Below, one piece after another: positions 1-37,075 of a stretch of DNA of 37,075 bases (position 1 is its first letter; each line of letters opens with the position of its first letter). The stretch comes from a virus: positions 1 to 37,075 of the IMG/VR virus record IMGVR_UViG_3300042691_049757. One strand, written 5' to 3'. The notes under the pieces are model-generated. The model was not told the origin of the DNA. It saw nothing but the letters and a program-made list of their open reading frames with translations, and did not search any database. The position numbers and the translations under genes are program-made.

Positions 1-2
1 AC

Positions 3-1244
3 GGCTCGTGGATCGAGGTCGTCGGCCCGTTCGTCACCGAGCCCAGCGTCACGCTGACGCTCACCGCCGGCCCGCCGCCGATCTTCCCGGAGCTGCGCCG
101 TCAGGTCGACGCGCTGTGGGCGGCATGCGCCGCCAACCGGATGATCCCCGACCCGCGCGTGGTCATCTGGGAGCAGGGCGAGAGCGACCTCGGCTTCCAG
201 GACAACCGGCTCGTCGACGAGTACGAAGCGGCGCTGCGGCGCTTCTGGGCGGCGCTCGAGCCGCTGCTCGGCATGCGCGGCAAAAGCGAGAACCCGATCG
301 CCAAGTGCCTCGTGATGACGACCGAGCGCACGCCCTGGGCGGTCCCCGACGACGACGTGCGGCAGCTGCGCGAGATCCAGGCGCGCGTCGGCAACGAGCT
401 GCCCAACTGCGTCGTGGTCGACCCGAGCAAGCTCTCCCTCGAATACGGCGGCTACCCGAACCCGCGCACGCGCCTGCAGAACGGCGTGCACTTCACCGGC
501 CGCAGCATGATCACCAAGGGGTTCATGATCGACGCGGCGCTGGGCACGCTGGGGCCTTCGAAGGGCATCCCCGAGCACCCGAAGGGCGAGCTCGATGGCT
601 CGTTCTTCGGCGCCGTGAACGGCGGCAGCGACGGTCTGGCGGCGCCGACGGCGCTGACCTTCATCGGCGGTGCTGCCGCGCTGGCGCTCGGCGCCCCGGT
701 CACCGGCGGCCTGGTCGTCGAGGACGGCAGCGGCGTCGACAACGCCGAGAGCCTGTGCACGGTCGAGGAGTTCCAGGAGTTCTGGGACGCCAACAACGCG
801 TCGGCGGCGATCACCAACGCGTCGGAGGTTCGCATCGCCGCGGCGCTGCGGCGGGCGACGCGCGAGTGGATCCTCGGCGTATGCGGCAACCGCTGGCGCG
901 GCCGCATCCAGTACCTGAACCAGCGCCTGCCGTTCCCGCGCTACGGCTGCTACGACGACGACAACCGCCTCGTACCGACGGGCAGCATCCCTTGGCAGCT
1001 AGTGCACGCCACCTGTCTTGTGGCCGGGCACCTGATCGAAGGCGGCTCGGTGCTCGCGAACGGCGTCGCGCAGGGCGCGATCACCCGCGAGACGAAGAAG
1101 GGCGGCGGCTTCGAGAAGACCATCGAGTACGCCGAGCCGGCGAGCGGCGGCGGCAGCGGCGTCACGCGCCTGCGCGCCGCGGAGGCCCTGGTCGCGACGT
1201 TCATGGCCGGCAACAGCGGCGGCAACGCGGTGGGGCGGTCGTGA
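3..1244 (+). CDS. SGNH/SASA-type esterase domain fused to head-tail connector (5' partial)
   Basis: The frame is open from the first bases, so the start lies left of the window; 413 residues are visible. The first about 200 visible residues look like a sialate O-acetylesterase-type SGNH hydrolase: a VVIWEQGESD block (family block with GQGESD/N), then LVMTTERTP, and near visible residue 160 the C-terminal block QNGVHFTG, where active members have D-x-x-H. Here the Asp is Asn. An Ala/Gly-rich linker follows. The last about 165 residues (CTVEEFQEFWDANNASA..., AALRRATREWI, NQRLPFPR, IPWQLVHATCLVAGHL) resemble the DnaT-like head-tail connector family that closes the portal ring. The next gene starts inside its stop codon. 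Connector role is supported by position before head-closure and tail genes; the esterase activity is inferred and may be lost. Confidence 0.7.
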   Translation, partial: GSWIEVVGPFVTEPSVTLTLTAGPPPIFPELRRQVDALWAACAANRMIPDPRVVIWEQGESDLGFQDNRLVDEYEAALRRFWAALEPLLGMRGKSENPIAKCLVMTTERTPWAVPDDDVRQLREIQARVGNELPNCVVVDPSKLSLEYGGYPNPRTRLQNGVHFTGRSMITKGFMIDAALGTLGPSKGIPEHPKGELDGSFFGAVNGGSDGLAAPTALTFIGGAAALALGAPVTGGLVVEDGSGVDNAESLCTVEEFQEFWDANNASAAITNASEVRIAAALRRATREWILGVCGNRWRGRIQYLNQRLPFPRYGCYDDDNRLVPTGSIPWQLVHATCLVAGHLIEGGSVLANGVAQGAITRETKKGGGFEKTIEYAEPASGGGSGVTRLRAAEALVATFMAGNSGGNAVGRS

Positions 1245-1621
1245 CGCTCGGCCAGGAGTTCGCGGACTTCGCCGCCGAGCTCGTCGATGGCGAGTTCGGC
1301 TGCACGCTGCAGTGGCGCAGCGTCACCCGCACCGAGAACCGCTCGACCGGTGCTGTCACCGAGGCGTCGGCGACCTACACGATCCGCGCCGCGATCACCG
1401 ACCCGGTGCGCACGCGGCTGTTCGGCGAGTCGACGCTGCAGCAGGCGCGCAGTGCGGTGCTGCTGCTGCCCAGCGTGCCGTTCGTGCCGGCGGTGCTCGA
1501 CCAGGTCGAGATCACGCCCGGGCGCTGGCTCGCCGTCGTCGACGTGAAGGAGATCCTCGGCCCCGGCGAGGGTGGCCCGCCGGTGCTGATCGCCTACGCG
1601 GCCGCGCTGGGGGCGACGTGA
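1241..1621 (+). CDS. Putative head-closure / head-tail joining protein
   Basis: A 126-residue protein starting at GTG that overlaps the previous stop by four bases (GTGA) and ends with the same overlap into the next gene. It is small and beta-rich in appearance (TIRAAITDPVRTRLFG, AVLLLPSVPFVP, VEITPGRWLAVVDVKEI). No motif names its family with certainty. Its place between connector and gp10-like neck protein is where siphophages of this order encode the head-closure or stopper protein that seals the capsid after packaging. The function is therefore from gene order, not from sequence motifs. Confidence 0.6.
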   Translation: MTLGQEFADFAAELVDGEFGCTLQWRSVTRTENRSTGAVTEASATYTIRAAITDPVRTRLFGESTLQQARSAVLLLPSVPFVPAVLDQVEITPGRWLAVVDVKEILGPGEGGPPVLIAYAAALGAT

Positions 1622-2109
1622 GCCCGAAGGAGTATGCGAGCTACCTGCGGAAGCAGGCGCAGGTGATCCCCGAAGCGGTGGTGATGCCGTCGTTCCGGCG
1701 CCGTGCGTTCAAGGTGCTCGAGCTGGCGATCCAGAACACGCCGGTCAACTTCGGCAACCTGCGCAACGGCTGGCACCTGACGATCGGCGCGCCGAGCAAG
1801 GAGGACCGCGCCGGCGGCAAGTCGGCGGCCGGCGTGCTGTCGGCGGGGAAGGCGGTGATCGAGAAGCTGCGCTTCGGCCAGGGCATCTGGATCCAGAACA
1901 ACGTGCCCTACGCGCGCGTCTACGAGGATGGGTTGTTCCAGCCGCCGGACCCGGGGCCGAGCAAGGCGTCGCACGTGCCGAAGTCGCGTCGGAAGCGCGT
2001 GGCGGGGAACATCCTGATCGAGGGAGGGTTCAGTCGGAGCGCGCCGAACGGCATGCTCGCCGACGCGGTGCAACAGGTCGCCGAGCTGGCGCGGGCGGGG
2101 CAGCTGTGA
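1618..2109 (+). CDS. HK97 gp10-like neck / tail completion protein
   Basis: A 163-residue protein starting at GTG (overlap GTGA with the upstream stop). The pattern is that of the HK97 gp10 family: an N-terminal helix, then TPVNFGNLRNGWHLTIG (family pattern TPV-x-T-G-x-L-R-x-S), and WIQNNVPYARVYEDG (family pattern N-x-x-x-YA-x-x-x-E-x-G). These proteins sit at the neck and take part in joining the tail to the head. The C-terminus is basic (SRRKRVAGN) and ends in a helix. The family assignment is good; which neck ring it forms is inferred from synteny. Confidence 0.8.
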   Translation: MSPKEYASYLRKQAQVIPEAVVMPSFRRRAFKVLELAIQNTPVNFGNLRNGWHLTIGAPSKEDRAGGKSAAGVLSAGKAVIEKLRFGQGIWIQNNVPYARVYEDGLFQPPDPGPSKASHVPKSRRKRVAGNILIEGGFSRSAPNGMLADAVQQVAELARAGQL

Positions 2110-2924
2110 CGGTCGCCGCGGTCGAGAACGCGCTGCGCGTCGCCGCCTCGAACTGGGCCGGCAAGAACGGCTTCGCGTTCGCGTGGGACAACGGCCCGGT
2201 GGTCGACCCGACGACGGTGCCGACGCTGGTCTGGTCGTTCCAGGTCGCCGACGAAGGACCGCGCACGATCGGCACGGTGGTGGCGCGAGGCTTCGCCGTC
2301 GGCACCGTCTACCTGCCGGCCGGACGCGGGGCATTCGCGCTGCTGCAGGTCGCCGAGAACCTGCGCGACACACTCGCGGGGGGCACGTTCGGCGGCGGCA
2401 CGGTCGAGCCCGACGTGCAGATCGGCCAGGTGCAGCGCGACGGCACCAGCGTCGTCATCGAGGTCTCGTTCCCGTGGGAACTGGACGAGGCGCGCCGCAT
2501 CGTCGGCCCGATCGGGCCCCAGGGCGAAGCGTCGGCGTCGCTTGCCTACCAGGCGTTCCGCGAGCGCTGGGACGCGCTGGTGCGGCAGCCGCTCGGCCTG
2601 CGGTCGTTCTTCGACGACTCGCCGCCGGACGCCACGCTGGCGCCGCCGTGGTGTCTGGCCAGCTGGCGCACGCTGGCGCCGGTGCAGCTCGAGGGCGGGC
2701 TGCAGCGCGTGCCGGGGCGCGTCATCGCGGCGCTGAACTACCCGCAGGCGACCGGCGTGCAGGCAGCGAACACCGCCGCACTGGCAATCGAGAACGCCTT
2801 CCATCAGTGCACCGTGCGGGGCGTCGTCTTCGGGACGCCATCCACCAATCGCGTGGGACGCACACCGCTGAACACCTGGCAGACCAACGTGCGGCTGCCC
2901 TTCCACTACGACGTGAGGATCTGA
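2106..2924 (+). CDS. Double-length tail terminator protein
   Basis: A 272-residue protein from a GTG start overlapping the previous stop. Tail terminators of the lambda gpU/DUF4128 type cap the tail tube as a hexamer and are usually about 130-145 residues. This one appears to hold two copies. Copy 1 (about 1-130) has W..FQVADEGPRT, GTVYLPAGRGAFALLQVAENL and VVIEVSFPWELD. Copy 2 (about 140-272) has W..SWRTLAPVQLE, GRVIAALNYPQATGVQAANTAALAIENAF and WQTNVRLPFHYD. Both keep the order: framework Trp, strand with G-x-V, Pro-Gly helix of Ala residues, then a terminal PF/PW strand ending in Asp. The duplication is my reading by pattern, without an alignment score. Confidence 0.7.
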   Translation: MTVAAVENALRVAASNWAGKNGFAFAWDNGPVVDPTTVPTLVWSFQVADEGPRTIGTVVARGFAVGTVYLPAGRGAFALLQVAENLRDTLAGGTFGGGTVEPDVQIGQVQRDGTSVVIEVSFPWELDEARRIVGPIGPQGEASASLAYQAFRERWDALVRQPLGLRSFFDDSPPDATLAPPWCLASWRTLAPVQLEGGLQRVPGRVIAALNYPQATGVQAANTAALAIENAFHQCTVRGVVFGTPSTNRVGRTPLNTWQTNVRLPFHYDVRI

Positions 2925-2927
2925 CCG

Positions 2928-4295
2928 ATGGCCGTGAAGAAGAACATCACCCTGGGCTACTACAAGGAGGGCGCGAACAAGGCGGCGCCCAACTTCACCA
3001 ACACGGCGGGCAACCGCCTGCGCCTGCAGCGCCAGGTCAACTCGGACCTCGGCACGAACCTGCAGAGCGACCGCTCGAACGAGATCCGCAACGACGGGCA
3101 GGTCTCGGGCAGCGTGACGACCGGCGCTTCGGCCGGCGGCACGATCAACGGGCTCTACAGCCTCGACACCTACGACGACTACCTCGCGTCGATCCTGTAC
3201 GCCGCCGACGTCAACGACGCGGGCACCGGGCGCGAGGACGGCTGGCGCCAAGGCGGGTTCACGCCGCTCGCCGACATCCTCGCGATCGCCGGCACAGTGA
3301 CGTTCCAGTTCGCGGACGGCTCGTTCAACGGCACGTTCCTGCGCGCCCCGGCGGCCGGCGAGCGCATCTTCGTGCGCGGCTTCGGCAACAAGAACCTCGA
3401 CACCGTCTGGGTGGTCGACGCTGGCGCCACCACGTCGAAGATCATCGTCGAGAACGACACGGGCATGGCGACGGTCGCCGACTACGCGGGAGTCGCGGCC
3501 AACGTCGCGGCGACCGCTGTCACGATCACGCCGGTGAAGGGCTACACGCGCGCCGGCACGTTCCAGCGCCCGTTCGGCCTGGTGCCGATGTACTCGGACA
3601 CCGAGGCGGCCGGCACCTCGGGCACGACCGGCCTGAACGCCGTCGACTGGGCGCTGATCCGCAAGAGCATCCCGACCGGCATCCAGATCGCCGTCGCGCC
3701 GGGCACCGCCGGCATGACGATCAGCATCCCCTTCCTGTCGTCGGACGAGGTCATCATCGAGGACGCCACGTCGGCCTCGAACCAGAGCGCGTTCCAGATC
3801 ACCAACTGGGACGAGCTCGAGCCGCTGAACAACAACCCGCTGACCAACGCGATCCAGAGCGTGCTGATGGTGCGCCTGCGCAAGGTCGGTGCGGCCGTCA
3901 CCACGGCGACGCGCGTCGACCCGCAGTCGTTCAACATCAACGTGACGAACGGCTCGACCGAGGTCACGGCGACGCGAAACCTGGGCGCGATCGAGGTCAT
4001 CGGGCCGTCGGTCGGCGCGACGATCGCGCTGTCGCTGCTCTACGTCGACCCGACGTTCCAGAAGGCGATGATCGCCGAGGACCGCTACGAGGTGGAGATC
4101 GCCATCGGCGACTCGGACGGCAAGGCGCAGCTGTGGCGCTTCCCGCGCAACAAGATCACGAGCCAGCGCCCGAACCCGGGCCTGAACCAGCCGGTGCTGC
4201 AGTCGCTGACGTGCGACAGCGAGCCGGGTGGCGCGGGCTTCATCGGCACCGGGCGCACGATCGAGATCCTGAGCAACTACCTGCGCGCCGTCTGA
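2928..4295 (+). CDS. Major tail tube protein
   Basis: A 455-residue protein starting at ATG three bases after the preceding stop. The N-terminal part holds the tube-protein signature of the Phage_tube_2 type: LQSDRSNEIRNDGQVSGSV, then GGTINGLYSLDTYDDYLASIL. A second beta-rich half (ISIPFLSSDEVIIEDA, NTNITN-like strands, YEVEIAIGDSDGKAQLWRFP) ends in GFIGTGRTIEILSNY. It lies between the tail terminator and the frameshifted chaperones, the usual place of the tube gene. At 455 residues it is long for a tube protein, which suggests extra surface-exposed Ig-like or decoration segments around residues 120-230. Stop to next start is 46 bases, one of the larger gaps in the late operon. Confidence 0.85.
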   Translation: MAVKKNITLGYYKEGANKAAPNFTNTAGNRLRLQRQVNSDLGTNLQSDRSNEIRNDGQVSGSVTTGASAGGTINGLYSLDTYDDYLASILYAADVNDAGTGREDGWRQGGFTPLADILAIAGTVTFQFADGSFNGTFLRAPAAGERIFVRGFGNKNLDTVWVVDAGATTSKIIVENDTGMATVADYAGVAANVAATAVTITPVKGYTRAGTFQRPFGLVPMYSDTEAAGTSGTTGLNAVDWALIRKSIPTGIQIAVAPGTAGMTISIPFLSSDEVIIEDATSASNQSAFQITNWDELEPLNNNPLTNAIQSVLMVRLRKVGAAVTTATRVDPQSFNINVTNGSTEVTATRNLGAIEVIGPSVGATIALSLLYVDPTFQKAMIAEDRYEVEIAIGDSDGKAQLWRFPRNKITSQRPNPGLNQPVLQSLTCDSEPGGAGFIGTGRTIEILSNYLRAV

Positions 4296-4341
4296 GCGCG
4301 CGGGTTCGCTGGTGGTGCGCGGCGCTGGGTAGCACGAGGGA

Positions 4342-4788
4342 ATGACCGATTCCCCCGAGACCGTTCCCGCTCCCCAGGCCGCGCCCGCCCCCGCGCTGCG
4401 CCCCTTCGCCTCGCTGAAGGTCGACCCGCAGAAGGTCGCCGACGGCGTCTGGATCCGGCACCCGGAGGCCGACGACCATCTGCGCGTCCGCCGCCTGTGG
4501 TGCGCCCAGCACCTGCGCGCGATCGAGCAGGCCGCCATCGACTACGAGGCGAAGAACGGCCAAGGCACCGCGCAGACCGCCGAGGGCAACAAGCACTGCG
4601 AGGCGGTCGGTCTGGCCACTGGCGTCATCACGAACTGGCGCCTCGCCAAGGACCCGACGCGGCCCTACGACGCCGCGGCGATGGCAGCGCTGCTGGTCGA
4701 GCCCGGCTTCGACGACCTGAAGGCATGGGTGATGCTTGAGGCCAGCAAGCGCGGCAACTTCCGGCCGGCGGCGATCGCGGGAAACTGA
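4342..4788 (+). CDS. Tail assembly chaperone, short product (gpG-like)
   Basis: A 148-residue protein with ATG preceded by ACGAGGGA. It sits between tail tube and tape measure, the standard place of the chaperone that coats the tape measure during tail assembly. The N-terminal 25 residues are Pro/Ala-rich, followed by a helical body (RVRRLWCAQHLRAIEQAAIDYEA, AAAMAALLVEPGFDDLKAWVMLEASKRGNF). The last codons are GCG GGA AAC TGA, so the stop follows directly on the heptamer G GGA AAC. Ribosomes that slip back one base there read into a second frame for a further 109 residues. Role known from lambda gpG/gpGT; sequence identity to named families is not obvious. Confidence 0.85.
   Translation: MTDSPETVPAPQAAPAPALRPFASLKVDPQKVADGVWIRHPEADDHLRVRRLWCAQHLRAIEQAAIDYEAKNGQGTAQTAEGNKHCEAVGLATGVITNWRLAKDPTRPYDAAAMAALLVEPGFDDLKAWVMLEASKRGNFRPAAIAGN
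4779..4785 (+). promoter_or_regulatory. -1 programmed ribosomal frameshift site GGGAAAC
   Basis: The heptamer matches X XXY YYZ in the correct phase (gcG GGA AAC), ending one base before the 0-frame stop TGA. A slip back one base pairs the two tRNAs with GGG AAA and continues CTG ACC GCG in the frame that stays open to 5114. Directly downstream, TGACC (4786-4790) can pair with GGTCA (4811-4815), extended by GC with GC around one bulged G, giving a hairpin over the stop codon. Lambda uses the near-identical GGGAAAG between G and T. Confidence 0.9.
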
Positions 4789-5114
4789 CCGCGTTCCTGC
4801 GCTGGTGGCGGGTCAACCATGCCTGCATCGAGGGCATGGAGGCGCTGGAACGCGACAACGCGGCCCGAGTCGCGCGCGGGGTGCAACCGCGCCGACTACC
4901 TGAAGAGTGGGTGAAGCGGCCGCGGCTGCGCAGCCACGAGGTCGTGCTGTGGCACGAGTTCCTGTCCTTCGCGGCGTTCTGCGGCGGCGACCCGCGTCCG
5001 GCGGATCTGCTCGCGTGGTTCGCCATGCGCGACGTCGACCGTGGAGAACAGGCCTGGATGGCTGAGGTGTTCTCGGCCCTGTCGTCGGTCGTCCGCGAGC
5101 GAGCAACCCCATGA
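4785..5114 (+). CDS. Tail assembly chaperone, frameshift extension (T part of GT)
   Basis: This frame is open across the slippery site and continues for 109 codons to a stop that overlaps the tape measure start (ATGA). The predicted fusion protein has about 257 residues (148 + 109). The segment is rich in aromatic residues (LTAFLRWWRVNHACIEGMEAL, VLWHEFLSFAAFCGG, LLAWFAMRDVD) as in other T parts, which recruit the tube protein to the tape measure. An internal ATG at 4836 exists but has no good ribosome-binding site, so expression by frameshift is much more likely than independent initiation. The coordinates given begin with the first codon read after the slip. Confidence 0.85.
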   Translation: MTAFLRWWRVNHACIEGMEALERDNAARVARGVQPRRLPEEWVKRPRLRSHEVVLWHEFLSFAAFCGGDPRPADLLAWFAMRDVDRGEQAWMAEVFSALSSVVRERATP

Positions 5115-8100
5115 CTGAGCAAGTCCCCGGCATCGAGCTGTTCCTCTCGTCGGAGAAGGCCGTGCAGGGCGCGGCCAAGTTCCGCGACGCGGTCGAGAGC
5201 GCGGCGCAGGCCGTCGAGCGCATCGGGCTCGTGGTCGACAAGCTCGACGGGCTACTCGATCGCGTCGGTCTCGCGGCTAAGGGCGCGGTTGCGCCACTGA
5301 AGCGGCTCGGCGACAGCGCGGCCGAGATCGGCGCGAAGCTCCAGCAAGGCGGCGAGCAGGCGCAGCGGTTCGAGGCACGCATGGGCCGGCTCGGCGGCAC
5401 GCTCGGCGGAGTCGCGCGGCAGTTCGCGCTGCTGCTCGGCGCCGCGGGCGCCATCAGCGGCATCGGGGCCGCGATCTCCGCCTTCGCCGACTACGAGGAC
5501 AAGCTGCGCATCCTCGGCAGCATCGCGGGCGCCACCGGTGCCCAGTTGCAGAAGCTCGAGGACGCCGCCGTCAACCTGTCGCAGAACAGCCGGTTCACGC
5601 CGCGCGAGGGCATCGACGGCCTGACCGAGCTGAGCCGCGCCGGCCTGTCGGCGCAGGACGCGATCACGGCGCTGAAGCCGACGGCGGATCTCGCGCGCGT
5701 GGGCCTGCTCGGGCTCTCGGACAGCTCGGCGATCGTCACCAAGACTCTGACGCAGTTCGCGCTCGGCGCCGACCAGGCGTCGCGCGTTGCCGACGTGCTG
5801 GCGAAGGCCGCGAACTCGTCGAACGCCGACGTCGGCACGCTGGCCGATGCGTTGGCGAAGACGGGACCGGTGGCGCGGCAGTTCGGCGTGTCGCTCGAGG
5901 ACACGGTCGCAGCGCTGGCGAAGCTCGCCGACAACGGCCTCGCGGCGAACATCGCCGGCACCGGCCTGCAGCGCGTGCTGATCCAGCTGCGCAGCCCGAC
6001 CGAGGAGGCGCAGCGGGCGCTGCTCGGGCTCGGGCTCACCGCCGAGAAGATCAACCCGGAGAAGGTCGGGCTGACCGGCGCCCTGCGCAACCTCGGCGCC
6101 GCCGGCCTGTCGGTGCAGGACTCGGTCTCGCTGGTGGGCACCGAGTTCGCGTCGCTGCTGACGATCCTGACCGGCTCGGTGGGCGCCATCGACCAAGTCG
6201 GCGCCGCGCTGCGCGACAGCACCGGCGAAGCGGCGAAGCAGGCGGCGGCCGGCGCCGACACGCTGGCCGCGGCGTTCGCCGACCTGCGCGGCGCCAGCGA
6301 GCAGTTCGCGGTGTCGGCGGGCCGCGGCGGCATCGGCCAGGCGCTGACCGACATCACGCGCACCGGCGCCGAGGTGATCCGCGTGCTGGCCGGCGACAAG
6401 AAGGCGATGGAGGAAGCGGGGGCGGCGGCGAAGCTGCTGGCAACCGGCCTGCAGCTGGCGACCGTGGCTGGCGTCGCCTTCGCGGCGGCGAAGGTCGCGG
6501 GCGTCATCGCGGGCGTGGCAAACTCGCTGAAGGCCGCGACGGCGGCGACGGTGGTCTACGAGGCGGCGACCGGCCTGGCCGCGGCGCGCGTCGGCCTCGC
6601 GACTCGGGCGTTCGCGGCACTGACCGCAGTGATGCGCGCGAACCCGTTCATCGCCGTTGCCACTGCGATCGCGGGTGTCGTGACCGCGCTGACGGTGTTC
6701 GGCGGCAAGTCCGACGAGGCGGTCGACAACCTCGAATCGCAGCGAGCCTACGCCAAGTCGCTGGAGGAGCAGTACCGAAGCCTGGCGGAGGCCGTTGGTC
6801 TGGTTGCTCGCGGCCCCGGCGAGTTCTCGAACCAGAGCGACGCTGCACAGAAGCTGCGCCAGACCCGCGACGAAGCGCAGAAGCTGGCGGCGGCCCTCGA
6901 ACTGGCTGGGGAGAGCGGTCGGGCACCGATTCAGGCGATCACGGCATTCGCCGAACTCGATGCGGGGGCCGCGAGAATCAAGCAGCTGATCGACCAGCTG
7001 CCAGAGCTGGAGAAGGCTGCGAAGCAAACCGCCGAGGAGGTTCGGAAGATCACGCTGAACCAGCTCGCTGTGAACGAGCCGAACGTCTCGCCGCGGCAGG
7101 GCGCCGACCGTGGCGCGCAGCGCAGTCAAGCCATCCAGGCCGAGCAGGAAGCGGCCAAGGCTCTGGCGGCGCAGCTGAAGCTGATCGCGGAGGCCGAGAA
7201 TTCGCTCGGGATCGAGACTGACGCCGCGGGCCAGAAGGTGCTCAAGCAAGTCGAGGGGCTGGAGATCCTCCGGCGGATCCTGGCCGATGCCGAAGATCGC
7301 GCCAAGAAGACCGGTCTCGCGCTGGAGAAGCTGGGCGAAGGCAACCAGACCGACATCAGCAGCGCCGTTCGCGCGCTGGTGGCCGAGCGCGAGCGCGAAC
7401 TCGAGCTGGCCAAGCTCACCGGCGCCGAGCGCGAGAAGGCGATCCTGATCGCCGAGGCCGAGAAGCGTGCGGGCCAGGGGCTCAACGACGCGGAGAAGGA
7501 GCGCCTCGGCACGCTGGCGCAGTCGATCGTTGCCGGCGAGGCGCTGGTCCAACAGCGGCGGCGCGAGAAGCAGGAAGCCGAGAAGGCCGCCGAGCTGCAG
7601 CGCGAGCTGCCGCAGAACCTCGCCGAGCTGCAGAAGCGCTACCAGGACGAGCTGGCGATCGCGCAGGAGACCGGGCTGCAGCGGGAACTGATCCGCGCCG
7701 CGGTCGAGGCGGAGAACGACGCAAAGGCCATCGGCCTGGCGCTGGACACGGAGGCCTTCGCGCAGCTGAAGGCGCAAGCGGAGGAGCGAGCGCGGCTGGC
7801 GTTCGAAGAGCGACAGCAGAAGCGCGAGTCGCGCGTCGACCGCCGCCAAGGCGAGGCGCTTCGGCAGCTGGAGCAGGAGGAGCAGCTGCTGCGCCTCAGC
7901 GGCGCCGAGCGCGAGAAGTACCGGCTGCAGATCGAGGCTGAGAACGAGGCTCGCCAGGCGGGACTCGTGCTGGGCACCGCCGAGTACGCCGACTACGTGA
8001 AGCGGAAGACTGCCGTCGGCGAGCTCGCGCGCGCGCAGGAGCAGCTGGCGCAGCTCGGCAGCCAGTTCGCGGGCGCGTGGACCAACGCGCTGGAGCAGTT

Positions 8101-8659
8101 CATCATCGACGGCGGGCGGGCGCGCGACGTCGCGCGGGCACTGTTCCAGGACCTGCAGCGGCTCGCGTTGCGGCAGACGGCGGGGATCGGTCTGAACCAG
8201 CTGTTCACGCAGGGGGCGCAGGGGCTGGCAGGCCTGTTCGCTGGCAGCGGCCCGACGCAGAACGGGCTGCCGGTGGCGCCAGGGTCGTCTCTGCCCGACC
8301 TGAACGCGCAGCTCGGCTACAACCCGCTGGCGCCGCGTCTCACCGGTGGCATGATCCCCGCGATGGTCGGCACCGTGATCGACCAGCCGACGATTCTGCA
8401 GCGCGGCGGCAGCGCCTACAGCGTCGCCGAGGGCGGCAAGACGACGCCCGAGGCGATCTTCCGCCTGGCGCGCGACGAGCGCGGGAACCTCGGCGTCGCG
8501 GCCGTCGGCGGCGGGGGCGACACGATCAACATGTCGTTCCCCGGCGTGCGGAACGCCACCGACGCGAAGGCGATGCGGTCCACCTTCGGGCAGCAGGTCA
8601 GGGCGATCCGAGCGGGGGACAAGCGGGGCCGCAGAGGAAGGCGGCCGGCCGGCGAGTGA
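5111..8659 (+). CDS. Tape measure protein (TP901 type)
   Basis: The largest gene, 1182 residues; its ATG overlaps the T-frame stop (ATGA). The N-terminal third carries the TP901 core: ADYEDKLRILGSIAG, then QFALGADQASRVADVLAKAANSS and LADNGLAANIAGTGLQRVLIQL at about residues 215-300. Hydrophobic stretches at about 444-473 and 510-530 could enter the host membrane during DNA ejection. Residues about 540-990 are long Glu/Lys/Arg/Ala coiled coil with repeated blocks such as GAEREKA and LSGAEREKYRL. The C-terminus (GGMIPAMVGTVIDQPT, VAEGGKTTPEAIFRLARDERGNLGVAA) matches the lambda gpH-type end. With about 1.5 angstrom per residue the tail would be near 175-180 nm; this is an estimate from length. 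Confidence 0.92.
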   Translation: MTEQVPGIELFLSSEKAVQGAAKFRDAVESAAQAVERIGLVVDKLDGLLDRVGLAAKGAVAPLKRLGDSAAEIGAKLQQGGEQAQRFEARMGRLGGTLGGVARQFALLLGAAGAISGIGAAISAFADYEDKLRILGSIAGATGAQLQKLEDAAVNLSQNSRFTPREGIDGLTELSRAGLSAQDAITALKPTADLARVGLLGLSDSSAIVTKTLTQFALGADQASRVADVLAKAANSSNADVGTLADALAKTGPVARQFGVSLEDTVAALAKLADNGLAANIAGTGLQRVLIQLRSPTEEAQRALLGLGLTAEKINPEKVGLTGALRNLGAAGLSVQDSVSLVGTEFASLLTILTGSVGAIDQVGAALRDSTGEAAKQAAAGADTLAAAFADLRGASEQFAVSAGRGGIGQALTDITRTGAEVIRVLAGDKKAMEEAGAAAKLLATGLQLATVAGVAFAAAKVAGVIAGVANSLKAATAATVVYEAATGLAAARVGLATRAFAALTAVMRANPFIAVATAIAGVVTALTVFGGKSDEAVDNLESQRAYAKSLEEQYRSLAEAVGLVARGPGEFSNQSDAAQKLRQTRDEAQKLAAALELAGESGRAPIQAITAFAELDAGAARIKQLIDQLPELEKAAKQTAEEVRKITLNQLAVNEPNVSPRQGADRGAQRSQAIQAEQEAAKALAAQLKLIAEAENSLGIETDAAGQKVLKQVEGLEILRRILADAEDRAKKTGLALEKLGEGNQTDISSAVRALVAERERELELAKLTGAEREKAILIAEAEKRAGQGLNDAEKERLGTLAQSIVAGEALVQQRRREKQEAEKAAELQRELPQNLAELQKRYQDELAIAQETGLQRELIRAAVEAENDAKAIGLALDTEAFAQLKAQAEERARLAFEERQQKRESRVDRRQGEALRQLEQEEQLLRLSGAEREKYRLQIEAENEARQAGLVLGTAEYADYVKRKTAVGELARAQEQLAQLGSQFAGAWTNALEQFIIDGGRARDVARALFQDLQRLALRQTAGIGLNQLFTQGAQGLAGLFAGSGPTQNGLPVAPGSSLPDLNAQLGYNPLAPRLTGGMIPAMVGTVIDQPTILQRGGSAYSVAEGGKTTPEAIFRLARDERGNLGVAAVGGGGDTINMSFPGVRNATDAKAMRSTFGQQVRAIRAGDKRGRRGRRPAGE

Positions 8660-9027
8660 ACGGCACCATCCGAGCGGGGCTGTGCTCCCTCCCGCTGCAC
8701 TTCGCCCACCCGACCGGCACCCGCCGCCTACCGGCGACTGCGATCGTCGACACCGGCTGCACGACCTCGGCGATCCGCCCCGGCATCGCGCAGGCCCTGG
8801 GGCTTCCGGTCGTGGGCGCCACGCAGGTCGCCGTCGCCGGCCGGCCGTCGCTCCGCTGCGAGCTGGTGAAGGCGCAGGTCATCCTGCCGTCGGGCGTGAC
8901 CTGGGTGCGCCGGTTGACCGTCGCCGCGATGGACCACGACATGCTGTTCGGCATGGACCTGCTCGCCGGCGGCGTGCTGACGGTGGACCTGGTCGCGGGC
9001 CGGTGGGAGTGGCGAACCCGCGAGTGA
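8656..9027 (+). CDS. Retropepsin-like aspartic protease
   Basis: A 123-residue protein from a GTG that overlaps the tape measure stop. It has the layout of a single-domain clan AA (retroviral-type) aspartic protease, which works as a homodimer: the catalytic ATAIVDTGCTTSAI block with D32-T33-G34, the following helix IRPGIAQALGLPV, a flap-like region around VAVAGRPSLRC, strand AQVILPSGVTW, and the closing hydrophobic-Gly motif MLFGMDLL at about 97-103. Length is typical of bacterial single-domain members. No signal peptide is visible, so it should act in the cytoplasm or in the virion. Its place between tape measure and distal tail suggests processing of a tail protein, which is inference. No other gene in the window resembles a protease for maturation. 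Confidence 0.8.
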   Translation: MNGTIRAGLCSLPLHFAHPTGTRRLPATAIVDTGCTTSAIRPGIAQALGLPVVGATQVAVAGRPSLRCELVKAQVILPSGVTWVRRLTVAAMDHDMLFGMDLLAGGVLTVDLVAGRWEWRTRE

Positions 9028-9057
9028 GCCGGCGCGCGGCCGCTCTGCTCGCGGGCC

Positions 9058-10083
9058 GTGTCGAACTCCTACGATTCGGTCCTCCTGCCGCCGGGTTACG
9101 CGTACGGCTTCGCCGGCGGCCCTGACTTCGAGACGCGGATCATCCCGACGGACGGGAGCGAGTTCCGCCTGCAGATGCGCGAGGACCCGATCTGGTCGTG
9201 GTCCGCGCTGCGGCGCAACTTCGGCGCCGACGCCGACGTCAGCTCGCTGATCGACTTCTTCCTGGCGCGCCGCGGTCCACTCTACGGGTTCCTGTTCCTC
9301 GACCCGCGCGACTTCTCGACGTTCGAGAACCACACCGGCGAGCCGACGCCGCTCGACCAGGTCATCGGGTTCGGCGACGGCGTCGCGACCCGGTTCCGGC
9401 TGCGCAAGCAGTACCGCGACCCGGGCGGCATGACCGCGCGCGACTTCCCGCGGCGCGTCGTCCCGATGCTGGGCACGGCCACCGAGTCTGTCGCGAAGGT
9501 GCTGAACGTCGACGCGGGCGCCGACATCTCGCCGCGCGTCTCGGTGGACGGCACGACCGACACGGGTGCCACGTGGCTGCCGCTGTCGCAGGAGGTCGTG
9601 CTGTCGTCGCCGCCGGCGATCGGCGCGCAGGTCACGTGGGGCGGCTACTTCGTCACCCCGGCTCGCTTCGACGTCGCCCCGGGTCAGGGCCTCGAGGCCA
9701 CGATCTCGGGCTTCCGGGCCGACGAGGCGCCGTTCCAGGTGCGCTCGCTGCCGTTCACCGACCCGGTGCCGCTGGTGCCGGGCGGCTCGCCGTACGGGCA
9801 CCGCCTGCGCGCGAGCCAGGCCAGCAACTTCGAACTGTCGGGCCGCGACGCGTTCCTGCACGAGGTCCAGGCCACGACCGCGATCTCGGGCTACCTCGAC
9901 GATCTCGACAGCTACCCGACCGGCGGGCCGCACCTGCTGCTGGTCAACACCGGTGGTTCGGCGACGATCACCGTGCGCGACATGTTCGGGTCGTCGGTCG
10001 GGACGGTGTCGGCGGGCAGCCGCGCGTGGCTGTTCGTGAAGGAGGACGGCGCGGGGAACCGCACGCCGCTGCTGCTGTCGTGA
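9058..10083 (+). CDS. Distal tail protein, DUF2460 (GTA gp12-like) with C-terminal extension
   Basis: A 341-residue protein starting at GTG. The first about 200 residues follow the DUF2460 pattern: AYGFAGGPDFETRIIPTDGSEFRLQMREDPIWSW is the typical GGP-F-T-I-x-x-x-x-G-E-R strand set, then the ALRRNFGA / SLIDFFLARRGPLYGFLFLDPRDF block. In gene transfer agents this protein forms the distal ring joining tube to hub. Family members are usually near 200-220 residues; here about 130 extra residues follow (SNFELSGRDAFLHEVQ, LLLVNTGGSATITVRDMFG, VSAGSRAWLFVKEDG), a beta domain that recurs in neighbouring virion genes. A 30-base gap separates it from the protease gene. Confidence 0.82.
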   Translation: MSNSYDSVLLPPGYAYGFAGGPDFETRIIPTDGSEFRLQMREDPIWSWSALRRNFGADADVSSLIDFFLARRGPLYGFLFLDPRDFSTFENHTGEPTPLDQVIGFGDGVATRFRLRKQYRDPGGMTARDFPRRVVPMLGTATESVAKVLNVDAGADISPRVSVDGTTDTGATWLPLSQEVVLSSPPAIGAQVTWGGYFVTPARFDVAPGQGLEATISGFRADEAPFQVRSLPFTDPVPLVPGGSPYGHRLRASQASNFELSGRDAFLHEVQATTAISGYLDDLDSYPTGGPHLLLVNTGGSATITVRDMFGSSVGTVSAGSRAWLFVKEDGAGNRTPLLLS

Positions 10084-11192
10084 CCAACCCGACGCGAGAG
10101 CAGGCGTTCTTCGGCGGCTGGCAGACGCGCTCGGTGGCCGGCGGCACGCTGCAGTGGGGCCCGCCGCACTGGCGCGTGCAGGAGATCCTGCCGTCGGTGC
10201 TGTCGACGCTGATGCTGCCCACCGCTGCGCGCGCGGGGCAGCGCGGCGTGCCGCTGTGGGTGCTGAACCGTGGCACCGCGCAGCTGCAGGTGCGTCGGCC
10301 GAGCGACAACGCCGTGGTGTGGACGCTCGCCGCCGGCTCCGCGGCGTGCTTCATGCTCGGCTCCGACTGGCTCGGCTGGTCGCTCGGCTCCGTGCAAGTC
10401 GGCAGCGTGTTCCCGGCGCTGCGGTACACCGTCGAGGTCTCGGCCAACACCGCGAACCTGAACCTGCTCGAGCGCGTGGTCGCGCAGGGCTACAGCGGCG
10501 CGCAGCCGGCGGTGGTGACGTGTCGCGTGCGAGCCGGCGCCGCCGTCGGGACCACGAACCGCCTTGAGCGCGCGTTGACGACGGGCAGCACGTTCGGCGG
10601 CGTGTCGTGGGCGGCGGGCTCGTTCGCGCTACTGGTCGTCGAGGCGAACGCGATGGTCGGCGGATGGGGCGGCGGCGGCGGTCGCGGCGGAGCGCCGGGG
10701 ACCGGGGCGGCGACCGGCCTCGACGGCGAGAACGGCGGCCAGGCGATCCGCGCCGAGATCCCGCTGCGCATCGACTGCCAGGGGCTGATCTTCGGTGGCG
10801 GAGGCGGTGGCGGCGGTGGTGGCTCGTCGACGACACAGCTGACGGTGGTGGGCGGTGGCGGCGGCGGCGCGCGCGGCGGCAACATGGCGACCGGCGGCGT
10901 GCTGCTCGGCTCACCAGCCGGCGGCGCGACCACGCCGGCGGGGACCGGCACGGGCGGCGGGCCGTTCGCGGTCGGCGCGGGCGGCCTCGGCACCGGTGGT
11001 GGCGGTAACGGAGGAACTGGCGGCCTGGCTGCCGGCAACGGCTTCGCGGGCGGGGTGTCGTCGACCGGCGCGGCCGGCGGCGCTGCAGGCCTCGCGGGTG
11101 CGGCGCTCAGCTACCTCGCCGCCGCGGGCGCGCCGACCATCCTCGCCGGCGGCAGCAACATCCTCGGCGCCACCGTCGCGGAGGCCACGTGA
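10080..11192 (+). CDS. Glycine-rich virion protein, adhesin-like
   Basis: A 370-residue protein (GTG start, GTGA overlap). Residues about 1-125 form a beta domain (PLWVLNRGTAQLQVRRPSDN, WTLAAGSAACFML). Residues about 140-200 form a second domain. From about 200 to 340 the chain is a series of polyglycine runs (GGWGGGGGRGGAPG, FGGGGGGGGGG, GGGGGGARGG, GGGGNGGTGG) separated by short strands such as IPLRIDCQGLI, ending in an Ala-rich tail. This arrangement is like the poly-Gly II layered domains of T-even gp38 adhesins and of glycine-rich phage fibre tips, where loops between glycine runs bind the host. The receptor-binding role is inferred. Its insertion between distal tail and hub genes is unusual. 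Confidence 0.6.
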   Translation: MTNPTREQAFFGGWQTRSVAGGTLQWGPPHWRVQEILPSVLSTLMLPTAARAGQRGVPLWVLNRGTAQLQVRRPSDNAVVWTLAAGSAACFMLGSDWLGWSLGSVQVGSVFPALRYTVEVSANTANLNLLERVVAQGYSGAQPAVVTCRVRAGAAVGTTNRLERALTTGSTFGGVSWAAGSFALLVVEANAMVGGWGGGGGRGGAPGTGAATGLDGENGGQAIRAEIPLRIDCQGLIFGGGGGGGGGGSSTTQLTVVGGGGGGARGGNMATGGVLLGSPAGGATTPAGTGTGGGPFAVGAGGLGTGGGGNGGTGGLAAGNGFAGGVSSTGAAGGAAGLAGAALSYLAAAGAPTILAGGSNILGATVAEAT

Positions 11193-12091
11193 CGCTCGTC
11201 GGCGACCACTTCCTGACGACGGCGCAGATCGAGTCGCTGCGGCCGCGCTGCACGTTCACCGACGCCAACGTGTGGAGCGTCGAGCGCACCGACGGGCAGG
11301 TGAAGCGCTTCGCCTCGCACGACAAGGTGATCCGCTTCCAGGGGCAGGACTACATGCCGCTCGGCCCGCAGGCGAGCGACATGGAGCACGCCGAAGCCGG
11401 CGGCGAGAGCGACTTCGAGATGGTGGGGTTCCTGCGCTCGGACACAATCCGCGCCAGCGACATCCACGCCGGCCGCTACGAAGGCTGCCGCGTCGTGCAC
11501 CACGTCGTCGACTGGATGCGGCCGTGGATCTGGCACCGTAGGCACGTCTGGTGGGTGCGCGAGATCAACGAGAGCGGCGGGCTGTTCCGCGCGCAGGTGC
11601 AGGGCGTCGAGCGCTTCCTCGTGATCCCGGCCGGGCGCCTCTACGAACGCGAGTGCGACAAGGTGCTCGGTTCTGGCGAGTGCGGCGCGCTGCCGCGGGC
11701 GCTGTTCGGCGCCACGGTCGAGGTCGTCGCGTCGGCCGGCGCCACGATCCTGGGGCTGCCGCACAAAAACATGGCGATGCGCTTCACGACGGGCTCGTGG
11801 ACGTGGTCGCCGGCGGTGCGCGATGGGCTGCTGGCGCAGGGCGAGGTGCGGTGGACCACCGGCCCGAACAAGGGCACGACGCAGCGCATCGGCGAGCACG
11901 TCGGGCGCGAGATCACGCTCGAGGAGGCGACGCCGTTCCCGATCAAGGCCGGCGACGTATGCGCGGTGTTCAGCGGCTGCGACGGCACGCGCAGCACGTG
12001 CGACGGCGACTACAGCAACGGCGACAACTTCGGCGGCCAGCCGTTCATGCCGTCGACCGAGGACACCTACAAGAAGCCCTCGGAGGTCTGA
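11189..12091 (+). CDS. Tail hub protein, DUF2163/Phage_BR0599 family (GTA gp13-like, gpL-like)
   Basis: A 300-residue protein whose ATG/TGA context overlaps the gene before it. N-terminal strands (CTFTDANVWSVERTDGQVKRF, RFQGQDYMPL) and the C-terminal block GCDGTRSTCDGDYSNGDNFGGQPFMPS are characteristic of the BR0599/gp13 hub family. Four cysteines, C156 and C165 (spacing 9) and C264 and C271 (spacing 7), are placed like the four cysteines that hold an iron-sulfur cluster in lambda gpL. The product should form the central hub under the distal ring, together with the NlpC/P60 protein and the tip protein encoded next. Family call is strong; the metal cluster is inference. Confidence 0.85.
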   Translation: MTLVGDHFLTTAQIESLRPRCTFTDANVWSVERTDGQVKRFASHDKVIRFQGQDYMPLGPQASDMEHAEAGGESDFEMVGFLRSDTIRASDIHAGRYEGCRVVHHVVDWMRPWIWHRRHVWWVREINESGGLFRAQVQGVERFLVIPAGRLYERECDKVLGSGECGALPRALFGATVEVVASAGATILGLPHKNMAMRFTTGSWTWSPAVRDGLLAQGEVRWTTGPNKGTTQRIGEHVGREITLEEATPFPIKAGDVCAVFSGCDGTRSTCDGDYSNGDNFGGQPFMPSTEDTYKKPSEV

Positions 12092-12525
12092 TGCCGCACG
12101 CACGCGAGTTCGCAGCGGCGGTCGAGAGCTTCGTCGGCGTGCGCTGGCGGCGCCACGGTCGGAACCCCGCCGCGGGGCTCGACTGCGGCGGCCTGCCGGT
12201 CGCGGGGCTCGCCGCCGTCGGCATCGAGGCGGCCGATTCGCGCGACTACGACGCCGGCATGCCGCCGGCGGAGTTCCTGTGGCGCATGTGCCGCGAGAAC
12301 GGCACCGAGCACCCGTGGAGCGACTGCGGCGAGGGGCGCCTCGGCCTGTGCTCGTGGGCGGGCAGCGCCGAACCGCGGCACCTGGTCGTGATGCTGGCGC
12401 GGCGGCGGATCGTGCACGTCGACGCATGCGTGCGCCGCGTCGTGGTCGTTCCGGCCGCGTGGCTCGACGGCAAACTCGTCGCCGTGTTCCGGCTCAGCGG
12501 GCTCGACTACGGGGAACCATGGTAG
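12091..12525 (+). CDS. NlpC/P60 peptidoglycan peptidase (GTA gp14-like, gpK-like)
   Basis: A 144-residue protein with a TGATG junction to the hub gene. The catalytic region reads VRWRRHGRNPAAGLDCGGL (Cys32 in D-C-G), and the His block is EPRHLVVMLARRRIVHVDACVRRVVVV (His97 as the likely catalytic His, a second His at 109). This is the order Cys then His of NlpC/P60 peptidases that cut peptide cross-links in peptidoglycan. In gene transfer agents and lambda the counterpart is in the tail tip and opens the cell wall during DNA entry. No separate endolysin is visible in the window. Confidence 0.85.
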   Translation: MPHAREFAAAVESFVGVRWRRHGRNPAAGLDCGGLPVAGLAAVGIEAADSRDYDAGMPPAEFLWRMCRENGTEHPWSDCGEGRLGLCSWAGSAEPRHLVVMLARRRIVHVDACVRRVVVVPAAWLDGKLVAVFRLSGLDYGEPW

Positions 12526-15500
12526 CCATCGCGTTTGCTGCTGCGGCTCCTGCGTTGGGGCTTGCCGGGGCCGGCATCTCGACCGCCGCGACGATCGCCG
12601 GCATCGGGCTCGGCCTGCTCGCCGCCTACATCGACCAGCAGGTCACCTACCCGCTGCTGTTCGGCAAGCGAAGTCAGAAGCCCGACTCGCTCGAAGGCTT
12701 CCAGATCAGCACCACCGATCCTGGCGCCCCTCGCTGGACGGTGTTCGGCACACGCGCTTGGGTGCCGTGCCACTACCTCTGGTCGCAGAACATCCGCGAG
12801 GAGGTCACGGGCGGCACGAATGGCAAAGGCGGTGGCGGTCGCCCGTTCGTGCAGACGGTGCGCGCCGACGTAGGGCTCGCGGCGTGCGACGGACCGATCA
12901 AGGAGATCGACACGCTGTACGGCGACGAGCGGCCGTTCTGGTCGAAGCAGTTCAACCGCGTCGTCTTGGAAGACCATCGCTGGACGATCTCCGCTGGCAC
13001 AGGACCCGAGGCGGGCCTGCTCGTGATCCAGGCGACCGACGCGGACGTCGCGGACTTCGCTGGGATCTTCCTGGGCGGTGACGCGCAGGAGATCGCCCAG
13101 CTGGAGAACGTGTTCCCTACTGCCGTAGGCGGGATCTACCGAACGGTCGCGGTGGCGGCACACAGTGGCACCGCTCGCGCCCGCATCACCCTGCGCCCGC
13201 TGCAAGGACAAGTTCCGGCGGCCGCCGTGGCAGGAAGCGTGTTCGAGCCATCGAGACTTCGGCGCATCGACCAAGGCGGCGCCCATGTGTGGAACGGGGC
13301 CAGCGCCGCAGGCAACCAGTTGCTGCTCGTCGGCCCGACCACGACTGCAGGCCCAGGAGGGCTGCCGCTGCAGGTCGAGCCGACGTTGCCTGTCGATGAT
13401 GGCACCAAAGAGCAAGTCCAGAAGCGCTGGCCGATCGGCGGCATCTTCCGGCTGCTGCAGTACCAGCCCGGCCGCTGGCGACTTGCGGGCGTCTTCGTGG
13501 AGACGGTCGGGCCTCCGCCCACCAGCAACATCCGTTGGAAGTGGGCCTTCGACCCGCTCGACAACCAGCCGCTCGTGTCCTCCGGTCCGACTGGCACGGC
13601 GTCGCTCCCTTGCATCGCCGTTCGCGACGATTCCGGAGGCTTCACCTTCTACGACAACGCGCAGGCGTGGACTGCATACCCCGGCTCCGACGTCCAGGAC
13701 CCCGACCCGACGCTCGCAGCGAGCCAGCCGAATCCGCCCGCGCACCGCGGCATCGCCCACATCTCGCTCGCGAACTGGAACCTCGGCCCGCACGGCAACA
13801 TCTTCCCGCGCACGACGGCGTTCGTGCGCGCGCGCAGTGGCGAAACGGTCGCCGCTGCGATCCAGCGCATCTGCACGCGCACGATGCCGGCGGAGAACGT
13901 GAACGTCTCGAGGTTGCGCACGAAGGTGTTGCTCGGCTACTCGATGCCGGCGGGCATGACCGGCATCCAGGCGCTGCAGCCGATCCTCGCCTTCAACCGC
14001 GTCGCCGTGCAGGACCGAGGCGGCGTGCTGACGTTCCTCGACGTGCGCGACCTGCCGGTGGTCTCCGTCGCCACGCGGCACCTGAACGCGCGCGCCGGCA
14101 ACGAGCCGTCGACGAACCGCGGGTTCGTCGCCAACCGCGTCGACAAGAGCGACGCGCCCGAGCGTGTGGTCGTGCGCTTCCTCGACCCGGCGGAAGGTGC
14201 CGACGAGGCGGAAGGCGACGGCGGCCGATCGCCTGGCAGCCCTGATCGCGGCGGCCGCGACACGCTGGCGGTGGACCTGCGCCCGCTCGTCGTCTGGCCG
14301 TACGAGGCGAAGCGCCGCGCGCGCGAGATGCGCCGCGAGATCCAGCTGGAGAGCTACCGCGGGCAGGTGTCGCTGCCGCCCGGCTACATGGACGTGCTCG
14401 CCGGGCACGTGCTGACGTACGTCTCGAACAACCACGAGGACGAGCGCCTGCCGGGCGGCGCCACGATCGCGTTCGACACGCGGCTGCGCGACATCTTGCC
14501 CGAGAGCGTGGCGCTGCAGGTGCGCTGGTCGAACGGCCAGGTCGCAACGCTGGTCGACGACGGCAACGGCAAGCTGCAGGGCTTCCCGGCCGGCATCTCG
14601 ACGTTCGTCAACACGGTCAACTACGCCACCGGGCGCGTCGAGCTGCTGTGCAACGTCGCGCTCGACAGCGACCACGAGCCGATCCTCGAGTACCGCTACG
14701 AGAAGCAGTGGCTGATGCGCGTGAACCGCGCCAAGTTCTCGGGCTACGACATGACGACGCTCTGCGACGTCGTCTCGACCACGCGCGACGATCCGCTGCC
14801 GCCCGTGCCGCGCGATCGCCGGCCTGGGCTCGGCGGGGCGCTGGGCGGCGTCGTGCCGATCTACCGATCGCATGTGCTCGATCTGCCGTCGCTGTTCCCG
14901 GGCACCCGCTCGGTGATGATCGGCGTCGTCGCGGCGCCGGAGCCTGGCGGCGCCTGGCGCGGTGCCATCGTCTACCAGTCGCCGAACGGCGTGGACCGCT
15001 GGTCGGCGATCGGGGCGCTGCAGGCGAAGTCGGTCATCGGCACGCTGGCGGTGAACAACCTGCCGACCACGCTCTCCGGGGCCCGCACGACGTCGATCGA
15101 CTGGACCACCGAGATGCAGGTCGAGCTGCCGGACGGCTCCGAACTCGCCAGCGTGACCACCGACGAGATCGGCTGGGGGGCGAACTGGCTTCTGGTCGGC
15201 GACGAGGTCATCGGCTTCCACGAGGCCGAGGCAGACGTCGGCGGCATCTGGAAGCTGCGCGGGCTGATCCGCGGCATGCGCTTCACCGACCTCGCGATGG
15301 ACACGCACCAGGTCGGCGAGCGGGTCGTGCTGCTGACCGCCATCGGCGCACTGCACGGGCTCTACCACGAGGCCGGCGGCGGGCTGGCTGCGGCGAACCG
15401 GACCTACCACTTCCGCATCGTCCCGGGCGGCGCGTCGATCGACCAGGTGTCGACCATCTCGACGATGATCCGCGGCAACTCGGCGCGGCCGGCGCGCCCG

Positions 15501-15905
15501 CTGCTCGAGGCCGGCATGCTCGAGCAGAAGCTCGGCGGCTACGTGTCGTGCAGCTGGGAGCGGCGGTCGCAGGATCAGACGACCGTGTTCGGGCCGTCGC
15601 CGCTGCTGCCGGGGGACTACGAGCGCTACGAGGTCGTCGCGTTCAACGTGGCGGTGGCGGCCGGCCTGATCGGGTCCATCGGGCTGGAGGCGGCCATCGA
15701 GGCGACCGCGACCCGCCGCTGGTTCGTGGGCGACCCCTCGATGGGCACGCCGCTGGTCGAGCGCCGCATCGAGTACGACGAGGTCGAGTGGCTGGCGCAC
15801 GGCTACATCCCGTTCGTGCTGCCGATCGGGTTCGTGGTCTACCAGATCGGCGCGGCCGGCCGGAGCCAGCGCAGCGACGTGCAGTTCCTCGTGCCGACGA
15901 TCTGA
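12519..15905 (+). CDS. Tail tip / baseplate hub protein (GTA gp15-like, lambda gpJ-like)
   Basis: A 1128-residue protein; ATG lies seven bases inside the end of the peptidase gene, with GGGGA upstream. The N-terminus is a hydrophobic Gly/Ala segment (IAFAAAAPALGLAGAGISTAATIAGIGLGLLAAY) followed by LLFGKRSQKPDSLEGFQI and the FGTRAWVPCHYLW block, the usual opening of Phage-tail_3/TIM-barrel tip proteins of this class. A middle region (VNVSRLRTKVLLGYSMPAG, AFNRVAVQDRGGVLTFLD) and later hub/fibronectin-like segments (IGWGANWLLVGDEVIGF, WKLRGLIRGMRFTD) match the usual order. It forms the tip that binds the host and leads the tail. It is the last of the conserved hub genes; fibres follow. Confidence 0.88.
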   Translation: MVAIAFAAAAPALGLAGAGISTAATIAGIGLGLLAAYIDQQVTYPLLFGKRSQKPDSLEGFQISTTDPGAPRWTVFGTRAWVPCHYLWSQNIREEVTGGTNGKGGGGRPFVQTVRADVGLAACDGPIKEIDTLYGDERPFWSKQFNRVVLEDHRWTISAGTGPEAGLLVIQATDADVADFAGIFLGGDAQEIAQLENVFPTAVGGIYRTVAVAAHSGTARARITLRPLQGQVPAAAVAGSVFEPSRLRRIDQGGAHVWNGASAAGNQLLLVGPTTTAGPGGLPLQVEPTLPVDDGTKEQVQKRWPIGGIFRLLQYQPGRWRLAGVFVETVGPPPTSNIRWKWAFDPLDNQPLVSSGPTGTASLPCIAVRDDSGGFTFYDNAQAWTAYPGSDVQDPDPTLAASQPNPPAHRGIAHISLANWNLGPHGNIFPRTTAFVRARSGETVAAAIQRICTRTMPAENVNVSRLRTKVLLGYSMPAGMTGIQALQPILAFNRVAVQDRGGVLTFLDVRDLPVVSVATRHLNARAGNEPSTNRGFVANRVDKSDAPERVVVRFLDPAEGADEAEGDGGRSPGSPDRGGRDTLAVDLRPLVVWPYEAKRRAREMRREIQLESYRGQVSLPPGYMDVLAGHVLTYVSNNHEDERLPGGATIAFDTRLRDILPESVALQVRWSNGQVATLVDDGNGKLQGFPAGISTFVNTVNYATGRVELLCNVALDSDHEPILEYRYEKQWLMRVNRAKFSGYDMTTLCDVVSTTRDDPLPPVPRDRRPGLGGALGGVVPIYRSHVLDLPSLFPGTRSVMIGVVAAPEPGGAWRGAIVYQSPNGVDRWSAIGALQAKSVIGTLAVNNLPTTLSGARTTSIDWTTEMQVELPDGSELASVTTDEIGWGANWLLVGDEVIGFHEAEADVGGIWKLRGLIRGMRFTDLAMDTHQVGERVVLLTAIGALHGLYHEAGGGLAAANRTYHFRIVPGGASIDQVSTISTMIRGNSARPARPLLEAGMLEQKLGGYVSCSWERRSQDQTTVFGPSPLLPGDYERYEVVAFNVAVAAGLIGSIGLEAAIEATATRRWFVGDPSMGTPLVERRIEYDEVEWLAHGYIPFVLPIGFVVYQIGAAGRSQRSDVQFLVPTI

Positions 15906-15948
15906 CGAGGGTTCGCCGATCGGTTTGCGCGCCCCCTACGAGGGCGGC

Positions 15949-16323
15949 ATGGCCGATCCCGTCCTGTCCATGCCGGAGCTTGGTGAAGGTGACCCGCTGG
16001 GTTACGTCCGCCAGAACAACTTCAACATGGTCCTGGCGCGGCTCGGCGTCGATCCGCGCATCACCAACAACACCCTGACCACGCCGCCGTCGACGCCCGG
16101 GTCCGTCGGCCGCTCGCAGGCGTGGATCCTCTCGGGCGCAGGTACTGGCCAGTGGGCCGGCCGGGCTGCCGGCACGATCGCCATCGCGCTGGCCACCGAC
16201 CCGGTGTCCGCGGCCGGCTGGTACTTCTACGTGCCGTGGACCGGCATGGAGGTCTACCTGCTCGCCGGCTCGCCGACCGGCTGGGTGCAGTGGAGCGGCT
16301 CGGCGTGGGTGGCGCGGCCGTGA
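15949..16323 (+). CDS. DUF2793-like tail fibre component
   Basis: A 124-residue protein; ATG at 15949 is preferred over an upstream TTG at 15925 because ACGAGGGCGG lies just before it. Residues 50-124 resemble the DUF2793 domain found on tail fibres: SQAWILSGAGTGQWAGRAAGTIAIA, then GWYFYVPWTGMEVYLLAG and the final W-x-W strand GWVQWSGSAWVARP. The N-terminal segment (LGEGDPLGYVRQNNFNMVLARLGV) may attach it to the tip. It overlaps the next gene by four bases. Confidence 0.65.
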   Translation: MADPVLSMPELGEGDPLGYVRQNNFNMVLARLGVDPRITNNTLTTPPSTPGSVGRSQAWILSGAGTGQWAGRAAGTIAIALATDPVSAAGWYFYVPWTGMEVYLLAGSPTGWVQWSGSAWVARP

Positions 16324-16583
16324 CCTCGATCCCCGAGAGCGTGGTCGCGGCGAAGGTCGTGCGCAACGACGGGCGCACGCCGTTCCTGCGGCCCCAGAAG
16401 GGCGTCGCGCCGGTCGACGGCGACGACTTCGTCACGCGCGCGTGGGCGATCGCGAACCTCGGCGGCGGCGGGTCTGGCAGCGGAAGCGGCAGCGGTGGCG
16501 GTGGGCTGCAATGGGCGGGCGCTTGGGAGAGCGCTCCCGCGGCTGGCGTGTTCGTCTCGTCGTTTCGGGGAGGTTGGGAGTGA
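16320..16583 (+). CDS. Small fibre linker protein with Gly/Ser tract
   Basis: An 87-residue protein from a GTG. The N-terminal half (VVAAKVVRNDGRTPFLRPQKGVAPVDGDDFVTRAWA) is a typical fibre attachment segment, followed by a Gly/Ser linker (GGGGSGSGSGSGGGG) and then LQWAGAWESAPAAG and FRGGWE, where it stops. The stop TGA overlaps the GTG of the next gene, and the sequence of a common fibre module runs on in that next frame. It may be the N-terminal part of what was once one longer fibre protein. Confidence 0.6.
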   Translation: MTSIPESVVAAKVVRNDGRTPFLRPQKGVAPVDGDDFVTRAWAIANLGGGGSGSGSGSGGGGLQWAGAWESAPAAGVFVSSFRGGWE

Positions 16584-17668
16584 CCGACTACCTTCGCGGC
16601 CAAGTCGTCCAGAACGACGGCAGCAGCTACATCTGCAAGGCCGACCACACCAGCGCCCCGGTCAACGAACCGGGCGTCGGCGGTTCGTGGGCGACCTTCT
16701 GGGACCTGTTGGCGGCTGGCGGCGTCGGCATCACCGACGGCGACAAGGGCGACGTCGTCGTCAGCGCGAGCGGTGCCACGTGGACCGTCGACGCGAACGC
16801 CATCACCGACACGAAGCTGCGCGACAGCGCGGCGCTCTCGGTCATCGGGCGCGCTTCAAACACGAGCGGCGACCCCGCCGACATCGCCGCCGGCACCGAT
16901 GGCCACGTGCTGCGGCGCAGCGGCACGACGCTCGGCTTCGGCACCGTCGCGACGGCGGGCATCGCGGATGCCGCGGTCACCAACGCGAAGCAGGCCAACA
17001 TGGCCGGCGGGACCATCAAGGGTCGCCAGACCGGCGCCGCCGGTGCTCCGCAGGATCTGACGCCTGCCCAGGTGCGCACCGAACTCGGGCTCGGCGCGCT
17101 CGCGACGCTCGCGACGCCTGAGGCCGACCGCGTGGCGGGGACCGACACTGGCGGCGCCGCCACCATGCTGCGCGCGAGCGACCTGGAGACGCTTCTTGGT
17201 CTCGGCTCGCTCGCGTTCGCAAACGACATCGACGGCAGCCAGGTGATGGCCGGCATCGTGGCCGCGGCGCGACTGGGAACCGGCACGCCAGGCGTCGGCA
17301 CCTTCCTGCGCGGCGACGGGGTGTGGAGCGCCACCAGCGCATTCGCGAACGCCAGCCACACGCATGCCGCGGCCGACATCACGTCGGGCGTGTTCGCCGT
17401 GGCCCGCCTCGGCACCGGCACGCCGAGCACCGGCACATACCTCCGCGGCGATGGCCAGTGGATCGCCACCAGCAACTTCGCCAGCTCGACGCACGTCCAC
17501 GCCGCGGCCGACATCACCACCGGGACCATGGCGACCGCTCGCCTTGGTGCCGGCACCGCAGACAGCACGACGTTCCTGCGCGGCGACAACACCTGGGCCA
17601 CGCCTCCCGGCGGTGGCGGCGGCATCGAGTTCGGCGTCGCGAAGCGCCTGGCATACCTGAGGCTCTGA
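16580..17668 (+). CDS. Tail fibre protein with repeated motif
   Basis: A 362-residue protein; GTG start with GGGGAGG five bases upstream. It opens with TDYLRGQVVQNDGSSYICKADHT and SWATFWDLLA, the second part of a small carbohydrate-binding-like module frequent in phage fibres. Then come fibre shaft repeats (LSVIGRASNTSGDPADI, LRRSGTTLGFGT) and a threefold 45-residue repeat with H-x-HAAADIT-x-G and ARLG-x-GT ... LRGD-x-W. It ends shortly after a Gly run (PPGGGGGIEFG). These proteins trimerise and bind surface sugars; that role is inferred from family layout. Confidence 0.75.
   Translation: MTDYLRGQVVQNDGSSYICKADHTSAPVNEPGVGGSWATFWDLLAAGGVGITDGDKGDVVVSASGATWTVDANAITDTKLRDSAALSVIGRASNTSGDPADIAAGTDGHVLRRSGTTLGFGTVATAGIADAAVTNAKQANMAGGTIKGRQTGAAGAPQDLTPAQVRTELGLGALATLATPEADRVAGTDTGGAATMLRASDLETLLGLGSLAFANDIDGSQVMAGIVAAARLGTGTPGVGTFLRGDGVWSATSAFANASHTHAAADITSGVFAVARLGTGTPSTGTYLRGDGQWIATSNFASSTHVHAAADITTGTMATARLGAGTADSTTFLRGDNTWATPPGGGGGIEFGVAKRLAYLRL
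17252..17605 (+). repeat. Three tandem 135-bp repeats in the fibre gene
   Basis: Units begin at 17252, 17387 and 17522, exactly 135 bases (45 codons) apart; the third is cut short. At the protein level each starts G-x-x-A-x-ARLG and carries LRGD-x-W. The spacing in whole codons means unit gain or loss keeps the frame, which fits length variation of a fibre shaft. Confidence 0.8.
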
Positions 17669-18847
17669 ATGATCTTCCTCTCCTCGACCTCGCAGTCCAT
17701 CGAGATCGTCCTCAGCGGCGGCGGGGAAACGCTGCACTGGTCGTTCTCGTGGGTCGATACAACCGCTGACTCGGCGACGGAGGGAAGCAGCGAAGGCGTG
17801 CAGACGGTCGCCGGCACCTACACGGCGGTCGCTGCGCCAGCGATTGGCCTGCGGCGAATCGTCAAGGCCGCCAGCCTGGTCAACCTCGATGCCGAAGCGT
17901 GCACTGTCCGAGTGCAGAAGGACGTCTCCTCCAGCGACTTCTCGCTGAACGGCGACGTTCGACTGAGTCCTGGCGATGCGCTGCATTACGAGGACGGTGG
18001 GCTTGGCTGGTACGTCACCCGGGCCGCGGACAGCACCGCCTACTCGGGCCGCACCGTGGCGTTCTTCAAGCCCGGAACCGGCGCCGACACGGTCGGGTTC
18101 TTCTACTCGTTCAGCAAAGACGGCGGTTTCCCCGGTGCTTGGGTGCCCGGCACGCCGGGGCTCGCCGGCCGCATCACGGACGGCACCGCCGCCGCCGACG
18201 CCGGCTGTCTGCCGATCGCGAACGCGGCGAGCGGCGGCAACTTCCTGACTTCGTTCGAGCTGACGGGGACCGTCGCGCACTTCTACCAGCTGTTCGACAT
18301 CCTCTGGACCAACAGTGGCACGGTCGTCACCACGACCACCGCTCAGACGGTCGGGAGCCCGACGCTTCCCGCGCGCGACGCGACTGGCACCACGAACGGC
18401 GAGGGCTGCATGATCGGCCTGCTGTTCACCACGGCCAGTACGAACGCCGCGGCGATCGCGAACGCCACCGTCAGCTACACGAACTCGGCCGGCGGCGCTG
18501 GGCGCACCGCGACCCTCGCGAACCTCGTCGGCGCGCAGATCCCGGCGACGCCCGTGATCGGGACGATCGTCTGGTTCCAGCTGCAGGCCGGCGACAACGG
18601 CGTCCGCAGCATCCAGACGCTGACCCTCGGCACGTCGCTGGTGACTGGCACGGTGTCGCTGCTGATCGCGCGGCAGCTCGCCACCTACAGCGCCGTCGTC
18701 GCCAACGTCGGCGCTGGTCCTGCGCGTCCCATGGACCCCGGCATCCGAATCTACAACGGCACGTGCGCGCACATCGCCTATCAGGCGAGCGCCACGACAG
18801 CGACCACCATCACGGGCAGCGTTGTTGTCCAGGAGCGTCCACTGTGA
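17669..18847 (+). CDS. Putative fibre or virion surface protein
   Basis: A 392-residue protein starting directly after the fibre stop, with CTGAGG upstream. I do not recognise a named family. Residues about 45-115 (GLRRIVKAASLVNLDAEACTVRVQ, LSPGDALHYEDGGLGWYV) resemble the small beta domain at the end of the distal tail protein and the start of the glycine-rich protein. The rest is a Thr/Ala/Gly-rich beta sandwich-like region (FFKPGTGADTVGFFYSFSKDGG, IRIYNGTCAHIAYQASATTAT). Composition and position in the fibre block point to a virion protein; it has no visible membrane or signal segments. Confidence 0.55.
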   Translation: MIFLSSTSQSIEIVLSGGGETLHWSFSWVDTTADSATEGSSEGVQTVAGTYTAVAAPAIGLRRIVKAASLVNLDAEACTVRVQKDVSSSDFSLNGDVRLSPGDALHYEDGGLGWYVTRAADSTAYSGRTVAFFKPGTGADTVGFFYSFSKDGGFPGAWVPGTPGLAGRITDGTAAADAGCLPIANAASGGNFLTSFELTGTVAHFYQLFDILWTNSGTVVTTTTAQTVGSPTLPARDATGTTNGEGCMIGLLFTTASTNAAAIANATVSYTNSAGGAGRTATLANLVGAQIPATPVIGTIVWFQLQAGDNGVRSIQTLTLGTSLVTGTVSLLIARQLATYSAVVANVGAGPARPMDPGIRIYNGTCAHIAYQASATTATTITGSVVVQERPL

Positions 18848-19341
18848 AACTGACCTCTACCGCCCTTCTTCGTGCTGCGGACGACGCCTCGACCAACCTG
18901 CTGCAGTACGGCTTCGGCGGCGCCGTGCTGGCGATCTTCGTCGTGCCGGTCTTCTACATCATGGCGCGTTCGGCCCAGAACCGCGAAGCCGCGCGGTTGG
19001 CCATCGAGCAGAAGGAGCACCAGGCGCGGCTCGATCGCGAGACCCGCGAGAACGAGCTGCGGGCCGAGAGCCAGCGCAAACTCATCGACGCACTGGTCGC
19101 CTCGGTCGACTCGCAGAAACTGGCCCTCGAGCAGTGGCGCCGGTTCGAGGAGCAGGAGGAACGCACTCACGCAGCGCTGCTCGCCGGCATGGCTCAGGTG
19201 ACCGCGACGCTGGCCCAGATCAGTGAGCGCCTGGCTTCGCAGCAGCAGCACAGCGCCACCACCGCGACCGCACAGACGCAGCTCGCACAGCTGCTCGGCG
19301 ACGTCGCCACGCAGATCCAGACCCTCAAGAGACCCGCATGA
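18844..19341 (+). CDS. Membrane-anchored coiled-coil protein, possible i-spanin
   Basis: A 165-residue protein from a GTG overlapping the preceding stop. One transmembrane helix lies at about residues 22-42 (YGFGGAVLAIFVVPVFYIMA). From residue 45 on it is charged coiled coil (NREAARLAIEQKEHQARLDRET, EQWRRFEEQEERTHAALL), turning Gln/Thr-rich at the end. Next comes a lipoprotein gene that overlaps it by four bases (ATGA). An N-terminal anchor plus coiled coil, followed directly by a lipoprotein, is the two-gene spanin layout that fuses inner and outer membrane at lysis. This is only inference; no holin or endolysin is nearby. Confidence 0.55.
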   Translation: MKLTSTALLRAADDASTNLLQYGFGGAVLAIFVVPVFYIMARSAQNREAARLAIEQKEHQARLDRETRENELRAESQRKLIDALVASVDSQKLALEQWRRFEEQEERTHAALLAGMAQVTATLAQISERLASQQQHSATTATAQTQLAQLLGDVATQIQTLKRPA

Positions 19342-19721
19342 AGACCATCCGCCGCGTCCTCCCGTTCTTCCTTCTCGTCCTCGTTGCGTGCGCCGGTGCC
19401 GCCGCGCGCCAGAACGTCCTGCTGCCGTCGATGGCCAGCACGTGGCAGCAGCTGCGGCCCGGCATCGAGCGGGAGTTGGCGGCCGCGCCGAACCCCGCCG
19501 GCCCCGTCGCGGTCGCATCGGCGAACGAGGCCTTCAAGGCAGCGAACCCGGCCGCGCTGATGACGGTCGACTGGCAGCTTCTCGACTCACTCGCCGAAGC
19601 CGACGTCGTGCGTCAGCTCGCGGCCGGGAAGCTCGGGCCCATCGGGGCCGAATCCCGCCGCAGCCTGATCGCCGAGTTCGCCGAGGCGCGAGGCATCTAC
19701 GCCAGGACACGCACGCCATGA
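19338..19721 (+). CDS. Phage lipoprotein, possible o-spanin
   Basis: A 127-residue protein with a signal peptide (MKTIRRVLPFFLLVLVACAG) whose lipobox L-V-A-C puts the lipid on Cys18. The mature part begins AGAAARQNVLLPSMASTWQQLRPGIERELA, a pattern I associate with small phage lipoproteins near fibre or lysis genes. It is longer than classical Rz1 (which is also Pro-rich) so the spanin reading is weak. It should be anchored to the outer membrane. It overlaps both neighbours by four bases. Confidence 0.6.
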   Translation: MKTIRRVLPFFLLVLVACAGAAARQNVLLPSMASTWQQLRPGIERELAAAPNPAGPVAVASANEAFKAANPAALMTVDWQLLDSLAEADVVRQLAAGKLGPIGAESRRSLIAEFAEARGIYARTRTP

Positions 19722-19993
19722 AGCAGCAGATCAAGGACCAGTTCGCGCAGGCAATCTCCGCCACCGGCCTGCAGTTGCAGGCAGCCGCCGTCGACGTCGC
19801 CGAGTTCGCCGCGGCCAGCGCCGAGCGCGTCTCGGCTGCGCAGATGGAACCCGGCTTCGACCAGGTCTTCGGCGACGAGACGAACCGCGTCTTCCTGTTC
19901 GCGGCGAAGCGCGCCGTGCGCGCTGGCGACGCGGCCGACGCACAGGCCTTTGGCCTGATCCGCGGCTTCCTGCTCGGCCTCGCGTCCGCCTGA
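19718..19993 (+). CDS. Small hypothetical protein
   Basis: A 91-residue protein with an ATGA overlap to the lipoprotein gene. It is predicted mostly helical and Ala-rich (QIKDQFAQAISATGLQLQAAAVDVAEFAAASAERV), with a second helical part (RVFLFAAKRAVRAGDAADAQAFGLIRGFLLGLASA). No transmembrane segment strong enough to call and no recognised family. Tight coupling with the membrane and lipoprotein genes suggests a shared role. Confidence 0.6.
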   Translation: MKQQIKDQFAQAISATGLQLQAAAVDVAEFAAASAERVSAAQMEPGFDQVFGDETNRVFLFAAKRAVRAGDAADAQAFGLIRGFLLGLASA

Positions 19994-20025
19994 TCCCGCA
20001 CACCTGACACCCGCAGAGGAACACC

Positions 20026-20631
20026 ATGGTCGTCCAACTCAGCACCACCGGCCGCAACGCGATGGCGGATGCGCTCGAGACGCACGTCACCACCGCCCCC
20101 GACCTCGAGATCCGCAGCGGCACCCCGCCGGCCAACTGCGCAGCCGCCGACACGGGCACCTTGCTCGCGACGGGCGCCCTGCCGTCGGACTGGCTGGGTG
20201 CAGCGGCGGGCGGCGCGAAGGCGCTGGCCGGCGCGTGGAACTACACGGGCCAGGCTGGCGCCGGCGGCGGCACCGCGCCGGGCCACTACCGCATCAAGAA
20301 GACGGGCACGTGCCACATCCAGGGCACCTGCGGCCCGTCGGTGGCGCTGAACACCAGCGCGCTCACCGCGGTCAACGGCAACGTGCTGACGTTCGCCAGC
20401 ACGACCGGCGTCGTGGTCGGCCACAACGTCAGCGGCACCGGCATCCCGGCCGACACGCAGGTGGTGGCTGTCACCGCGACGACGGTCACGCTGAGCCGCA
20501 CGTCGACGGCGGGCGTCGCCAGCGGCGCGGCGATCACCTTCGCGCCGGACCTCGTCATCAATAGCCCGACGATCAGCAACGGGCAGACGGGCTCGGTGAC
20601 GAGCTACACGTTCACGGCCGGCGGGGCGTGA
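20026..20631 (+). CDS. Putative virion protein with inserted beta repeat module
   Basis: A 201-residue protein; AGAGGAA lies seven bases before the ATG. The N-terminal pattern (LSTTGRNAMADALETH, LEIRSGTPPANCAA, TGTLLATGALPSDWL, GHYRIKKTGTCHIQGTC) is a small phage structural family seen next to fibres. A 60-residue module is inserted near residue 108-168: LTFASTTGVVVGHNVSGTGIPADTQVV and VTLSRTSTAGVASGAAITF, a repeat common on phage fibres and decorations. The last strands return to the family pattern (GSVTSYTFTAGGA). The role on the virion is unknown. Confidence 0.6.
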   Translation: MVVQLSTTGRNAMADALETHVTTAPDLEIRSGTPPANCAAADTGTLLATGALPSDWLGAAAGGAKALAGAWNYTGQAGAGGGTAPGHYRIKKTGTCHIQGTCGPSVALNTSALTAVNGNVLTFASTTGVVVGHNVSGTGIPADTQVVAVTATTVTLSRTSTAGVASGAAITFAPDLVINSPTISNGQTGSVTSYTFTAGGA

Positions 20632-20639
20632 GGTAGCGC

Positions 20640-23111
20640 GTGCCGGTCCTCGCGAAGTGGGTCTGCCGAAGCGGCCTCCGGCGCACGACGCCGGGGTTCG
20701 TGCACGACCTGTCGGTGAAGGCCGAGGCCGGCTTCTTCATCGACCGGGTCGAGTTCGCGATCAGCGCGAACGGCGTCCCGCAGGGCACGCAGACCGCGAG
20801 CTCGAGGACCATCCGCACGCCCAACTTCTCGGACCAGCCGTCGCCGGACCCGACGGTGCCGGCCGGCCAGCAGAAGAGCTTCGACGGCTACGGCATCGGG
20901 CTCAACCTCAGCACCGTGCCGGCGGGCACCATCACGGTCACCGCGACTGCGTTCGAGGTCGGCGGCGCCAGCCACGTGCTGCCGGTGCTGACGATCTACA
21001 ACGACACCGACGGCGGAGACCGGCGGCCGCGCACGGTGGCTCCGCTCTACGTGGACGGCGACGCCGGCAACGACGCGAACAACGGCAGCAGCTGGGCGCT
21101 GGCGGTGCGCACGCCGATGCGCGCGCTGCAGCTCGGCCGCAGCGCCGGCGGCGAGATCGGCGGGCTGCGGATCTTCTGCCGCGGCACCATCGTGAACATG
21201 TCCGGCGGCATCTTCCCGGAGTGCACGACCAGCGGCGACTGGTGGTGCGAGTGGATTGCCGACGCCGCCGGCTGCTTCCTGAACCCGCCCGGCGATCCGG
21301 CTCCGCTCGGCCCGCGCACGATCTACAGCGGCCAGTCAGGCGCGAGCGCCAGCACGGTGACCTGTCGGCATCGGTGGATCGGGTTCCGCTACGGCCGCGA
21401 AGGCTGCGTCTCCTACTCGTTCGGCGGCATCGTCGTTCACTGGATGGACGGCAGCTACCAGGAGGCCATCAACTACCTCGGCCCGACGCGCGTCTCGGTG
21501 CGCTACGCCTACGAGGGCGCCGACGGCGTGTTCTGGGGGTGGGACGGTCCAGGTCCCGCCGGCGAGCGCCACTTCTCGCAGTGCGATCTGCGCGGCGTGC
21601 TCGGCGGCTACGAGGTGCACAAGTTCCTGTGGGACTGCCGCTGCCTCGCATGGCTCGGCATCGCGGCCAAGCTGGGCTCGGCCGCGCCGGAAGTCACCAG
21701 CGGCGGGCTGCTGATGCAGTTCGAGCGCTACGCCGCGCGCTCGGTCGAAGGCTTCGTGCGCATGGATAACGACGCCACGCAAGGCCAGGGGCGCCCTGCG
21801 TTGGTCGTCACGAAGCCGACCGGCACGACGGCGCGCATCACCGGCCCTGTCGGTGGCTATGCGTTCAACCTGGACGCCGAGGCGCTGGTGGGGCAGACCT
21901 ACTGGGGCCTGCGATTCGCCGGCACCGGCGCCACGAACCTCGACACGACCACAGCGCACATCGTCACAGGCGTGGGCAACACGGGCGGCGCCCCCTGGGT
22001 CGAGGTGACCGCGCCGTCGGCTGTCGCGGGCAGCATCCCGGCCGACACGGCGTCGTTCTGGACCGCGCAGGCGCCTGGCTCGCCGGCTCCTGGCCGCGAG
22101 TACTGGTATCTGCACCCGGACGGCTACCAGATCCTCCGCGACTGTTTCCGCGACGCGATCTTCGACTGCGCGCTGGTCGACGCGCCCGACCTGCAGACCT
22201 ACTTCACCACCGGCTACGACCTCGACTACTTCCTGTTCGACAACTGCCGCGACGACGGAAGCGCGAAGCCTGGCATGGTCGCGAACTGGTTCGGCAGCGA
22301 CTGCACGAACAGCATCCTGCAGCGCTGCACGCTGAGCGGCCAGTTCCAGAACACGTCGACCGCCAGCGGCTGGGCCGGCACGGTCGTGCGCGACATGGTG
22401 TTCGGCTCGCTGGGCGGCGACATGAGCACGATCGGGTCGCGCGGCGCCACGGTCACGAACTGCCACGTGATCAGCGGCAGCCCGTTCGGCACGGGTGGCA
22501 CCAGCGGACCGTGGTTCGCGAGCGATCCGACGGTGGCGCCGTTCTCGGTCGCGCCGAGCAGCGGCAACTTCGGCACCGGCACTGCAGAGCTGTCCGTGCC
22601 GGCGGTGTGGCGCTACGGCAGCAGCGGGGCAACGCGCGGCGTCCTGAAGAACGTCGGCGACCTCAACTGGTCGCTGCCGGCGTCGGGGCTCGTCGCGATC
22701 GGCACCGCCAACGTGCCGATGACGGGCTCCGGAGCGTCGAGCCTCACCGTCGCCGCGAGCTCGAGCTTCACCGTGCGACCCGCGGCGGTCGGCGCGTCGA
22801 GCCTGTCGCTTGCCGTCAGCGGCTCGTCGATCGCGCCGATGTTCGCAACCGGCGCCGCGTCGCTGCAGGTGGCGAGCAGCGGTGCCGCGGGTGTCCCGTT
22901 CACCGCGGGCGGAACGTCGACGCTCGGCGCGGTCGGCATCCTTGCGACTGGGCTCGCCTCGGTGCCGTTCACGGCCGTGGGAACGTCCACGGTGGCCGCT
23001 GTGCCCGTGATCGCACCGCCACCGCCTCAGCAGTCGCCGCGCGCGATCGGGCGCCCACCGGCGATCCAGACGCGTCCTCGGCGGTGGGCATGGCGCTTCC
23101 CGTGGTCGTGA
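20640..23111 (+). CDS. Tailspike-like protein with beta-helix start and C-terminal repeats
   Basis: An 823-residue protein from GTG, with TGAGGTAG upstream. Residues about 1-135 form a beta domain. The segment LYVDGDAGNDANNGSSW with AVRTPMRALQ is the typical entry of right-handed parallel beta-helix proteins (pectate-lyase-like tailspikes). Aromatic- and Cys-rich strands follow to about residue 660. The C-terminal region from about 680 to 800 consists of five degenerate repeats of about 22 residues (FTVRPAAVGASSLSLAVSGSS, VPFTAGGTSTLGAVG). The last 30 residues are Pro/Arg-rich. Capsule-degrading activity is possible but no catalytic residues can be named. It closes the late operon, next to a hairpin. 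Confidence 0.7.
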   Translation: MPVLAKWVCRSGLRRTTPGFVHDLSVKAEAGFFIDRVEFAISANGVPQGTQTASSRTIRTPNFSDQPSPDPTVPAGQQKSFDGYGIGLNLSTVPAGTITVTATAFEVGGASHVLPVLTIYNDTDGGDRRPRTVAPLYVDGDAGNDANNGSSWALAVRTPMRALQLGRSAGGEIGGLRIFCRGTIVNMSGGIFPECTTSGDWWCEWIADAAGCFLNPPGDPAPLGPRTIYSGQSGASASTVTCRHRWIGFRYGREGCVSYSFGGIVVHWMDGSYQEAINYLGPTRVSVRYAYEGADGVFWGWDGPGPAGERHFSQCDLRGVLGGYEVHKFLWDCRCLAWLGIAAKLGSAAPEVTSGGLLMQFERYAARSVEGFVRMDNDATQGQGRPALVVTKPTGTTARITGPVGGYAFNLDAEALVGQTYWGLRFAGTGATNLDTTTAHIVTGVGNTGGAPWVEVTAPSAVAGSIPADTASFWTAQAPGSPAPGREYWYLHPDGYQILRDCFRDAIFDCALVDAPDLQTYFTTGYDLDYFLFDNCRDDGSAKPGMVANWFGSDCTNSILQRCTLSGQFQNTSTASGWAGTVVRDMVFGSLGGDMSTIGSRGATVTNCHVISGSPFGTGGTSGPWFASDPTVAPFSVAPSSGNFGTGTAELSVPAVWRYGSSGATRGVLKNVGDLNWSLPASGLVAIGTANVPMTGSGASSLTVAASSSFTVRPAAVGASSLSLAVSGSSIAPMFATGAASLQVASSGAAGVPFTAGGTSTLGAVGILATGLASVPFTAVGTSTVAAVPVIAPPPPQQSPRAIGRPPAIQTRPRRWAWRFPWS

Positions 23112-23115
23112 AAGT

Positions 23116-23138
23116 CCGGCGGCCGCAGGCGCCGCCGG
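23116..23138. terminator. Hairpin between convergent genes
   Basis: CCGGCGGC and GCCGCCGG form a perfect 8-bp GC stem with a 7-base loop, five bases after the tailspike stop and between two converging genes. On the minus strand it is followed by ACTTTC, on the plus strand by a weak ACTTT after ten bases. A second short hairpin GCCGGC-gacga-GCCGGC lies near 23152. Likely a bidirectional terminator, although U-tracts are poor. Confidence 0.45.
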
Positions 23139-23174
23139 GAGCCATGACTTTGCCGGCGACGAGCCGGCACCTAC

Positions 23175-23801
23175 CTAGTGGGGGACCGGGGGCAGGCGGG
23201 CGGCGGAATTCTCAGCGGCCGATTCGCAGTCTGCCGGAGGCGCCGAAAGCGCGCCCTTCGGGTACTTGATCGACACGATCACGGTGAGGTCGCCCGCTTG
23301 GTAGACCTCGGACACGACGAGGGGTGCGGATGGCTCCTCCTGCAAGGGGAAGGAGCGAACCAACCGGACGCGTCCGGTGTCGAACGGCGGCCCGCCGTTG
23401 ATCGCCTGCAGCCAAACGCTGTAGCGCCCATCGAGCGAGTTGAAGTCAGGTGCGGCCGTCACGTCCAGCTCGCTGCGGCTGTAGTTCATCGCCGAGAAGG
23501 CCGCGCGGAGGCGCATGCCGCTGACCTGCGCGTAGCCGCCCCCGGTTGCGTCGCCGGTGCCGCTGGCGTTCACGTAGATCCGAGATGGGTCCAGCATGGT
23601 GCCAAGCACCAACTGCACCTGCAGCAGCCGCGAAGGGCCGCCCTGGTCGCTCTCCATCGGCCCGACCCAGTAGCCCGAGAGCCATGGGTGCGAGAGGGCT
23701 GGTGCTTCCGCGGCCACGAATGGCGCCTCGGGCTGCGAACCGCCGCCGCCGCCACAGGCAGACAGCAGCAACGCCAACAAGCTGAGCTTCGTCGTCTTCA
23801 T
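23175..23801 (-). CDS. Lipoprotein, likely lysogeny (moron) gene
   Basis: A 208-residue protein on the minus strand. Start chosen at 23801, where GAGGAG and AAGGG precede ATG and a lipoprotein signal begins: MKTTKLSLLALLLSACGGGG, lipobox L-S-A-C with Cys16. The mature part has a Gly run, then beta-rich segments (LSGYWVGPMESDQGGPSRLLQVQLVLGT, YAQVSGMRLRAAF, LDGRYSVWLQAI, LTVIVSIKYPKGAL). It is transcribed against the late operon and on the strand of the repressor, so expression in the lysogen is plausible. Phage lipoproteins of this kind can block superinfecting phages or alter the cell surface; no specific family is recognised. Confidence 0.7.
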   Translation of the reverse strand: MKTTKLSLLALLLSACGGGGGSQPEAPFVAAEAPALSHPWLSGYWVGPMESDQGGPSRLLQVQLVLGTMLDPSRIYVNASGTGDATGGGYAQVSGMRLRAAFSAMNYSRSELDVTAAPDFNSLDGRYSVWLQAINGGPPFDTGRVRLVRSFPLQEEPSAPLVVSEVYQAGDLTVIVSIKYPKGALSAPPADCESAAENSAARLPPVPH

Positions 23802-23964
23802 TCCCTTCGTCTCCTCGCTTCCCCGGCGCCCCGTCTCACCCTGAGCCGTGCGCCTGTAGTCGTAGTGCCTGCCTGCCGATGCGCTCGGCATGGGCAAGCT
23901 GTTTCTCGCCGTGGCCGCTGTAGCGTCGCTGTCCTTCCAGACTCCCCACGAAGGACACGAACGC

Positions 23965-24216
23965 ATGACGCAGGCCGAGATCATCATCACGCCGTCGCCG
24001 CTGGTGGGCGGGTCGAAGGCGCGCATCAGCTACACCGGCAAGCTGCCGGCGACCATCACGCTCGACTGGCACCCAGCTGGCGATCCGAAGAGTGTGACGA
24101 TCCCGGAGAATCCCGGGTACGTCGACATCGAGGTGCCGACTGAGGCGAGTTCGCTGATCGCGAGCGACGACAGCGGCGAGGCGGAGGCGGTCGGCTCGAT
24201 GGTCCAGCAGCCGTAG
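23965..24216 (+). CDS. Small Ig-like hypothetical protein
   Basis: An 83-residue protein; ATG at 23965 is chosen because GAAGGA lies nine bases upstream, whereas the in-frame ATG at 23890 has none. The sequence is a compact beta pattern (AEIIITPSPLVGGSKARISYTG, ATITLDWHPAG, SVTIPENPGYVDIEVP) like small phage Ig-like proteins that decorate virions. It is transcribed against both neighbours. With the upstream start it would gain a hydrophobic segment (KLFLAVAAVASLSF), a possible signal peptide. Confidence 0.6.
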   Translation: MTQAEIIITPSPLVGGSKARISYTGKLPATITLDWHPAGDPKSVTIPENPGYVDIEVPTEASSLIASDDSGEAEAVGSMVQQP

Positions 24217-24220
24217 CACG

Positions 24221-24580
24221 TCAGCGCCCCACCTGCTTGGCCAGTTCGTCGAGCGCCACACGCGCGTGCGCCGCCACTGGGCCGCCGGATTCAGCCGCGC
24301 GTTTCAGAACCTCGATGCTCTCATGCAGGTCGCGGTGCAGGATGGCGACCGAACTGATCAGCTTCTTCTCGCTGAGCTTGTTCTCCTGCAGCACCGCGCG
24401 AGCCTGGGGAGCTGAGGATCGCCATTGGTCGACGTCGATCAGCGTCACGCCGAGAGCGGAGAGGAAGGCCAGCGACAACACGGCAATCGCCGCGATCGCG
24501 AGCTTGCGCGGCCGGCGCGGCTTGATTGGCTCGGCGATCCACACTTCTGTCCCGAGGAGCGCTGGCTTGCCCTTCGTCAT
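24221..24580 (-). CDS. Small membrane protein downstream of the repressor
   Basis: A 119-residue protein whose ATG overlaps the stop of the repressor gene (ATGA on the minus strand), so the two are co-translated. A basic stretch (KPRRPRKL) precedes one transmembrane helix (AIAAIAVLSLAFLSALGVTLI) at about residues 27-47; the rest is a helical, likely periplasmic domain (EKKLISSVAILHRDLHESIEVLKRAAES). Genes cotranscribed with a prophage repressor often act in exclusion of other phages; here that is only a position-based suggestion. Confidence 0.65.
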   Translation of the reverse strand: MTKGKPALLGTEVWIAEPIKPRRPRKLAIAAIAVLSLAFLSALGVTLIDVDQWRSSAPQARAVLQENKLSEKKLISSVAILHRDLHESIEVLKRAAESGGPVAAHARVALDELAKQVGR

Positions 24581-24972
24581 TGCGACCGCCTCCGTTCTTC
24601 GTCCACCTGCTGCGCGATCTTCGTTGCTTCCTCTGGGTCCACGACGCGCGATCGTCGTGGCACTCTCCAGGCGAAGACGTAGCGCCCGATGGGGTCCGCC
24701 TTCGCTGATGCAACAGCATCCTCGTCGATCACCACCAATCCAGGGGTGAGGCCGCTTTCAGCGTCGCAGCGGCCGAGCATGAAGTCGGCGGACACGCGGA
24801 AGAAGTCGCAGAGCAGAGCAACGCGTGAGGCAGAAGGCTCGGTCTTGCCGGACACCCAGTCGGTGACGGTGCGGAGCTTCGACTTCGCCGCTTCGGCGAC
24901 CTGAGATCTGGTCACGTTGCGCTCCGCGATCAGTACGCGGAGGCGAGAGGCGAAGGATGGATTTGTAGACAC
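24577..24972 (-). CDS. CI-like repressor with XRE-type HTH
   Basis: A 131-residue protein. Start chosen at GTG 24972 (GAGGA ten bases upstream) rather than ATG 25020, because the HTH domain then begins near residue 8: FASRLRVLIAERNVTRSQVAEAAKSKLRTVTDWVSGKTEPSASRVALLCDFFRVSADFMLG, a standard Cro/C1-type fold. The C-terminal 60 residues are not an S24 peptidase, so classical RecA-driven self-cleavage is not expected. It faces a rightward gene across a 150-bp region with repeated TCCGCC sites, the usual immunity layout. It also heads the small operon with the membrane protein gene. Confidence 0.8.
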   Translation of the reverse strand: MSTNPSFASRLRVLIAERNVTRSQVAEAAKSKLRTVTDWVSGKTEPSASRVALLCDFFRVSADFMLGRCDAESGLTPGLVVIDEDAVASAKADPIGRYVFAWRVPRRSRVVDPEEATKIAQQVDEERRRSQ

Positions 24973-25052
24973 GGAGGCCAATTCCTCGAAGCCCTCCAAG
25001 TCTGCCGCCGCACAAAGCATACGGCCACAAACGGTGGAAGAACGCAATCCGT

Positions 25053-25100
25053 GGCGGAAATCTGCTTGCTTGCGCAGAAGTCCGCCGATAGATGTCCGCC
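25053..25100. promoter_or_regulatory. Candidate operators in the divergent immunity region
   Basis: GGCGGAAATCTGC (25053-25065) and GCAGAAGTCCGCC (25074-25086) are an inverted repeat matching at 11 of 13 positions with an 8-base gap. A third similar half, ATAGATGTCCGCC, follows at 25088-25100, its TCCGCC 14 bases after that of the second. A weak rightward promoter fits on top of them: TTGCTT at 25066, 17 bases, TAGATG at 25089. Binding by the adjacent repressor would block that promoter. Sites are seen directly, function is inferred. Confidence 0.5.
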
Positions 25101-25122
25101 CCGTGCTCACCGGAGGTGCCAG

Positions 25123-25527
25123 ATGCCCGATCGCATTCGCCTGCAGCAGCGCGCAAGCGCGGCTGTCTCTCAGTCCCACGACCTGTCGATCCGCGCGCAT
25201 GGGGCGGACTCGGCGCCCGGTGAGCACACCGCCGCATTCCGCGGCGTCAACGGAGCTGGTGTCGAGGGGCTGACGGGCGCGCGCCGTGCCCTCAGCCACG
25301 GCGTTTCTTCTCTCGGTGCAGGGCGTGGCGATCACATAGACCCTTCCCCAGGAAAGGGGGGTGTCTGTGCTCGAAAATCCGATCGGGGAGTCTTGCCCGA
25401 TCCGCACACGGCGAGCCGTATCGACCAGATCGGTGCCGGCGTGTGCATCGTGCTGGTGCTCGCGTGCGCGCTGCTCGGCGGCGACGTCTGGATCGCGCGG
25501 CTCCTGATCGCCTGGGGGCTCGCGTGA
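25123..25527 (+). CDS. Hypothetical protein with C-terminal membrane helix, first rightward gene
   Basis: A 134-residue protein with a strong site, CGGAGGTG, six bases before ATG. The N-terminal 90 residues are polar and without a recognisable fold (LQQRASAAVSQSHDLSIRAHG). The C-terminus has a transmembrane segment, IGAGVCIVLVLACALLGG, followed by IARLLIAWGLA. It stands where many temperate phages encode Cro, opposite the repressor and behind its operators, but there is no HTH pattern. A shorter product starting inside (TTG near the segment LPDPHTASRID) cannot be excluded. Confidence 0.5.
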   Translation: MPDRIRLQQRASAAVSQSHDLSIRAHGADSAPGEHTAAFRGVNGAGVEGLTGARRALSHGVSSLGAGRGDHIDPSPGKGGVCARKSDRGVLPDPHTASRIDQIGAGVCIVLVLACALLGGDVWIARLLIAWGLA

Positions 25528-25545
25528 TGCCGTTCACCTTCGTAC

Positions 25546-25627
25546 GGGCTGCGATCAGTTCCGAGCACGAGCAAGCCGGCCACGCCGACCTCGTGTTCGC
25601 GGGGCGCGAATCCCCGGCGGTCCACCA
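25546..25627 (+). other. tRNA-like remnant (T-arm, acceptor and CCA)
   Basis: The 3' part looks like a tRNA end: T-stem CGGGG/CCCCG (25600-25616) around a loop CGCGAAT, then GCGGTCC, A, CCA. GGGCTGC at 25546-25552 can pair with GCGGTCC with two wobbles. The middle does not fold into good D and anticodon arms and the T-loop lacks the TTC, so it is either a decayed tRNA or a chance match. It lies just before the true tRNA genes. Confidence 0.3.
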
Positions 25628-25679
25628 GGTCGTGTTGGCCCGCGCGCTGCCCGCGGCCAGCGATGGCGAGGCAGCACAA

Positions 25680-25755
25680 CGCGGGGTGGAGCAGCTGGTA
25701 GCTCGCCGGGCTCATAACCCGGAGGTCGCAGGTTCGAGTCCTGCCCCCGCAACCA
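25680..25755 (+). tRNA. Initiator tRNA-fMet (CAT)
   Basis: A complete cloverleaf with encoded CCA. Acceptor CGCGGGG/CCCCGCA leaves a C1 x A72 mismatch; D-stem GAGC/GCTC gives A11:T24; anticodon stem CCGGG/CCCGG has three consecutive G:C pairs (29-31:39-41) around loop CTCATAA; T-arm GCAGG-TTCGAGT-CCTGC. These three features mark initiator rather than elongator tRNA-Met. It is close to the E. coli initiator tRNA, with a D-loop one base shorter. Confidence 0.93.
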
Positions 25756-26048
25756 GCCCCGAGTCCGTGGCTCACTCGCCCGCGGTGCACCGCGGTGTTG
25801 GCGAGCAGAGATGGGGCGACACGTCGCCACGGAGCGAACGGCACGCGCGGCACCTCCGCGAAGTCGTGACTGCCGGGAGAGGCCGGCCCTTCTTCTCGAC
25901 GCGATCCGCGGCCCCCGCCCCTGAACAAGGCGGGAGGGGCAGTGGAGCATGGGTGCCCGCGCATCGCGCGGCTGCTGTGGCCCCGCAGCACATCGGCTAC
26001 GCCCATCGGGGCGGGCTGCTCAGCATGCGCGGATCGCGCCGTCTTCTT
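25756..26048. other. Intergenic stretch between tRNAs with hairpins
   Basis: No convincing gene is seen here. It holds a 14-bp perfect palindrome CGCGGTGCACCGCG (25781-25794) enclosed by CTCGCC (25775-25780) and GGCGAG (25800-25805), and a GC-rich hairpin GCCCC-CGCC/GGCG-GGAGGGGC around 25911-25940. Open frames that cross the region also cross the tRNAs and are not credible. A small RNA or processing structure is possible. Confidence 0.4.
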
Positions 26049-26124
26049 CTCGGCGTAGCTCAGTCGGAAGAGCTGCTGACTTCTAAGCGGCGGGTCGCTG
26101 GTTCGAGTCCAGCCGCCGAGACCA
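26049..26124 (+). tRNA. tRNA-Arg (TCT)
   Basis: Acceptor CTCGGCG/CGCCGAG is perfect, D-stem GCTC/GAGC, T-arm GCTGG-TTCGAGT-CCAGC, discriminator A and encoded CCA. Anticodon loop CTTCTAA reads AGA codons. The anticodon stem GCTGA/GCGGC has one wobble and an A x G mismatch next to the loop, a mild defect. AGA is rarely used in such GC-rich DNA. Confidence 0.85.
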
Positions 26125-26127
26125 TCA

Positions 26128-26202
26128 ACGCTCGTAGCTCAACGGAAGAGCGGGCCCGTCCTAAGGGCAAGGCTGCCGGTTCGATCCCGGCCGAGCGCAC
26201 CA
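26128..26202 (+). tRNA. tRNA-Arg (CCT)
   Basis: Begins three bases after the previous tRNA. Acceptor ACGCTCG/CGAGCGC pairs except A1 x C72; D-stem GCTC/GAGC; T-arm GCCGG-TTCGATC-CCGGC; discriminator A and CCA. Anticodon loop GTCCTAA gives CCT, which reads AGG codons; the stem GGCCC/GGGCA lacks one outer pair. Together with the TCT tRNA it covers both AGA and AGG. Confidence 0.82.
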
Positions 26203-26389
26203 TCTTCGGCCAGCCTGTCGCCGTCTCGGTCGACGGTGAGAGCCAGTCGCGCCGAGTGGGGCGCGGCGGCGGGCTGGTCGCTTCTTCGCACACGCGCGCG
26301 CTCCGGCGCTCTCCTTCTTCCCCTTTTCCCGCGATCGACAGCGGTCGCTGCAAGCCGGGGCGCGCGCACTTCTCTCTGCGGAGGTCGGC

Positions 26390-26992
26390 ATGAACGCCGC
26401 CGAGCAACGCGTGGGCGACTGGATGGCGATGGCCTCCGGTCGCGTCTTCTGGCCGCTCGACCCGCGCGCCGACGAGGTGCACATCGACGACATCGCGCAG
26501 GCGCTGTCGAACGTGTGCAGGTTCGGTGGCCGCTGCAGCGAGTTCTACAGCGTCGCGCAGCACAGCGTCTGGGTCGCGCGCTACGTCGAGCTTCGGCGGC
26601 CTGGCCGTCCGCTGCTCGCCCTGCATGCGTTGCTGCACGACGCTGCCGAGGCCTACCTCGGCGACGTGGTGCGGCCGCTGAAGCCTGCGATGATGGTGCG
26701 TCGCAGCGGCCTCGACGAGCCCTTCGCTGTGACCGAGTGGCGCGTCATGCGCGCCATCTACGCGCACCTGAACCTCGTGCCGCCCGACACCGTCGACTGC
26801 GGCGCCATCAAGTTCGCCGACAACGTCGCGCTGGCCACTGAGGCTCGCGACCTGATGGGCGATCCGCGGTGGCCAGAGCTGCCAGAGCCGGTTCGGGAGC
26901 ACCTCGACTTCTTGTCGCCGCGCGCGGCGCGCACGCAGTTCCTGCGCGAGTTCGAGCGGCTGACGAATGCGATGGGGGCGCTGCGAGCATGA
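26390..26992 (+). CDS. HD-domain phosphohydrolase (YfbR/5'-nucleotidase-like)
   Basis: A 200-residue protein with GGAGG six bases before ATG. It has the HD metal-binding set in order: H58 (SVAQHSVWVA), H83-D84 (LHALLHDAAEAYLGD), and D144 (IKFADNVALATEA). HDAAEAYLGDV is the classic form seen in YfbR-like deoxynucleotidases, which dephosphorylate dNMPs, and in phage members thought to adjust nucleotide pools. Residues after 180 (QFLREFERLTNAM) form a final helix. The 190 bases before it, after the tRNAs, hold no visible gene. It overlaps the next gene by four bases. Confidence 0.85.
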   Translation: MNAAEQRVGDWMAMASGRVFWPLDPRADEVHIDDIAQALSNVCRFGGRCSEFYSVAQHSVWVARYVELRRPGRPLLALHALLHDAAEAYLGDVVRPLKPAMMVRRSGLDEPFAVTEWRVMRAIYAHLNLVPPDTVDCGAIKFADNVALATEARDLMGDPRWPELPEPVREHLDFLSPRAARTQFLREFERLTNAMGALRA

Positions 26993-27384
26993 AGCGCATC
27001 CTCGTCTGCGGCTCCCGCACGCATGACTACGCCGCGCTCGTCGAGGCGGCGCTCGACGACGAGTTCCGTGCGTCGCCGATCGGCCTGCGCGTGATCCACG
27101 GCGGCATCGGCGGCGTCGCGGCAGTCGCGCACGCCTGGGTGTTCGGCCAGCGGGCGCTTGGCCGCGGCGTCCAACCGATGGAGTTCCCGCTGACGCCGGA
27201 GGAGGCGCGGGCGCCGCGCGAGTTCCGATCGCGCAACGTGCGCATGCTGCGCGTCGGCAAGCCGCAGCTGGTCCTCGCTTTCCCCGGCGACGAGGAGAGC
27301 AAGCACCTGGTGCAGCTCGCGCGCTGCGCCGGCATCGAAGTGGTGGAGGTCGGCGAGGTCGCGATGGGGGCGCTGGTGCCGTGA
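26989..27384 (+). CDS. SLOG-family protein (DUF2493/YspA-like)
   Basis: A 131-residue protein, ATGA overlap with the HD gene. It opens MKRILVCGSRTHDYAAL, a strand followed by G-S-R, then VIHGGIGGVAAVAHAWVFGQ (the GGA-x-GAD block, here with G-V-A instead of A-D), RSRNVRMLRVG, and VLAFPGDEESKHLVQLARCAGIEVVEV. This Rossmann-like fold binds nucleotides or nucleotide-derived ligands; DUF2493 proteins are common in phages and of unproven function. The departure from G-x-D in the second block may affect ligand binding. Confidence 0.78.
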   Translation: MKRILVCGSRTHDYAALVEAALDDEFRASPIGLRVIHGGIGGVAAVAHAWVFGQRALGRGVQPMEFPLTPEEARAPREFRSRNVRMLRVGKPQLVLAFPGDEESKHLVQLARCAGIEVVEVGEVAMGALVP

Positions 27385-27686
27385 GCAGCACCGCAATCGA
27401 GAAGATGGTCACTGGCCCGCGCCTGTCGGACATGCTCGGCATCCCCGTCGACCAGCTCTACGCCGCGTCCGACCGCGGCCAGTTCGCGCGCTACTACCTG
27501 TTCGGCACGCGCAAGTACTACCTGCCGAGCGAGGCGCTGGCGTCCCTCAAGACCCTGGTGCCGGGCGATCCTTCGAAGTTCCGCCAGATGGTGGCCGCGC
27601 TGGACGCTGCTGCCCCTGTCCAAGCGCGTCGGCCGCGGCGATCAGCGCGGGGTCCGAGGCGTGGTAGTACCGAGGCAACTGCCTGA
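27381..27686 (+). CDS. Excisionase-like HTH protein
   Basis: A 101-residue protein from GTG overlapping the gene before it. Residues about 10-55 follow the MerR-like excisionase pattern: GPRLSDMLGIPVDQLYAASDRGQFARYYLFGTRKYYLPSEAL, i.e. a helix-turn-helix then an F-G-x-R-K-Y wing. The C-terminus is basic (ARRPRRSARGPRRG). It converges on the integrase gene and the two 3' ends overlap by 140 bases. A recombination directionality role is the natural reading from fold and position. Confidence 0.7.
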   Translation: MSSTAIEKMVTGPRLSDMLGIPVDQLYAASDRGQFARYYLFGTRKYYLPSEALASLKTLVPGDPSKFRQMVAALDAAAPVQARRPRRSARGPRRGSTEATA

Positions 27687-28608
27687 GGCTCGTATGGCCC
27701 ACCAACGAGGCAACGACGGGCGGCGGTGCACCCTGGTTCAACAGGTCGCTGACGAAGCCGTGGCGAAGAACGTGCGTGCTGAACGCCTGCAGGCCGAGCT
27801 TCTTCTTCCAGAAGTAGAACACCTTCTCGACCTTCTTCACGCTGCTGACCAGCGTCGGCTGCCCGATGGCGCGCGCCATCATGCGCTCGAGCACGGGCAC
27901 CAGCGCGGTCGCGATCGGTCGGTACCGGTCGTTCGTCTTGCCGCGCACGAACAGCCTTCGGTTCGCCATGTCGATGTCTTCGTGGTGGATGCGCGCCAGC
28001 TCGGACAGGCGCAGCCCCGTGCGCCAAGACAGCTCGATGATGTCGGCGTGGTCCTGGTTCTTGGCGCGAACCTTGGCGAGCGCCGCGTCCATCTGCTCGG
28101 CGGTGACGACCTCGAAGCGCCCCGTTCGCACGCGCGGCAGTTTCACGCCCTGCATCGGGTCGCGGCCAAGTCGCCCCGTCGCCATGGCCAGGCGGATGAT
28201 TCGTCGCAGGGTGCCGAGCTCCTTGCGCACGATGGTCTGCAGCGCGACGCCTTCCCGCTGGCGCCGCTCGATGTAGAGGCGGATCGCGGCGCCGTCGATC
28301 CGGTCGAGGGGCGTCGCGCCGTCGAACACGTAGCACAGCTCCAGGTGCGCGCGGTCGTAGAAGCTCCGCGTGCCCTCGGCCGCGTTGCTGTCCCGCAGAT
28401 CGTCGAGCAGCAGGTCGAGGCCGTCATCGAGGGTCAGCGGGGCGTCGGCCGGGGCGGGTCGTCGCGCGATGCTGTCGCGCCACGCCTCGGCCTTCTCGAT
28501 GGTCTCGAACGTCGGGCTGTAGACGCGGCGACCGAGCACAGTGACCACGGCGCGGAAGCCGCTGCCGTGTGCCCGAACCCTCTCTGGAAGCCTTCGTTTT
28601 CGTGCCAT
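27547..28608 (-). CDS. int: Tyrosine recombinase integrase
   Basis: A 353-residue protein on the minus strand. The N-terminal about 50 residues are an arm-binding type domain (RVRAHGSGFRAVVTVLGRRVYSPTFET), followed by a core-binding domain (about 58-150). The catalytic domain has R200 in WRTGLRLSELARI, K224 in VRGKTNDR, H279-x-x-R282 in STHVLRHGFVSD, H305 in VGHTSLRQ and the nucleophile Tyr314 in RYYHA. All six key residues are present, so it should be active. The last about 30 residues are Pro/Gln-rich. The attP described next lies directly upstream of its start, and an excisionase-like gene lies opposite its 3' end. Confidence 0.93.
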   Translation of the reverse strand: MARKRRLPERVRAHGSGFRAVVTVLGRRVYSPTFETIEKAEAWRDSIARRPAPADAPLTLDDGLDLLLDDLRDSNAAEGTRSFYDRAHLELCYVFDGATPLDRIDGAAIRLYIERRQREGVALQTIVRKELGTLRRIIRLAMATGRLGRDPMQGVKLPRVRTGRFEVVTAEQMDAALAKVRAKNQDHADIIELSWRTGLRLSELARIHHEDIDMANRRLFVRGKTNDRYRPIATALVPVLERMMARAIGQPTLVSSVKKVEKVFYFWKKKLGLQAFSTHVLRHGFVSDLLNQGAPPPVVASLVGHTSLRQLPRYYHASDPALIAAADALGQGQQRPARPPSGGTSKDRPAPGS

Positions 28609-28617
28609 GAGGGCCGA

Positions 28618-28791
28618 AAGGGTGCCAGAAGGGTGCCAGTATTTGCAAGGAGGGCGCCTAAGTCGGCGCGTAGCAACATGGTTATGGAAAAGTGGCGGAG
28701 GGAGAGGGATTCGGGCCGTAGGGTAGCTTCCGCTGGGAAGGAGGCAGCGAACGGGGGCGGAAAGGACCCCGAAAAGGTGCCTTTGGGTGCC
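28618..28791. other. attP: tRNA 3'-end core flanked by arm-type repeats
   Basis: Core at 28693-28713: read on the minus strand it is the 3' end of a tRNA gene, from T-loop CGAAT through T-stem CCCTC, acceptor TCCCTCC, discriminator G, to CCA. G73 and this acceptor fit tRNA-Ser. On the left, AAGGGTGCCAG occurs twice in tandem (28618-28628, 28629-28639). On the right, AGGTGCC (28775) and GGGTGCC (28785) lie one turn apart, same orientation. The pairs are about 75-80 bases from the core on each side, as arm-type integrase sites flank a core. The integrase starts at 28608. Confidence 0.75.
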
Positions 28792-28844
28792 AACTGGGGG
28801 GCCAGAGTTCTCGCCGGCTCCGCGCAGTGCGCAGGCGGTGTCGC

Positions 28845-29183
28845 GTGAGCCACCTCACCATCAGCGAGATGGCGCGCGGCGTCGTCGACGCGTTCTCGGT
28901 GCGTGCCGGGGAGCAGATCAGCGTCAGCGTGGCGGTCGGCGCTCAGCTCGACGTCACGCCCTACATCGTGATGCTGGCCCGCGTGCCAGCGATGCCGGAC
29001 CCGTGCACCGCGTGGTCGACCCCGCTGTGTGTGATCGGTGCGCAGTGGAGCGAAGGCCAGTGGCACTGGATGCAGTTCGCTCCGAACACCAAGGAGCTGA
29101 TCGGCCTGCACCTGGAGAAGAACGGTGCGCAGCCAGGCAAGTGGTACGCCCTGAAGGTCGAGCTGGCCGGAGGTGCTGCGTGA
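28845..29183 (+). CDS. Hypothetical protein
   Basis: A 112-residue protein from GTG (AGGCGG upstream), the first gene right of attP. It looks globular, alternating strands and helices (QISVSVAVGAQLDVTPYIVMLARVP, GAQWSEGQWHWMQFAPNTKELIGL, WYALKVELAGG). No family recognised. Its start context GTGAGCCACCTC is repeated at the start of the next gene, which it overlaps by four bases. Confidence 0.55.
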   Translation: MSHLTISEMARGVVDAFSVRAGEQISVSVAVGAQLDVTPYIVMLARVPAMPDPCTAWSTPLCVIGAQWSEGQWHWMQFAPNTKELIGLHLEKNGAQPGKWYALKVELAGGAA

Positions 29184-29911
29184 GCCACCTCCCTGACGAC
29201 ATGCTCCAGGACTGGGCGAAGAGCGAGGAGCAGCCTCGGCGCTCACTCGCGTTCGAGCTGATGCACGCCCGCACGGCCCTGCGTGAAGCCGAGGCGAAGC
29301 TGCGCGATCTCCAAGATCCGCATCTGACCGATGACGGCGTTGCGGTTGTGCCCAGCGATCTGCGCAAGGTGCAGCGCGAGGCTCTGGAGGCAGCCGTGGC
29401 GGCCTTCGGCTCTCGCATCAACGAGCTGCGCGAGACCCTGCGTCAGATGGCTGAACACGTCAGCCGCCTGCGCGCCAACTCCCCCGATACCATCCAACCT
29501 GCGGCGCCTGACAGTCTGCCGTCCCCCGAAACCCGGCCACCGAGTGGCCGTATGTGCGGAAGTCGGGAGCATCAGGCGCCGCTCTCTTCCCTGAGCAATC
29601 TCGGTCCCGCAGCGATCGCGGAGCTGACGAAGTCGGAGTCCGAGAAGGGCTACTCCAAGGCGCTTCTCGACGTCATTGCCGAGCGCCGGAAGCAGTTGAG
29701 CAAGTGGGGGCCAGAGCACGACGCTCAGCACGATCAGCGTCAGCTGCTCCACATCGCAGCAAGCCTTCTCGGGAATGTTCTCGGGATTCATACCAGAGAC
29801 AGATGGGGCATCGCTCAGAAGCACCCCAGGCATCGTGACCAGGTGGTGATCGCCGCCGCGTTGCTGGTGGCCGAGCTTGACCGCACTGATGCGGAAGGCG
29901 GTGTCCAGTGA
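29180..29911 (+). CDS. Two-domain protein with C-terminal MazG-like/phage helical domain
   Basis: A 243-residue protein, GTG with GGAGG upstream. Residues about 20-105 are charged coiled coil (LAFELMHARTALREAEAKLRDLQ, INELRETLRQMAEHVSRLRAN). A Pro/Ser-rich linker follows. The C-terminal about 85 residues read DVIAERRKQLSKWGPEHDAQHD, LLHIAASLLGN and RDQVVIAAALLVAELDRTD, a helical domain frequent in phages with an ER-x-x-Q ... HD ... A-E-x-D-R pattern. It recalls all-alpha NTP pyrophosphohydrolases, though the full E-x-x-E set is not visible. Function is uncertain. Confidence 0.6.
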   Translation: MSHLPDDMLQDWAKSEEQPRRSLAFELMHARTALREAEAKLRDLQDPHLTDDGVAVVPSDLRKVQREALEAAVAAFGSRINELRETLRQMAEHVSRLRANSPDTIQPAAPDSLPSPETRPPSGRMCGSREHQAPLSSLSNLGPAAIAELTKSESEKGYSKALLDVIAERRKQLSKWGPEHDAQHDQRQLLHIAASLLGNVLGIHTRDRWGIAQKHPRHRDQVVIAAALLVAELDRTDAEGGVQ

Positions 29912-30987
29912 CCACCCTCCGCCGCGGCGGCTCCGCCGTCGCCTTCACCTGGAGCCAGGCTGCCGACCCGAGCGACGCGAAGTTCGCCGACCAGCTTGCC
30001 GCACATCGCTTCCGCAGCATCGAGCGCGCGGCCAGCGAGGAGTCCTCAGCTGGTTGGGTGACGCCCGCCGACCCGACGGGTGACTCGTTCGCGCCCGACG
30101 ACATGGATGCCGGCGGCCACTGGTGGCTGCGCTTCCGCGTCGACGCCAAGAAGTTCCCCGCCAGCAAGCTGCAGATGGAGATCGCGAACGCCGAGCGCAC
30201 GCGCGGCAAGCGGCTGTCGGCGCGCGAACGGCGCGAGCTGAAGGACGACCTGCACGAGCAGCTGCTGCCCGGCATCCTGCCGCGCACGCAGTTCTTCGAC
30301 GTGCTGGTGAGCCGGGACCTGCGCACCGCGCTGCTGCTGTCGACCAGCAAGGCCGCGCGCGAGACGTTCGCCAAGCTGGCCAAGGACTCGTTCGGGATCA
30401 CCGTCGAGCGCCTCACCAGCGGGCACCGCCGCGGCGAGCGCATCGACAACCTGATGCCGACCGTGTTCCCCGGTCGCGGCCCGAAGCAGCTCGAGCTTCC
30501 GGGCGCCGGCGACTTCCTGGGCTGCGAGGCTCTGCTGTGGCTCTGGTGGAAGTGGGAGACGGCCGGCGGCGACTTCAGCATCCCCAACGGCTTCGTCGGC
30601 ATCGCGATCGACGACCGCGTCGAGTTCGAGGCCGGGACCGACGAGACGTCAATGGTGCTGCGCCGCGGCCTGACGACGAAGTCGGCTGAGGCTCGCACCG
30701 CCCTGCGTAGCGGTCGCGTGCCGACGAAGGCGCGGCTGCTGGTGGCGAAGGGCAACCTGCAGTGGACCGTGACGCTCGACGGCGCCTCGCTGGCGATGGG
30801 ATCGGTGCGGCTGCCGGAGGACTCGGACGACTGCGAGACGCAGGAGGACGTGACGGCAGACCGCGCCGAGAACTGGCTCGGGCTGCACACGATTGTCGAG
30901 CACCTGCTCGACAAGTTCATGGGCGACCGCGTGTCGATGGCGTGGGCCGCGAAGGCTCGCGAGATCGCGGAGTGGATGGCGTCATGA
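29908..30987 (+). CDS. RdgC-like recombination-associated protein
   Basis: A 359-residue protein (ATGA-type overlap on both sides). It follows the RdgC layout: an N-terminal strand-helix region (FADQLAAHRFRSIERA... GWVTP), a middle block LQMEIANAERTRGKRLSARERRELKDDLHEQLLPGILPRTQFFDVLVSRD, close to the RdgC R-x-x-x-x-E-x-x-x-LKD-x-x-x-x-LLP signature, and a later half with FLGCEALLWLWWKWE. RdgC is a DNA-binding ring protein that limits RecA action; phage copies may protect or guide phage recombination. The match is by pattern and order, and the C-terminal part is more diverged. Confidence 0.7.
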   Translation: MTTLRRGGSAVAFTWSQAADPSDAKFADQLAAHRFRSIERAASEESSAGWVTPADPTGDSFAPDDMDAGGHWWLRFRVDAKKFPASKLQMEIANAERTRGKRLSARERRELKDDLHEQLLPGILPRTQFFDVLVSRDLRTALLLSTSKAARETFAKLAKDSFGITVERLTSGHRRGERIDNLMPTVFPGRGPKQLELPGAGDFLGCEALLWLWWKWETAGGDFSIPNGFVGIAIDDRVEFEAGTDETSMVLRRGLTTKSAEARTALRSGRVPTKARLLVAKGNLQWTVTLDGASLAMGSVRLPEDSDDCETQEDVTADRAENWLGLHTIVEHLLDKFMGDRVSMAWAAKAREIAEWMAS

Positions 30988-32012
30988 AGATGGCCAAGGC
31001 AAGCCAGCGCGACCTCGACGGCGCGATCGAGCTGTACCAGTTCCTCCAGGCGATGGCCGACGGACGCCCTGCTTCCGACGCAGTCGACGAGTTCGGCTAC
31101 GAGGGCTACGGCGACCTGATCGACCGGCAAGCCAACGACGCCGAGTTCCTGCTTCGCGCGCACGAGCGGGGCGGCCTGTTCCGCGTCGTGTGGGGGATGC
31201 AGGTCCTGCTCGATCCCGCGAACGAGGTCGTCGACCCGAACCTGCCGCACCTGGAGCTGCACCCGAAGCACGGCCTGGCTGCTCGGGAACGCGAGGAGCT
31301 GTGCAAGGCGAAGAACGAGGCGATCGACGAGCGGGATGCCGCCCGCGCCGAAGCCGCCAAGGCCAAGGAGGAAGCGGCCCGCGAAGCGCGCGAGGCGGCT
31401 GGATACCAGAAGATCGCCAAGGAGGTGGCGAACGCAGAGCAGCCCGGCCTGCTGGTTCTGCTGGTCGATCAGCACGGCAGCGAGGTCCGCATCTTCGGCC
31501 CCGACCGTGATGCCGAGGAGCGTTTCGGCGAGACGGTGGCGCGCTGGTGGAAGCTCTTGCAGGTGACCTCCGACGGCATCGAACTGGAGGAGCGCACCAA
31601 GGAGCGCGACGCCGCGAATGCGCAGCGGGACGATCTGCTGTCGAAGCTGGAGACGTGGTGTCGAACCGGCGGCAGGCACTACGTGCCGACGCCGGGAAGC
31701 TCGGACTCGTTCGGCGATGGCGTGCGGCAGGCGCAGCGCGAAGTGCAGGCCATGGTGAGTGTGGCCATCACCCGCGCCCAGTCCGCCAAGCCTGCGCAGG
31801 AAGAGAACGACGCCGACGGCGACGACTGCCCGCCCTGCGACCACGTCGTCACGCGCGCCGCCGGCAACAACACGATGCCGATCGAGTGCCTGCACTGCGG
31901 TGCCTCGATCACGCTGGCGCTCCCGGTGTCGGTCGACGAGATGGCCGCGACCACGCACGGGTTCGTGGAGCGGCATCGGGCGTGCGCGAAGCCGGCGGGA
32001 GGTGTGTCTTGA
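30984..32012 (+). CDS. Phage protein with coiled coil and zinc-ribbon-like end
   Basis: A 342-residue protein. The first about 95 residues (FLQAMADGRPASDAVDEFGYEG, GGLFRVVWGMQVLLDPANEVVDPN, LELHPKH) match a domain often seen in early regions of phages of GC-rich hosts. A coiled coil with Lys/Ala/Glu repeats follows at about 100-145. After residue 280 come C-PPC-D and ECLHCGAS, two CxxC pairs separated by about 20 residues, which can hold zinc. The stop overlaps a TTG start. Function unknown. Confidence 0.65.
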   Translation: MKMAKASQRDLDGAIELYQFLQAMADGRPASDAVDEFGYEGYGDLIDRQANDAEFLLRAHERGGLFRVVWGMQVLLDPANEVVDPNLPHLELHPKHGLAAREREELCKAKNEAIDERDAARAEAAKAKEEAAREAREAAGYQKIAKEVANAEQPGLLVLLVDQHGSEVRIFGPDRDAEERFGETVARWWKLLQVTSDGIELEERTKERDAANAQRDDLLSKLETWCRTGGRHYVPTPGSSDSFGDGVRQAQREVQAMVSVAITRAQSAKPAQEENDADGDDCPPCDHVVTRAAGNNTMPIECLHCGASITLALPVSVDEMAATTHGFVERHRACAKPAGGVS

Positions 32013-32278
32013 AGCTCCGTCGCACTCACCTGTCCCTCGGCCGCACGCTGCGCATCCACGACGACGACGTGGGCAGAGATGGCTGCCGGCTGCTGATCCA
32101 TGGTCGCACCGAGTCGGGTGCCGAGCACGAGATCGTGCTGCTCCTCGACTCGTCCAACCTCGCTTTGCTGGTCGAACGCGTCCGCGACCACTTCGTCAAG
32201 CTGGCCGCGAACGAAGAGTCGAGGCGCAAGCATCGCGAACGCGCGCTGCGAATGCCGGTGGCGGGAGGTGGCGCTTGA
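32009..32278 (+). CDS. Small hypothetical protein (TTG start)
   Basis: An 89-residue protein whose TTG overlaps the previous stop (TTGA) behind GGGAGGTGTG. The product (KLRRTHLSLGRTLRIHDDDVG, EIVLLLDSSNLALLVERVRDHFVKLAANEESRRK) looks like a small alpha/beta protein. No family is recognised. The same start context, GGAGGTGTGTCTTGA, is used again at 32786. Confidence 0.55.
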   Translation: MKLRRTHLSLGRTLRIHDDDVGRDGCRLLIHGRTESGAEHEIVLLLDSSNLALLVERVRDHFVKLAANEESRRKHRERALRMPVAGGGA

Positions 32279-32445
32279 AGCGCATGGCCTTCTTCCTGTC
32301 CGCCGCCGCCGCGCTGGGAGCCTTGGGCGGATCGTTCGACATGCCACGAGGCGCAGGTCCTCGCTGGTATCAGGCCGACCTGCGCGCGTGGCGTCGTCGC
32401 CGCGACCGCAACGGGAAGCGGCGCCGCCGCGGGAGTCGCCCGTGA
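32275..32445 (+). CDS. Very small basic protein with signal-like start
   Basis: A 56-residue protein from TTG (GGAGGTGGCGC upstream), or 53 residues from ATG 32284. A hydrophobic segment (MAFFLSAAAALGALGG) is followed by an extremely basic end (RRRRDRNGKRRRRGSRP). It could be a membrane-associated or secreted peptide, or a short DNA-binding protein. It is supported by overlaps with both neighbours and by the ribosome-binding site only. Confidence 0.4.
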   Translation: MKRMAFFLSAAAALGALGGSFDMPRGAGPRWYQADLRAWRRRRDRNGKRRRRGSRP

Positions 32446-32789
32446 ACACCCGAGTTGACCCGATCACGAAGCGGTTCCTACCGCTGACGCTCGACGAGTT
32501 GATCGAGACCTACATCTCGATCGAGCAGACCACTGGATGCTGGATCTGGATGGGGACGATCGACCCCGATGGGTACGGAAGCGCGAAGGTCGATGGGTCT
32601 CCGAGAAGGGCGCACCGCGTTGTCTACCAAAGGCTTCGCGGAGAGATCCCTGAGGGGCTGCACCTCGACCACCTTTGTCGACATCGCTTCTGCGTCAACC
32701 CGGACCACCTGGAGCCGGTCACCTCGGTTGAGAGGGTGCGACGGCTGAGGGCCGAGAGAAGGTCGAGTGCTTCCGGAGGTGTGTCTTGA
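32442..32789 (+). CDS. HNH endonuclease (HNH_3 type)
   Basis: A 115-residue protein from GTG. It contains the HNH_3 order: GCWIWMGTIDPDGYGSAKV, AHRVVYQRLRGEIPEGLHLDHLCRHRFCVNPDHLEPVT. The D-H in HLDHLC, the N in CVNPDHL and the later H form the metal site. Such short free-standing HNH proteins are homing-type or recombination-linked nucleases. No intron or obvious interrupted gene surrounds it here. Confidence 0.85.
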   Translation: MNTRVDPITKRFLPLTLDELIETYISIEQTTGCWIWMGTIDPDGYGSAKVDGSPRRAHRVVYQRLRGEIPEGLHLDHLCRHRFCVNPDHLEPVTSVERVRRLRAERRSSASGGVS

Positions 32790-32968
32790 CGCCGGCCCCG
32801 TTCCCTGGTCCTCGCCGTGCCCGCGGCTGGGACGACTCGCGCGCCACGCCTCCTACGCGCCCGCCCAAGGTGCGCACGGTGCTTCTGATCCTCGCAGCCT
32901 ACTGCCTGGCGCTGGGGGCTCTGGCGATCGGCGGTGGCATCGCGCTGTCGTGGTGGAGGTCGTCGTGA
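32786..32968 (+). CDS. Small membrane protein (TTG start)
   Basis: A 60-residue protein from TTG overlapping the HNH stop, with CGGAGGTGTG upstream. A Pro/Arg-rich N-terminus (PFPGPRRARGWDDSRATPP) precedes one transmembrane helix (VLLILAAYCLALGALAIGGGIAL) near the C-terminus. It is followed at once by another small membrane protein. Role unknown. Confidence 0.5.
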   Translation: MTPAPFPGPRRARGWDDSRATPPTRPPKVRTVLLILAAYCLALGALAIGGGIALSWWRSS

Positions 32969-33162
32969 CGTTCCTCGCCTGCTGGATCGTCGGCGCCGCG
33001 CTGACCTACTGGCTCGCCGAGCGCGAGTTGCCGGCCAAGTGCAGGCCCGGCCTTCGTCGCGAGATCGCGTCCATCGTGATCGTCGCGTGGCCGTGCGCGC
33101 TGGCGGTCTACGTCCTCAGTCTGCTGGGCATCATCGGCGATGACGAGGAGGGCGACGCTTGA
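32965..33162 (+). CDS. Small membrane protein with two helices
   Basis: A 65-residue protein from GTG (GGAGG upstream). Two transmembrane segments are visible: FLACWIVGAALTYWLA and IVIVAWPCALAVYVLSLLGII, joined by a charged loop (ERELPAKCRPGLRREI), ending in an acidic tail DDEEGDA. It overlaps the methyltransferase start. A holin-like topology is possible but its place in the early region argues against lysis. Confidence 0.5.
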   Translation: MTFLACWIVGAALTYWLAERELPAKCRPGLRREIASIVIVAWPCALAVYVLSLLGIIGDDEEGDA

Positions 33163-34634
33163 ACGCCGTCGACCTCTTCGCAGGCGCTGGTGGCTGGTCG
33201 CACGGCTGGCGCGAGGCCACCGGTGTCGAGCCGCTGGTCGCCGTCAACCACTGCGCGCACGCGGTGCACCTGCATCGCCTGAACCACCCGGCCACCGAGC
33301 ACTTTCTCGAGGACGTGTGGTCCGTCGATCCGGCCACGGCCGTCGCCGGCCGCCGCGTCGACTGGCTGCACGGCAGTCCCGATTGCACCCACTTCTCGCG
33401 CGCCAAGGGTGGCAAGCCGCGCGAGCAGAAGATCCGCGGTCTCGCGTGGGTGCTCGTCGACTGGGCGCGGGCATCGCGGCCGCGCTTCCTGTCGATCGAG
33501 AACGTCGCCGAGTTCGAGACCTGGGGCCCGCTCGACGCCGAGGGCCAGCCGATCAAGGCGCGCGCCGGCGAGACGTTCCGCGAGTTCGTCGCGGCGCTGC
33601 GCGGCCTCGGTTACGCGGTCGACTGGCGCGTGCTGTGCGCCGCCGACTTCGGCGCGCCGACGATCCGCCGCCGGCTGTTCCTCGTGGCGCGCCGCGACGG
33701 GCAGCCGATCCGGTGGCCGGAGCCGACGCACGCCGACCCGAGCAAGCGCGACCTGTTCTCGGCAGGCCTGAAGCCGTGGCGCACGGCGGCCGAGTGCATC
33801 GACTGGTCGATCCCGTGCCCGAGCATCTTCGGCCGCAAGCGGCCGCTCGCGCCCGCGACGTGCCGCCGCATCGCCGCCGGCATCGTGCGGTTCGTGCTGC
33901 AGGGGCGGCCCTTCCTGGTCAACCTCTCGCACGGCGGGCGGGTGGAAGCCATCGACGACCCGATGCGAACGATCACGGCCAAGCCGCGCGGTGGTGACCG
34001 GGCGCTCGTCGCGCCGACGATCGTGCAGACCGCGCACGGCGACTTCTCCGCCAGGGCCGGGGTGCGAGCCCATCCCGCGGACGCTCCCCTCGGCGTGGTC
34101 ACGGGAAGCAACAACCACGCGCTCGTCGCCGCGTTCCTGCAGCAGAACTTCACCGGCATGGTCGGCAAGCCGCTGCGCGTGCCGGTGCCCACGATCACGG
34201 CGCGCGACCACCACAGCTTGGTCGCCGCCACGCTGCTCGCCAACAACACGAACAACGCGCCAGGGCGCGTCGACAGGCCGCTGGGCACGGTCACGACTGG
34301 CGATCGGCACTACCTCGTCGCGTCGTTCCTGCAGCAGTACTACGGCACCGGCGGCCAGCACTCGCGCGTCGACGCGCCGCTGCCCGCCGTCGTCACCCGC
34401 GCTCGCCACGGCTTGGTCACCGTGGAGATCGACGGCGTCGACTATGCGATCGCCGACATCGGGCTCCGCATGCTGGAGCCGCGCGAGCTGGCCCGCGCGC
34501 AGGGCTTCCCCGACAGCTACGTGCTCGAGGGGACCAAGGCCGAGCAGATCGCGCGCATCGGCAATTCGGTCGTGCCGCAGGTCGCGGCGGCAATCGTGCG
34601 GGCCAACCTGGGGCGGGAGGCCTGCGTCGCATGA
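33159..34634 (+). CDS. C5-cytosine DNA methyltransferase
   Basis: A 491-residue protein from a TTG that overlaps the gene before it. Motif I is DLFAGAGG (5-12), the catalytic motif IV is GSPDCTHFS with Cys76, motif VI ENV at 114-116, motif VIII RRRLFLVARR, and motifs IX/X ARAQGFPDSYVL and IGNSVVP. The section between VIII and IX, where the target is read, is long and consists of about five repeats of about 35 residues (P-M/L-x-T-I/V-T ... H-x-LVA). No restriction enzyme gene is adjacent, so it is an orphan that likely protects phage DNA against host enzymes. Catalytic motifs look intact. Confidence 0.92.
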   Translation: MNAVDLFAGAGGWSHGWREATGVEPLVAVNHCAHAVHLHRLNHPATEHFLEDVWSVDPATAVAGRRVDWLHGSPDCTHFSRAKGGKPREQKIRGLAWVLVDWARASRPRFLSIENVAEFETWGPLDAEGQPIKARAGETFREFVAALRGLGYAVDWRVLCAADFGAPTIRRRLFLVARRDGQPIRWPEPTHADPSKRDLFSAGLKPWRTAAECIDWSIPCPSIFGRKRPLAPATCRRIAAGIVRFVLQGRPFLVNLSHGGRVEAIDDPMRTITAKPRGGDRALVAPTIVQTAHGDFSARAGVRAHPADAPLGVVTGSNNHALVAAFLQQNFTGMVGKPLRVPVPTITARDHHSLVAATLLANNTNNAPGRVDRPLGTVTTGDRHYLVASFLQQYYGTGGQHSRVDAPLPAVVTRARHGLVTVEIDGVDYAIADIGLRMLEPRELARAQGFPDSYVLEGTKAEQIARIGNSVVPQVAAAIVRANLGREACVA

Positions 34635-34655
34635 AGAGGAACGGGAGGGACATCC

Positions 34656-35567
34656 ATGGTTGCACCGAACCCAGGGGCGCCGCAGCGCCCCAAGAAGGTC
34701 AAGTGGCGTCGCCACTGCTCGACCTGCGGCGTGCTGTTCGACAAGCCGAGCACGTGGGCCTACTGCAGCAAGCACTGCGAGACCCATCGCCGCGGCCGCG
34801 ACCCGTCGGAGTCGCTGGGCGCCGACGAGTGGCTCGACCCGATCTACGCGCGACGGTTGCAGCTGGGCCTGCAGCTCGAGGTCGCGATGCCGTGGGAGCG
34901 CACCAGGCTGCTCGAGCAGATCGCCGCTACCGAGCGCGAGGAGGCCGCCGTGCGTGAGAAGCTCGCCAGCAACGTCGCGTCTCGCGACAGCGTCGACTTC
35001 TGGGCGCCGCGCGTGCTGCGCGAGGCCGACCGGTTCGAGACGAGTCTCCGCCGCTCGCTCGGCTTCGCGATCCGCCTCGGCAAGCTGTTGTGCGACGCGA
35101 AGGCCGCGCTCGATCACGGCGAGTTCGGCCGGCTGTTCGCCGACCACCCGAACCCGATCGAGAACGCGCTGAAGTTCTCGTCGAGCTGGGCGCGCAAGCT
35201 GATGGCGATCGGCGGGCACCCGGCCATCGCAAATCGTTCGTGCACGAACGATTTGACGGCACTGCCGGCCAGCATCGAGACGGTCTACGTGCTGTCGCGG
35301 CTGCCGGCCCCCGAGATCGAGCAGGCAATCGCGCGCGGCGAGGTGCGACCGGACATGCGGCATGCCGACGCTCGCCGCCTGATCCAGGTCGAGGCCGAGG
35401 ATGACGACCAGGCCGAGGCCGCAGCCGACGACGAGATCGCACAGGCGCTGGGGCCGGTACGCGCGCAGCTTGCGGCCTTCGCGGCCGACCACCCGAAGCA
35501 GATGCGCCGTCTGAAGGCGCAAATGCGGGCGATTCTTCGATCGCTGGAAGAGGAGACGCGCCAATGA
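34656..35567 (+). CDS. Zinc-finger and DUF3102-like protein carrying a palindrome
   Basis: A 303-residue protein; GGGAGGG before ATG. N-terminal cysteines CSTCGVLF ... WAYCSKHCETH form a possible zinc finger at about 21-45. After a coiled coil (RTRLLEQIAATEREEAAVREKL), residues about 130-240 follow a phage/plasmid DUF3102-like pattern: FAIRLGKLLCDAKAALDHGEFGRLF, WARKLMAIGGHPAIANRSCTNDLTALPASIETVYVLSRL, IARGEVRPDMRHADAR. Such proteins occur near replication genes and may bind DNA. The bases coding the IANRSCTNDL segment are a perfect palindrome. Function is not established. Confidence 0.6.
   Translation: MVAPNPGAPQRPKKVKWRRHCSTCGVLFDKPSTWAYCSKHCETHRRGRDPSESLGADEWLDPIYARRLQLGLQLEVAMPWERTRLLEQIAATEREEAAVREKLASNVASRDSVDFWAPRVLREADRFETSLRRSLGFAIRLGKLLCDAKAALDHGEFGRLFADHPNPIENALKFSSSWARKLMAIGGHPAIANRSCTNDLTALPASIETVYVLSRLPAPEIEQAIARGEVRPDMRHADARRLIQVEAEDDDQAEAAADDEIAQALGPVRAQLAAFAADHPKQMRRLKAQMRAILRSLEEETRQ
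35230..35255. repeat. 26-bp perfect palindrome inside a gene
   Basis: The half CAAATCGTTCGTG is followed with no gap by its exact reverse complement CACGAACGATTTG. It lies in the coding region of the DUF3102-like protein and is AT-richer than its surroundings. A dimeric protein binding site or replication element is possible. Confidence 0.85.
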
Positions 35568-36172
35568 AGCAGCACCGCGTGAAGGTCGATCTGAAGGTGC
35601 TCCGCACGCAGTGGGGCAAGATGAAGCTCGACGTGCTGGCGACACAGCTGGGCACCACGAGCAAGACCCTTGTGGAGCGAGCGAAGGCACTCGGGCTGCC
35701 GCTGCTCGCGCCGCAGAGAGGGAAGCGCCTGGATCGGGCAACCAAGGACGCGATCGACGCCGACCTGCGCGCCGGCATGGCGACGTTGGCCGTCGCCGAG
35801 AAGCACGACGTGCACTACTCCACCGTGCGCAAGGCGCGGACCCGTGTGCTCGGTCGGCAGCGCAAGCATCGGCGTTGGAACCGATCGCGGCTCGCGATCG
35901 CGTGCGCGCAGGGAATGACCATCGCCGAAGTGGCTGCTGCGTGCCGGTGCTGCTACGGCACCATGCGGCAGGTCCTGAAGCGCTTCGGGCTGAAGTGCAA
36001 GCGCGTCGACAGGCGGATCAAGATCAGCCGCGCAGCGTTCGTGCAGGACTGGCGCGATGGGATGCCGTTCCGCCAGATGGCGCGGAAGCACGGCTTCAAG
36101 TCCGTGCACGGGGTGAAGACCAGGCTGCGGCGGGAAGGCGTGCCGGTGGACCGGCAGGCGGTGAGCGCGTGA
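35564..36172 (+). CDS. DNA-binding protein with four tandem HTH units
   Basis: A 202-residue basic protein, ATGA overlap. Four segments read as helix-turn-helix, each about 45-50 residues apart: LDVLATQLGTTSKTLVERAKAL, LAVAEKHDVHYSTVRKARTRV, IAEVAAACRCCYGTMRQVLKRF and FRQMARKHGFKSVHGVKTRLRR. Each is followed by a G-L-P/L-K type turn. No catalytic motif is seen. It could be a regulator or a replication-initiation helper; position between the palindrome gene and the nuclease favours a DNA metabolism role. I do not recognise a named family. Confidence 0.6.
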   Translation: MKQHRVKVDLKVLRTQWGKMKLDVLATQLGTTSKTLVERAKALGLPLLAPQRGKRLDRATKDAIDADLRAGMATLAVAEKHDVHYSTVRKARTRVLGRQRKHRRWNRSRLAIACAQGMTIAEVAAACRCCYGTMRQVLKRFGLKCKRVDRRIKISRAAFVQDWRDGMPFRQMARKHGFKSVHGVKTRLRREGVPVDRQAVSA

Positions 36173-36666
36173 TCGTCCTCGGCCTCGATCCCGGCATCAC
36201 GACCGGATGGGCGATCTACGACTGTGCCCACCGCCACTGCATCGCCGGCGGCGAGTTCCCCGGTCACAGCATCCCGAACGATCTCGCCGACCGTTCGCAG
36301 TTGTGCGTCAACGTCATCGAGCGCTTGCGTCCGCACGGCGCGAGCTACCCGCAGGTCGTCGAGGCCGCGTACGTCTGCGGACGCCTCGTGGGGATGCTCG
36401 GCGACGAGCGGCGCCCAGTGCACGAGTTGCGCCGCGACGACGTGCGTCGAGAACTGCAGATCGCGACGCACGGGGCGATTCAGGTCGCCGACGACACGAC
36501 CGTTTGGGCTGCCCTGCGCCTCCTGCACGGGGACGGCTGCACGCGTCAGGGCGGGCCGCTGCACCTGCTGAAGTCCAGCGAGGCGGGGCACCAGCGCGCG
36601 GCGTTGGCCGTCGCTGTCGCCTGGTGCATCCGCGAGCGGCTGTTCGTGCCGGCGGGGGCCGCGTGA
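36169..36666 (+). CDS. RuvC-like Holliday junction resolvase
   Basis: A 165-residue protein from GTG overlapping the HTH protein gene. It starts with VLGLDPGITTGWAIYD (Asp7, the G-x-D-PG-x-TTG block of RuvC/RNase H fold), then QVVEAAYVCGR with Glu65, and a C-terminal helix AGHQRAALAVAVAW where phage RuvC-like enzymes usually show an Asp-His pair; here Gly precedes His. Length suits the short phage resolvases that cut branched DNA before packaging. Whether the last acid is supplied by the nearby Glu (SSEAGH) is unclear. Confidence 0.75.
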   Translation: MIVLGLDPGITTGWAIYDCAHRHCIAGGEFPGHSIPNDLADRSQLCVNVIERLRPHGASYPQVVEAAYVCGRLVGMLGDERRPVHELRRDDVRRELQIATHGAIQVADDTTVWAALRLLHGDGCTRQGGPLHLLKSSEAGHQRAALAVAVAWCIRERLFVPAGAA

Positions 36667-36671
36667 CGCGT

Positions 36672-36914
36672 CTACTTCTTCTCGGCGGCGGCGCGGCTGG
36701 CCGCGATGGCGGCGCGGACGCGTTCCAGGTCCAGCTTCAGGCCGGCAGCCAGCACCGAAACCGTCCCGAGGTGGGGCTTTGCGACCTTCCCGTTGCGGAG
36801 TCGCCAGACAGTTCGGGGATCGAGGCCGTTCTCGGTGCACCACTCGGTCAGCCCGTGCCCGTCCCGCAGAGCTACAGCGAGCAGGTCGTCCAGGGTCTCG
36901 GGGCGCTTCGGCAC
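36672..36914 (-). CDS. Second HTH regulator (Cro/C1 type)
   Basis: An 80-residue protein on the minus strand. Start chosen at GTG 36914 (AAGG six bases upstream) rather than a TTG at 36977, which would put the candidate operators inside the gene. It has a Cro/C1-like fold: DDLLAVALRDGHGLTEWCTENGLDPRTVWRLRNGKVAKPHLGTVSVLAAGLKLDLERV. The Ala/Glu/Lys-rich end (AAIAASRAAAEKK) is helical. It converges with the RuvC-like gene (5-base gap) and diverges from a rightward gene. Confidence 0.75.
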   Translation of the reverse strand: MPKRPETLDDLLAVALRDGHGLTEWCTENGLDPRTVWRLRNGKVAKPHLGTVSVLAAGLKLDLERVRAAIAASRAAAEKK

Positions 36915-36929
36915 GCGCTGCCTTCTAGC

Positions 36930-36985
36930 GCAAATGTCCGAGGGAATCCAACCGAGCCGCTTGACTTCATCGTGCAAATGTCCGA
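36930..36985. promoter_or_regulatory. Candidate operators of the second regulator
   Basis: GCAAATGTCCGA occurs twice as a direct repeat (36930-36941 and 36974-36985), 44 bases (about four turns) apart, between two divergent genes. A TTGACT hexamer lies between them at 36961. The core ATGTCCG is also in the operator-like site at 25088-25100. Regulation by the adjacent HTH protein is inferred. Confidence 0.5.
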
Positions 36986-37075
36986 AAAGGACCGAAGCAA
37001 GAACGCCCCGGCCGCCGCCAGTCTTGGCGGATCAACGGCGACCGGAGCTGACCAGGAACCGCAAGGAACCCAGCC
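36978..37075 (+). CDS. Start of a rightward gene (3' partial)
   Basis: An ATG inside the second operator-like repeat opens a frame to the end of the window (MSEKDRSKNAPAAASLGGST...), 32 codons visible. The N-terminus is polar and low in complexity. No ribosome-binding site is clear, so the real start might lie elsewhere or the message may be leaderless. The divergent arrangement with the HTH gene supports a promoter here. Confidence 0.4.
   Translation, partial: MSEKDRSKNAPAAASLGGSTATGADQEPQGTQ

Follow-up and report, generated by a model that had tools for sequence, protein, structure and literature searches.

A retropepsin-like aspartic protease gene between the tape measure and distal-tail genes of a phage lineage

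The 37,075-base IMG/VR virus record analysed here (GC 70%; the whole stretch is called the window) carries a tail module in which a gene for a retropepsin-like aspartic protease lies between the tape measure protein (TMP) gene and the distal-tail gene. The window is most likely a temperate phage, since it encodes an integrase (27547 to 28854, minus strand) and a helix-turn-helix repressor-like protein. Three predicted tRNAs (Met-CAT, Arg-TCT and Arg-CCT) stand at 25680 to 26202 on the plus strand, flanked by the repressor-like gene and the HD-domain/integrase region. The features of the tail region are as follows.

2928 to 4295, plus strand: major or minor tail protein (PHROG 290, E = 2e-12)
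4342 to 4788, plus strand: tail assembly chaperone-like gene (PHROG 8233, E = 0.0015)
5111 to 8659, plus strand: tail tape measure protein, 1182 residues (Pfam PhageMin_Tail, E = 8e-36; PHROG tape-measure families, E down to 3.8e-61)
8633 to 8641, plus strand: putative Shine-Dalgarno-like sequence AGAGGAAGG, 14 bases 5' of the protease GTG
8656 to 8659, plus strand: GTGA overlap of the TMP stop and protease start codons
8656 to 9027, plus strand: retropepsin-like aspartic protease gene, 123 residues, GTG start (Pfam, codon-position GC, profile search, AlphaFold, Foldseek)
8749 to 8757, plus strand: catalytic motif D32-T33-G34, with D32 at 8749 to 8751
8944 to 8958, plus strand: second motif L97-F98-G99-M100-D101 (the Phi-Phi-G of clan AA)
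9058 to 10083, plus strand: DUF2460 distal-tail protein (PF09343, E = 2.9e-32; aligned with GTA-like phages)
10080 to 11192, plus strand: extra tail-module gene without a family, in the interval between distal tail and hub
11189 to 12091, plus strand: baseplate hub (phiJL001_Gp84_N and BR0599)
12091 to 12525, plus strand: divergent NlpC/P60 peptidoglycan peptidase, GTA g14-like (profile of seven phage P60 proteins, E = 3.6e-9)
12519 to 15905, plus strand: megatron tail tip protein (Rcc01698_C, Phage-tail_3)

By sequence, this is a GTA/Rhodobacter-phage-like tail module, canonical except for the protease and the gene at 10080 to 11192; PHROGs also place a tail terminator gene in it. With those two genes set aside, the order matches that of seven annotated phage relatives, DUF2460 being the distal-tail gene in GTA-like modules, and Manatee Spring phage has a gene placed similarly to the one at 10080 to 11192. 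The neighbouring tail genes are intact and follow the order TMP, DUF2460, hub, P60, megatron, which argues that the protease gene is not debris of a broken module. Pfam and PHROGs recognised no NlpC/P60 gene in the window, the frame at 12091 to 12525 included. The idea that the protease substitutes for the NlpC/P60 enzyme of GTA g14 was ruled out by the divergent P60 gene that the seven-protein profile identified there.

The protease frame translates in full to 123 residues, VNGTIRAGLCSLPLHFAHPTGTRRLPATAIVDTGCTTSAIRPGIAQALGLPVVGATQVAVAGRPSLRCELVKAQVILPSGVTWVRRLTVAAMDHDMLFGMDLLAGGVLTVDLVAGRWEWRTRE, including AIVDTGCTTSAI. Its GTG start (8656 to 8658) overlaps the TGA of the TMP gene (8657 to 8659). 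GC content at codon positions 1, 2 and 3 is 0.72, 0.55 and 0.96, resembling the adjoining tail genes, and the same frame 5' of the start (7942 to 8655) has the values 0.94, 0.72 and 0.53 of non-coding DNA; together these indicate a real gene that starts at or near the 8656 overlap. The gene is complete and has coding composition. A sequence-only reading of this DNA had described a complete single-domain DTG protease between tape measure and distal tail, coupled to the tape measure by a GTGA overlap, and both observations are confirmed, the overlap directly in the sequence and the genes by the Pfam and profile matches of the protease and by PhageMin_Tail and DUF2460 on either side. The gene thus lies co-oriented in the tail operon and overlaps the TMP stop codon, an arrangement expected of a tail maturation protease. 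A 12-base direct repeat, ATCCGAGCGGGG, flanks the junction of the two genes (8606 to 8617 and 8668 to 8679); 12-mers repeated within 80 bases begin at only 13 positions of the window, and this repeat is possibly an insertion scar.

Sequence and predicted fold both identify the product as a retropepsin. It exceeds the curated cut-offs of Pfam Asp_protease_2 (PF13650; E = 6.4e-7, 30.4 bits against 24.3) and gag-asp_proteas (PF13975; E = 2.1e-6, 28.7 bits against 28.2), and scores 22.1 bits with NCBIfam TIGR03698 (clan_AA_DTGF), below the cut-off of 57.35. When 34 other retropepsins were made into a profile that excluded the window protein, this profile matched it at E = 6e-13 and matched nothing else in the window. 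In an alignment of 30 sequences D32 and G34 are invariant, as are G99, M100 and D101 of the second motif. The sequence-only reading had named a predicted fold other than a retropepsin as refuting it, and the prediction came out in its favour: AlphaFold gave a mean pLDDT of 84.2 from 7 aligned sequences, rising to 87.1 when 30 were used, and the model is a one-lobe retropepsin fold within the usual size of about 100 to 130 residues. In Foldseek searches of the PDB it matched Ddi1 (best), XMRV, RSV, EIAV, M-PMV and Rickettsia APRc at probability 1.00, with TM scores of about 0.5 to 0.64 to Ddi1 and the retroviral proteases. A phmmer search of PDB sequences aligned yeast Ddi1 across D-T-G and the second motif, at an E-value of only about 0.5. 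As a single-domain protein the protease should work as a homodimer to which each chain contributes one D-T-G aspartate, and its sequence suggests that it is proteolytically active.

Homologues closest to the window protease are retropepsins carried by bacteria and phages, about 150 to 200 residues long and many with a terminal SEC-C motif. Their genes do not count among tail genes, and nearly all stand second in a bacterial DUF5678-retropepsin pair. Homology scans retrieved 33 viral and bacterial contigs (L187 to L219), and in 32 of these, as in a further contig (L014), a gene of about 80 residues matching or resembling DUF5678 (PF18929) stands directly upstream; the lone exception, L204, has a lipoprotein-like retropepsin. 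This two-gene cassette is widespread in bacteria and present in some phages (L014:2116-2897, L187 to L219 except L204, L003:7615-8411 and L186). The L190 retropepsin matches the PADLOC candidate defence protein PDC-M08B at 7e-6. The window protease had no match among the PADLOC models, and a DUF5678-like partner is absent from all six frames of the window (E of 7 or worse); the gene was therefore rejected as a member of the pair.

The DUF5678-linked retropepsins are nevertheless its nearest relatives by sequence (23 to 31% identity, with the profile match given above), sharing the catalytic motifs and an ILPxxV...D.LxGMD block. Unlike them, the window protease has no partner gene and lacks the AFT segment at the N-terminus as well as the SEC-C-bearing extension at the C-terminus; it has V31 where a W is nearly invariant and C35 where they have A, and its gene is in a tail operon. 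The Ddi1 domain and retroviral proteases (PDB 5yq8, 7d66, 3sm1, 1bai) have the same fold, length and D-T-G position, but are only about 13 to 23% identical to it and belong to a eukaryotic or retroviral context with other substrates and regulation. The fold search also found single-domain retropepsin-like proteins of bacteria, Rickettsia APRc/RC1339 (PDB 5c9f, 5c9b) and Pseudomonas RloA (PDB 9g58); these are cellular proteases without a role in phage assembly, unlike the role proposed below. PMC4140852 reports APRc, and PMC12239564 reports the Pseudomonas enzymes. Prohead maturation proteases of the S78 type (e.g. L188:1393-1977) are, like the window protease, encoded by phages among late structural genes, but they are serine enzymes of the head module, unrelated to it in sequence and fold.

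Retropepsins in phages are already known. Leptospira LE1 phages carry both genes of the DUF5678 pair, outside a tail module. The phage contig L188 encodes an S78 prohead protease, a portal and capsid proteins; at 3320 to 6438 it has a shortened tail-tip ORF of 353 residues, after which come a D-S-G retropepsin gene and a DUF5678-retropepsin pair, in that order. Such genes in LE1 phages and L188 indicate that phages acquire DUF5678-linked retropepsins as cargo. BFVD has retropepsin-like entries from further tailed phages (A0A8S5LJK9, A0A8D9CEF2). The crAss-like phage cr111_1 protein QOR59166.1 (L223:1169-1681; MT774387.1, 51169 to 51681), deposited as hypothetical, is a membrane-anchored retropepsin-like protein with the motifs FLVDTGANSCYLD...HGVLGIPFL, and its gene adjoins a dUTPase gene in an early/metabolic block. 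Like the window protease, these proteins occur in tailed phages, but none of those of cr111_1, BFVD and LE1 was seen between tape measure and distal tail. We met this position nowhere else, and a search of the literature on retropepsins or aspartic proteases with phage tails or tape measures found no description of such a protease.

The sequence-only reading had suggested checking whether related phages have the gene in this position, and this part of its case did not hold outside the phage's own lineage. A set of 133 related tail loci, made up of annotated phages, 80 viral hub loci and bacterial DUF2460 loci, contains no retropepsin; of the 129 DUF2460 matches in it, 122 have 800 bases or more of sequence upstream. 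TMP and DUF2460 directly adjoin in six of the seven annotated phage relatives, and in the seventh, Brevundimonas phage Domovoi, an unrelated 596-residue ORF separates them. Across 80 bacterial genomes with DUF2460, no Asp_protease_2 stood beside DUF2460 among the matches listed, the closest pair among them being about 15 kb apart (G344). The protease gave no match in a single-protein scan of GTDB contigs or in tblastn against plasmids, and tblastn against phages gave only weak matches (best E about 0.1), LE1 phages among them. When viral contigs were scanned at the DNA level for DTG...GxD patterns written in high-GC codons, the in-frame matches were nearly all other proteins (capsid, tail-tip and terminase-like ORFs), and true retropepsins came only from the window lineage and L014. 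Absence from all 133 related tail loci marks the protease as a lineage-specific addition, so far as these comparisons reach.

In IMG/VR, searches with the TMP, DUF2460 and the protease brought up two contigs of this lineage and no others. L032 is 99.55% identical to the window and, as the sole other sequence covering the protease gene, is identical there. Of the 46 differences between the two, 45 fall at 1969 to 2700 of the window, within or just 5' of the tail terminator gene, in what is a recombination patch; they are otherwise identical over 10 kb. L184 is 94 to 96% identical to the window and ends within the TMP gene. Compared with the window it has about 860 extra bases (L184:6948-7809, at window 4299-4300) between the tail protein and tail chaperone genes, bearing an ORF of no known family. 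L184 also encodes a 1193-residue protein (311 to 3892), the C-terminal third of which corresponds to window 3 to 1244. About 1000 of its residues carry SGNH/SASA-type esterase motifs (VGDSH, GQSQATG, WEQGESD and GVHFTG) and precede a C-terminal head-tail adaptor Ad1; the whole frame is uniformly coding. The product of this virion gene may be a polyprotein or a fusion of an esterase with a neck-ring protein.

The best single reading, which we prefer tentatively and at somewhat short of an even chance, is that a captured cellular or defence retropepsin is co-expressed with the tail genes and cuts a virion protein, the TMP C-terminus being the likeliest target. A temperate phage lineage would have taken up the gene, probably from a cellular source, namely the pool of bacterial retropepsins, the nearest known of which are paired with DUF5678 proteins, and the gene would have become fixed between the tape measure and distal-tail genes. 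Translation coupled to the end of the TMP gene would have the protease made late, alongside the tail proteins. It would then dimerise and, as virions assemble, make limited cuts in one of their proteins. The first candidate substrate is the TMP, in its C-terminal part, because, by analogy, the TMP C-terminus is cleaved during tail assembly in lambda and T5, as documented in PMC10038345, and in DT57C, according to PMC10713586, and a similar cut has been proposed for JBD30 in PMC11445458. In the portions of these three papers that we drew on, no phage-encoded protease is named for TMP cleavage; PMC10038345 cites Zweig and Cummings (1973), whose title speaks of selective host involvement in T5 tail protein cleavage. 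Other long structural proteins would come second, the 1193-residue protein of L184 among them.

Several features count for a maturation role: the coding signal, the family match, the fold, the intact motifs, the overlap and the collinear, intact operon. Against it stand the 133 related loci without the gene, since a gene that every relative can do without does not have to act on the tail, and closest homologues that are not tail genes. We are more doubtful of the narrower proposal of a dedicated maturation protease of the siphophage tail, cutting the TMP or the long fused neck protein as an aspartic virion maturase that parallels the retroviral protease. The main alternative is accessory cargo (a moron): the gene, related to the mobile DUF5678-retropepsin pair, would happen to ride along in the late operon, its product acting on proteins of the host or of competing phages in defence, counter-defence or host take-over, and not on the tail. 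This is a real possibility, if a doubtful one, given the DUF5678-like neighbour in nearly all homologous loci, the family's resemblance to PDC-M08B, the placement of the LE1 pair and of the L188 retropepsins after a shortened tail-tip ORF, and the lack of the protease in every related tail module examined. The window gene, however, has neither partner, SEC-C tail nor PADLOC match, and is tightly packed by its stop/start overlap inside an intact structural operon. With the stop/start overlap, an operon left intact and the partner gene lost, we lean slightly towards maturation.

Other readings fare worse. Small beta-rich domains are frequently reused in tail tips, and with a site among tail genes the protein might have kept the retropepsin fold without need of catalysis and be structural or regulatory, for instance a small component of the tail tip or of a chaperone; this is improbable, as D32-T33-G34 and Phi-Phi-G are retained where drift would be expected in a pseudo-enzyme. 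Manufacture of the protease only as a TMP fusion by -1 frameshifting, like retroviral Gag-Pro, would fit a frame that is -1 to the tape measure and open from 7942, but we consider it very improbable: the last 700 bases of the TMP frame lack an X XXY YYZ slippery heptamer, the upstream frame is non-coding by codon-position GC, and a proper start codon stands at the overlap. High-GC DNA yields many long open frames (211 were listed for the window), yet a spurious ORF or functionless fragment is already refuted, as far as sequence can tell, and close to negligible in view of the match above a curated cut-off, the unbiased profile hit, the third-position GC and the confident fold.

Overall, the sequence-only reading is partly supported: its observation stands, and its aspartic protease for tail proteins is a hypothesis. 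What lies at the locus is a known enzyme family in a position not met before. To our knowledge, the protease behind the C-terminal loss of lambda- and T5-like tape measures has not been pinned down. A protease gene placed just after the TMP gene, with a product that is probably inhibitor-sensitive, would make TMP trimming testable in a two-gene expression experiment, and only a D32-dependent cut in a virion protein would raise the importance of the finding. If the gene is cargo, it would be one more case of a defence-like retropepsin that found its way into a structural operon of a phage; if the maturation reading is true, a retroviral-type protease would carry out virion maturation in a tailed phage.
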